Source: Owenia fusiformis (Eukaryota > Annelida > Polychaeta > Sabellida > Oweniidae). Taken from it: a DNA stretch of 64,000 nucleotides. Location of the stretch: the NCBI GenBank assembly GCA_903813345.2, contig CAIIXF020000007.1, positions 31,793,564 through 31,857,563 on the forward strand, read 5' to 3'. Of this stretch, positions 1-64,000 are shown piece after piece (position 1 is the stretch's first letter; every line of letters begins with the position of its first letter). Below the pieces are notes generated by a model that was not told where the DNA came from, ran no database searches, and was given only the letters and a program-made list of their open reading frames with translations. A program made the translations under genes and the position numbers.

Positions 1-2873
1 CAACATTGGGTTTGGGCTTTTTACAAATGATCACCACACACTTACTTGGGAGAATTAACAAGTGTGGTCGCAACATTGGGTTTGGGCTTTTTACAAATGA
101 TCACCACACACTTACTTGGGAGAACTAACTAGTGTGGTCGCAACATTGGGTTTGGGCTATTTTACACCTGATCACCACGCACTTACTTGGAAGAACTAAC
201 TAGTGTGGTCGCAACATTGGGTTTGGGCTATTTTACACCTGATCACCACGCACTTACTTGGGAGAACTAACTAGTGTGGTCGCAACATTGGGTTTGCGCT
301 ATTTTACACCTGATCACCACGCACTTACTTGAAAGAACTAACTAGTGTGGTCGCAACATTGGGTTTGTGCTATTTTACACCTGATCACCACGCACTTACT
401 TGGAAGAACTAACTAGTGTGGTCGCAACATTGGGTTTGGGCTATTTTACACCTGATCACCACGCACTTACTTGGAAGAACTAACTAGTGTGGTCGCAACA
501 TTGGGTTTGGGCTATTTTACACCTGATCACCACGCACTTACTTGGGAGAACTAACTAGTGTGGTCGCAACATTGGGTTTGCGCTATTTTACACCTGATCA
601 CCACGCACTTACTTGAAAGAACTAACTAGTGTGGTCGCAACATTAATATTGGGTTTTGGCTATTTTACACCTGATCACCACGCACTTACTTGGAAGAACT
701 AACTAGTGTGGTCGCAACATTAATATTGGGTTTTGGCTATTTTACACCTGATCACCACGCACTTACTTGGAAGAACTAACTAGTGTGGTCGCAACATTGG
801 GTTTGGGCTTTTTACAAATGATCACCACACACTTACTTGGGAGAACTAACTAGTGTGGTCGCAACATTGGGTTTGGGCTATTTTACACCTGATCACTACG
901 CACTTACTTGGAAGAACTAACTAGTGTGGTCGCAACATTGGGTTTGGGCTATTTTACACCTGATCACCACGCACTTACTTGGGAGAACTAACAAGTGTGG
1001 TCGCAACATTGGGTTTGGGCTATTTTACACCTGATCACCACGCACTTACTTGGAGGAACTTAAAAGTGTGGTGCCAACACTGAACATTGGATTTGGGCTA
1101 TTTTACACCTGATCACCACGCACTTACTTGGAAGAACTAACTAGTGTGGTCGCAACATTAATATTGGGTTTTGGCTATTTTACACCTGATCACCACGCAC
1201 TTACTTGGAAGAACTAACTAGTGTGGTCGCAACATTGGATTTGGGCTATTTTACACCTGATCACCACGCACTTACTTGGAGGAACTTAAAAGTGTGGTGC
1301 CAACACTGAACATTGGATTTGGGCTATTTTACACTTGATCACCACGCACTTACTTGGAAGAACTAACTAGTGTGGTCGCAACATTGGGTTTGGGCTATTT
1401 TACACCTGATCACCACGCACTTACTTGGAAGAACTAACTAGTGTGGTCGCAACATTGGGTTTGGGCTATTTTACACCTGATCACCACGCACTTACTTGGA
1501 AGAACTAACAAGTGTGGTCGCAACATTGGGTTTGGGCTATTTTACACCCGATCACCACGCACTTACTTGGAAGAACTAACTAGTGTGGTCGCAACATTAA
1601 TATTGGGTTTTGGCTATTTTACACCTGATCACCACGCACTTACTTGGAAGAACTAACTAGTGTGGTCGCAACATTAATATTGGGTTTGGGCTATTAACAC
1701 CTGATCACCACGCACTTACTTGGAAGAACTAACTAGTGTGGTCGCAACATTGGGTTTGGGCTTTTTACAAATGATCACCACACACTTACTTGGGAGAACT
1801 AACTAGTGTGGTCGCAACATTGGGTTTGGGCTATTTTACACCTGATCACCACGCACTTACTTGGAAGAACTAACTAGTGTGGTCGCAACATTAATATTGG
1901 GTTTTGGGTATTTTACACCTGACCACCACGCACTTACTTGGAAGAACTAACTAGTGTGGTCGCAACATTAATATTGGGTTTTGGCTATTTTACACCTGAT
2001 CACCACGCACTTACTTGGAGGAACTTAAAAGTGTGGTGCCAACACTGAACATTGGATTTGGGCTATTTTACACCTGATCACCACGCACTTACTTGGAAGA
2101 ACTAACTAGTGTGGTCGCAACATTAATATTGGGTTTTGGCTATTTTACACCTGATCACCACGCACTTACTTGGAAGAACTAACTAGTGTGGTCGCAACAT
2201 TGGGTTTTGGCTTTTTACAAATGATCACCACACACTTACTTGGGAGAACTAACTAGTGTGGTCGCAACATTGGGTTTGGGCTATTTTACACCTGATCACC
2301 ACGCACTTACTTGGAAGAACTAACTAGTGTGGTTGCAACATTGGGTTTGGGCTATTTTACACCTGATCACCACGCACTTACTTGGAAGAACTAACAAATG
2401 TGGTCGCAACATTGGGATTGGACTATTTTACACCTGATCACCACGCACTTACTTGGAGGAACTTAAAAGTGTGGTGCCAACACTGAACATTGGATTTGGG
2501 CTATTTTACACCTGATCACCACGCACTTACTTGGAGGAACTTAAAAGTGTGGTGCCAACACTGAACATTGGATTTGGGCTATTTTACACCTGATCACCAC
2601 ACACTTACTTGGAGGAACTTAAAAGTGTGGTGCCAACACTGAACATTGGATTTGGGCTATTTTACACCTGATCACCACGCACTTACTTGGAAGAACTAAC
2701 TAGTGTGGTCGCAACATTGGGTTTGGGCTATTTTACACCCGATCACCACGCACTTACTTGGAAGAACTAACTAGTGTGGTCGCAACATTGGGTTTGGGCT
2801 ATTAACACCTGATCACCACGCACTTACTTGGAAGAACTAACTAGTGTGGTCGCAACATTGGGTTGGGCCAGAG
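1..2873. repeat. Tandem repeat array (~70-78 bp units, about 40 copies)
   Basis: Head-to-tail repeats, each holding a GTGTGGTCGCAACATT block, a TTTTACACCTGATCACCACG block and CACTTACTTGG. Unit classes are interleaved: 70-71 bp basic units, ~76 bp units with an extra TAATATT, and 78 bp units with GGAACTTAAAAGTGTGGTGCC (period 78 bp between 2457, 2535 and 2613). Another variant reads TTTTACAAATGATCACCACAC. GTGTGGT and ACCACGCAC within a unit could pair as a short stem. The array starts before the window and ends near 2873. It lies in the 3' part of the aldo/keto reductase gene, probably in an intron. Short open frames in it are by-products of the repeat. Confidence 0.97.
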
Positions 2874-3145
2874 TAAAATGGAGAGCTAGTCTTGAAATGT
2901 CAACCTTTTTCTCCTGAAAGAAAAAAACACTATCTCTAGATTCAAATCTGACTTATTCGAAGTTGATGTTGAACATCCTCAATCCTTTGACTTAAAAACT
3001 CCTTAATCACGGGCAACTTGATCACACGGTAGACAGACTATTTTATCACTATGTATGCTACTTTCGTTTTTTTTGAAACAATCGTATCGGTACAATTTGA
3101 AGATTTAGGAATAGAAACGTGTTAAAGAGGAACATTTATACATAC
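2874..3145. other. Non-coding spacer in the reductase gene
   Basis: AT-rich sequence between the tandem array and the last visible reductase exon. I see no further reductase exon here, so the C-terminal coding exon(s) should lie left of the window. Confidence 0.6.
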
Positions 3146-4895
3146 CTTACAATATGCAGCAGCCTTTGCGCATTGTTCCTTAATATGAGGTAAGGCAGGG
3201 TGCCAGGCAGGTGGCCCTCGATCACTTAGGAGCCCCATGGACACTGGAGAGGCGTTTATAACACCGACACCTTTACTCTGAATAAAATACAAAATTAGCC
3301 TATCATTATAACGTAATAGATGATCATCCATGCAACATAAAGAAAATGTAAACTGTAGATTATAAGTATAAACAGGGCATTAAAATATCAACACCTGGTT
3401 ACAAGTGTAAAAATTGGATCCAAAAAATCAATTTAGAATATCAATTTCTTGACCTTTCGAAAGTCATTGAAGGTCAAAATCCAAAATCTCAAATTAAATC
3501 TAAAGTCAGAACTGGTAAATGATTTTGTAAACAAATTCGGTCAATTTGAAGCAAGTTGAAAAAAGGCTTTTTTTACCTTTTTGGTAACAGATATTGCAGA
3601 AATATATATAGTACATGTATGTTGACAGTAAAAATTTGAAGTCAGTCAGTTTAATTGTTATGATATTGGAAGTTGCAAGAATCTGTTACAGACGCCGAAC
3701 GCCGAATACCAATTACCAAACGCTGAATACCATCCACAAAGAAATAAAGACTATAACAACATGTCACCACTTCTGGATGTAATTAGCGTCAAAAGAATCC
3801 TGTTTAATTTTCACGTACGAATGTGTATACAATTTTGTATATGACTACAACTGAAAAACTACGAGGGCGTGAAGCTTGGTGCAAGAATAAGAATAATGTC
3901 AATAGTCTGTCTGACTTTTCTGGTTTACCTTGAAATAACCAATATGTTCTTGTAGTGAGTTGTCATTCATACTCCCGTGGCAGTATGTCAAGATTGTGTC
4001 AATTTTCACAGTTGAACGCTCCAGTATTTCCCTTAATAAAAATGTAAACATATTGACATTTTTTAACATGCATACATCTGACTTCGAGATCACGTTGATT
4101 ATGATTTCTTCGTTTATATACTTCATCTTTCTATCCATTTGTGAATTTTAAAGTTTTACCAAATTAAATAATGAATATATCTGACGATATATCATGGATA
4201 TAGCCTATGGCGACAATTGACAACCCCACAAAATTACGTCGCCAAAAGCAAAGCATATGTTAGACTATGTTGTCTATTCTGATAATATATAGAACATATA
4301 ATTGTAAATCGGGCGATATACAAATACTCAAACAATACACGGGTATATCGAAATATATTGTGATACAAGTATAGAAAAATTGTATTATAGAATATTTACT
4401 TGAAATTTCCTAAGGGGTACCCCGTGATACCTATAAACCGGGCTTTGCCACTGTCCTTCGCCTTTTGTAAAGCAGGCAGTGTCTCATTTATGATAATGTC
4501 CAACGATGGTGCGAACTCCATATCGTGTACCTGAAAAGTGAAGGCGAGTATGGCGGCTGTGGTAGCTGTGGATAGAAGTTGATTTTCATTGGTTTATTAT
4601 TTCAGATTGGTCCCATTGAAATATTTTAAGATGGAAAAATTGAATAGATTGTGCCATGTTAAATTCCCATTGGAATTTTTCTTTTCTAGCTTTAAAGATC
4701 AAATGAAAAAAATATTGAATCACAAATTCATTTTGGACAGAGGCATTCGTTTGCAACATATTGCTGTTTTGTGGATACTTTTCTATTGCAAATTATAGCA
4801 AAAAATGCTTATTCCTAATGCATTGACTTCGACTTTACTTTGCTGAGTAAAGAAAAAACATAAAAATGATACACTGCAAATCCTTAATTGCTAAC

Positions 4896-5030
4896 CTGTA
4901 TGACATCTATATACGTCAATCCAAGTCGTTCGAGACTTTCATCAACACTTCGTAGAGTTCTTTCTGCAGAAAAATCAAACGTCTCTGAAACCTCCGGTAA
5001 ATATCTTCCAACCTTTGTTGTTAAATAATA
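4896..5030 (-). CDS. Aldo/keto reductase exon 3, downstream piece
   Basis: Encodes the part beginning YLTTKVGRYLPEV and ending RLGLTYIDVIQ, followed by a GTTAGC donor. It has no acceptor of its own: its 5' side (5029-5030, TA) abuts the transposon end at 5031. It supplies the catalytic lysine. Confidence 0.9.
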
Positions 5031-5055
5031 CACAGCAAATATTTCCCAATGTTGA
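5031..5055 (+). repeat. Left terminal inverted repeat
   Basis: 25 bp starting CACAGCAAATATTTCCCAA. Pairs with 30007-30031 with one mismatch (T versus G at position 20). Preceded by TA at 5029-5030. Confidence 0.95.
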
Positions 5056-5425
5056 TTTAACAAAAAATCAACCTTGATTCAACATTGATCTTCTCAAGCA
5101 TTGAAAAAGCAATATTTGCCCAAGTGTTATTTCAGTGCTGAATCAAGCTTGATTCAGGCTTGAAAAAATCAATGCTAAATCAAGGTTGAGAATATTTTGG
5201 GTAAATCAAGGCTAAATCAATGTTAAATCAAGCTTAAAATAAGCTTAATCAAGGCTGAGGATATTAATGCTAAATCAAGGTTGATGATATTTTGGGTAAA
5301 ATTATGGTTGAATAAATGATCAATCAAGCTTAAAGTAAGCTTAATAAAGGTTTAGGATTAATACTAAATTAAGGACTGATTTAATAATAAATCAAGCTTG
5401 AAACAAGCTAATTAAGTTAGAAGAT
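5045..5425. repeat. Left subterminal repeat cluster
   Basis: Many direct and inverted copies of ATCAAGCTT, AATCAAGGTTGA and GCTAAATCAA in about 380 bp, including palindromic AATCAAGCTTGATT near 5142-5155. The same vocabulary occurs at the right end and not elsewhere. In CACTA elements such repeats are the sites bound by an accessory protein; that role is inferred here. Confidence 0.9.
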
Positions 5426-5691
5426 GTTTAATGCTAATTCTATGTTTTTTTTATTCAAAAACATAATAAACACACAATTTTATCGAAATATATATTATAA
5501 TTTATTTTCCCATAACTTATTTACATTGAATTTAGTATGTAAGTACTACTAGTATATCTATTTGGCCTGCTCGCTATCTCTGTGATTCTCTCTTTAAGTA
5601 TTTGTGTAACAAAGGAACACATTTGTTTCGGAAATGATCAGCAGTCTCTATAATATTGTCAAAGTTGCAGCACAGAAGGATATACTACTCT

Positions 5692-8600
5692 CTATTCGTC
5701 TGAAGTCCTTGTATTTGTCATGGCGATGGCTTCTGTTTGGATCTTTTTAAGGTCCTCCCATCTTGTGTGGTAACTGGAATTATGAATGTCCTATACATTA
5801 ATACACTGTAAGTATAATATTCTTTACCAATATTATTACAAAATTATGCATAAGCATTCTACTTATTATTACTTATCATGTTACATGTGTTATCTTTATT
5901 ACTTTTGACTCAATGTGTAGACTTCAAAGGTTAAAAAAGTAATATTTATCAAGTTCAATAATTTTGAATTCTATTACCATTGGAGTAAGATTGCTGGCAT
6001 ATAGGGCACCATATATAGGAATTACAAAAGTTGTATTTATTAGAAGTGTGTAAATTAAATAAGTTTAAAAAGTCCATATTGCCCATTTACACTTACCGTT
6101 GAGCAACTCCTTTGACATCCTCAAAGAAGGATGTTGAATCCTTTAGGCCTTTGTTGCCTTCTACACTTTCCCATAATTGGGACATATCTGTTGCCTTCCT
6201 CTGAAAGAAGTATTTGATTCCATATTCAAAATGCCCTTTGTATGCAACATTCAGAAAAGGAAAGTGAATGCTTCCACGCTCTCAATGTCTATCTATATAC
6301 TCTAGGAGCTAGCAAACATTTATAAGACATCTCGAGTACAAAAGGGTTGAGGCCTGTAATTAGTAGATGGGTTTCTAACATCCCCAAAAAGGCAACTCTT
6401 AAGTGACAAATTTGGGGCTACCACCAGGGGGCGCTTTTTGAAATGCCCCTAAAATTAGTTTTAAATGACATCTCGAGTACATCAATGAAACCTTTGTCAA
6501 AATGTTCCTTTGGACCCTCTGAAACATTATGAGTCCTTAAGAGTAGCCAATTTTGGGGTTTAACCCATTTCTGAGTGAGTTAAAGGTCACCATGGATACA
6601 GCCACACACAATCAAAATGCTGTATCAGAGCCATGTGAAGTTGAATAAATTTGATATTCTGATATATCCATAAAATATGTAAGAAGACCTTTCTAACAAG
6701 TCATAATACATCAATATATGACAACTGAATCCAGAGATATTGAACTTTTTGCATCAATTTTGATCTGAAAATGAACATTTTCAAGTCTCGTCTAATTTGC
6801 ATTCATAGCTTCAGGCAAAAGGTGACAACTTAAACAGCTCAAAATAGTATTCCAAGAACATTTCCAAGGTTTGTGTAATATTGTAATACAACTATATAAT
6901 GCTGAATCACTATTTTGTAATTTAAATATGACGTTATAGTGCCCTACCCCTTCAAAATAGAGGAAAGCAGGCACAGTCAATGTAATCATTTTGCAGCATT
7001 AAGTTGGAAACATGTAGCACTAGAAAGTGAATCAATGCATCCAAAGCATCTTCATATGTTGCTTTACATTGTAATTTATGTCTTACTAGAATATTGGATT
7101 CTCCACATTTTATATGTAAGTTGTTGATATAGTGCCTCTCTTAAAATGAAATCAGTGAAATATTATGTAATCATGCAGTCTAAATATTATAATTATAACA
7201 ATGTTTATAAGAAATCCTCACTCTCTGATGTGTCTATGTTTCTCACTCTCTGATAAGTCCATGTCCCACACGTGTCTAAAAATAACAAGCGATATTCAAA
7301 GGAAGTCATGTGACATCCGTTAAATATCAAATGATATTCACTAGTCACGACTTTGTTCCATGTAATTTCAAGTTAATGTAGTTGTGGGAGTACATTGTTA
7401 TGGTTAATCAGACATCAATAGTTTGTTGTTCCATTAATGTAAGTGAGGAATATATTAGTGAATAATAAAACAAATATTTAATTCTATTTTCAGTGAATAC
7501 CTGTGACACTTTTACAAGATGATATTCCACTAGCCCTTAGGGATTTCTGGAATATTATTTGTGAAAGAGGTACAAATATTCACCTCAATAGAATTAAGTA
7601 TTTGTATTTTACTATTTCACTGTCAGATTCTCCTTGTACTGGAAATAATAGGTGAAATCAACGGAAGTCCAAGTCTAGCATCAAATATCAAATGATATTC
7701 ACCAGTCACGACTTGGTCCCGTATTATTTCAATTTTGTATAGCCCAGGAGCACATTGTTGTGATTGATTAGACATCAGTTATTATTCAAGGAATGTGAGT
7801 GAGGAATATAACAGTGAATAGTAAAACAAATATTTAATTCTATTGAGGTGAATAAATGTGGCACTTTCACAAGATGATATTCCATTAGCCCTTCGGGCTT
7901 CGTGGAATATCACTTGTGAAAGATATAAAGGTTATTTAATGGAATCGAAGGTTTTTGATACAGGGTATATCTGAGGGAAATACAATATATCTACCCAAGG
8001 GACAGGAGGAACCGAGGGTTGATATAATGTATTCACCTAGGGATATACCCTGTATCAAAAATGGAGCATTTAAAGGGGCAACAAGGCCTGTAGAGAGAAA
8101 ATTCGAAATTTGTTACTTTTTTGATCTATCAGGTCAACATTTGGCTTAACACCTTCTTTGGCATACCTATTTTCTTGTAAAATGTATGGATAAACTATCA
8201 ATTTCAGCATTAAGAAGTGTAAATTCAATTAAATGATTCTATAAAGGGAGTCCCACTTATAGATTTTTAAGATCTACTATGTTTCAAGAGGAATATCAGC
8301 TGAAATAGATTTCAAATAGTGTTCATCCAGGGGGTTTCTTTGTAGATAATAAAAATATAAGTAAGTCTTGATGAAATATCCAAACTTAAATATATTTTGA
8401 CACTGGTTCATGATTGTTGAATTGCACTAATTGTTTCACCTTTAAACTGAGATTATGAGGAATAAAAGCAAAGTCCCCTGGCTCAGTATCTACCCCCTGA
8501 ATTTTTGATGTTGTAGATCAGATGAGCGGGTGATATATATATCATCCGCTCACATCACATATCAATTATATTCCTGCGTGTTATTTACCTATAACACTAC

Positions 8601-11600
8601 TAAGGGTGGAATAAAGACAGGTATTCACCTCAATAGAATAGACTAAATGCGAGTAGAAATTATCTTGACTTACGACATTAAAGATTTAAAATTCAAAAAT
8701 ATCTTTCTTGTGTTGGGCAGATAATATTTTATTTTACTGGACATTTGTATAACTATCAAACACATAAGGGTAATATGAAAAGTGAACCACTAAAACTAAT
8801 GAATATTCAAGTTTACAAGAACTTTGTAATACCCTGCTATGTTATTTTCCCCAAATTACCCACCTAGTGGCGAAACTGGTAACTACCTTCTCACATCTGA
8901 GTAATTAAATATTTGTAAAATATTTGACGGAACGAATTGTTGAAGAGGGCCCCTTAGTTCTCATCATCTTACCATATTGCAGTTCTCATTCCCGGTCCAC
9001 ATTAAGCCACAAAGCATCGGAGAAGAGAAGAACAGAATGCTTTTATTAAGATCGCACAAGCATACTGGAAACGGCCTTCACTATGTTAAGTTCACATTGA
9101 TTGAAATACAGATCTCAACATTTAAGGTATATGCCTCAAATGACATGGGACACAATTTAAATCTTGTTACTCAGATGAAAAATATTAATAGTTATATAAT
9201 GTTTATAACATGCCTTTGTCTGGATTGCATGAAACATTAGTATTCTATTATAATACATGTACTATATTGAAAACTTATATATGTTATATAAAAGGTGTAT
9301 GAGTCCTATATTCTAGTAAAAGATAAATTACAATGTCAAACAACATATGAAGATGCTTTGGATGCATTGATTCACTTTCTAGTGCTACATGTTTCCAACT
9401 TAATGCTGCAAAATGATTACATTGACTATGCCTGCTTTCCTCTATATTGAAGGGGTAGGGCACTATACGTCATATTTAAATTACAAAATAGTGATTCAGC
9501 ATTATATAGTTGTATTACAATATTACAAAAACCTTGGAAATGTTCTTGGAATACTATTTTGAGCTGTTTAAGCTGTCACCTTTTGCCTGAAGCTACGAAT
9601 GCAAATTAGACGAGACTTAAAAATGTTCATTTTTAGATCAAAATTGACGCAAAAAGTTCAATATCTCTGGATTAAGTTGTCATATATTGATGTATTATGA
9701 CTTGTTAGAAAGGTCTTCTTACATATTTTATGGATATATCAGAATATCAAATATATTCAAGTTCACAAGGCTCTGATACAGCATTTTGATTGTGTGTGGC
9801 TGTATCCATGGTGACCTTTAACTCACTCAGAAATGGGTTAAACCCCAAAATTGGCTACTCTTAAGGACTCATAATGTTTCAGAGGGTCCAAAGGAACATT
9901 TTGACAAAGGTTTCATTGATGTACTCGAGATGTCATTTAAAACTGATTTTAGGGGCATTTCAAAAAGTGCCCCCTGGTGGTAGCCCCAAATTTGTCACTT
10001 AAGAGTTGCCTTTTTGGGGATGTTAGACCCACATCTACTAATTACAGGCCTCAAACCTTTTGTACTCGAGATGTCTTATAAATGTTTGCTAGCTCCTAGA
10101 GTAATACATTTGTTGACACATTCAAAGAAGTTATTTCACATTAGGCCTACTTTTCAAATTATTGTTAAATGTTCATTGTTAATTAACTGATTCTTCAATG
10201 GATATATTAACTAGATCACCTATAGGCTGTATAGTGTATAGTACCCCAGACAACTTCAATGGAACAACTATTCTTCTTGAAATTTTTAAGATTCATTCTG
10301 GAGGCAATTTCCAACATGGAAAACTGTATTTTATTGACACTGAAGTGTTTTTAAAAAAAAGCTATCAAAATCATAAGATTATGAATTTTGATACAATATT
10401 TAATTTACAAGTTGGAAATTGTCTCCAGAATAAATCATGAAAATGTCAATAAGAATGGATGTTCCATTGCAAATATAGATTAAAAACATGACTGCATCAT
10501 TGAACCTGTTCTAATAATTGTATTTTCCAATGCTATAATACTCACCATTGCCATGAGGCATTGCTGCACATCCTCTTCTGAAGAGGTGCCAGTTGGAATG
10601 TTACTAAATACAGCTCTTCTTAGGTGTAGTAATGTTTTACCCTGCATATGCTTGCCCTTTTGGTGCATCTAAAAGTAAAAGAATTGTGAATCATGAATGA
10701 ATATGCTGTATTGGATATTCAATTTTCTTACCATAAATCTTATCTGAATAAAATCAGAATAGAATAAGATTCCTCCCTGCAGTCATTCACTACATATTTC
10801 ACGTTCATATCACATGTTTGTATTTTATAAAGTAACAAGTATTTCATTAATTGTACAACCAGTTTTCTCCTTTGAAGTTTGTTAATTTTTATTGCATGAT
10901 TAAATTATACACATGTTTTATAAAATGTATAATATAAACTACAACGTTACTGTAAAAAATAAAAACGTCTGCGTTTGAAGATTTGAATGGAATATGGCAT
11001 TTTGTAAGACATTTTCTCTTAAATTACAACTCTTTAAATGACTATATAGTATATACCTTGTTTTTTGTTGCAGAACGATAATAAACCATTCTTTCTCTAA
11101 TATACGTGAGGCATTTGTTTATACACACAGAACTCGTTCTTCTGCGGTCCTCGCCCATCATATCTTTCACTAAGCGCTGCAATCAAAAATAGACACATTT
11201 GAATAATAAGTGTAGAAAAGTAGGGATGATCAAGAGAGGGAGAAGTGGGTAAATAGTGATATCATACAAGAGAGGAAGAAATGGTAAAATAAATATGTAT
11301 ATCATACACGAGAGGGAGAAGTGGGGTAAAGGGAGAGATCATACAAAAGAGGGAGAAGTGGGCAATGTTGTGATCATATCATACATGAGAGGGAGAAATA
11401 GGCAAATAGTGAGATCATAGAAGAGAGGGAGAAGTGGGAAAATGGTGAGGTCATACATTGTATTACAAGAGAGCGATATGTGGACAAATGGTGAGGTAAT
11501 GCCAGAGAGGGAGAAGTGGGTAAATGGGGAGATCATACAAGAGAGTGAGAAGTTTGCAAATAGTGAGACCATACATGAGAGGGAGATTTGGGCAATTGGT

Positions 11601-14177
11601 TAACAATCAGAGATGTGGGTAATTGGTGACAGATACAAAGGAGTGAGATGTTGGCAAATAGTGAGATCATACAAGAGAGGGAGATGTGATTAATTGGTGA
11701 TAGATATGAGGTAATAAAAGGGAGATAATAGCAATTGGTGAGATCATTCAAGAGAGGGAGACGTGGGTAACTGGTGAGACCATACAGGAGAGGGAGAAGT
11801 GGGTAATTGCCAATTGGTGATATATACAAGGAGAATGAGATGTGGGTAGTTGGTGAGACCATACAAGAGGGGGAGAAGTGGGTAATTGCCAATTGGGTGA
11901 TATATACAAGGAGAATGAGATGTGGGTAATTGGTGAGACCATACAAGAGAGGGAGAAGTGGGTAATTGCCAATTGGTGATATATACAAGGAGAATGAGAT
12001 GTGGGTAATTGGTGAGACCATACAAGAGGGGGAGAAGTGGGTAATTGCCAATTGGGTGATATATACAAGGAGAGTTAGATGAGGGTACTTGGTGAGACCA
12101 TACAAGAGAGGGAGAAGTGGGTAATTGCCAATTGGTGATATATACAAGGAGAGTTAGATGAAGGTAGTTGGTGAGACCATACAAGAGAGGGAGATGTGGG
12201 TAATTGGTGATAGATACAAGAAAGTAGATGTAGGTAATTTGTAATAGATTCAAAAAGGGGGATGCGGGCAAATGGTGAGACCATACATGAGAAGGAGAAG
12301 TGGGTAATTGCCAATTGGTGATATATACAAGAGAATGAGGTGTGGGTAATTGGTGAGACCATGCAAGAGAGGGAGATGTGGGTAATTGGCTAATTGCCAA
12401 TTGGTGATATATACAAGAGAATGAGGTGTGAGTAATTGGTGAGACCATGCAAGAGAGGGAGAAGTAGGTAATTGCCAATTGGTGATATATACAAGAGAAT
12501 GAGGTGTGGGTAATTGGTGAGACCATGCAAGAGAGGGAGATGTGGGTAATTGGTGATAGATACAAGAAGGGAGATGTAGGTAATTGGTCATAGATACAAG
12601 AAGGGAGGGCAATTGATTAGACCATAAAATAGAGGGAGTTGGCAAATGGTGAGACCATACACAAGAGAGGTAGATGTGGGCAAATGGTGAGATCATACAT
12701 GTACAGGGAGATGTGGGCAAAAAAATCTCTAAAGTGCACACTTTATTTCAGGAAAACAAAAGATTTTTACAATAATTTATTATTTTTTTCTATAACAATG
12801 GTTAACCATTCTTATTATTTGGGAGAATTTGAATTTTTCACCCGTTTTTGCACTTTGAATCCATAATAACTTCCCTAATTTATAACATATCATGACTATT
12901 TTGGGAATAAGAATAAATTGGTAAATTGTATATGTTGCTTGTAATTTTGTCACCCCTTATAAATTTGATTCTGCCTTTAAAGTTGACACTTACTATGAGT
13001 GAAGCAGGGTTGTGTCTTGGTGGCAGGGCGCAATAGTATCGCATGAAATACTGTCCACATAGATCTTGCAACTCATCCTACAAAGAAACAATAAATTTAG
13101 TTACAGTGCTCACCATAAATAAATAACACCTGAATTTGCTGAAGTGAGGATTCCCCATGTTAAAATTCAGAGAATTTTCAAGAGGTCATTCATCAGTTGA
13201 TGAAAGTATACAAAATCTAAAATATACAAAACTTACAGGATGTGTAGACATTATTGGAAATTATGAAGTGTCAAATCATAATGGTCTGGAAATGGTGATA
13301 GAAAAGTCAGGTGTCATTTATTTATGGTGAGCATAGTACAGGTGTATTTATGAACATCTACAAAAACTTCAAAGACTTTGTTATACTTACAAAGAAATGG
13401 ACAAATATGTCTGTAGAACTAGAAATAATCAGTTAACAGGTTTCCTATTACCATAAATGTGGGGTTGATTTGAAACTACTTGCGTGTTGACCAGGATTGT
13501 TGAAATCTTGGGGTTGAAAATTACTAAATGATTATTTAGATAAAATTCAGCTTTGTGTCAAGTACTGACAACATTTTAAAACCCCAAGATTCCAACATAC
13601 ATGTACATGTAGGCTACTAGAAGTTGTGAAAAATCAACCCCACATTTATGGCATTGGGGGTACAGGTTTCCATACCTTATAATCTTTGATAATGTCAGAT
13701 TTGGGCCTCTCAAGCCTGTCCAACCTCTTCTCAATTTTCTTTAGCATACTATAGACCTGCTGCATAGACTGCAAAATGAAATAAGAGTATTAGCTGGTTG
13801 GTTTTTGGGTTTATTGGAAGACATGACAACTTATCCCGTTCCCGGGAACGGGATAAATGACAACGGAACGGTGTTCATGTTGCGATTACTGTACTGTCTA
13901 TACTGGGCCTACATTTCTGATTGAAATGCATCAGGGAATCATCGGTAAAATCTATTTTCCGTATATTGTACAACTGACAATGAATGTACATGTTATATTC
14001 ACCTTAGGCTCCAGGCCTATATAGTCTATTATATTATTAACTTACAGGCTCGGCAGGCGCCGCTGTTGGCCTAGCATTATCTTGAACATGAACATGGTGA
14101 TGGTCTTGATCTGTACTGCCGGGTCTAGGGCTAACACCACTTCCAGCAATGAACATGTCTTCCTGGCTGTTTTCCAT
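5692..14177 (-). CDS. Accessory protein of the 25-kb transposon, unknown family (245 aa)
   Basis: Minus-strand exons 14046-14177, 13676-13768, 12994-13077, 11057-11176, 10546-10668, 6097-6200 and 5692-5773. Every junction is GT-AG and phases agree (0,0,0,0,0,2), giving 245 codons and a TAG stop. The start ATG at 14177 gives MENSQEDMFIAGSG, followed by a His-rich DQDHHHVHVQD stretch. Residues ~45-75 are a probable coiled coil (LKKIEKRLDRLERP). Next come DLCGQYFMRYYC, basic GEDRRRTSS, and a tail rich in charged residues (RWEDLKKIQTEAI). I recognise no domain. It is divergent from the transposase with 720 bp between starts. Being intact, spliced and inside the TIRs, it is probably an element-encoded helper, for instance a binder of the subterminal repeats. 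A captured host gene is the alternative. A candidate poly(A) signal (AATAAA on the minus strand) is at 5501-5506. Confidence 0.8.
7952..8062. repeat. Short hairpin within the nested element
   Basis: TTTTTGATACAGGGTATATC at ~7952 and its exact inverse near 8043-8062, about 70 bp apart. Possibly a tiny MITE. A separate near-perfect palindrome (GGTGATATATATATCATCC) lies near 8529. Confidence 0.7.
8720..8910. repeat. Dispersed repeat, copy 1
   Basis: Shares an ordered series of blocks with 26610-26765 in the same orientation: ACTGGACATTTGTATAACTATCA, CACATAAGGGTAATATGAAA, CCACCTAGTGGCGAAACTGG. Both copies lie inside the 25-kb element. Confidence 0.7.
10257..10469. mobile_element. MITE-like inverted repeat
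   Basis: Left arm CAATGGAACAACTATTCTTC through GGAGGCAATTTCCAAC pairs with right arm GTTGGAAATTGTCTCC through GGATGTTCCATTG. About 60-bp arms and no coding capacity. It lies in intron 5 of the accessory gene. Confidence 0.75.
11205..12725. repeat. Minisatellite with ~36-bp units
   Basis: Roughly 40 copies of a unit like GGTAATTGGTGAGACCATAC plus AAGAGAGGGAGAAGTG, with longer composite units carrying ATTGCCAATTGGTGATATAT. It fills the intron between accessory-gene exons 3 (12994-13077) and 4 (11057-11176). Several long open frames cross it only because the repeat lacks stops; they are not genes. Confidence 0.95.
13107..13333. mobile_element. MITE with ~27-bp TIRs
   Basis: Starts TGCTCACCATAAATAAAT and ends with its inverse ATTTATTTATGGTGAGCA, 227 bp in all, non-coding, in intron 2 of the accessory gene. 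Confidence 0.85.
13451..13651. mobile_element. MITE with ~21-bp TIRs
   Basis: CCATAAATGTGGGGTTGATT at the left is inverted at the right as AATCAACCCCACATTTATGG; 201 bp, non-coding, in intron 2 of the accessory gene. A second internal pair (CTTGGGGTT / AACCCCAAG) adds to the hairpin. Confidence 0.85.
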
Positions 14178-14897
14178 TTTCTTATCACATAAACTGGAAA
14201 TTTCAAATTTAAAATATGCACATAATGATAAAGCTCTCTTTTATCTATCAAGTTACGAATCTTGGCCACGGCTAGCCTAACTCACTCTCATTTTCGATTT
14301 TGTCCGAATTTCGTCTGGTCAATATCGCTACTCGGATTTGGAACCCAAAATAATTGTTTCTACGTATAAAAGTTGAACATAAATATTGCCCTTGTGAACT
14401 TATATATATCCACGTGCTATTGTTTACAAATATATAGGTAAGTGGGCGGGTACAAAGCATAAAAACAAAAGAAATATTTACCTTATATCAATATCACAAA
14501 GCAGCCAACCAATGGACGTCGCGTTCACAGACCAACCACTGCGATTACTACGCATTTAATAACATAATTCTATAACATCTATTAATGTCGGCCAATGGCA
14601 ATGTTGACAAATGTTTCATTTTTAATAACTGTATTAAGTTTTGACTTCTTTTCATGATTAACATTAGATTTGATGTTTAAAAGTAGATGGGGAATGCCAA
14701 ATTCTCGGGGATTATATCCTGCGTATATGAGTGTGACGTCATCAATGTTTAGTGCGCCATATTTGATTTCGATAAAATCAAGATGAACATTTGAAGATAT
14801 TCAAACTCCACATTTATTATTGAAGATGTCAACATGCCATTGAAAAGAATATTTTGATAGTGACTCTTTTGAACGCTTACAATACCACACTACTGGT
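14178..14897. promoter_or_regulatory. Shared promoter interval between the two transposon genes
   Basis: 720 bp between the divergent ATGs at 14177 (minus) and 14898 (plus). It must hold both 5' untranslated regions and the promoter(s), unless untranslated exons lie elsewhere. A full CRE palindrome TGACGTCA is at 14734-14741. No nested repeat interrupts this interval, unlike nearly every intron of the element. Promoter function is inferred from layout. Confidence 0.6.
14734..14741. promoter_or_regulatory. CRE-like palindrome TGACGTCA
   Basis: Exact 8-bp CREB/ATF consensus about 160 bp upstream of the transposase ATG, in the divergent promoter interval. Chance occurrence is possible. Confidence 0.4.
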
Positions 14898-17800
14898 ATG
14901 GAGACATTCAGATGCAGACCGTGTGAGGTATCATTTGACAGGAAGAAGAAACTTGAAGATCATTTGACAACATCGAAACACAAACGTTTAAAACTGATTT
15001 CTCAATTTCCCGAGGCCGAGCAAGAAACTGGTGGTAATGATGCTCGTGTTGACAACCCTGGCCCTGCCCACGGATGTATAAATGGAAGTAATGATGAAAG
15101 TGAAACTGACGCTGAGCTGTTCCAAGAAGTAGATCTAAGCCTAGATGATGATCATTCTAGGCCTTGGGCTATTGATGATGATATTGTGATGTCTGAGTCG
15201 GAGTCTGAGGATGATTATGCTTATGGGCCGTACAGTGATGATGAGAACATGTACAATAGTGATTTTGAAGAACTGGAAGGTAAATGAATTCAAATGAATA
15301 AGTGGGGTTTGTGTAAAAAACCGGGTAACCGGGTGACCGGGTACCTTACCTTCCTACCAGGGTTAGGAATTTGATTTTTTCATTTCATGCCTCAAAATGC
15401 CCAACTGACATCCCACTGAACGTACCAGTGACACAACCAATCAAGCAAACAACCAAACAAGCACCAAAATTTATCTACCAATAAATGTTAAAGGAAAACT
15501 ACGAAAAAAGCACTCATTTTCACGTTTGAATCGCCTATTATCACCCACATAGCAATTTTATATGCTGATACGCTCAAGAAATTTTCAAGATTGCTGTTTT
15601 TCAAGATGGCCACTAATTATGAAAACATGTTTCGTTTGGTGGGATTTGCTACTCCATGGAGTTGCTGTTTTTCTAGTTTGATACTGTATATCTCTAAAAA
15701 TTGATATTTTCAGAAAAGTTCATGTACATGTCATGAATGCCAACATTCTACGTTTACTGCTAATATGATGTATAATTCATGTAATTGCACTGAATAGAAT
15801 TATATCAATTTCATTTCAGATAGAGAATACTACCCCTTTCCAACAAAGGCTTTTTATTTGTTGTATGTTATGAGAACATCTAGGACACATCATATGGTAA
15901 GTGTACAATATAAACAGACAGATTGGGGGAAAAATAAACAAAAAGGTTACTACTTGTATTTATATTTATCTTCAAGGCCTCTGTAAAGTTTTGACCACTT
16001 TGGCTAATATATAATAAATAATGTAATGTAATAAAGATGCGGTAATGTGAAACTTATTTGTCAAATTAAAGCACTTGAAAATTGAAGCACTTTTCCAAAA
16101 ATTGTCAGCTAATTGAGCCTATCAAGCCTTTACACTGCAAGGATGCAAAACAAAGAATTACTTCCTTTGGCCTTATGTGCTTAGTCAATAAATACTGTCT
16201 GTTTTGGATATCATTAATTGACTATGAATACTACAATTGTTTGTTATAAATCAAAGTGTTCAAACTACACTTTTATTATATCACCACCAAAAGTGTTATG
16301 GTCTCAGTTTTTTGTGACGGCGGTTGGTGGTTGGCTTCCGGCAGTTGGCGTCCGGCGGTTGGCGTCTGTAAAAATTTCTTACAACTTTCAATAACTTAAC
16401 AAATACTGTTTAGACTGACTTCATTTTTTCCTGAATCATCTACAAGTTCACAGAAGTTCAAATCTGACTTTCTGACATCTGACCTTCAATGACCTTCTCA
16501 AGGTCAAAAAGGTCTTTTTTCATTTTGCTTCAACTTCAAATTGAACAATCTTTTTTTTTTAAATCATCTACAAAGTCTCAGAAGTTCATATCTGACTTTA
16601 GATTTGAGATTTGACCTTCAATGACCTTCTCTAGGTCAAAAAAGGTCAGAAAGGTCTTTTTTCAACTTGCTTCAAAAGGACTTAAAAGAATTTCAAAATC
16701 ATCTTCAAGATCCCAGAAGCTCAAATCTGATTAAGATTTCAGTATCTGACTTTCATTGACATTCTCAAGGTCAAAAAGGTCTTTCCAACTTGTTTTAATT
16801 TTTTTTAAGTGGTGTTTTGTCATGTTAATGCCTTGTTTTTTCATTTCTTTTAGTCTGATCCTATGATGAACATGGTTATTCATGCCATGAGGGAGTTGAG
16901 TGTAGAAGGTGTTCCTTCGTTGCGACAGTTGAAGGCCTTTGAAATCCCCAATCTAGAGAGCTCATCAATGATAAAAAAGGCATGCAGGCATACATTTTTT
17001 TAACATTGGAATATAGTTTGATCATAGATTTACAAGGTGTTTGATGAAGTTTTCATTGTTAATTACTCTCAATGCAAATAGGCAAATTAAAACATAACTG
17101 AGTGGTAATCCCGAACTTATCCCAGAAATCGGATTGCACAACCAGGCAGACACAGAAATGAAAAAGAGGGAAATAATTTTTGCAGCTATTCAATGCTTTG
17201 GTCATATTGTATAGTTTATTAAATGAACGATTTATTTACAGCAAATTCTATGTCTGCAAGATACCCTTCATGCTATTTGTGCTCCTACATGTTATCTGTG
17301 CTCCTCTTATTTAAACATTGTTTAATTTACAGTTCCAACATAATGAAGCTCCAGTTTATATGGTTTCCCCTGGCAAAATAGCACAGATGATTGTATCCAA
17401 TCCCAGGATGAAGCTAAACACTAGCCAGCAGGTTGAAGAAGAAGAAGTGCAATCCAATGTGCCCAAAACACAAAGCAATGCCAGACGATGGCATAGACTG
17501 AACTTTGAAGGTAAATGAATTTTAGATGTGTAGGTTCATGATGGTGGCAATTGTGATACATCTACATTCTCCATAGTATGCCCTTTTCTCGGAAACATTC
17601 ATGAATGATTTAGTGGTATTTTATGAATACATAGCATTTTGACAGTCTAAATCTTTTTCTAAATGTCCAGAGTGTAGTAAATTGATTACATTTTCAGAGG
17701 GAAATATCAACATCCCATTTAACATATTTGCGGATAGTTTTGGCACAGCCACAAGTAAAAGATGGGCTCCAGCAGTAGGTGTACAGATGCAGCCTTCAGG

Positions 17801-20800
17801 TATTTTCATTAGAGTTATAGAGAATTATGTGTGAATAACACCCACAGGCCTCTAGGAAAGTGAAACAATGAGAACTCTTTGATATGTGGGAATAGAAGGC
17901 AGTTTTGTGATTTAAAGTTGGAATGTCATTCTTTTATGCACCATTTATATATGACAAGGAATGGAATGAATCAAAGAATTCTAAAATTGAATTTTGCAAA
18001 GGTGGGCTGTATCGAAACATTGTTATGAAGTATAGTGTAGCTATATGTGCATGTTTGTGAACTTCTACTGTTTAGGTTTCTCCACAGATTACAAGAGCAA
18101 ATATACGTTTCCTCTTGGCATCTCAACAGATGTCTCAGAAGCAGTTTTGGTTGGGGATGTATGCATGGAATTGCAAGATATTAAAGGGTATTTATTTACT
18201 ATTTTTTTATTTAATACCCGAAACAATATTGATTTAGTTTTTTCAAAGTTATGACAAATGCTATAGATTGGTCCATTTGTTGAACACCCTGTACAAAGTT
18301 TAATCTTATATCTGTATATACATAGTGGGGAATCAAAATGAGGGCACAGCCGCTGACTGCGACTTGGGTAACTGTTCAACGTAGTCCAGCGCCAAAATTG
18401 AGGGACAGTGCCTTCCACATCAATGGACAAAACTGAGGAATCAAGGTATTTTGCTACTGTTTCAGCTTAATCTGGAAAACCGATTATCTTCTAATGATCA
18501 ACAACAATGGATACAGAGTAATATCTAAGTCACCGAATAGACACTAAAATAAAATTCAAAATACCTTGATTCTTCAGTTTTGTGCTTAGATGTGGAAGGC
18601 ACTGCCGGATGTTTCCCCATTTTTGCTCTGGGGTGAGTTGTAAAATTATGCGAGTCGCAGTCCGTGGCTGTGCCCTCATTTTGATTTTCCACCGTGATAT
18701 ATGATAAACTTTATTGATGAAGACATAATCAAGAAATAATGTTCATTTACAGAACAAAAATAGAAACATATGATGCAAAGAAAAATGTTGTTGCACACAT
18801 TACCTGTCATGTTGGGTGCTTTGTCACAGATTTGATGGCCTCTTCAGACCTGTGTAGCCACCTTGGTAGTAGTGCTAGGATGTACTGTCCAAAATGCAAA
18901 GTAAGTTGCATTTAGAATTATCATAAATATATTTGTCAGTAGTACTCTCTGTGATCCTAAGAATCAATTAATTTATTGCATTATCAGTTATTTATCTGTA
19001 AGTCTGCAAATTCAGTAGGCTATCTGATTTGATTACTAATAACTATTTTATGATACTGTAACATTTACATTATCATTTTACACCAAAGGTAACTAAGGGT
19101 GACTATAGCCTGTGCCAGTCTAGAACAACAACAGACACAAAGAAAGACTTGGCTAAGTAAGTATTTTATGCTGTCAAAATAAGACATTATTGTGCAAAGT
19201 GTTGAAATCAATAGTTCTTCAATGTATCTAATGTTCTTTTATCACAAGTTACACTAAATTTGGTTGGATGAAGTAAAGTTATCTGTTCATATTCCTTATT
19301 ATGATCAATAGCAGCTTTTGAGATTTATCAATCTCATTTGGTTAAATGTATCTCAACACTTTTACCAGGCCACCGTGTCTCTGTAGCAGATTTTGACAAG
19401 TCTAGCTTGTATATTTTTGTTTTGACTTTCAGTTTAAATAGAATGGTCAGTATGCAAGAAAGGCGTAATTACCAAAGAGGAACAGGAACAAAAGCTGGAG
19501 ATAATCCTCTGTTTGAAGATAACTTGGAAGACATCAATCCACACAGGTAAGATATACGAGATGAAGACTGTACCAAATATATAAAAGCAAACCCATACCC
19601 TGACTTTTCTGTATGGAAAATCATGTTTTAAGCTCTTTCTCACTGGTAAGAATCAAATCGACAGACAAACAATGTCTCTGATTGGTCAAATCGACAGACA
19701 AACAATGGCGATTTCAAAATTTTCTAAACAAGCTTCGAATACTTCGAATAATTAAATGTTGATCTCTGGCGTTTTAACCAATATCATAGCTTGTTATGAC
19801 GTAATATGTGTGTCATCGCTAAAACTCTGGGGTTTTCCCTCCTCTTATTATACAGGGTGGGCCAAATAAAACCAATACCCAACTTCAAATCAGGATAAAA
19901 ATAGCTACATTCAATATGGTACATTGACTCACATATCATTTTAAAGGTTATATATTTTCAAACAATTTGGTATATAACACTTTGTCATGAAATCAATAGT
20001 AATGTTTTATTATACTTATTTGGGAGGCCGGGTTGCTATTTACGGTCTCCAGATTTTAGGGGGAAAATAGTAAATCTGCGGAATTATGTTAATTTTTTAT
20101 TTATAGAATATCATTTTTTGTTAGGTGAATACATGCTTGGATATTGATATTTGCATCATTGTGTGACTTTAATTATTGTTTATGAATATCAGTGCTGTTT
20201 AATATCATTTTATTTATTTATTATTTAACCAATTTTAACAATTGCTCAATTTACCCCCTCCCCCTTTCCCCCTCTGCGTCAACAATAAGCTCCAAGTGGC
20301 AATCTATCGATAGCCTTATTGAGAGATGTCTGTTGAAATTCATTCAACATTAGGATTCTGTTTCAGCTCATCAATGCTGTTTATTGGATGCTTGTGATTG
20401 TACCATTTCCTTGAGATTTAGTCTAATTGCTCAATGTATGGCAATCAACCACATTAGCATCGGGGCTGTTGGCAGGCCAAGCATCGAGATCAATCAAATT
20501 GACACCTTATTCGCTAAGGAATGCCAATGTCTCCTTTGATCTATGGTACGAGGCATATCTTGTTGGAAAATAAAATCCTCGTCACATATATGTTTAATGT
20601 CTTTTAATAGAACCCTTTTGAGTACTTATTGATGGTAAACAAAACTGAAATTCATAAAAAATATGTTTAGTCACACAACTATGCACATATAGAACCATGT
20701 ATTCACCTAACAAAATGATATTCTATAAATAAAAAATTAACATAATTCCGCAGATTTACTATTTTCTCCCTAAAATCTGGAGACCTTAAAAAGCAACCCG

Positions 20801-23800
20801 ACCTCCCAAATATGTATAGTAAAACTTTAATATTGATTTCATGACATAGTGTTATATATCAAAATGTCCGAAAATGGATAACCTTTAAAATGATATATAA
20901 ATCAATGTATCATATTGAACCTAGCTATTTTTATCCTGATTCAAAGTTGGGTATTGGTTTTTTTTGGCCCACCCTGTATATAAGGCTTATCAAGTTCAAA
21001 TATAAAAGCACTACGTCAATTATAAAGTAGTTTAATTCGTTGAAAAAAAATTCAAAATCGACATTTACTGTCCGCCATCTTAGATGAGAAGGTAACTGCC
21101 GTTACCGCATCTTGATTCTGACCAGTGTTTCTACTCACAACTCCAAAAGCATTCAATGTTATACGTGTACATTAGTTAACAATAAAGTGTACAAGTTTTG
21201 GAAAGATAGGTTGCAGTAATTCAATATGGCTGAGACTTTAATTTTCAAAATAACACTTGTTATAAATAAATGATAATATTTATTTATGTAAATAAATAAA
21301 CCAAAACTATAAAGTGAAAAGTATTGTTTAATTTTCCTTAACCCTTTAACGGTTAGCTATAGAGAATTACATCAACTGTTAGAGGGGGCAGATCTGCTAC
21401 TGTATGATCTCCATAAGGAACAATCATACGAGGCCTTATTGTGTATCATTGAAAACGAAAAGCTTATTCAATTTTTTCCTTACTTTTAACTATATTGAGC
21501 CATTATTAATGAGATACTAGTATTCATATTGTAAGAACATAGAGGTTCATCGATTCAAGTCAAAACTACTGAAAAATAGGACATATCAGTAAGTTTAACC
21601 AGCTATAACTTTCATCCTAGAGGTGTTAGAGTCACAATGGTTTCACTAAAAGATGCCTTATTCAATTTTAAGAAAAGCCAGAAAATGTCAAGTCACGAGA
21701 TCGATCAACCACAGATCTGCCCCCCTAAATTACCATTTAAGGATTAAATTGTACATGTAGATAGCTTAATTTAATTTAATTTGTCATGAAACTACTGTAT
21801 TTTTAAATTTTAGTTTGGTACCTTATGGGACACTTCATATGCTGTCTTTAGGCCTCATAAAGCAGCTGGCCAAGGCCATTACCAAAAGGGTCAATAACAC
21901 AGAACTGATGGAAGCAGTCACCACAACCTTCAACAGTTCCCTCAAAACAGTGAGCAAATTAGAACTATTCAAATTCTGCAGTTATTAATCTCTTGCAAAA
22001 AGTGTGAAATATGGTAGGCTAGCTGGCAGAATTACTGAGAATACAGTATTTCCTTAGAAATTGTAATGAAATGGTGACTTTTCTTAACAAGTTACAGATC
22101 AAATCACTGATCATAGTTCCTGACATGATAAAAATCTTTAAATAAAATTATAATAATGAGTCACTAGACTACATATAAAATAGAAAGAATGTATATATGA
22201 TGTTGACTGTTTTCCTTTATTTCCTTTACAGTTTACCAAGTACATATCAAGCAGACAAGGAAAAGATTTTAAAGCATGGGTAAGTGTTGCTGTACTAATA
22301 GGGCTGTCACATGCACAGGGGTTTTCTTAATGACACCCAGTGACTTCATAGTCAAGAAAAAATTAATGATTTTAACAGATACCAACTCTCTCATAAGTCA
22401 ATGCCTCACGTGTACTTTAGGACGATTGTATGATAACAAAGTTGGTTTATTATTCGCTCACAATGGATATATTTTATTTTCAGATTCAGATTGCACCTTT
22501 CATTTGTGATGTCTGTAAACCTGGTGACAACCTAGCAGCTGCTGCTATTAAATTGGCAAAGGTATGACTTCTTTCTGGTTTTAAAGCACCATTTGGTCAT
22601 TCAAATAGATGTTGTCTACAGGTTTCCATCCAAACTGTTTCATGGATTCATATGAAATTTTCAAGGATGTTTCACAATGTGAAAGTTTGAAAGTGATCAC
22701 CTAATCATTGGTTGCCAAGGGTCACAGCAGCCACAATGGCATGAAATCACCAAACACCTAGATATTGATGATTTTGCCTAGGAATGACCTTTACCTCAGA
22801 TCATCTAATCATGGGTTGCCTACGAAGGAGATGTCCTTTTAGTAGACGGAATGACAGATAGATGATGGACAGACCACCTTGCTTTATATTTGTATCTCTT
22901 TCACTGTTACTTAGTATTTCTTTGTTTATAGCTTTGTAAAGCAGCATTCAGAAATGGCAACAACATTGCAGATTTGGCTGAAGATTACCATCACCATCTA
23001 AAAACATCCATTCCTGATCTTATGTCAAATAAGGTTCATACATTGCTACATGTGGTGAGTTTCAATCCTACCTAAAAGTATGCTTAGTTATTGTCATCAA
23101 TTTAATGAGTGAGGGATGTGGTGTCAGTTTACTTGTATGCACACTTCAAGATTAGGTAACAGCAGCACATAGTAAAACTAAAACCTGTCATTGAATTAGC
23201 AAAGAATGTTTTTGCTATAATTCACAACTATAACTGATAATTTGTATTTTACTAGGTTTATTCAAATTCACTCCCATACTTTGGGATTTAATATACAGAA
23301 GGCTCATCGGATTTAATTATATTTGACCTTCAGTAATTTTTTCACTAATTCTATAACCTATTTAATTACAGATTCATTTTTTGACAGATTTAACTTGTAA
23401 TTTATAGCAAAAATTATCCTTTTTAATTCAATAAGATATTCTTTAGCTGCTCTCCATACCAATTTAAGGAAGAATTAAAGAATAAGTACTAACTACCTGG
23501 TATATCCATAAACTATATACTATATTATATATGTGTATTGTGTATGCATGATCAGTTTATACTCATTTTTAGAGGGAAGATATACAGGAACACGGTCCAT
23601 TAATGGAGTTCTCTGAAGATATATTTGAGAAGAGCCACAAGAATTTTAGGTGAAAATAATTTTCAAATATTAAAGGCACAGTCTTACACTATGCTCAAGC
23701 TAGTAATTACAGGCTGTCACTTGGTTGGTTTGTGTTTTGCTGTCATATTGAAAATGAAAAACATTAATAGGCAAGATAACCCATTTCATCGTTTTCCCCT

Positions 23801-26800
23801 TTTATAAGAGTAGACTGTGTATTTTTAAAAGGTCTTTCAAAAAACATGTTGTATCTATTTATTTAAAACAGCAGAAATTCAACCACATGGTCCACCTTTC
23901 AATGAGGACATAAACTTATTTTGGTTTATTCATGTTTTAAATTATATTTGATGCAAAGAGTGAAAACTTAAATTCTAGTCAATCTCAGAGTCTATGATGC
24001 ATATAATGTTTGTTTATTTCAGACAACATATCCATCAGAGACAAAATAAACATAACCTTAGCAGAGATACAGCCCTGCAACAGGCAAGGGAGATGGCCCT
24101 GGAGCATATTGTCACAGGGGGCTATATCAAGGACGCAGTATGGTAAAAGAATTTAATTTGAAAATGCAAAACCTTTTTTGAAAAAACTTCTGATTCAAAA
24201 CTTTTACTAATTTCAAACATTTTTACTACATTTTTGGCTCACACAGTGAGCCTATGGAATTGACCAGGCGTCTGTCCGACCATCCGTTGGGCCAATGGTC
24301 CGTCCGTCAACATTGGCCGCACAAATTAAATTGCTGTTCAGATTGAGTCATATCCACATTCATTTTATGCATATCCATAATGCCAATAAGTTGACTGATT
24401 CGGGTCAATTAACATGGCAGGTATACGAGGGGGGATTCATAAGTAGTGGGACAAATGCTGTAACTTACTCATATCAAACAGATTTTATTAAAATTTGGGT
24501 TGACATGGTAATCATAGACTTCAAGCAAATCTCTGCAGGTCTCTAATACTGAACACTTCTTCAAGGCATTAAATTTGATCACAGTGCAAATGTTTATATG
24601 TGATCCTCGCTTCTAGTAGCTCAATTTCCATATAACCCTCATGTGTCTGATACTTATACTTATGAAAATATGTTCAGTAAAGCAAAATATTATCTGTTCA
24701 CTAAAATGTCTATGCGGTCTATGGGGAATCTCCCGAAGCTAGAAGTCACATTTTTAAAGAAAATTAATTTTTCAGTGGATAAACACAAGGAGCACACGCG
24801 TCTCGAACTCGCAACCTCGTGGTTACGGCACCCAATCGCCTAGCTTGAAACCACATTTCTAGTTGTAATTTTATATGTAGATTTCAAATATGGTATTAAT
24901 TTGACTGAATTTTGAATTTTTAATGATGTAAATCAAGATTATTTCTACTCGCATCTAGGTTATTTTCACCTATCATCGCCAAGTTTGCCCAGTTTCGGAG
25001 AAATTGCCGATTTTGACGTCAAAAAATCAAATTTTCTGTAAATATCAGACACTTTGTTGAAGTAGAACTTTCAAATAATTGGTAGTAGTTTATACTGTAT
25101 GTGCAACATATGTCCTCTGAAGATTTCAAAGCTCTGAGAATTAGAGTTTTTGGTGTTTACTCTATAAAATTTGACAAAAAGCAGGACAGTCATTTTCAGG
25201 GAACATTCTCATGTTTAAAGTCAATGGCAGGTTTTGTGATTGACAAGTTTTTCAAAGTTTTTCACTATACTTGATCATTTCCTGCAATCTACAAGTTGCC
25301 AGGAGCTCAAATCTGACCTTAGTTTTGAGAATGACCTTCAGTGACCTTCGAAAGGTCAAAAAGTTGATTTTTCAAATTGAGTTTTTGGATGTCAATTTTG
25401 GTCACTTTAATCACAAAAGACCTACTGAGCTCTGAATAAGTAAAATGTTCAAGGTCAAAGGCCATCAAACTAGGTCACAAACTGTGCTATCTAAGTTTCT
25501 CAAAGTTCGAGACTTCAAATCGAAATCAATAATTGAGCCAGGCCACAGGAAAAGGGGTCTTATCACAGAATTTTTCATTATTTTGATTTTTTGTTTATCT
25601 TAAAAAGCACAAAGAGATATTTCAAATGAGCCATGGATTATGTCTTAACAATTTTCCTTGCAGATATAGATCAAAAAGAGGGATTTGAATTTAGTACATT
25701 TTCCTCTTAATCTTGGGCACATTTTTGGCTCTGTAGCACAATTTTAATTATTGTGATAAGACCGGTTTTCTTATGGCGAGGCTCAATTTTGTTTGAAAGT
25801 CAGGATATACATTCCTCTGAAGGTTCTACACTGTGTGAGCACAGGACCGTGGATCCTTTGTCTTCTAAAATTCATTTTTGGTCCATTTAGTAGCTTTATA
25901 GATAATTTCATATGTCCTCCATCATGTCCATTGTAATAACCAATGTCACTGTAAACGGTTCTTTTATGAAATGATTTTGTAATAAAAATCAATCAAGTTC
26001 CTCAAATTGAAAATGGCCATCATTTTTATCACAAAAAGCTTGCCTTAAAGGCTTTCTTACAATTATTTTAAGGAGACAGGCTGGATCCAGTGTACTAAAA
26101 GAGGACACCATAATATCAAAGTACTTAGGTATTCCACAAGGTACAGGAACATCCACCCAACAACTCACTAAACTCAACAGGGATGAAAACAATAGAGTAC
26201 TTTCTACTGTAAGTATTTCAGCTATAAATGAAATAATAATGGTAATGAAAATATATTTGGGGGTTGAAAGATTGACGGACGTGTTGTCACATCCATCACA
26301 TCCCCATCTGACAGCCATGGAATAAGATGATCTGGGACAGTGCAATTATTAACATAAATTTGACAAATTTTGAAGCTTCTCTTTGTGCCTTTAAATGTAA
26401 GTGATAGTCGTTTAGACTAGAAGTAATCTTCATTTTGATCATTAAACATGAAATAAAATTTGTATTAGGCTAAATTAAATATTGTATCTGAATGCAAGTA
26501 AAATTACATCTAGAAATGTGGTTTCAAAAATTGTTAATCAACTTTAAAAACTTAATTTTTCTTTGAGAATGTGACTTCTAGTCAGGGCGATTTCTTTTAG
26601 TGGATAGATACATTTTTTTCCTGGACATATTTTCATTTGTATAACCATCAGATACATAGGCGTAATATGAAAATTGATCCACTATATGATCCAATGCCAT
26701 GCTATCAGATCCGAATTAGCCACCAGGCTGAGAAACTGGTAACATCCTCCTGGCATCTGGGTTATTGACAACTCTTGGTGTGTTTTTATAGGTGAAAAAT

Positions 26801-27445
26801 GGCATGGAAGTAATAACAGCCCAATGCATCCATTTAGCCAGTGGTGCTACTGTCAAGAATGGGGATATCATTGAACTCAATGATACATACTATGTAAGTT
26901 CAAACTACTAGGATACAGCAATATTGATTAACTCAGAATAATTATACAGTATAATCTGTTGGAGGTGACACATTGTTTTGTCTTTTTGTGTTCAGTATCC
27001 ATGTGCAGTAAATCATTGGGTGATATTTTCATTCAGTTCTGTTACCATGGCAATAAGAATCATTAACAGTTTATTCAAAATTATTATTATTGGTTATGAA
27101 AACAAATAAAATTGTGCCTGAGAATCATTTCTACAATAAAAAGTAAATCCACTCATTTCATTTCAGATGTTCAAGGAAGGGTACAGAGAGAAAGTGAATG
27201 GGGAAGAATTTATACTAGTTGACAAAACATCTCATAAAGAAACACTACTTTTGCAGGAAAAAATGACCCTTTTAAAAGTAGTTCAAGCCCCATCTATGAC
27301 AATACCCTTAATGCAGCATCAAGTGAGCAAAGTATCTGTTGTTCATTCCTGTTCAACAGAGAGGTGCTACTTTAACCCAGTTTCAAAATCATTTAAACAT
27401 CAGGGAGGAAAAAAATATATATTAAACACTTTCGCCCTGTATTAG
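14898..27445 (+). CDS. Plavaka/CMC-type DDE transposase, 18 exons, 801 aa
   Basis: Exons 14898-15279, 15820-15896, 16854-16979, 17333-17510, 17698-17799, 18076-18187, 18753-18900, 19089-19156, 19433-19546, 21814-21949, 22232-22279, 22484-22561, 22932-23054, 23573-23649, 24023-24142, 26073-26208, 26792-26893, 27167-27445. Phases agree throughout with no stop; intron 3 uses a GC donor. Order: N-terminal C2H2/U1-type finger (CRPCEVSF...HLTTSKH), acidic linker, FPTKAFYLLYVM, first candidate catalytic Asp at D267 (FADSFGT), second at D352 (FVTDLMASSDLCSHLG) beside a CPKCK knuckle, INPHRSLVPYGTLHMLSLG, then candidate catalytic Glu at E579 (FSEDIFEKSHKNFR) and EHIVTGGY. The tail VVHSC...YILNTFAL matches the Plavaka C-terminus. 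Block order and spacing follow fungal Plavaka transposases as I remember them; the DDE assignment is by alignment to those. Expected to cut the element ends in the nucleus. Confidence 0.92.
16310..16800. repeat. GGTCA-rich dispersed repeat in transposase intron 2
   Basis: Iterated TGACCTTCAATGACCTTCTC and AAGGTCAAAAAGGTC blocks after a GGCGGTTGGCGTCCGGCGGTTGGCG segment. An inverted relative lies at 3440-3720 (GAAGGTCAAAATC, ACGCCGAACGCCGAATACC); others are near 25300-25500 and 36200-36800. Non-coding. Confidence 0.7.
18325..18692. mobile_element. MITE with long inverted arms
   Basis: GTGGGGAATCAAAATGAGGG at the left is mirrored by CCCTCATTTTGATTTTCCAC at the right (25 of 27 bp). Inner arms also pair (GGCACTG / CAGTGCC and ATCAAGGTATTTTG). 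368 bp, in intron 6 of the transposase gene. Confidence 0.85.
19853..20976 (-). mobile_element. Decayed Tc1/mariner-type element
   Basis: TIRs CAGGGTGGGCCAAATAAAAC and its inverse end at 20976, with TA flanks at 19851-19852 and 20977-20978. The inverted similarity extends over 100 bp. On the minus strand about 20300-20590 reads FIFQQDMPRT and, in another frame, DLDAWPANSPDANVVD, matching the FQQDxAxxH and WPxxSPDxNP blocks of mariner transposases, with stops and frameshifts. Lies in transposase intron 9. Not active. Confidence 0.85.
24440..26650. repeat. Inverted-repeat segment around transposase exon 16
   Basis: Blocks at 24700-24880 (AGAAGTCACATTTTTAAAG, CAGTGGATA, AACCACATTTCTAG) recur inverted or rearranged at 26490-26620 (CTAGAAATGTGGTTTC, GAATGTGACTTCTAG, AGTGGATAGATA). 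Probably two insertions of one family on either side of exon 16. The rest, including 25270-25760, is GGTCA-rich repeat with no gene. Confidence 0.55.
24782..24848 (-). repeat. tRNA-derived (SINE-like) fragment
   Basis: On the minus strand it reads AGGCGATTGGGTGCCGTAAC, then GAGGTTGCGAGTTCGAGACG, resembling a tRNA from D-arm to a B-box (GTTCGAGAC). No full cloverleaf or acceptor stem is evident, so it is a SINE remnant rather than a working tRNA. Confidence 0.5.
26610..26765. repeat. Dispersed repeat, copy 2
   Basis: Diverged direct copy of 8720-8910 (for example CATTTGTATAACCATCAGA, GTAATATGAAAATTGATCC, GAGAAACTGGTAAC), in intron 16 of the transposase gene. Confidence 0.7.
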
Positions 27446-29500
27446 ATACTCTATGTTCTAGCAACTGTCGCCATGTTCATTTCCATGAACATTTCCTGCC
27501 AACAAAAAACCTTCAGTGGTTGTAGGTGTTCACTTCAAAGAGTGGGATTTATTCAGAAGTGAGTAGAGTTTGTGTGGAGGAAGGGTGTCCACTAGAGATA
27601 GGTGTTCACTAATAAAGGTTTTACTGTTGTAAATCAGTCTGATTCATAAGATAACATGACATAATAGAAGTCTTGTATAAAGTCAAACTAGGTCACAAAC
27701 TATGTTATCTCAGTTTATCAAACATTCGTGGCGAGGTACGAATCAATTTGAGTTATAGTATCAAAATTTCAGAAAAAACGGTTTTGGTTGGGCCAGACTG
27801 CCATGGACTTACATGTTAGAAACTTGCAATATTCACTTATTTTGTGGTTTATAAAAAAGCGTAGAAGTGTACAGTTGGTTGAATCTGTCTGAAACCCGAA
27901 TTGCATGGGATGACTCTGTCAATGTACATGAAAATGTTGATTGTCTAATGAATAATTCAGTGTTTTAAAGAATTTTAGCATGGCATCAGTGGAGATTTAA
28001 TCTAAAAAAGTTGTAAAGTCATAACAATTATTTAAGTGACATGCGTGAGACTTCAGAGCTGTAAAGAAACTCCACTATTGTCAAAATTTGAACAAACTGG
28101 AGATTTTGATTTTGATCTCTTGAAAGCCTATGATGGTACTTAAGAATTGAAACTTCGTGACTTCTGTGTAGGTTGAGGTTTGCAGTTTACAAGGTGTGAT
28201 CTTGAAAAAAACATAATATGTGCTCTGTACTGTTAGAGTTAATGAATAAAGAATCTGATGCAATAAGAAGGAAGACCCAAGAGAATAAAATCTATCATCT
28301 TCATAAAATAAGGCAGCTTATTCTATAATATTGTATTCGTAACTACTTTCTTATCAGGCCCTACCCAGGTGGGATCGAACTGCTCCTCCAAACAAAATTT
28401 TTAAAAGCATGCAGTTTTTCAATATTCTGAGCACTTTTCAAGTAATTTTGGGTCCCTTGAATTTTTGGAAAGTGAAACCCCACCCTTGGCAAAAGCTGGC
28501 TACGGGCTTGACTTAATTATCAATCTGGAGATTCAATTATTCAGGCTACCCAAAGCAGATAATAAGTATATAAATAATAAATATCAAGACATTGTACATT
28601 GGTTTTTTAATGGACTTCTTCATGGGTATATAATATGTATTTGCAACAACAATGAACTTCCAGCAATGTATTGCTAGACCAGATTTTCTTTAACAATTGC
28701 AATGGCGTCTAAATGAAGTCTAAAAAACGACCATAGACATTTCTGAAGAAGATCCGATAAAGACTTACTATGGTCTCCTCTTTACGCTTAAGATATATGA
28801 AAAGTAATGAGATATACATGTTAGTACTAAAATGTATTACATTTGTGATTATTTTATTTGTTCATCGGAAAATTACATATTAATCAAATATAAATAAAAC
28901 AGAACGCTAATGATTTAAACATATGACACACAACGTCTTTTGTTTGTTTTTCATTTTATCAACAAGTACACCTAAAGCCAGAGTAAATGAGGACGATGAG
29001 GACAGAGGCGTACGTATTTCTTATTGTGTGTAGGCAATTTCGAAAAAAAATTGTAAAAACAGGCATTCATTATTGTAAAAAGGGATAATATGGCTCAACT
29101 TAAATTAATGTTTAATAAAGATTAAATCAACATTGTTATCCTCGTACTCCGTGGCAGTGTAGTCTTCAACATATCACTGCAGCGGGCAGATCGTTTACTG
29201 TAAGCGTAGCATGGCAACTTCGAATAAACCATTGATGTGATTGGTTCTTGTCCCATGTTCATGTCACGTGATTGTGTGAAATCACCAAATTTTGGAGATT
29301 TCTTCATCTGCCCGCCGCAATGTCTATTCCGAGACACTGCATGGGAGTTTGTGTTATCCTATGCCAAGTAGTTTTAAAGAGCTAGAGATAAGTTGGTTAG
29401 ATATATCCCGTAATCCTGATTTTGAGGTTTCCATATCCAGAACCTCCATATCTCCCGCCATATTCCCCGGCTTCCGAGCATATCTTCCCGCTTCAGGTAA
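27446..29500. other. Right flank of the transposon, no gene seen
   Basis: About 2 kb between the transposase stop and the A-rich tract. A candidate poly(A) signal AATAAA is at 27611-27616. A diverged GGTCA-type repeat lies near 27670-27800. Around 29170-29320 are an inverted pair GCGGGCAGAT / ATCTGCCCGC and a CACGTG E-box. I see no supported coding region. Confidence 0.6.
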
Positions 29501-29504
29501 TTGA

Positions 29505-29750
29505 AAAAAAATGTTAAATATTTTTTTAATTTGAAAAACAAATTGAAAAAAATTTTGAAAAAAAAATTTTGGAAAAAAAAGCTGAAAAAAGATTTTGAAA
29601 AAAGTGCAAAAATTCGAAAAAAAATTTGGAAAAAAATGGAAAAAAGATTTTGAAAAAAATTGCAAAAATTCGAAAAAAAATTTGAAAAAAAAGTTAGAAA
29701 AAAAATTTGAAAAAAAAATTTGAAAATAAAGTTGAAAAAATCTGAAATAT
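29505..29750 (+). repeat. Strand-asymmetric A-rich tract
   Basis: Irregular repeats of TTTGAAAAAAAATTTGAAA type, about 245 bp with long A runs and hardly any C on the plus strand. It lies just inside the right subterminal repeats. A Phe/Lys-type open frame on the minus strand is an artefact of composition. Confidence 0.9.
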
Positions 29751-29754
29751 GTCC

Positions 29755-30010
29755 TCAAGCTTGAATCAAGCCTGAAAAAATCAAGCTTGAGAAAATCAAC
29801 ATTGATTCATGCTTGATTCAATGTAGATTTTGGCTTGAAAATCTCAAGCTTGATTCAGTGTTGATTTTTCAGGCTTGATTCAAGCTTGAGAATATCAATG
29901 TTGAATCAAGCTTGATTTTAAGGTTGAATCAGCATTGAGGTTTTTCAATGTTGAATCAAGCTTGATATCAAGCTTGAATCAACCCTAATTTGCCATCAAC
30001 ATTGATTCAA
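29755..30010. repeat. Right subterminal repeat cluster
   Basis: About 255 bp made almost wholly of TTGAATCAAGC, AATCAAGCTTGA, GCTTGATTCA and CAACATTGATT in both orientations, mirroring the left end. It is denser and less diverged than the left cluster. Confidence 0.92.
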
Positions 30011-30031
30011 CCTTGGGAAATATTTGCTGTG
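30007..30031 (-). repeat. Right terminal inverted repeat
   Basis: On the minus strand it reads CACAGCAAATATTTCCCAA then GGTTGA. Followed by the duplicated TA at 30032-30033 and then reductase exon sequence. Confidence 0.95.
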
Positions 30032-30060
30032 TAGGCCTCTCTTGGAATGTTCTTCAAGCC
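30032..30060 (-). CDS. Aldo/keto reductase exon 3, upstream piece
   Basis: A 29-nt exon start after the acceptor TTATGGTTACAG, encoding GLKNIPREA plus the first two bases (TA) of a tyrosine codon. It then runs straight into transposon sequence with no splice donor at the boundary. Relatives read IPREAYYLATKVGRY at this place from memory, so the two pieces are one exon. Confidence 0.9.
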
Positions 30061-32664
30061 CTGTAACCATAAAATACAAGGCTCTCTTGGCTCTTGAGTA
30101 AGTAAATGTATCTAATGTAAATAATGTATCATTTGTTCGAAAAATGTTTTACCCTGGACATATGATCTAAACATATTGTCTTTCCATGATAATTAATTGT
30201 AAATCATGAATCCATTCACATCCACATCTATGAATAAGGGTATATATTATAATATTGCGGCTCCAGAGCCAACAACTCCTTTTATATAACGACACACATT
30301 CTAGCAAGAGAGCATATATTACAATCCATAACTCCAATGACAAAATAGTACTTGCTCGCCTTGCTTACCTTTCCCAATACAGTTTCAGCTTTACCATGAC
30401 CGTACCAAGGAGCAACGTCAATTAGATTGATGCCACTTTTCACAACCTTTTCTACCACCTTTATACACTCTTCCTCATCTGTCTCGTGGAAGACGCTGCC
30501 AAGAGAAGACGCCCCTAAAATCATGTCATACATGAGTATTCTAGCTAGAAGTCCTTGTGACATAGGTTGTGAGAGTATATAGTGCAGGGTATTATATCAA
30601 GACTATACCTCAGTATTACAGTTGCGTACATAATTTAAATGACGTGAAAGGACAGAGACAGATTGGAAAATAATGATAAAAGTATTTTGCTCTTATCATT
30701 CCAGGGTATCCTTATTCTTAAAACATCCATCAGTTCGAACTTTTGGATAATAATATTCGATGTTAAGCATATCAGGCAAAAAACACGGGTGTTAAAACAC
30801 GAATATACCATGAGCACATGCTTTGAGGATCCGCGTTGTTTGAACCTACCGCCGAGCACACTCATACATTAAGACCCGTTACACAGTCATGATACCGCCG
30901 AGCAAGCTCATTGCATCATCGGGTCTGCTTTACCCCCATGAAAAAAAGAAAACGTGTTTGGGGACGTCAACTTCTTTATCTATTTTGATATCTCAAAAAA
31001 TGAAACATGTCAAAACTTCTACTCAAGGTACACATGACAAACCAAGATACAGCCATCTTTACCCCATGCCGGGACCCCATGCAAGATATAGAGGTTCTTG
31101 TCTGAATACCTGTGCAAGATGTGAACAAATCTGTGCGCATATTTTACCTAGTCCAATTATCGTTAAATTTTGACAGTTTTTAATGTTTATAAATTGAAGT
31201 ATTATTAACACATTGTGCAGCCAATCCATATCCAATAGCCTACAAAGAGAATTTCAACACATGTTAAGCATATATCGATTGCAAACCTACATGACACATA
31301 GGCCTACATTCATCGTTTTGATAACCTATTTAAAAATGCGATCATACCAAAGCTTAGGAGAGAGACATCCATCCCTGTTGCGCCCAGTGCATTGTATTTC
31401 ATCTTCATTACATCGTCGGCATTGTGCCACCCTTTAACAAATGTCCCAGGAAGATTCATGATATTGACAGTGTTGTCAGAGAACACAATATAGAGATTGC
31501 GAATAAATTCTCCTTGTTGCTTGCTAAGTATGACTTATTTTCCTAGAGTATTTCCCTACGTTCAACTCTGTCTCTGTTATGAACAGAACAGCTCTATCAA
31601 TAATACTCTCCAAGTGATATGTTCTGGTCTGTTAATCTCTTTCAAACGCTATATTTGTTTCCTTCCTGTAATACAGTAATGTCATATGACATGTAGGTTT
31701 ATCAATACATTGATTCAAGATATATATAGAACTTCATAATCACAGCATTGCATTTGTTAAAATAATACAATGAGTGCACTTGTTTATCTACTATAGTACT
31801 CTGGGTGGTATGAACATATCAGTTTATACTTGCTGTGTACACACTGGCATGTATAGTACTACGGCCAAGGACATTTGTGTCCGAAACACCTAGATTCAAT
31901 TTGACTTTAGATTTCTTGTAGGGGACCCCAAGGCATGTAAAAAAAGTTTGTGAACCCTTGCAAAGCAGGCTCAAAAGTGCTGAGTCAGCAAATTTTATCA
32001 TTTCAAGTCGGAGTTTGACCATATCAGTTTGAAACTATTTAATATCTCATTTGAAGATGTTGCAATTATATTGAAACATCATAAATATATCAATAAGGCA
32101 TGTATAAAGAATTCCTGAAAGTTTGGGTCTTATCCAACAAAGTTTGCTAGAGATATGGGATAATTTGTCCCTAAAGGTTCATAATTTCTCTTCAAAATTT
32201 CTTAATCAGTCGATAGTTAATCAGTCATTTAAAAAAATAGTAAGGACCTATGGTGTATAAAACCTGATTAAAAACTTCACTGATGATGTTAGCAAATATG
32301 CATAAGTTTCACCAAAAAGTACATATATCTATTTTTCTGATTTTTCTCTTTACCTTCCCCTAAAAATTCAAGAAAGGGGGCTTGGCACCTTACACGTCAG
32401 TTGTTGCTAGGGTCAAATAAAAATGTGTATCATTATAGCAAAATGTCTTATTCTAAATAAATATTAACACTATATGTGACATCATAATATGCAAAACATA
32501 TTCATTATCTACCGTTTTGTACTTTTTACAGCTTATCATTGCCATACCCTATAACACCATATGCATATTTCGCCTTGAAATTTTAGAATTACTTAGTTCA
32601 ATCAATGAAAGTTTGATGATAATCAGTTTATTGTGTCAAAAACTACAGTACTTTACAAAACATG

Positions 32665-33320
32665 CTCAAAGTGGGCACTTCTCCTCTCTATGCACAAACG
32701 AATCCTGCGAACAAAGTTATTAATGACCCTGACCTATACACATTAATGTGGATGGTTAATATTGGGGTATAGTAGTCATTGGCCTCTTAAGATTGTTAGG
32801 GGCCTGTCAGTTATACACATTGGCTTTGAGAAATCCTCAAAGATAAAAATTTGGAGGATTTACATCTGGTGAATGAGCTGCCCATATGGTTTGCGTTCTG
32901 CAACTGATGAGCTGACCACCAAAGCATTGCTTAAACCATGCATTTCAGCATATCATTTGCAGTGTTTGGTGGTATTGGCTTGTTGAAACCACTGCTTATC
33001 TCCTTATTAGATGTTCCTTCTGGTGCTTAGTGACCTCCAAAACTTAATGAGAATTTACTGGTCCTTGTTCATGGTGATAGCAATTCCCCAGTCACATTCA
33101 AACCAAAAAGGACTGATGATTCCATATTTCCTCATTGCCACCCAGGCGATGTTGTTCAGAATGCAATGGATGCTGTAACACTTTATCAGGAGGATGTAAG
33201 CCCCAGTAGCAATTGTTCTTGGAACAAACTTGTCCATTCAGAAAGACATGTGTGTAGGAGGATCATCAACAACTTTGTTCGCCGGATTGAATTGTGCATA
33301 GAGAGGAGTGGTGCACATTT
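32665..33320 (-). pseudogene. Mariner-type transposase remnants, two inverted pieces
   Basis: Minus strand, about 33000 to 32668: WFQQANTTKH, then TIWAAHSPDVNPPNFYL-stop-GFLKANVYN, then NNFVRRIRLCIERRSAHFEH and a stop. These match the FQQDxAxxH, WPxxSPDxxPxDFxLWG and C-terminal blocks of mariner-like transposases, broken by stops and frameshifts. A second C-terminal piece (NNFVRRIELCIERSGAHLGH then stop) lies on the plus strand at about 33245-33320. An end-like GGACACCCTGTA occurs near 33778-33789. Dead element. Confidence 0.8.
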
Positions 33321-34929
33321 GGGGCATGTTTTGTAAGGAGCTGTAGTACTTTTTGCTCTTGTTGCCAATTTTTTTACTGGAGAACTCTTAACATAATCAT
33401 AATTCTCTATGGGACCCTCCAAGCAAGTATTAACTATGCCTACTATTCCCTCAATGACACATGACTCCAGCCTGTCCTATTTCCCATTTCTTATCCAATT
33501 GCTGCTATTCTTCCATATTACATGCATTTACATTTGTAATTAAATTTATGTATTTTCTAGCTTAGCCTATAATGCTTTACAAGCGATTGGCAAGCCATTC
33601 TTGTAAAACATGATTATGATGAAATAAATTAATAATGTATAAAAAAAAAGCTGTAGTTTTTACTGAATTGGTAGATTATGATTATCAAACTTTCACAACT
33701 AAATTCACATTGAATGAACTAAATAATTTTGAAATTTCAAGGCAAAGTTATTGAACTTTCTTACGGTCCTGTTTTTTTTGGACACCCTGTACATGTATGA
33801 ATGCAAATAACATTTTTCAAAATAGTATTTCAGGTGCCATTCTATCCTAATGTTGTTCATGTAGTTATGGTTTATGTTTATGACTGATAACACTTCCCAT
33901 CATAAGTTTGGCAACTTGAACCCCTTTGGATAACTTATTAAAGCCAGTTTGTTTTTGGCATAGGAAATTGAAGTATCTGAAATATGGTAATAAGGAACAT
34001 CATCGACAGACTTTGATATGCTATCATATAATAACTTCCAGTTGCCAAACTTATGGAGGGGGTGTACATGCTTTATAGTATAGTTTAGTTTAGTTGAAGT
34101 CTGTAAAACATAAGAAGATGTGTATGTTTTGTTTATGTCAAAACAATAGATCTTGTCCATAGGCGTAGCCAGGGGGTGCGACTGGATCGCAACTGAATAA
34201 ATTCTGATCCTGTAAAAACTGAAGAAAATGGTGCCATTTCTGGACAATGCTGTTAACACGTAGCCCAATGGGGGAGTTAGGGTTGCCAAACTTAAGAAGG
34301 GGAGTGTACTGAAATTTACCACTGAAAAGCAAATTACAATATTGGCCCACTTCACGTTCTTAGCTGCGTTGCATGTGATTTACTAAACCGTATCTTGGGG
34401 AAAAGCCAAAATTCTAGCACATGCGTGATCGAGGAAGGATAGAGTGTATTAGTAACGATATTTCTAAATTAATAACACGTGTATGATTTAGCATATAATG
34501 TCTGAGTTAAAAATTAGGTTGTCTTGATATACTTACGAAAAATAATCTGATCTTTCGATCCCACTTCTTGTTATCTAATTCTAGTCCTTCTCATATGTCA
34601 ACTTATTTTAAGTTAATAACTTGATTACATCTTTTTCACCTCTCTGTCATTTATCTTCTATTCAAAAACAACTGGGAATTCTTGATTTTTAACGATGACA
34701 TACGATGCGTCATAAAGAGCAATGGTCTTTTCTTTAAAACTACTTTCAAATGAAAATTACCAATTCAAGTGAGTGACATGGCATCCCATTGATTAATCAA
34801 TCCAGTAAAACTATATCGCAGTAAAACTCAACCTAAAAACTATCACGCCCTGTGATCGGACAAAATGAACTGTTGCGATTTCAGCAAAAAAAACAGCAAA
34901 TCTGGAAGATTTATTTTTTTCCAAAAATT

Positions 34930-35290
34930 GTTTACAAATGAATTCCTAATTGAATAAGCGCACGACATGGTAAAACATGTTAGGTCTTCTATGATTTTTT
35001 GAACCGATATTCTTCTAAAATATTAAATCAATTAAAGGCACATTGTCACCAACGTGCAAAAGTCAATATTTTTGCTATAAATCAACATTAGTCTAAATAG
35101 TTGAAAAATTGAAAGAAGGGTGAGAATGAACGGAGGAGGTTTAATATGTCTATAAGACAAAGCAAATCTGCACAAACTCGTGTGTTTGGAAACACAGTAA
35201 CTCAGTAAGAAAATGGATATTACACTCTGAAGAGTGAAAAATGGGAGTTATACGAAATAAGGCCAAGTTACATCTCTTCTCATTTCTTAT
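34930..35290. repeat. Dispersed repeat, inverted partner of 49425-49850
   Basis: Read in reverse it follows 49425-49850 block by block: AAGAGATGTAAC, GTTACTGAGTT.., CTCCGTTCATTC, CGTTGGTGAC, CGTGCGCTTATTC. Non-coding, diverged, family unknown. Confidence 0.7.
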
Positions 35291-35409
35291 ATACACAATC
35301 CCCCCTCAGTTCACCCCCCCCCCCCAGTTCAATTAAACTTTTTTCGATTATTTTATATATAACGTATATAAGCGAGCAATGGCATAAGTTTTGTGATAAT
35401 TATTGGATT

Positions 35410-36800
35410 TACTAATTTTTGACCTTATAAGGTCAAAAACGTTTTTTGTTTTCTTTTAGTTTAAAGTAGGTTAAAATGATTAAGATGACCAAAAATCATA
35501 AGTCAAGTCAAAAGGTGATATGGTGAACTGAATTCAACAATGTTTTTCTCTTAAACCAATTATTGAAAACATTCGGTAAAACACGCCCCTTTATGTAGTG
35601 TTGACTGACTGACAACAATTTAATGCGAAAATTATTTATATATATTTTATATAACTGTTTTTATTAACATTTTTTGTTTTTAGTACAATTGTTTTTTGTT
35701 CCTTTTTACCAATTCTTGAGAATGAAATAAAATATCTTTCCGAAGCGTGTTGGAACAAAATATACAACATTTTCTTAGACCTCTCAACATTATAGTTATA
35801 CAAAGGAAATTTTGGTTGATTTTACAAAATGTATTCAAAAAATTAAAACAACCACCCCCCCCCCAAAAAATACCTTTTTGAAATCAACCAAACTTTCCTA
35901 CATACAATTACAATATTGAGAGACCTAAACACGTTGTGTTTATGTCATTAGTTCCAGTGAGGTTCGGATAGATGTTTCATTTCATTCCAAACATATGATA
36001 CCAAGAACAAAAGAGGTGTCTGATATGTTTTTTAAGACAATATAGAGAAAAGTATATATATTTATTTCAAATTATATTGTCACCGTTCAAAAGATAACCA
36101 TTAAATTGACGATGTGTAAAATTTACAGAATTTTTTTTTTGGCTGGTTTAAGAGAAACGTGTGTTCAAAAAGTTCACCATATTGATACCCATCCTTTTGA
36201 AGATTTTCGGCCAAGGTCAAAATCTAGGTCATTTTCTTTGTTTTTTACAATTACCGCATTATACATTTATATTTTTCTTTGACATTTTGTGTACTGATAG
36301 ACAAGAAAAGGCCTATAGTCTTAGTTTCTTGCCGTCATGGGGTTTTCAAACCAATTTTGGGATATGGTGCCCAGAAAGTAGGTCAACAAAAAAGTTCTTC
36401 AAATTGACCAATTTTTTAAAAACAAACATCTACAAAGTCTCAGGATTTCGAATCTGAAATAAAAATTGAAATCTGACTTCCGGTTTGGGATCTATGAACT
36501 TTTAAGGTCAAAATCGTCAAATTTCAAAATTGTTTTCTTTTAGTTTAAAATAGGTTAAATGATTAAGAGGACCAAAAATCATAAGTCAAGTCAAAATGTT
36601 GAAGATCTTGGGTCAAGGTCAAATTCGAGGTCATTTTCTTTGTTTTCACAATTATCGAACTACAGTATACTTATATATTTGTCTTTGAATTGTTTTGTAC
36701 TGAGAGACAAGAATAGGCTATATCTTAGTTTTTTGCCGTCATAACGTATCAAAAACCAATTTTGAGATATGGTGTCCAGAAAGTAGGTCGACGAAAAAAT
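35410..36800. repeat. Tandemly duplicated GGTCA-rich segment
   Basis: TTTTCTTTTAGTTTAAAGTAGG through CATAAGTCAAGTCAAAA at 35448-35514 recurs at 36532-36597. TTTTCTTTGTTTT with flanking AGGTCA recurs at about 36225 and 36635. The first copy is interrupted by the MITE at 35513-36194, so duplication and MITE insertion are separate events. Confidence 0.7.
35513..36194 (-). mobile_element. MITE family A, copy 1
   Basis: TIR-like ends: TATGGTGAACT...TTTCTCTTAAACCA at the left and TGGTTTAAGAGAAACGTG...AGTTCACCATA at the right. The whole unit is the reverse complement of 42816-43436. Shared internal blocks include TTCTTGAGAATGAAATAAAA and TAACTGTTTTTATTAACATT. No coding capacity. Confidence 0.85.
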
Positions 36801-36929
36801 TCAATGTTTGAGGTGTCCGTCCGTGCGTCTGTCAACTAAATAATCTGTCATCTGGAGTCTGAAATTGAACTTCTTCAATTTCTAGTTACTATATAATTAA
36901 ATAGATACTGTTTTGATTGGGAAACTTTC

Positions 36930-37650
36930 ATCATAAAATACCACGTGTAGTGATTTTAGACAGTCATATCTTTCACCATGAGTACTTTCTGGCCATAAAT
37001 ACAGTGGTTTTTATTACAACAATATGTTTTCTTTCAGGTGAAGTCCCCATGATAATAAAATATCAATCCAACACTCTGAAAAATTATGGATTAGGGCCCC
37101 ACCTTGGGACTTTTTGAAAAATGTTGGGCTTATTTTCTAAAGAGAGGATCTTGTTTTTCTCAATTTAAACATATAGAAAGTCACCTCTACACTATATTTA
37201 CAATTTCTGAAAAGGGGATGGGTATTGAAATGAGTTAACGTTCAAAACCACATATCCCATGTTATTTTCCCATAGGGAAAACTCGTGCTATCCATTGTTT
37301 TCAGCATAATTTTGGTCATCGAAAATTGATATCTTCAAAACTAGACTTTCAATACCATTCTATTTTTGAACATGTCTTGGACCCCTTGTTGAATAATGTT
37401 TTCATGCAATAAAAATCAAAAAAAAGAAGATCCTCTTTTGAGTAAATAGGTACAATATTTTGAAAAAGATGTTGACATGGGGTCCCTATTCATAATTTTT
37501 CGAATTGTTTGATTTATAGTTTTATCACCATGGGTACTTCACTTGAAATTTTATTGTTTTAATAAAAACCACTGTATTTATGCCCAGAAAGTACTCATGG
37601 TGAAAGATATGACCGTCTAAAATCACTTGCCATACTGCACGTGGTCTTTT
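36930..37650. mobile_element. Palindromic MITE-like element
   Basis: Left arm (CCACGTGTAGTGATTTTAGA, TATCTTTCACCATGAGTACT, AATACAGTGGTTTTTATT) is mirrored at 37490-37645 (ATAAAAACCACTGTATTTAT, AGTACTCATGGTGAAAGATA, CTGCACGTGG). Arms are ~170 bp, with a weaker inner pair (AGAGGATCTTG / AAGATCCTCTTTT). Confidence 0.85.
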
Positions 37651-38070
37651 CTTTAAGGCGGTTTTCAAATAAATTGTAAGAAGTACATATTTGCGTTGTC
37701 ACTATTGAAAATATCTGTCCATGATTCTTTTGTTGATTTCTCTTGGAAAGTAGTGAGATTATTGTCAGAGTATTTTCTAATTGATTTGTTAACTACTTTT
37801 ATCTGGTGAATCAAATCATAGCAAATATAGGGAAGTGATCTGAAATGCCATTAGAAATTATTCCACATAATCCATGTTTAACATCATTTGTGAAAATGTT
37901 GTCAGTTAATGTTGCTGTACTTGAGGTTACCTTGGTTACTTTATAAATAAGTGGTATTAATTAAATTATAAGATGTCATGATGTAGAAATTTTCAGTTGG
38001 CTCATGCTGATTGGTCTTAAATGAATCAATATCAAAATCAACCATTACATAGTCTACATTAGGAGACTTA

Positions 38071-39142
38071 CAGGGTGTCCGGAAAGTAAAGATACAAATG
38101 TTCTAATTTTAAGAGATTTAGTCTTTTTGTAATGAAATCGCTACAGATTGAAGAGCAACTACATTACAATACATCTACCAACGTTTATAACATATAGTCT
38201 AAATGTGTTAAAGTTATGGTTGTCACGGTTACGGAGGTGTGGGGTATGTGGAGCAGTTCCAGGATGTCGCTAAATTGTGATAAATTGCTAAAATCTAACC
38301 ATTTGAAATAGTGTTTATTATTGTATTTCTTGTCAGTTTTTTGCTTTGTTCAATATTGTCTTTTTGCTGCCACAGTATTCTGTTAGTATAACGATATCAT
38401 TGATACATATCAGAACTATGTAATGTCACAAGTATAATCAAATAAAAGGGGTATATAAGTGCTCAGAAAAAGGATCCCTGGATTAATAGGAAAGTAAATA
38501 GTGCACCTCCACAGGCAATGCTCCAATTCACAAAGTAAAGAAAACAAATCTTACAATTGAATGTCTCGACATTTACCTTTTTTGTACAATGGCCCATATT
38601 TCCCTGATAATGTCCCGTTGGACTTCTACATTAATGAATATGTTATAGCAATATTTGTGAGAAGTTCAACATAAAAATGGGACTCGGCTGGAAGCCAATG
38701 TTATCAGCAATCTTAGAGACTGACGTAAGGTTTTGTCAGGTTTTTGAATCTCAGGTCAAAATGCATCAAGAATGTTTAGATAAAGGTGGAAAATACATAA
38801 TACTGGATAACAGTAGTAATGTCAAACGATTAAATAATGTTACAGTACTAATCCCTTTGCTGTTGTGGTACATAATTTGATGCATAATTGTAACAGACGA
38901 CGGAGCGTCAAGATGATATGAACAGGAGAAAGGAATTATAAAACATAATTGTGACGTTGCTCCACATACCCGCGACTCCTGTTACCATAACAACCATAAC
39001 TTTTTTATTTTGAAACAATTTGTCATGACAGTTTCAGGATAAGTTGTTACAATGTCATTCTACAATCTGTAGCAATTTCATCTCACAACAGGTAAACCTA
39101 ATGAAATTAGAGCATTTGTATCTTTACTTTCCGGACACCCTG
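38071..39142. mobile_element. TA-flanked CAGGGTG element, probably non-autonomous mariner-like
   Basis: Starts CAGGGTGTCCGGAAAGTAAA and ends with the inverse TTTACTTTCCGGACACCCTG. TA lies at 38069-38070 and 39143-39144. 1072 bp. I could not see a transposase. Confidence 0.85.
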
Positions 39143-40987
39143 TATATATACAGGAAGAGTATGTTTTTACCATTGTCAATACATCGCATCCTAAATGATT
39201 AAATTGAAAATTCTTCATTCAGCATTTGTATATTTTTTCTTTATTTCTTAACGTTTGGGTGAGTTTGCACGCGCTTCGATAGTTTTCTCGTTTTTAAATA
39301 CAGACTTCTTTTAAACATTTCCCAGGGACTTTCCAGGGACCGTTCTTCCCGCGGATGAACACTGGAGTCTACCAGGTAGCTAGTGTTTTCAAACATCACA
39401 CTAACTTCAGAATAAAATCATTGATCCCTTTTATATTTTAAATAACCTGTATTTTACATTTGCAATATTTTTAAGAGCGACGAAGCATAAATGAACCATT
39501 TTTCAAAAACTGAAATGAATAGAGCTGTTCTTTAAATGTTGTGACAAAAATAAAATTTACAAAGATCATTGTACCGATGTACCATTGCCCGTGTACGATG
39601 AATTCATCCTACACTCAGGGTAAAGAGAAGGTTTAGTTTTCAGTCTTATAATGAAGTACAGCGCCAACATGTATTTTATTTTACATGAGTGATATCTCTT
39701 TCTCCGACTGGTCAAACCTTGGTATATCATACGGTAAACGTGTTAAAATGATAAAGATACAAAGACAATGAATTGTAGCGAAGAAATTTGGAAAGTAAAT
39801 GTAAGTGAATTTAAATCAATGGTAGCTAGCGTGGAAGTCAAATGAATATGATACTTAAATACTAAATATGATACAATGGTATTAAAGGGACTAAACATGA
39901 TGACCAGTGATCAGAAAAACAAGGAAATACCACCTTTGATCACAGGGTCATCAGTCATCACACTACCACAAAGAAAACACTTGCCGGTTACAAAATCTAG
40001 ACAACATTCTTGTAACAATACAACAATAAATAAACAGACTGTGTAGAGTATTTTTATGAAGTACATAGGAAAAACGTTACAAAAACCGAAACATAATTCA
40101 AAAATAGGCAGGTATAGTTTTATTCTGTCGCCTGTGAACGTTTTTAATACTTCTACATCTGTAAATCCGCTCATCACGCTCCCAATACACCGGGAAGGTA
40201 TCCCATTGTTACAAATTCACACTCAAAACTCTGTTTTTAATAGAGTGAGGTTAATTAAACATAGATATTTTGTTCAATATCTTCGGTTGACCCCACATCC
40301 TTCAAATATTAGATTGATTGATGTCAATTTTTAACAATGAAATGTTCACCCGATGTACTGGGGACGTGATGGACGTATTGGTAATTATAAGTAATATATG
40401 ATATATATCAATATAATTTATATTATATAACATATTATGACAGGTAACGCTATAAAACTTTCACGGACTATCAAATGAAAATACACCTACCTGCACTTTG
40501 AAAGAAAACGCTCGGGTTTCCGCCTCCTGACCATAGGAGGATTAGATCCCAGGGTGCCAACTCGGTATTTTACCCTCCAAGCAATTCGTGCAGTGCTCAT
40601 TTCTACAGAAAAACACGAATTAACTGTTATGGCTGATATATCATTGATAACGACGAAAACAATGAAATGTCTTTTATATCTGGCTTTATAACTGCATGGC
40701 TATAAATTGATAATCATCAATCCAGAAGATTTGAACTAATTGAATGGCGTTTTCCGGATCTATCATAATTAAAACATTTTCAAAATTTGACGGTTTATTT
40801 TTTCTTCTGTAGCACTCTACTGTATAAGGCACAACAGCTACAATAATATACGATTCATGAAAATGTGACGTGGCTTGTGAGTGAACCTTTTAAAGCACTT
40901 TCTTTATATTATTCCGCGCAAACCCATCGTGGCTCAGAGCTCATTATTAATACAAGAATATCAAACACGACAGCGTCACCCATCAGC

Positions 40988-43900
40988 ATGCATTTAATTT
41001 GCACTTCTATCGTTTTCCTGATTTTGATCATTGCGATATCCACAGAAGACCAATGTTGTGAAAAGCAATACAAAAAACTGAATAGAGAGCTGAGAAAACT
41101 CAGACGTAACACGAGTGATGAGATTTCCAGTTTAAGAACAAAAGTAACAGAGCTGGAGAAAATAGTTTTAAAACCAGGTAAGTTCATACAAAAATCATAA
41201 CTTCATCTGAATTTTCTAAAATGCAAAATCATTGCATCAAATATTTCATATATTTACGATCGTACTATTAATACATATTCATGAAGTTAGTACAGAATCT
41301 AACATGTCAAAATGATTTTGGGAAATTTTCAAAAACAAACATAGTGTCTATTAGATTTATTTTCTCGCGAACGTCAGTAGGTCGTAATACAGGGTGTACC
41401 CAAAATGTTTCCCCACCCCGTACACTAAAGTTTGAATATTTGATTTAGGAGGTATTTGCAATCCAACTCTGATGATACAGGACTAGTCAGCCAAGACTAA
41501 ATTATGAACTATTTATCATTTAGACTAATGAGTTCATGAAATTGTAATTCCATCATGTTACATTTAATCCTCTCAACACAGTCATGGTATTAACTGGCAT
41601 GATATGTAAACAGAGAGACGGTTTAAAAAGTCGTTTAGATTAATGATAAAGTATTTGGGAAATCCTAATTAAAAGTTTTTGTTCTCTCCATATAGCAATC
41701 CAGAGCAAACCACTCGCCGGACAAGCATTCTTTAAAAACGTGAAGTTTTCACCATGTTGAGCAGTTTTCAAAATTGTCCAATTTGAACCATCGGATTATA
41801 TTTTTTATAACTGCCCACCCCCTTGACCCTCGAGTGTAAGAATCATTTCCACACTGTCAATGGTTTTACAAAATAGTTCACGTCAGCGCATTTGTATGAT
41901 TGAACATTATACACTTATCATAAATTCGTAAAGTATAGTTTTAAAATAAACATGAGCTTGTGATGCCTATCAGACTCTATCAGACAATATTATATATGCG
42001 AAGAATTATTAAATGCTTCCTGAATGCAAACATACAACACTTTAATTGAAATACTTAGTTAATTAACACACAGTAGTAATAAGACACACGGATAATAAGT
42101 AACTGGGCTGAGGATAAGCAATATCTATCTCTCAATAGGTATGATTAGTATGAACTTTTGATTCCTGAGAATTAGTAGGTAGTAGTGCTTATTTTTTATG
42201 TATAACACATAAAGTATCCTTTCGTAGTAGTGTTTATAAAATAGTGTTTCCCGTTGTGAAAGATAATGAAGATTGACTCGAATCAAGAGAACGTTTAAAG
42301 GAATCAACATAATCAAGTTCCGAAAAGACAATTTAAAGACGAACAGTTTGATATAATACAAGCCATATGTTATATTTTTAGAGTGAATAGTACAAGGGAA
42401 TATCAAAGGGTGAGGAACGTGGAAATCCCGGGATTATCACGTAACTGAATATGGTTCAAAACTAACAAAATGACCAAGATTCTGATCTTGGCTTTTTAAC
42501 TTAAATTTTACTTTAAAAGGCCATAGACGGTCAAGAAAATTTCCCATTATTTTGACACCTTTGACGTTAAATTTGGAGAACTTTATTTTTGGCCTTCTTT
42601 CCGGACGCCATATCTCAGAATCGGGAAGAGAAATCAAAACATTTTCTAATGCATTTCAAAGGAATACAATGGAACATAAATCGAGATTAAAAAAATACGA
42701 TTTGACCCAGTTCTTGTCCTACATAGAAATTTGATCTAATTTCCAATCATCCTTGACTCAATCCTAAAATAACTATGTAAGGGGGTTTAAGTTAGCTCCC
42801 TTAATTGGCGAGAAAAGGAGTGGTATCGATATGGAGAACTTTTTGAACACACGTTTCTCTTAAACCAGTCATGAAAAAAATCTAAAAATTTAAAACATCG
42901 TCAATTTAATGGTCATCTTTTGAATGGTAACAATATAATTTGAAAAATATATATATACTTTCATCTATATTGTCTTAGAAAACATATCAAATACTTGTTT
43001 TGTTCTTGGTATCATGTTTCCAGAGTGAATCGAAATGAAACATCTTGATTTTTATCTATTTTTTGGGAATTTTGTGTTAATTTTTTGAATACTTTTTTAA
43101 AATCAACCAAAAATTCCTTTGTATAACTATAATATTGAGAGGTCTAAAAACATGCTGTATATGCTATTTTGTTCCAACAAGGTTCGGAAAGACATTTTAT
43201 TTCATTCTCAAGAATTGGTAGAAAGGAGCAAAAACAATTGCACTAAAAAACAAAAAAATGTTAACAAAAACAGTTATATAAAATATTTCTAAATAATTTT
43301 TGCATTAAATTGTTGTCAATCAGTCAACATTACATAAAATACCGTGTTTTTTACAGAATGTTTTCAATGATTGGTTTAAGAGAAAAACATTGTTGAATTC
43401 AGTTCTCCATATCGATACCAATCCTTTGGAAGAGGGGATAATTTTTGAAAAATAGCAAAAGCAAAAGCAATTAAGGCTCTAGAGGATCTAGAGTCTTGAT
43501 AATTTACCCAGTGTGGTCTCTCCTGTATAAATAAGAGATTCAAAAATGTATCAACAGACGTGAGATATAAACAGATCTACGTCTTCACTCATTTTGAACA
43601 ATCTGGCCATTTCATTTTCCAGGTACTGGCCCGGACGTTGGTGGTATGACTACGGCACCAACCACAAAACCAAACATTGATGTGCGATTGCCTACTAACT
43701 TACACCCTCACCATTACAAGGTAGAACTCTACCCCGATATGTACAAGCAAAACCCTGAAGATTTTAAGTTCACCGGGAGTGTTGAAATACTGTTAGAATG
43801 CAAGGAGCCTACCGATGAAGTTATTTTCCATGTGAATGCACTAACAATCGATGATGCGTCCATTGAATTTAGTGAAGCCAGTGGCGCGGCTGATGCACCC

Positions 43901-46900
43901 AAAAAGCAAGGACAATTTGAAGAAGATGAAGAAAGGCAATTTTTCATTCAGAAGCTGGATAAACCAATGGTTAAAGGCAAGAACTATACCATTAAGATGG
44001 CATTTAGAGCTCCGTTAACAAAGGGTCTAGCTGGTCTTTATTTATCTTCCTACGAAGAGGGTGGTGTGACAAAGTGAGTATTTTGGGTATTTCTAAAATA
44101 AAATAATGGATACGGCCAATGAAACCAGTACCCTAAATCGCTAGTAATTCGCACTTTGACAATACATACCATAACTCGCCAACGTTTCTCTACATTCAGG
44201 CAATGAACTAAGTAGGAATTTATAAGGCTACTGTGACGTATTTTTATTTTTAGTGGCGTTTCAATGATCATGCGAAATCATCTCCACTCAATCCCCGTAA
44301 AACGAACGTGCTCATATTTTATAAATCAATTTTTAAATCATGTTTCGATTTACTTCGAATTGCATGAAATATATCAAGCCCCACAGTTTTACTCAACTAT
44401 GTCCCCCCCCCTTCCATGTGTGTATGTTGGGCACGAGACATATAATACATATGTCTCGATTTGGTTGGACTTTACGACCGCCATCGCCATTGCACTATAG
44501 ATAGGAATTCATGATCTAAGAGCATATTCATTTCAAACCCCTCGATTGACCGACTTTCCATGTATTAAGGTACCTTGCTACCACCCAGTTTCAACCTTCT
44601 TATACCAGAAGGACTTTTCCCTGTTTTGATGAACCTGCAGTGAAATCAACCTTCGATATCACACTTGTGAGGAAAGAACCAATGGTCTCATTGTCAAATA
44701 TGGAGATTAAACAGATTGTGGATAGGTAAAGCAATCAATGTATACTAAATTTTTTCGGAAATATTAACAAAATTTTAAGTATATTATAAGGCATGCCTGT
44801 TTTTTTATTTTTCCCAAATATGGAGTTTTATAACTTTAAAAATCAAATCCATCACAGCTATGAAAGATATAACTGACTTCTTAAACCTAATAAATATTTA
44901 CACTGTAATGTTTTATTGTACTGTTTTAGACCTGGTGGTCTGAAGGCAGATGTCTACCAAACAACAGTTATAATGCCAACTTACCTTTTGGCTTTTGTCG
45001 TGTGTGACTTTGACAAATCTGAAGGTGTTACTGCAAATGGTACCAAGGTAAACAATTAGTAATTTATGAGGTAAATAGTTTAAGATGACACAAGTAGCTA
45101 TAAATGATTTGAACGTAATGAAATTAAGGTGACTTAAATCTGCACCTCTCTGTATAGACCATGGTATGACTTCCGAATGTGAAAGATCCGTAGCACACTA
45201 TAGCGCAGCAACATTTGAAGCAATATTTATGGAGGTGCTTATGTCTTGATTCTTTTAAAATACCATTTGCTGAAAAAACGTCCGGCTTTCGGGTCGAAAA
45301 TTGTCTTTCATCACAAGGGGTCAAAAACGTAATTATTTTGATTCGAACTTTTATACATTTTATAAGACACAGAAAGTTATTCTAAGCATACTAACAAAAC
45401 AAAGATTATCATAATGTAAAAATATACTATAATTTTACTGTAGATGTCGGTGTTTAATTAATAAGTGTAATTACGCAAGTGTGTTTTCCAGATTTTGATT
45501 GATTTTTCAAATATGAGCCAAGCAAATTCAACAAAATTGTTTGGAATATTTAGAATATTTATGATTGGGAACATATTAGTTTTCTTACCATTAGAACATT
45601 TTATTACCAGAATTTTTCCATATAATCGCAAGGGATCAAACAACAAATAATTGTTCATGTTTTATAAAACATAATACAATAACAAATAGGTAAGATTTAT
45701 ATCTAATTAAATGTTACAGAGGTATTGGAATGTTCATATATTCCAAATGCATATCTAATAATCAATTAGAGTCATATGCAATCGAACGCCTAACAATTCT
45801 TCCTCGACGTTACTGCTGGCTGTTATCAAGTTTTCTGATGGTTGTTTCTTCTTGGACCTTACCGCTGGATATAATCAAATTTTAGGAAGATAATGATAAC
45901 GATTTTTCTCAATTATTCATGGATTCGACCAATTCGTGATGGTTGTTTTATAAGCAACAGCTATATCTTACTACGAGAAATAGAATTTTAGCTGTAGTCC
46001 CAATTAGTCAAGGAAGAGCATTAGTCCCTTCTTTATTGATAATGTTCACCGCTGAATAAAAGTCCATCTAAAAACGTATTGAGACCCAAAAACTAGCATA
46101 ATTTAAGCATTTGTCATTCTAACATAAAAGTGTTTCATTTGTAACATTTATCTTATTAATACCAATAAAAATTGGGAATTTATTTTTTGGTAATTTTTTG
46201 ACCTCTGTTAATGGCAGGCAAAATTCGGCCTAAAAGCCGGGAGTATATTAAACGGTTAAAATAAAAATTATTAGGAATTAAACATATGTAGGTATGTTAA
46301 TGTTAGGTCAAATATCACTACGCTATGGTGTGCTACCAGCTCCTTCATTAGACGTCTTAGAGATTTCATACCATGGACTGTCACTATTTTAAAGCAATCG
46401 TTGGTTGCTCTGAGGTACCCAGTGAAATCTTGGGCTATAATGAGAGAATATGCAATGATAAAGAAATGGGGCAAATATTGTCTATAAATACTCACGTTAA
46501 ATGTGTCGCTCTGGGGATTGTTCCTTCGATTGCTGTGTAACAGCTTTTTAGTTCACCGTTTACTTCTAATACCACGTATTTTAAGGCACATTCTATGGAC
46601 ACTTTATTATTCTTTATAGGTTTATACCTGGCCCTGTTACCTTTTTGTAAGCGTGGTCTTGAGCCGAAACTAATCATATCACCTGAATGTGTTTTATGGA
46701 TATATTATAATATAATAATAATTCTATAATATAATATAATTCTTGCATTGTCTTGAACCGATTCGGAAATTAAACATATCTCCAAATACGTTTTTTCTAG
46801 TTTCGAGTTTGGTCTCGAAAAGAGGCAGTAAATCAGACAACGTATGCACTTGACATAGGAGTAGCCATACTGGAATATTTTGAGGACTTTTTTGATGTGG

Positions 46901-49900
46901 ATTTCCCTTTACCAAAACAAGGTGAGGTTTCAATGAAAATGGTGTCCTTTTGAGCTAGTTTCATAATCAACGACTTCATAAGAATCAAAGCCATGATGTC
47001 TGGTAATACCTTTCTTGTATTGCATTTCGTTGTCAATTTTCGTCAAAGAACAAGTTAAGATCGATCCTGCATTACCAGAATAAATGCGATGACTCAATTC
47101 CCATCTTTCAGATATGATAGCTGTTCCTGATTTTGTTGCTGACGGGATGGAAAATTGGGGGTTGATCATATACAGCGAGACGTCATTGCTCTATGATGAT
47201 ACTGGGTCATCAGCCTCAAACAAGCAGGAGATTGCAGGGGTCGTGTCTCATGAACTGGCGCATCAGGTTGAAAGCACTCATGATCGGTTTTAGAAATGAA
47301 TTTTACAATAAATTATGATTTGATCCATGATAAATGTGTTGCAAATTGTAGAATTTTAATAATAACAAAACCTTGACGGATAGAAAAACTTGCACGAACA
47401 ATTTTCATGTAGACATATGTAGAGTAGGCTGTTATTTGACAAAATATATGTTGAAACTACCATTGCATATAATAATTAAGTATAACAACTTAACATTTCT
47501 TCATATGCTACAGTGGTTTGGTAACCTAGTGACGCCTGGATGGTGGGATGACCTTTGGCTAAATGAAGGCTTTGCCAGCTATGTAGAATATCTAGGGGTT
47601 GACTTTGTACATCCTGAATGGAAAATGGTAAGAGTATCACTGTTAACGTTTATTCTTATAGCAAGCATTTGTGCCCATATCCTTTCCTCTGGCCTGCACA
47701 TGGAAGTATAGCCTTAAACAGATAATGGAAAAAGGACAATGATTGTTGTTTTTGCAATCCATTAATCCCATATTTGTCATAAAACTTTATCAAATAGGGT
47801 AAATCTATCTCAATGGATCACGTGAATGTGTACGTTTTTTAGATTTCACTGATTTTTTAAAATGCATTCATATATATAGAATGATTGAATTTGAGTACAC
47901 CATGTTTACTATTTGATGAAATCAATTGTTTCAGATGGAGCAGTTTGTAGTCCAAATTCTTGAAGATGTGTTCAAAACTGATGGTCTGGCTGCATCACAT
48001 CCAGTTTATGTGCCAATAGGCCATCCTGATGAAATATATGAAACATTTGATAAAATATCATATTATAAGGTAGGATTGTAATTTTTATACACTTTCTGAC
48101 ATGCATCAATAAAATGGACAAATTGGATATGTATGCACAAGTGCCAATGGGAAATGAAGCAAGAAAATGAAATATTAATGAGTTCAAGCAACCCCCAAAT
48201 ATCCTAAACTATGATCAAACACGTATTAAGAAACGCTGTAATGCCCTCTACGTGTAATACCCCTTTACCCCAACATTTAGAAACCATAAAAACACAATCC
48301 AAGACCACAAGACATTTCATTCCAGAGACGTCGGATCATATTTGAAAGGGGTGCATTTTCCAGAAAATTGACGCGGGAAGTAATTGCCTGGCAGAAAACC
48401 GCGCATATTGGGGGTCCGGTAGCATTCTCACCGGAAAATTTTTTCGAGGACCATAAACAGTTCTTTTCTGATAACTAAATCGGTGTTTATACGATAATCA
48501 GATTAATATTGATACTACATGTTGGTACCCACATAAATGAATGATAGGGAGGTTAAGTTACACCTTTTTAAAAAACTTGTGTGAACGTGTAGAATTGTTG
48601 TCCTCTGTTGATTAGTTCTCTCATTTGTAGTGTTTACTTCTCCAATGGATAATAAGGATATTCGGAGAATAATTACGATTATAGGTCCTTGGAAAAATAA
48701 TTAAGAGCGGGACAGCAACATTTTTTCTGTTTTAAACGACGAATTCATTTTTTAAAATGATTCGGATAGATTTACTGCTAACTTCTGTGAAAATACTTAC
48801 AATTTTGAAGTAAGTTGACTTAAACGTTAATTTCTCGGATCAATCTTTTTAAACGATTTCTGAAAAAAGTATAAGGATTCAATTTATATCATTTGAATGT
48901 TCTTTCGATGTGCTTGGAGTATGATGAACGTATTGCCAGTTAAGGTAATACAAAAAACGTTCAAAGACTACCAAATTGAATCACAACTACCCGTTTTGGA
49001 ACGAAAATACTCCAAGCGTTTACTAGAATTACCAAAAAACGTTTACATGAATTGATTATTTTGTCGTTCATTGTTAAAGGTTGTACACACCGGCAGCCAT
49101 GTGTAAACTTCATTGGAGTGGAATATTTACATCTTGGATTTCGGAATCACCTAAATTTTATCTCAACTGAGGTATATTCACGAAATAATCAAAATAATAT
49201 CGCTCTGGGGTTGTAAAATCGAACATGGTAAATGACGGACATTGAAATGGAATCTTGTCATGGAACTTCTACTTACCTTTAATTCAAAACCGAGCATGTG
49301 CAGTATATGCTACGTCTCCATGGACATTGATAAGGGGACAATGGTTAATTCCACAATACCATCCCTGCGCATGCATCTTTCGGGAGTGAACGAAGGGGGA
49401 GTGATGTGTCTGTAAGACGTGATAAGAGATGTTACTTGACATTATTTCCAATAACTCCAAATTTTAAGTATCCAGAGATGTAACATCCACTTGTTACTGA
49501 GTTCATGTTTCAAATACACGACTTCATATTATCCTCTACTTTAAAGACATATTACTGCCCTCTCCGTTCATTCCCTTATCTATTCTAATTATTTTCGATT
49601 GTTTTTTATCTAACGTATGGAAACTTTTTTTTTTAATCAGCAAGGACATTAATTTTGTGATACTAAAAAGTTACTTATAAGTATTTATTACAGGTCATGT
49701 AGACCATTGTTCCTTTATTTATAACAAAATATGACTTTTACTCGTTGGTGACGTTGTACCTTTTTTCTCAAATCTTAGAGAAGTGTATCGGTTCAAAAAA
49801 TCCTAGAATAACTAACATATTCTACCTAACCGTGCGCCTATTCATTTAGCAATTCAGAGGAAATTTTTCTCTTGAAAAAATAATTGAAGACGTTATTTGG

Positions 49901-52900
49901 TGCAAGATGAGTATTTTTAAGTACTATAAACAGTTGTTTTCTGATATAAAATAGTTTTTTGCAGTTTCACATAGAAATCCCATCAAAACATAAAATTTGG
50001 GCAGTTTCAGTGGGGGTGCACCCCCTTTTTGACGCCCATGCAATCATACTGAAGACCATTACAATAAATAAACCATTATCTGAAGTAAATGAACTTAAGT
50101 TATTAATATATGATATTTTTAGGAAATACACACTATTGAAACCGGTCGCCAACTAATATCAATTCAACAATCACAGAGAATTAAACCTTATTATTGACGT
50201 TTTAGACTACAAAAATTGTAGGCAACATATTCAACTGTGAAATCTTCTAAAAATAAGCTGGTATGATATTCTTGTCCGTAGTTAAAGGAATTAAATTTAC
50301 TGTGACATAATTTCCGTCACTGTTTTTACAGAGCTCTTCAATCATTAGAATGGTGAACAACTTCTTGACCGAGGATACATTCAGAAAAGGACTTACGGTA
50401 TGTTTGAGTATCATTTTTAGCACCAAGTTGGCCAAGTAAAAAACGATTTTTAATTTGGTAATTCCAGTTTTCTTTGCAAATATCTTTTTCAGTTCAATTT
50501 CAATTCAATTCAGCTTTATTTTCTTATAGTATTATTTACAAGATTTTACATGACACCGCTGTGGGTGTATACAGTATAAAGAATATGTTGTTTGAATAGT
50601 AGTATAGGTATATGATAATCAGTTGATTCAATGATGAACACTAAGACTAACTAGTACACATTCAAAAGAGGGCATCACAATAAATTTGAATGTTGCTTAA
50701 TACAATCAAAACATCTAACTAAAACTGACTAAAAATATCAAAATTAAATCTTGAATACATAAAAGACAATCAAACGTAGTTCTAGTAATGCATACAAACA
50801 AAATATTACTCATCTGTATATTTGGCAATTACTTTTTAAAATCATTTCTACATACGTTTGAATAAAGAATTAAGTTTCCTAATGGCAGCCGGCAGATTAT
50901 TATGCCTGGCCTTGGCGCATGATTGATTTCTGAATTATATTTATTTGCAACCAAGTCAATTTAAATCTAGTATTTCTGTCATGTGTCTGACTGTTTGCTT
51001 TAAAGGGATTGGTAATTGTCTAGGTTTTTTATGCAATTATAAACAAATACTGCTGTGCTAATCTTAAAGATATCATAGATCTTCAGTAATTTTAGTTTTT
51101 TGAAAATTGGTTCAGAGTGTGGGCTTTGTATAAAAAACCTCCTACCTCATACCCACCTACCCATCTACGTGGAACATGATACAGTCATTGAAGGGTTCAA
51201 TTTAAAAGATTATTAAATCTCAAAATAGCTCAAATTATTAACATTTCTACAATTCCGGCTTTATTTTATGACTAGACAGACAACAGATCCATAAATAAAG
51301 GCATATGGATGTATTTTAATGTGTAATGACCCGAGGGCGCCCCAGGGGAATAAATAACTAACGACTGCTAGCATAGGTCCAACAAGCCAGATAAAGAAAT
51401 TGAAAGAAAGTGTGCTAAATTTGATGCCCCGAGTGGGAATCGAACCCAGCTGGGATGTAGTAGCAACTTGCTATCAAGGGTCGTTAATACAAATGCATCT
51501 ATAATTCATCATAATTAAGATTTAATAAACTGAGATCTTTAAAATTGAACCCTTCAAAGACTGTATCATGTCGCACGTACGTGGGTAGGTGGGTATAGGT
51601 AGGAGGTTTTTATACAAAGCTCAGTGTGTGCCATTCTATTGCTGTATGTGATAAGCCTCCAAAATCTCTTTTGCAAGAGCAGTATGGGTTCTAGAAGTGA
51701 TTAAGTGGCATTACCCCAGGCAATTAAGCAATAATTGATATCACTATAGATGAGTGAGAACTATATGGACTTAAGTGCATTCAGCTTGTTTCGTATTTTA
51801 GATATTTATACCTATTGCCTTGGCCAGTTTCTGTTTTAATTCATTTATATGATGTTTCCACGAAAGTTTATTATCAATAATTACTCCGAGAAAGTTGATA
51901 CAGCTTATTTGTTCAATATTAACTTTTCTTATACAAAGCTTTTAACGCTGATGATAAAATATACAATTGTTCTTAGTTCTAAGTCGATTCCTCCATTTTG
52001 AGATAGCTCTAAAAATACTAGTATATGATTTGGGTGTGCCAGTTTTTGTCACATGTTTTTCTTAAACGAAATATTCTGTTGGTATATGATCTTAATAATG
52101 ACATATTCTTCACCTTGTAGAATTATTTGAAAGATAATGCATTTGGCAACACCCATCACACTGACTTATGGAAATCTTTGACAGATGTAAGTACTTAACT
52201 ATTTCTATGAGCAACATCAATATTCATTTCATTGCTCAACGTTGTAAAGATAAGTTGCACTTGAATTGGAATATAATTTCAAAATATCAGTATTTGCGTT
52301 GAGCGTATATTGATAGACATTGTGGGCTATTCCCTGTCAATTTCAAAGCTAGGCTGCACATGTCGATTGCATTTAATTATAAATGTGACTTCAGCAAGCT
52401 ATGTCAGAAGGTAAAAACATCGATGTCGGCGATATAATGAACACTTGGGTGCGTCAGATGGGCTACCCAGTTGTGACAGTATCACGAAATGGAACGTCAG
52501 CAGAGGCTACCCAGAAACATTACCTTCTTGATCCTTCACAAACACCAGATCCGAAATATCCAAGTCCTTACAAGTATGATCATTGATAGCATGATCCTCT
52601 ATTAGGTCAATTCTGTCTGGCTATTTGTGGTGCAATAAAATGTTCGATCATTTTAACATTAATTGTTTTTTAATTTCGATTTCCTCTTGATTTGTATCGA
52701 TTGTGAACTTTTGTTTGCTTATTTCATTTCAGCTACCTCTGGAAAGTTCCGCTTAGTTACACTACAAAATCTGAGAGTAATTTCATAAATCCTCCAATAA
52801 TATGGATGAATGAAGAAACAAGTAAGTATTATAAAGAGCAGAGGCGTAGCTAGCCCATTTTGCGAGTGTACGCCCGTATGATTTCCCGGTTTTATCAAAA

Positions 52901-55900
52901 TTAACAAAACGATGGTTCCATAAAATAGGAAGATCCCGGGTGTTCAGAAGATAGGGGATACACTAAACACTCTTAATTCAATGAAGGAAATATGTATTGT
53001 TTGATCATTTTGACATAGCTTTTTAAAGGGATTGAATTAACTGTATTAACAGATAATATTCGGGAAACAAAATAGACAGATTCTATATAATCATGCCATC
53101 GGTCATGCCATCGGTGATCGAAGCCGTCTTCTTCATAAAGAAGGGGTGCACTCTTCTTATTGGCCATGGTTGACATGCATGTTTGCTTAGTACTTACATC
53201 CTAACAAAATAAAAACATACATATACTTACTTGTATGATGAATACCGATAGCCCATTTTCATTATTGCAATTTCCAAGTATTGTTTACACATAAGGAAGA
53301 AACCCCAAAGTGATCTTGCTTTTACCTAACTTGATGAAAGCGTGCAAAATACTTTCTACCACCAAAAATAGGTGCCATTGTAACTGTCACGGGAACTCAG
53401 CATTTAAAGTGTCTGTGCGATGCTCATGGGGTCACCTTCCAAAGGTAAACTTTTTAAGTGTTTTTCAATCACAACTTCAGAGGGTTGAAGTCTTTCGCAT
53501 GATGTTCATGGTCATTCTGACCATGATCACTGTGATCCTGGTCATGTTAATGATATGTGGGAGTAGTGAAACTGACTGATGGGCAAAGCACAACTCTGTT
53601 CAGTTTCAAAGAAATAAATATCCACATGTTTTTTCATTTCCTGTTTGGCTTTTCTGATAACTAAAACCTTAACCCACACTGGAGAAAGTACAAAATATTA
53701 GTTTAGACACCCTGAAGAATGGAGAAATATTAGTTTAAAGTTTGTTATGTTTGATCCATACATATCGAACAATCATACAAACTAGAGAAAGTATGAGAAT
53801 GTTGATTAATCCAATCTGAGGAATATGATAAATAATTGATTCTTCAAAATAATACGTTTACTTAAATTTTAAATGTCAATAATGAATCAAGTGTAATAAA
53901 GAATCTGATCTTCGTAACTTACTTTTGTTTAAGCATGCAGATTACTATTCAATGGATTTACATTAAATGCTAAGTTCCTTTGACGGTGGCATTCATTTTT
54001 TTGGTGTTCAAGAGAGAACTTTCTCGCCAAGTTAGGAAGAAGTCAGAGCATTTTGGAAACTCTTCATTATAAAATGTGTGAACCATTCTTGACAATTGCT
54101 ATAATGAAAATGGCCAATTGGTATGCATTGTATACAAGTGTATGTATTTTATTTTGTTAGGATGTCAGTACTAAGTTTGCAAACATGCATGTCAAACATG
54201 GCCAATCAGATGAGTGCACCCCTTCTACATGTATATGATAAAAAATAATCCATTCCTACATCAATTGGTTTAGCTTTGGATCACTATCCTATCACTATGT
54301 GGCAGGAATGCATTCTGATAGGATATAAATGATCTTATCGTATGATCTGTAAAATGAAGCCCTCTGATTGGTCAGTTCTTGTACTGTACCAATCTGTATT
54401 GCTACTGAGATTGTTCCCGTTGATCAACTCCGTCGCAATACAGAAAATATTGGTACGGAGGGGACGATCTCAGTAGCAATACAGAGGATCACACGATAAA
54501 AACGTTATTGAATGATTTGAAGTGCAATACAGGATATATTCTGTCTCGATACTCTGTATTGGCACTCGACTTCGTCTCGTTCCAATACGGAATTTCTCGA
54601 CCAGAATATATCCTGTATTGCACTTCAAATCATTCAATAACTTATAATATGACCTTAGTTCACCATGGTATCAGGAGATGGCATGCCAAAATGTAAAATC
54701 TCTAATAGGACAACAGCGCTTGCGGAATACTTTTCACGGAATCTGCTACCAACACGGATTTTGTTTAAAATCTGTGTGTCCTTTTACAGAAATGTATGTC
54801 AAGTGTTACAAACACATAGAAACTTAATTAGAAACGCATATTCTTATAATTTCAGAGTCTCTTAATGGGCTCCCGACTGAGACAAATGACTGGGTTTTGG
54901 TGAACGTAAACCAAATAGGCTACTACAGGGTAGATTATGATACAGCAAATTGGAACGCCCTCATTGCCCAATTAAATGACAACCACCTGGTAAGATTAGA
55001 ATGATACAAAAACGTTTAACATATAAAAAAAACTTTAATATATTGGTTCATGTTAGCTAGAGAGGATGAGGAATTCAACGTTATACATATTATAATTTGG
55101 TCAAACTGAGATATACATGTCGTTTTGTTAAAGGCCCCATGTAAAGTTTAAACCACTTTGGCTTATATTGTAGTCTCACCCAATGTTATCAAAGTGTGAT
55201 ATGTGAAACTTTTTTTTTTTATTTCAAAAAGTGGTTTTTGATTGACTTTTTGTTCCAAAATTGAATGTGAATTTATTTAAAACCAACTTTTAGAGGTCAC
55301 TAATATCTTCTAATTAGCCACAATTCATACCAATGCATAGCATACATCCTCCCATGTTTTTGCCGAAAAAATTAAGAAAATCGGTTGATAAACAAGCGAG
55401 AAATGAACTTATCAGTGCATGAAAATGGTTCTGAGAAAAATGCATTTTAAAATTTTAGTTCTCATAATGATATCTAAAACATAATTTATTCTTCCTTTTA
55501 ACCTGGTTAGACAATCAACATTGTTTTTTATGAAAGTCTAGCATATTTAGAAAAGATTGACATCGAAAAAAAAATTCAATTTTTTTCAAAAGATTTTCAC
55601 TACGGCGCCCGGCCGATGAGCATTTTGTTCAAAATCGGCCGGCGAGCCCGGGCATCGTACGGGCGCCGGGCGATGATCGCCACTCATCGGCCGATTTTTA
55701 GACATCGTACGGGCGCCGGCAGAGTTTTATCGCGGAGATAAAAGTTGCCGATGTCTTGGCGATTTTTTCTCAACCAAACTAATCGGTACCTACCCGGCCG
55801 TGTCCCGTCCGGTCATCGTACGATTATTTTACGGTGCCCGGTGGTATCGCACGGTCATCTTGAGATTTTGCGTGCTGATTTGTTTTTGATAAATCTTAAT

Positions 55901-58900
55901 AATGATTACTTATAAAGTGATGTAAAGGTTTTAAAAATAATGAGGCAAGGAGTTATAATCACTACACACTGTCAGAGATTTTTTTATAAAACATAAATAG
56001 AACGATTTGGGTTACTGTAAAACAATGACACACATTTGAATGGCTGGGTGGGTGGGTTGATCTAGTCGTTCTTATATTGACATTAATCGTGTATGTATAT
56101 CATACACATTGAATAGAGTGATACATTTTATGCGTATATTCACTCATGCATATACCATTACAAATCATTTATTTTAAAAATCTTCTGAATGTTTTTGTGA
56201 GTACAGTATTTTCAAGGGTCACAATTTTAATACGAAAGTTCACTGTCTCAATTACAGTTAATGTGCCAAAGGCTAAGGATAGAGGGGATAAGGCCAATGG
56301 GCCATATATGAGGAAGGCCTTGGGAAGACAGGTGGAAAAAGACAATAACAATGCTACAGTCGAAACAGAAATGTTTGTGACTACTTTAAATTTAAAAATA
56401 AGCAATCAAATGACCATATTGAAACAGTTTATTTAAAAATAGAAACATTTATATTTATCCTAACTTTTGTTTATTTTAGTTTGTTTTGTAGTTTAGCTAT
56501 CATATCTGTGTCCTCTTATATTTTGATACTTCTCTGCCATGTTATTTTCGGAAAAATTAACCTAGCCGAAACTCCCTAAATTACAAAAGGCCACAGCTTT
56601 GCTGCACATTATACATTACTATCTGAAATATTCAAAAGTTAGGATTAATATAAATGTTTCTATTATTACATAAACTGTTTAAATATGGTCATTTCATTGC
56701 TTATTTTTTAAATTCAAAGTAGTCACAAACATTTCTGTTTTGACTATAGTGAGCTGGTCTATCGAAGTATTTCGTTTTCAAATCTTGCATTCACGCCATG
56801 TGGAGCAGTCATACTGGGTCATACAAGAATTTAGTATAAATCTAGAGGCCTGTAGATCGACCGATGTCCTGGCGGGTGCCGTACGGGCATCGGCAGATAG
56901 CCTTGCGATACCCGTGCGATGTCTTTCAGATTCAATTGATTGCGGGCGCCGTACGATGCCTGTACTAATGTGACCATGCTCACGATTAGATCAAGACATC
57001 GGTGAAAAGTCACCGGCGCCCGGTCGATTTAGAAATCGGCCGATGACTACTCATCGGCCGGCGCCCGGCGGCTATGTGACCCAGGCATTAGTGACATCAC
57101 TAATGTTTCAAAATATTTTTGATAAGCTAAAACATTGAAGTGGCCCATTAAATGACATTTTATTATTGAAATAGTGTGTCTTTTGTTAAATCTTTGCATT
57201 GGTGTTAAAAATATAATCTTTTTTGAAATGCATTAAGAAATATTTGATGATTAAGAAATTTCAACTTTTTTTGAAAAAAAAATTTTTTTGTTCAAAAATC
57301 TCTAAAATCACTTTTTAAGTCCTGACAAATAGTAAATGAATGATAAAAAAAATATTTTCAAACTTTAGACGGGGACTTTAAAGCATTTAACCCCAAGGCT
57401 AAATGAATCGTGGGGGATTTTTAGCATGGGGTCTTGTATGATACTTTGACTGGATTGTATTTCTTGTTTTTTATTTAGGCTATACAAGTTAGGAATCGTG
57501 CACAGCTTATTGACGATGCGTTCAGTCTTTCAAGGTAAACAATTTTTCGCAAATAATTGATTTTCTATTAGTATTATAGATGCCAAAGAAATATTCCCTT
57601 TTAACAGACAAATCGTGTGACTTTTTAGGACGAAAGATGGCAATATATCTCGCTTGGGGTAAAGATGGCTGTCATCTTTCATCCTAAAAAGTCACACGTG
57701 CAAGTTGAGATATACTTGTGACATCACTGGTCTATAAACATCAACAACATAGCAACAAATACACCGTTGCTATGAGTACCCATGCTCATTCTACAAAACT
57801 AAGCTGTGACGTCATAAAAATTGAGCTTTGTTGCCACGCATATCCATGTATTTTCTACAATATTGTTATGAAGTCATTACAATTGAAAGATGATGTTCCA
57901 TTTGAAGCTTTTTTCACTCAGTTTTGTCACAAAAACTTGAAAATATGGCATAATACAGAGCCATATCAGAAAAACGTTCTTGTACTCGTACCTGTGCAAT
58001 ATCGTCCATTCTTGACTCACTTTGATAATGTTTCTTCATCTGCAACTCGATAAAGAAGAATTATCAAAGCTGATCAAGAATGGACGATCTTGCACAGGTA
58101 CATGTTCTCATATAAGAACCTCTATATCTACTTTGCTAAAATTTCATTTGAAGATATGGTAAAGGTAAAGGTGTATACAGAACTTGCCATTTTGAAAAGG
58201 TTCTATATTACAGTTTCAACATGTTTTCCGTGTTTTCTCTAGGTTTCTGTTGTCTCATAGGAGCTTTCTGACTTTAAAACAAATCCTTAACTAAATGGAT
58301 AAGTGTCTCGGTAACATTTTTGTAAATATTCATTATATGCAATTCTGAAAGAATAAAACTTTTCGATCTTCACGATTTCAGTCATAAACGTCAATATAGC
58401 GTCCAAACTTTGGGTGAACGTTGGGTGATACCCGGAAATTAAATCAATATTAGCCGCCTTAAGACAGAAAAACGATGAATGATCATTATGATTCTAAGAA
58501 CTGTATTAGCAACATCATTTTCCGTGCTTTTCCAATTCATTTAGACGAATTATATTGTACATTTTAGGGCAGGCATCTATAATGTCGATATCACCAGAGC
58601 GATGCAGACAACAAATTACCTTATAAACGAGCGTGAATATGTACCATGGTTTGCAGCGATAGAAAACCTCCGCTATATATATCAGATGCTTGGCAGCACG
58701 GGAAGCTTTGGGGATTATAGTAAATATATCTTGAAACAAATATTACCGTTGTACGACTTTCTCGGCTGGAATGACTCCTTGAAGAATAACACTCACCTTG
58801 AACAGTAAGTTTGAATTTGTTACTAAATCCTTTGGATAATTTGGATAATTGTATATAGCCTATTTATAGTAATTGTTTAAGGGGGTTGTATCTACCTAGG

Positions 58901-61900
58901 CCTAAACTTACTTTCCGATAAAACGTTTATTTTGTATTTAAATCGTCCTAACATCATTCTGCTTCATATCCAGGCATAAAAATTGGGTGTCATCGACTTT
59001 GTTTTTACTTAAAGCTATGAAACAATTTGATCCCCATTAGTGACTTTGTTTTTATTACTTAACCCTAATGTGTACAATGTGTCGGATGACCAAATCCCCC
59101 TCCAGATTTTTCCCCGATACTTCTCAGCCAATTTTTTTTTTTTATATAACCATAGTACCTATAACTACAGTTAAAAGATCATTTTTGATCTGATTTATAA
59201 TAAAATGAAGAATGGGATGTCAGAATGTTTAAAGCAGTTTCATTTTGACAATGATTTCATGTAAAACATGTTTGTATGCATGATAAAAGTTCAACTTATT
59301 GTAGTTTCTAGTTTCTTGCGAGTCAAACTTGAGTACAAAGGGCAACATAACAGAATATGAATTCATTTTTGCCAATAACCTAATCATGCTCACATAAATT
59401 ATTCATTCATGGTCTAATAAATCAGCATTCTTCCTAAATCTATGTTGATTAGCTGTACTTTCTTTTTAATGACAATGCACTACATAACCAGGTAGCTTAT
59501 TACTTGAACAGTGCATGCAAATACGGCTGAGAAATAAAGAAAATGCTCAGTCATGCAGACGCATATAAAACATTATATGTCTCTGAGTCATGGGAACTAA
59601 CAACACTTGCACTTCCTAGCTGTTTAAAGTGTCTCATATATTCGATCAAAATTTGCCATGCAAACATGTTAGTCTACTATACTGCCCCCCCCCCTTGCTG
59701 TAACAAGGAACACAAAACACATTAAAACGTAAACATAAACCAATTAGTCAGACGATTACTTCACTATGAAAGTTAGGGGTGTTCAAGGCAAATGTGTATT
59801 AGCAGAATACGCTGTGTGCATGGACTAACACAATGTCAGTGGTCATTTACTGTGTCAACTTAGTAACCCTTGCATATCGTGCTCACTCTAAGTATTGAAT
59901 AATTTTTTTATGATCTAAATGTTTGTGGTTTATAAAACAATGTGATATATTTTAGTTGGAAATAAATTAATAAATAACAGCACTAGAATGCGGGAAGAAA
60001 GAGCAATGGTGACAAAATGCAGACCGAATTTTCCGTAAGGGTTTCAAACATTTCTGGACACAATCATACATGTACTTCATGTGTACTGTTATTTTTAGTG
60101 CTGTATTTATAGATATAATTTCACGTATTAAAATCATATTTTCCAGCAATGACTTCAAATTCGGAACCACCCCCATATCACATTTTCTTCAATAACTCCA
60201 AACATGTGTAAACATTGACCATGTGCATATAAATTCAGATTTCACGAGCTCTTTTCTATTCGAGTACCTCATACACCCCTGCATGGATTTGAGTTGGATT
60301 CGCCTTTTATACGTGAGCCGGTACACATCGCAAACGCTGATTGGATAAAGATTGCGAGAATCTTTAAAGCAATGAAACAGCTATCCTTTACGCACGAGGC
60401 TAAAAACTTTCTAAAAGGTAGATACAGCCTCCTTAATCCAATTCCTCTCCTTACATGCTCACCAACACGAAGATATATACACGGGGAACAAATATATTAT
60501 TATGTAGATGTATGGTTATATATAAGAGGGGGGACTCCATACTACATTTTCCTTACATTTACCTTAGATTCACTAGAAGTCTAGTTATAGCGCAAGTATG
60601 TGACATGGGACACCAAGCATGTAAAGATCAGGCGTCCGCGCTCTATAAAGAATGGATGGACTCACCTGACGACAATAAGTAACAGAAATAAATATTTACA
60701 TAGTTGAATTATTATATGATAATAATTAATCATAAAAAATTGTAAATTACTTATTAATATAGACATATTTTTAGTTAATCTGCTTACACTATGCTACCAG
60801 TTCAAAACAAAATTGTAAAAGCAATTGCTGTATTGTATTTCTAGGATATCGCCCAACCTGAAGGGTACTGTTTACTGCAACGCTATAGCGAATGGAGGAA
60901 TAGAGGAGTGGGATTTTGCCTTCGAAAGGTTTCAGAATGAAAACCTAGCAGGTGAAAGAGTTCGGCTTCTTCAGGGCATGGCTTGCTCGACCCAACCTTG
61001 GATTCTCAGTCGGTAAGTATGTTGTACATAACGTTCCAAATGTATTTTCAGTCCAATCAACCTTTACAAGTTAGATAGTTGGACAAAGCATGGACTTCCT
61101 TATATAGAGGTCCATGGACAGAGACACCCCTAATATCTAGGGATGAAAAACTATTTTCAGTATCAGTGGGCATATACTAGTACAACCCATGGCCAATACT
61201 AAGGTTTGCAATACCTCCTCTTAATATGCTAAAAGAAGGACTACGTTATTCCAGAGACATATAAAACATCTCTGGTTATTCAAAAAGAATGCAGGTATAA
61301 ATGCGCCTCCGATCCAATACAGTATGTAGAATTATTCATGTAACACAAAATACTTTATCCATTATCCAGGTATTTATCATGGAGTTTTGACGAGACGTAC
61401 ATTCGGGAACAAGATGCCTTGGAAGTTCTAGTGTACATCTCATGGAACAGAATCGGTCTTCCACTTGTCTGGAACTTCGTCAGGGCACGTTGGGACTACA
61501 TTTTTGAGAAGTAGGTTAACTTGCTAAATGCATTCCGATTTGGACGTCTACTTCCAAACACCCCTGACCCCCACCCCCTTCCCATATACACGTTCTACTT
61601 CCACTCCTGGGGGAACTGAGGTGTCTTGGTGCAAGACTACTAGATTAAAATATTTTCTAGAATAGGATTTGAAAAAAATCAAATCGATGATAAAACGATA
61701 AGAAGCCAAAATTATGATGATGTCCCTATGAAATGAATTTTTAAAATGTGATTGTTTTTGTGTACATGGTTTTTGTTTTTAAAAATATGACAGTATGTCT
61801 GCTTGTCGTGTGTTTTCATTCATTCCTAAATTTCTTTCAGGTATGAGGAGTCGGTCTTCATATTCACATATATTATTAATATCATCACTGAAACGTTCAA

Positions 61901-63990
61901 CACAGACTTTCACCTCCAAGAGGTTTGTAAAAGCTATTAATATTTGCTCTTTCACGTTCGTTTGGCATTAATTAGTAACGGGGGCATATTTATTCACTCA
62001 GAATGTTTTTTGCAGTTTAAGCATGCATGTAGTGGAACTATACAAGTACACTTTCCTAATTTAACGCTTGATAATAGAGAGTTGTTTTTTTTGTTTTTTT
62101 ATAATTTTTTTATTTCAAAAAATAAGCATGTCAAAGCAATTGCAAAAAACAATTACAGTACAGTTACATGGTAAACCTACATTTAACAATTTTACAATAC
62201 AGTACAGTGGTTAAATATTTCGTCTTAAGAGACGTTATACCATTGGCATTTTTTTATTTATTTAAATTAAAGCTTGCAATGTTAAGTGAGAAGCTTTAAA
62301 ATCACTTGCATTTGTATATGGGCGATTGTTATACGTATAGGTTGGCGTTTCGATTTTATATGCAAACTTAAAGCCTCACTATGCTTATTTCCATTATTTT
62401 TGAGCAAAATAAAGACTTACTTTGAACTTCATAATAGTCCCAATGGACTTCGGTCAATATCATATTGTGCCTCGGAATAAAACCCATATTCAATCCCTCC
62501 CAGTAAATAACCTATATATTAGTCAATGGTATGACTTCCAAATACGAAGGATCCGAATCACACTATAGCGCAGCAACATTTGAAGCAATAAATGAGGTGC
62601 ATATGTCTTGATATTTTTGAAATACCATTTGCTGAATAAACTTCAGGCTTTCGGGTTGAAAAGGGTCTTTCATCACAAGGGGTCGAAGTTTTATACATTT
62701 TATAAGACAGACCGTTGTTCGAAGCATACGGACAATAAAATAGATTATCATATAATGTAAAAATTTGCTATAATTTTAGTTTAAATGTCGGTGTTTAATT
62801 AGTGTAATTACACAAGTTTGCTTGTTTGATTTTTCAAATACAACCCAAGCTGATTGAACAAATTTGTGTGGAATATTTAATGTGTGATTGCGAACATATT
62901 AGTTTTCTTACCATTTAAAACATTTTATTACCAGAATTTATCCATATTATCGCAAGGGATCAAACAAAAAATTATTGTTCATATTTATAAAACATAAGAC
63001 AATAATAAATAGGTAATATTTATATCTAATTCAATGCTAAAGAGGTATAGGAATTGGTATTTTCAATGACTCGTGAATTCGACCAAGTCTTGATGGTTGT
63101 TTTATAAGCAACTGAGCAATATCTAACTTCGAGAAATAGAATTTTAGCTGTAGTTGCAATTAGTCAAGGAAGAACAATAGGCCCTCCTTTATTGGCAATG
63201 ATCATCGTGGAATAACAGCACATATATCACAACATATTGAGCCCCATTTTGTGAGAAAAAAAACTAGCATAATTTAAGCATTTGTCATTCTTATATAAAA
63301 GTAAATCATTTGTACCATATATCTCATTAATGTCTGAGAAACAATACAAAACGCCGATGTGTACTGATTACATATTTTTGTATTGTAGAGAAAAATAACC
63401 TCAATCTCGTAGCTTAAAAATATGATAGGCATAATTCAGCCTAAAAGCCGAAAGTATATTAAACGGTTATAATAACAATCTTTGGGGAACATATGTAGGT
63501 AAGTTAATATTAAGTCAAATATCGCGGCGCTATATAGATTTCATACCATGGACTATATGGCACTTAAACCATATTTAGTATTTCCAAGGGTTTTAATTTT
63601 AGATGAAATCATTGAAACTTACTTTAACTTCAAATGCTGTTTTCTACGTGAGTTATTTTTTCTTGGTTCAATATTAATGCAAATCAAGCTTTGTATCATA
63701 TTTGATTGGAGCGTGTAAATAGCATGTTTCAATGATTTCTAAATTAAGCGTAGTGGGCCTTTAAACTAGCTATACAGAACTTCGAAGTGGCATTATCCAA
63801 AAACTTAATATTCACACTGTTCACGCATTATTTGTAGGTGAAATGTTTCATGGATGCGAAAGCTGCCATTAATAAACTAGGAGCTACCCAGCGAGCATTC
63901 GAACAAGCTTTGGAAAAAACATCAAGCAACATCAAATGGATGGAGAACAATTACGATAGACTAAAAACCTGGCTTCAAGAAAACAGTTAA
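40988..63990 (+). CDS. M1 family zinc metallopeptidase, aminopeptidase N-like, 20 exons, 973 aa
   Basis: Exons 40988-41177, 43623-44073, 44570-44725, 44930-45047, 46801-46921, 47112-47266, 47514-47627, 47935-48069, 50332-50397, 52121-52186, 52395-52573, 52733-52821, 54856-54989, 57479-57534, 58568-58804, 60568-60678, 60845-61012, 61370-61510, 61841-61922, 63838-63990. All GT-AG; phases agree. ATG 40988 is the first in-frame ATG. Residues ~2-18 are a hydrophobic segment (signal anchor or signal peptide, possible AIS/TED cleavage), followed by a basic coiled-coil stalk. The metallopeptidase core from ~residue 75 has [10 protein letters not shown], a substrate motif reading DGMEN (356-360) instead of GAMEN, zinc ligands H392, H396 and E415 (HELAH, NEGFASY), catalytic E393 and probable catalytic tyrosine Y478 (KISYYK). 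The C-terminal half matches the ERAP1-like helical domain. It should remove N-terminal residues from peptides, at the cell surface or outside. Length is typical. The exact orthologue is uncertain. Confidence 0.96.
41178..43622. other. Aminopeptidase intron 1
   Basis: 2.4 kb. Contains a lone mariner-like end TA-CAGGGTGTACCCAAAATG at 41388-41408 with no partner seen, a GGTCAAG-type repeat near 42440-42640, and MITE family A copy 2 (listed separately). No gene. Confidence 0.6.
42816..43436 (+). mobile_element. MITE family A, copy 2
   Basis: Starts GTGGTATCGATATGGAGAAC and ends GTTCTCCATATCGATACC. Inverted relative to copy 1 at 35513-36194; both share TTTCTCTTAAACCA ends. Lies in aminopeptidase intron 1. 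Confidence 0.85.
45156..46381. mobile_element. Non-autonomous element B, copy 1
   Basis: Ends are inverted: AGACCATGGTATGACTTCC at the left, TTTCATACCATGGACT at the right. It is a direct copy of 62521-63555, sharing CACTATAGCGCAGCAACATT, GGCTTTCGGGT, CATCACAAGGGGTC and AAAAGCCG blocks. No coding capacity. Lies in aminopeptidase intron 4. Confidence 0.85.
48070..50331. other. Aminopeptidase intron 8
   Basis: 2.3 kb. A repeat partner of 34930-35290 lies at 49425-49850. CATAAACAGTT.TTTTCTGAT occurs near 48452 and 49926, suggesting a further duplicated repeat. No gene. Confidence 0.5.
49425..49850. repeat. Dispersed repeat, inverted partner of 34930-35290
   Basis: Blocks AAGAGATGTTAC, TTACTGAGTTCATG, CTCCGTTCATTC, CGTTGGTGACG and CGTGCGCCTATTC run in the inverse order and strand to 34930-35290. 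Confidence 0.7.
50485..51935 (-). mobile_element. LINE 3' fragment (reverse transcriptase C-terminus)
   Basis: Minus strand from ~51930: [20 protein letters not shown], then [28 protein letters not shown], and after an insertion [20 protein letters not shown]. This order is the usual C-terminal end of non-LTR reverse transcriptase proteins. It ends near 50490 with AATAAAGCTGAATTGAATTG, a typical short-repeat LINE tail. 5'-truncated, with stops and small shifts; inactive. Lies in aminopeptidase intron 9. Clade not assigned. Confidence 0.85.
51123..51620. mobile_element. MITE with ~95-bp TIRs inserted in the LINE
   Basis: GCTTTGTATAAAAAACCTCC at the left is mirrored by GGAGGTTTTTATACAAAGC at the right; arms run on through CCCACCTACC and the ATGATACAGTC / GACTGTATCAT pair. 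Flanks TCAGAGTGTG and TCAGTGTGTG look like a 9-10 bp target duplication with one change. Removing the insert with one copy joins LINE codons in frame. It carries a tRNA T-arm-like GGGTTCGATTCCCACTC on the minus strand near 51430-51450. Confidence 0.85.
53139..54226. mobile_element. TIR element, ~1.1 kb
   Basis: AGAAGGGGTGCACT at the left is mirrored by AGTGCACCCCTTCT at the right. Pairing continues over ~90 bp (TTATTGGCCATG / CATGGCCAATCAG; TAGTACTTACATCCTAACAA / TTGTTAGGATGTCAGTACTA). No transposase seen. Lies in aminopeptidase intron 12. Confidence 0.85.
54388..54645. repeat. Pair of strong hairpins
   Basis: First hairpin: CTGTATTGCTACTGAGAT near 54390 against ATCTCAGTAGCAATACAG near 54485. 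Second: a perfect 40-bp inverted repeat, 54504-54543 against 54602-54641, containing AAGTGCAATACAGGATATAT; its loop holds CACTCGACTTCGTCTCG. Both stems share a GCAATACAG word. Non-coding. Confidence 0.9.
55132..57377. mobile_element. Element with TTAA flanks and a GC-rich palindromic core
   Basis: TTAA at 55128-55131 and 57378-57381. The ends AGGCCCCATGTAAAGTTT and AAACTTTAGACGGGGACT are imperfect inverses. Inside are GC-rich blocks at 55606-55860 and 56838-57090 in inverted order (CGGCCGATGAG, GGCGCCCGG, ATCGTACGGGCGCCGG), and an inner pair at about 56350-56470 / 56632-56750 (CAAAAGTTAGGAT). A TTAA target suggests a piggyBac-type MITE; no transposase was seen. Lies in aminopeptidase intron 13. 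Confidence 0.65.
57610..58120. repeat. Two further hairpins in aminopeptidase intron 14
   Basis: GTGTGACTTTTTAGGACGAA near 57617 pairs with TTTCATCCTAAAAAGTCACA near 57680. GTACCTGTGCAATATCGTCC near 57988 pairs with GGACGATCTTGCACAGGTAC near 58081-58100. Non-coding. Confidence 0.8.
58805..60567. other. Aminopeptidase intron 15
   Basis: 1.8 kb of AT-rich DNA with short homopolymers (for example a CCCCCCCCC run near 59686). A spurious exon-like start near 60236 was dismissed because only 60568 continues the protein in phase. No other feature seen. Confidence 0.5.
62521..63555. mobile_element. Non-autonomous element B, copy 2
   Basis: Direct, diverged copy of 45156-46381. It begins AGTCAATGGTATGACTTCC and ends TTTCATACCATGGACT. 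Lies in aminopeptidase intron 19. Confidence 0.85.
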
Positions 63991-64000
63991 TACTAAAACA

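Follow-up and report, generated by a model that had tools for sequence, protein, structure and literature searches.

What is the 25-kb sequence that splits a host exon in the 64,000-nucleotide stretch of Owenia fusiformis DNA analysed here (the window), and how did it come to lie within coding DNA? We consider it very likely that the sequence is an autonomous-type member of a recently active family of cut-and-paste DNA transposons with TA target sites, most probably of the CMC/CMCT group. The locus presents exact ends, a TA duplication, an exon that is restored by removal, sister copies, subterminal repeats, and an open gene of 18 exons in phase, for which the assembly yielded a single full copy.

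The first-pass annotation of this DNA had placed a 25,001-bp element at 5031-30031, with 25-bp inverted ends starting CACAG and TA on both sides. Direct reading of the ends and flanks bears this out to the base. The features of the borders are as follows (strand is given where one is assigned):

5031-30031: DNA transposon including nested insertions, 25,001 bp; at least ten further copies in the genome end in the same way, nearly all of them between two TAs
5029-5030: left TA target-site duplication, read directly
30032-30033: right TA target-site duplication, read directly
5031-5055, + strand: left 25-bp TIR, 24/25 match to the right end
30007-30031, - strand: right 25-bp TIR, 24/25 match to the left end
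5031-5430: left subterminal repeat zone, with AATCAA 14 times, where the interior frequency predicts 0.8 per 400 bp
29742-30031: right subterminal repeat zone, with TCAAGCTTGA seven times and none in the interior outside both end zones

When bases 1-25 are compared with the reverse-complemented right end, the first 19 all match, and the inverted ends begin CACAGCAAATATTTCCCAA. With a slash at the border, the left junction reads ...AATAATA/CACAGCAAATATTTC and the right junction GAAATATTTGCTGTG/TAGGCC; the termini are thus of the CAC...GTG type (CACAG...CTGTG), with TA duplicated. The subterminal repeats occur in direct and inverted orientation and are nearly all restricted to the ends: the two end zones hold nine TCAAGCTTGA-type motifs, and the other 24.3 kb of the element holds none.

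The host exon serves as an independent ruler for the insertion. Its two halves, each identified by the join reading, splice sites and protein alignment, are:

4896-5030, - strand: host exon, 3' half
30032-30060, - strand: 5' half of the host exon, together with the duplicated TA

It had been proposed that taking out the element and one TA would leave a 162-nt exon. Indeed, 4896-5030 joined to 30034-30060 gives exactly this length, and the bounding host splice sites (TTACAG/GGC and ATACAG/GTTAGC) are intact. The minus strand reads ...KNIPREAYYLTTKVGRYLPEVSETFDF... across the restored join and, after the removal, GLKNIPREAYYLTTKVGRYLPEVSETFDFSAERTLRSVDESLERLGLTYIDVIQ within the 162-nt exon. The joined host protein aligns with L-galactose dehydrogenases (PDB 8scc, 7smi) at E about 1e-77 over 240 residues, gapless at the join; the precision of the empty site is inferred from this continuity of the host protein. 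When an empty allele was sought in the assembly with the joined flanks, only the two flanks were returned. The remaining recognised host exons are open, with plausible splice sites. Since the host coding sequence carries no other damage, the insertion may be recent or heterozygous, as this pattern suggests. Searched against the genome, the joined protein matched the host locus and, remotely, one other place at 27% identity, so this galactose-dehydrogenase-type gene appears to be single-copy, and on this haplotype it is probably inactivated by the insertion. Adjoining the host gene, at window positions 920-2427 on the minus strand, the reading NSPNPMLRPHLLVLPSKCVVIRCKIAQTQCCDHTS is repeated at 920, 1437 and 2323, in tandem or spaced.

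Each end of the element was searched against the 498-Mb genome, a search for the 25-bp TIR that had been recommended at the outset. This revealed at least ten further long copies that share the termini, 3.7-14.6 kb in length, and they support the earlier reading of a cut-and-paste-type DNA transposon in a host exon. TA lies on both sides in nine of ten (3,656-14,575 bp), at unrelated sites, which excludes a chance origin of the ends. The tenth, on C2 (12,231 bp), has ends about 84% alike and GA at the left; C435 holds an eleventh right end of the family. There are also small derivatives of 264 and 464 bp, each TA-flanked on both sides. In the first 1.26 kb from the left end, divergence between copies is 0.3-2.8%, which indicates that the family has recently been active; the window copy differs from the others by 1.0-2.5% there and has 8 private substitutions. 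At C10:16094595-16103614, two short copies, alike in orientation but not in their flanks, are separated by 469 bp. Their left arms are 0.6% different, and a local hop is possible.

The comparison of copies divides the 25 kb into parts that travel with the family and parts that do not:

5031-6297: left arm, part 1, common to short copies (96-98% to them)
6298-10103: nested element of 3.8 kb, not in other copies, whose 818-bp inverted ends are 96.6% alike; near-identical copy at C11:7573799-7577609, and an uninterrupted site in short copies
10104-10673: left arm, part 2, common to short copies (93-99%)
10674-29397: 18.7-kb core, not found in short copies, from comparison with copies
11231-12721: tandem array in the core, 36/79-bp units
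16273-16800: repeat with many copies genome-wide, in an intron
19849-20981: nested 1.13-kb high-copy element with inverted ends of about 350 bp (TACAGGGTGGGCCAAA) and copies elsewhere
29398-30031: right arm, common to short copies (85-94%)

The two nested insertions (6298-10103 and 19849-20981, borders approximate) make up about 4.9 kb, and without them the element measures about 20.06 kb. Because these are younger elements, what originally moved was probably a unit of roughly 20 kb. This means that the boundaries of the 25-kb transposon first described stand exactly, and its size as a mobile element has to be reduced to about 20 kb. The ends of the 3.8-kb nested element start CTCTAGGAGCTA; a near-100% copy lies on C11 and several more match at 94-97%, so this element too has recently been active, and inside it, at about 8070-8450, lies a separate 380-bp interspersed repeat. 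The 1.13-kb nested element has at least 35 copies at 86-97% and looks like a Tc1/mariner-type non-autonomous element. Insertions also account for the length of the long family copies on C4 and C26. The short copies have a middle segment of their own, different from the core of the window copy, which means that they did not simply arise from that copy by deletion.

Three things are added here to the first-pass annotation: a putative transposase gene, the subterminal repeats and a likely superfamily. The putative gene lies in the core on the + strand, at 14898-27445, and comprises 18 exons and 797 codons with no internal stops:

14898-15279, + strand: exon 1 (zinc-finger-like and acidic region)
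15820-15896, + strand: exon 2
16854-16979, + strand: exon 3 (GC donor)
17333-17510, + strand: exon 4
17698-17799, + strand: exon 5, with a candidate for the first catalytic D (FADSFGTATSKRW)
18088-18187, + strand: exon 6, resembling the relatives on C329 and C215; phased
18753-18900, + strand: exon 7, second D candidate (FVTDLMASSDLCSH) and CPKC
19089-19156, + strand: exon 8, weakest exon call, by phase fit
19433-19546, + strand: exon 9
21814-21949, + strand: exon 10 (VPYGTLHMLSLGLIKQL)
22232-22279, + strand: exon 11
22484-22561, + strand: exon 12
22932-23054, + strand: exon 13, with VHTLLHV as the H(3)H motif
23573-23649, + strand: exon 14, catalytic E candidate (EDIFEKSHKNF)
24023-24142, + strand: exon 15
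26073-26208, + strand: exon 16, by phase fit
26792-26893, + strand: exon 17
27167-27445, + strand: exon 18 with stop codon

All introns of the model are GT-AG except one GC-AG, and the phases agree at every junction. The exons were picked by hand with phase as a guide; thus, phase agreement is not independent support for the weaker exons 8 and 16, for which there is little homology support. The predicted protein begins with a zinc-finger-like segment followed by an acidic region. Downstream, the series FAD(SFGTATSKRW), VTD(LMASSDLCSH), CPKC, HTLLH and FEKSHKNF gives, read purely as motifs, the order D, D, C(2)C, H(3)H, E. Diverged relatives on C329 and C215 have conserved blocks in the same order, with several of the gene's motif blocks in common. 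The genome search found no other full copy of the gene, and for this reason the window element is probably the autonomous member of its family. Two loci on C3 match two of its exons at up to about 90%. As further observations, the regions C3:930500-940400 and C3:1447800-1457700 are 94% alike over 2.5 kb and hold an exon-10-like piece beside a helicase-like reading frame, and the relative on C329 is directly followed by an 807-aa reverse-transcriptase-like reading frame that cuts the old copy.

To which superfamily does the element belong? In Pfam, the joined + strand ORF pieces and one - strand ORF set gave weak zinc-finger or chance matches only and no transposase; the spliced protein and the two relatives likewise gave only such matches and no transposase model. 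Sequence searches of the PDB with the transposase protein matched no chain, and the Plavaka profile PF18759, searched directly in the genome, had no match. Since neither Pfam nor PDB profiles matched, the assignment follows motifs and architecture, by which the element most probably belongs to the CACTA/EnSpm-Chapaev-Transib (CMC/CMCT) group: it has CAC..GTG ends, TA, subterminal repeats, and the D-D-C(2)C-H(3)H-E order, which is the order described for CMCT transposases (PMC12730594). As for CACTA/EnSpm proper, the subterminal repeats in direct and inverted orientation are present, but in place of CACTA termini and a 3-bp duplication the element has CACAG and a 2-bp TA.

The closest structural precedent is Tgmt* from the F3'H gene of soybean, a putatively autonomous CACTA transposon of 20.5 kb (PMC2613891). 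Both are about 20 kb long, with CAC ends, subterminal repeats, a long intron-rich gene, a location in a host gene and defective relatives in the genome; unlike the window element, Tgmt* is from a plant, has a CACTA 13-bp TIR and a 3-bp duplication, sits in an intron, and encodes a transposase with recognised tnp2 and TNP1 domains. The nearest group by description is ESTA, the EnSpm-like transposons with TA duplications and a TET/JBP gene in rust fungi (PMC12730594). The TA duplication and the CMCT-type motif order are shared, whereas no TET/JBP gene is recognised in the window element. Plavaka elements, a CMCT group with 2- or 3-bp duplications and C(2)C and H(3-4)H motifs (PMC12730594), are similar in their type, short duplication, C(2)C and H-motif, but end in TGT..ACA or CATCA..TGATG rather than CACAG..CTGTG, and the Pfam Plavaka model is without a match in this genome. 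According to a review of giant transposons (PMC6431247), the red alga Chondrus crispus has enlarged En/Spm families of 16-20 kb, which are likewise unusually long CMC-type elements, with 4-5 ORFs each against one long gene recognised here; the same review puts its limit at 20 kb. With such long CMC-type precedents in soybean and the red alga, the window element is best described as representing a large family that is new but of a familiar type.

A TA-target transposon of another superfamily, such as Tc1/mariner, PHIS/Harbinger-ISL2EU or KDZ, is an unlikely reading. TA duplications are indeed standard in Tc1/mariner and present in some PHIS lineages, for example PHISTA (PMC12730594), and the CMC profiles are without a match to the protein. 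However, the CAC...GTG ends, the subterminal arrays and the D-D-C(2)C-H(3)H-E order suit the CMC group, and the duplications made by Zisupton and Kyakuja are of 8 bp and 7 bp, respectively (PMC12730594).

It is also conceivable that a short non-autonomous element of about 4 kb entered the exon and was enlarged in place to 25 kb by later insertions, as the two clear nested elements and the enlarged copies on C4 and C26 would allow. We regard this as improbable: the nested pieces account for only about 4.9 kb, and the 18.7-kb core, which holds an open transposase-like gene, substitutes for the middle segment of the short copies and does not interrupt it. Still less credible, to the point where we give it hardly any weight, is the idea that the interruption is a long intron of the usual kind or an artefact of assembly. 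The locus is known from a single assembly, but its borders are CACAG...CTGTG with duplicated TA and not GT-AG, the same borders occur at ten other loci, and the join is continuous against L-galactose dehydrogenases.

For the preferred reading, a mobile CMC-type element with its own transposase, we propose the following course of events. The 18-exon gene would encode a DDE transposase that binds the TIR and the subterminal repeats, cuts both ends, excises the element and inserts it at a TA. The same transposase may move the gene-less short copies with the same ends in trans, and the insertion seen here would disrupt the host L-galactose-dehydrogenase-type gene. More tentatively, and with considerable doubt, this could be an animal transposon of about 20 kb that is intact, is mobile to this day and represents its own CMC-related lineage with TA sites, in which case the only transposase source of the genome would lie within a single-copy metabolic gene and inactivate it.

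Rarely does one piece of sequence preserve an autonomous member of a large transposon family complete with its two ends, its target duplication and an open transposase gene. The present case also illustrates how nested insertions inflate the apparent size of an element. With the young short copies, one can test whether a single large source element drives the whole family, and the locus provides a TA-targeting, probably CMC-type animal element to compare with the fungal and plant forms.

Follow-up and report, generated by a model that had tools for sequence, protein, structure and literature searches.

Plavaka transposases, as described from fungi, are represented by the curated profile PF18759, and the definition of CMC/CMCT and Plavaka transposases includes C(2)C and H(3-4)H motifs alongside a DDE triad, as set out in the available part of PMC12730594. 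EnSpm/CACTA transposases are represented by PF02992 (Transposase_21) and PF13960 (DUF4218). Among the open-licence Plavaka papers listed, titles and opening abstract lines cover fungi, a protist related to animals and a green alga, and no animal lineage. Searches of the same literature returned no report pairing Plavaka with bivalves and none joining a BAH domain with a CACTA transposase; for domesticated transposases with a BAH domain they gave a plant review, and for CACTA/EnSpm transposases in molluscs a Tc1/mariner paper.

The window analyzed here, a stretch of 64,000 nucleotides on contig C7 of the 498-Mb Owenia fusiformis genome, carries a transposase gene. The evidence presented below makes it fairly probable that this is an intact, intron-rich CMC-type DDE transposase gene with a predicted RAG1/Transib-like core and BAH-like tail, that it is the one full-length copy seen in Owenia of an old family with few copies there, which bivalves and a nemertean share, and that it is probably no longer self-mobile.

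Gene structure and family placement

Rebuilding the gene from its splice signals gave 18 exons (14898-27445) whose phases agree and which together encode 801 codons followed by a stop; this confirms the gene model proposed in the sequence-only reading (Table 1). Sixteen of the 17 introns have GT-AG borders, the exception being intron 3 with GC-AG. The spliced product is identical in every letter to the public Owenia fusiformis protein P0001, for which the predicted model gives pLDDT <50 at residues 37-127, the linker of exon 1. According to the part of PMC9977687 available, the Owenia annotation filtered out models overlapping repeats or resembling known transposable elements, and overall 31,678 of 31,903 filtered transcripts have RNA-seq support. 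Two fold-back elements lie inside introns. The one in intron 9 (19849-20980) has arms of 269 nt that are 91% complementary and 594 nt apart, and resembles a MITE nested within the transposase gene; another in intron 6 (18325-18692) has arms of 83 nt (76%) and 48 nt (92%).

Table 1. Coordinates of the transposase gene and adjoining features in the window
Feature	Position	Strand	Details
Exon 1	14898..15279	+	Start codon, C2H2-type zinc finger (14907-14984), acidic low-confidence linker; splice model
Exon 2	15820..15896	+	Splice model; intron 2 position and phase same in paralogue C329 (by eye)
Exon 3	16854..16979	+	Splice model; GC donor after exon
Exon 4	17333..17510	+	Splice model
Exon 5	17698..17799	+	First catalytic aspartate D267 at 17733-17735
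Exon 6	18076..18187	+	Splice model
Exon 7	18753..18900	+	D352 at 18829-18831; C(2)C motif C371/C374
Exon 8	19089..19156	+	Splice model
Exon 9	19433..19546	+	Splice model
Exon 10	21814..21949	+	LVPYGTLHMLSLG block; relics 88% and 86% identical at two C3 places
Exon 11	22232..22279	+	Relic at one place on C3
Exon 12	22484..22561	+	Splice model
Exon 13	22932..23054	+	H(3)H motif H559/H563
Exon 14	23573..23649	+	Catalytic glutamate E583 at 23627-23629
Exon 15	24023..24142	+	Splice model
Exon 16	26073..26208	+	Core ends; BAH-like domain starts near 26149 (residue 656)
Exon 17	26792..26893	+	BAH-like domain
Exon 18	27167..27445	+	BAH-like domain end, H769-x-C771-x4-C776...H787 motif, stop codon
Predicted RAG1-like transposase core, residues 129-643	15822..26112	+	Span includes introns
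5' flank	14180..14897	.	Without partner inverted repeat
Dispersed repeat 41 bases past stop codon	27486..27627	.	Many genome copies; no second copy in window

A direct search with P0001 recovered a paralogue from Owenia itself at 34% identity, one protein from Mytilus at 31% and one from a chytrid at 25% (E 4.4e-7), and a search from the Mytilus protein returned 26 proteins, namely 21 from bivalves, one from a nemertean, three others and P0001. No close orthologue outside Owenia appears among the returned proteins. In a 21-protein tree with the single chytrid protein as its root, the two Owenia proteins pair on long branches (SH-aLRT 85.1, bootstrap 86), and the chytrid protein, the lone fungal relative returned, forms the longest branch. 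Public records list the relatives as uncharacterized or unnamed, and four carry a PF18759 tag. The earlier suggestion of an undescribed lineage is thus half right: the titles and abstract openings of the Plavaka papers listed show no animal lineage, but the relatives themselves are already on deposit.

Inspection of the profile matches indicates an intermediate placement. On its own, P0001 has a single profile hit, a zinc finger below threshold (E 0.054), and no match to PF18759 up to E 10; its link to transposases comes from homologues, motifs and fold. Among 27 family proteins at E <= 0.1, PF02992 matches 11, PF18759 nine and DUF4218 three, the sole PF18759 match above cut-off being P0007 (27.1 vs 26.3 bits). 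Because these matches are split, P0001 is placed as CMC-type, between Plavaka and EnSpm in profile space, and is not filed as Plavaka. The gene had been read as a complete Plavaka/CMC-type transposase over 18 exons in an animal; homologues, motifs and fold uphold a complete, Plavaka/EnSpm-related enzyme, whereas the strict Plavaka label is not supported, given the missing PF18759 match, the split among relatives and a search for Plavaka-type ends that found none. A strict Plavaka element as in fungi, recently transferred, would draw on the PF18759 matches in nine relatives and on P0007, yet PF02992 matches as many relatives or more, the one fungal relative returned (E 4e-7, 25% identity) sits on the longest branch, and the introns are old and shared, leaving this explanation very improbable. 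PF18759 gave no match in the whole genome, which is uninformative since 14 controls also went unmatched, and a profile search from a four-protein alignment returned the query alone. The PDB sequence search with P0001 alone found nothing at E <= 1, neither RAG1 nor BAH, and the full family profile found zinc-finger proteins only, again with no RAG1 or BAH match.

Catalytic core and predicted C-terminal fold

Conservation was read from a family alignment of 27 of 28 proteins (P0024, an isoform of P0011, was excluded), where counts refer to rows with a letter at the site. The sequence-only reading had nominated D267, D352 and E579 as catalytic acids. D267 (23/23 rows) and D352 (26/26) are retained throughout the family, whereas E579 is kept in 22/24 rows against 24/24 for E583, and E579 was therefore dropped in favor of E583 as the better last catalytic acid. 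P0001 accordingly has the three acids of CMC/CMCT transposases in D267, D352 and E583, and between the second D and the last E it carries C(2)C and H(3-4)H motifs as C371-x2-C374 and H559-x3-H563. These zinc-motif residues are kept in 26/26 (C371), 25/26 (C374) and 23/23 rows (H559 and H563 each). The family motif DDTSxNxSKRW reads DSFGTATSKRW in the Owenia gene, where D267 is kept, D268 (present in 21/23 rows with a letter) is replaced by S, and TSxN is gone; this change may weaken catalysis or be a mark of exaptation. The block given earlier as PHRxLxxGTLHMLSLG exists, but its letters are PHSLVPYGTLHMLSLG. A C2H2-type N-terminus is visible in the ligands C6, C9, H22 and H28, but lies below cut-off for P0001 alone (zf-C2H2_jaz, E 0.054).

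The predicted structure displays a RAG1/Transib-like core fold over 444 residues. D352 and C371 are spaced by 19 residues and H563 and E583 by 20, equal to the RAG1 spacings D708-C727 and H942-E962 (E962 also appears in PDB titles). An enzyme built in this manner would bind DNA ends through its N-terminal C2H2 finger and core, D267, D352 and E583 would hold two metal ions for cut-and-paste cutting and joining as in RAG1 and Transib, and the C2C/H3H zinc site would hold the catalytic fold together.

The unexpected part of the Owenia protein is its tail, for which the predicted structure shows a BAH-like fold. The C-terminal YILN block noted earlier is there and, by this prediction, forms the last piece of the BAH-like domain. 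For two models, all fold matches listed for the tail are BAH-containing proteins from several families, with modest Z. At the sequence level, a BAH profile is absent among the matches of 27 proteins (E <= 0.1) and 13 C-terminal pieces (E <= 1), and a PDB sequence search with the tail returned one ribosomal protein (E 0.45) and no BAH. The modest Z and the lack of sequence support for BAH would also suit an SH3-like barrel of another kind, in which the BAH match reflects merely a common arrangement; this is an unlikely account, as in both models the listed matches are without exception BAH-containing and span several families. A HxC-x4-C...H...N signature at P0001 residues 769-796, with C, C, H and N invariant in 13/13 C-terminal pieces, is possibly a zinc site added to the predicted BAH-like fold. 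In the proposed mechanism, the tail would engage histone tails or nucleosomes and thereby steer or gate the enzyme, a role paralleled by the PHD finger of RAG2, which steers or gates RAG1.

Flanks, genome copies and selection

The gene had been placed inside intact TIRs, a claim that the flanks do not support. An exact-seed scan with TSD check and an ungapped inverted-pair scan of 12750-14897 against 27446-31000 gave best scores of 13 and 13, and in the latter scan the best inverted repeat between flanks was reached by shuffles in 26/40 cases for close flanks and 28/40 for wide flanks. An inverted pair at 14064-14100/27468-27504 (37 nt, 70%) was set aside as not outstanding, being 1 of 212 pairs. 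With regard to the CA..TG ends and 2-5 bp target duplications of CMC/CMCT elements, no inverted repeat exceeds shuffles, and very short ends are indistinguishable from chance; with regard to the TGT..ACA or CATCA..TGATG ends of Plavaka (2-3 bp TSD), motifs of 5 letters are present in both flanks, but the pairing does not extend beyond them. Searched against the genome, the 5' flank (14180-14960) matches only itself. The 3' flank holds two dispersed repeats, the one listed in Table 1 and another at 27782-28042, each with many genome copies and no partner on the left. The former ends in GGTTTTACTGT, reminiscent of pogo-type ends, and was rejected as the right end of the element because it has no left partner and no second copy in the window and because the 5' flank matches only itself.

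Elsewhere in the window, tandem arrays comprise a 71-bp satellite (39 copies, 1-2868) and a 36/79-bp array (11231-12721), and neighboring host exons encode an aldo/keto reductase (30360-30524, minus strand, E 7.5e-10) and a peptidase M1 N-terminal domain (43598-44077, plus strand, E 9.6e-17). By eye, 14047-14175 on the minus strand could be where the coding part of a divergent gene begins, as its first exon, ~720 bases from the transposase start; a promoter shared with this putative gene would fit exaptation.

In whole-genome protein searches the C7 gene is the only full-length copy seen, a count that is a lower bound, and diverged or partial relatives occur at at least eight other loci. Relics of exon 10 lie at two C3 places, once with exon 11, with smaller pieces on C117, C4 and C3 (all lower bounds). 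The two C3 relics (L022 and L025) are 94.4% identical over 2520 bases, indicating that the relic was itself duplicated; apparent exons of another repeat gene (KRAKIAR..YAENG, by eye) lie beside it. The C329 paralogue (L027+L028) was considered as a second intact copy and rejected, its matches ending at local 10409 of 15481 bases. By eye, a 947-aa reverse-transcriptase-like open frame (local 10480-13320) adjoins this broken paralogue. The C215 paralogue (P0002) is 5'-truncated, with exons 1-5 absent from the 11.5 kb upstream (tblastn with P0001, E 0.01).

Comparison of the C7 and C215 genes reveals that 9 of 10 tested junctions (introns 6-9 and 11-15) agree in position and phase at 34% protein identity, and the tenth differs. 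This count covers 10 of 13 junctions and leaves aside introns 16 and 17, which to the eye also seem to be shared. Eight introns (2, 3, 5, 6, 7, 9, 11 and 12) coincide in C329 by eye, and intron 10 of the C7 gene is private, occurring in neither C215 nor C329. Positions and phases shared with C215 at such low identity indicate that the introns are old, and the age of these introns and their sharing with paralogues disfavor a recent arrival of the Owenia gene.

The nearest relic is ~9% diverged in exon DNA, and nearby intron DNA is 77% identical. Across 61 codons of exons 10-11, comparison with the C3 relic gives 10 synonymous and 3 nonsynonymous changes (dS 0.296, dN 0.021, dN/dS ~0.07; Fisher P 2e-5). 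Simulated neutral drift at 0.10-0.15 per site introduced a mean of 9.8-14.3 stops and left a stop-free frame in 0/300 runs each. The low dN/dS and the failure of neutral drift to leave the frame open indicate a lineage under selection. This signal fits a mobile lineage or a host gene alike, and the drift test dates the lineage, not the C7 insertion.

Two explanations compete over what was selected. Domestication is a serious if tentative possibility: the gene would have a conserved role in the host cell and would have been maintained by selection once its transposon ends were gone. This reading agrees with the single intact full-length copy seen (counts being lower bounds) and the lack of a TIR above chance, with the selection signal, with a changed D268 and TSxN block beside a kept triad, and with a 5' flank unique in the genome; against it, the next proteins from other species are ~31% identical in a search that sees only exact shared words, unlike an old conserved host gene, and the dating of the lineage rather than the insertion weakens the drift argument. 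Alternatively, the gene could be an autonomous or recently mobile transposon with short or degenerate ends that were overlooked. The full-length open frame, the intact triad and the relatives at other loci are consistent with mobility, transposase selection in mobile lineages would likewise lower dN/dS, and plant CACTA elements with many introns exist. Such a transposon appears doubtful, given that no inverted repeat exceeds shuffles, that copies or short derivatives with common ends are normally left behind by a mobile family whereas this 5' flank is unique, and that the nearest relic is well diverged with no other full-length copy (lower bounds). The C7 gene has probably lost self-mobility, and the data fit both exaptation as a host gene and survival as the family's last intact relic.

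An intact, constrained copy without recognizable ends is a candidate for another case, outside vertebrates, in which a RAG1-like transposase was exapted. Intron-rich or uncharacterized relatives sit unannotated in lophotrochozoan genomes, which corrects the view of these proteins as almost exclusively fungal. Should the tail prove to work as a BAH module, CMC transposases would possess chromatin sensing of their own, which would bear on the guidance of RAG-type recombinases by histone marks (RAG2 PHD) and on site choice or avoidance by cut-and-paste elements. A bolder proposal built on the predicted folds, and one we consider improbable at present, would be a lophotrochozoan CMC branch whose transposases include a BAH-like histone reader of their own and so parallel, in a single chain, RAG1 with the RAG2 PHD finger; one copy of this branch in Owenia would be exapted, immobile, selected and split into 18 exons.

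Comparison with known systems

The Owenia gene shares with Plavaka the DDE triad with C(2)C and H(3-4)H (available part of PMC12730594) and, in its relatives, partial PF18759 matches. It differs in that P0001 itself lacks a PF18759 match, no TGT..ACA or CATCA..TGATG ends with TSD were recognized, and the gene has an animal host and many introns. Likeness to EnSpm/CACTA consists of partial, below-cut-off PF02992 and DUF4218 matches in relatives, and no CAC..GTG ends were found around the gene. Proteins from bivalves and a nemertean (Mytilus, Saccostrea, Crassostrea, Pecten, Lineus and others) have the same architecture and catalytic motifs and belong to the same family; they are ~25-30% identical to P0001 and mostly keep DDTSxN where the Owenia gene reads DSFGTAT. 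Compared with the BAH domains of BAHCC1, TNRC18, DNMT1, ORC1 and ZMET2, the predicted tail has no BAH profile match, carries the extra family-conserved HxC-x4-C...H and is fused to a transposase. RAG1, BbRAGL (ProtoRAG) and the Transib transposase resemble P0001 in predicted core fold at ~11% identity, with a C-terminal BAH-like domain predicted in P0001 in place of the ends of RAG1.
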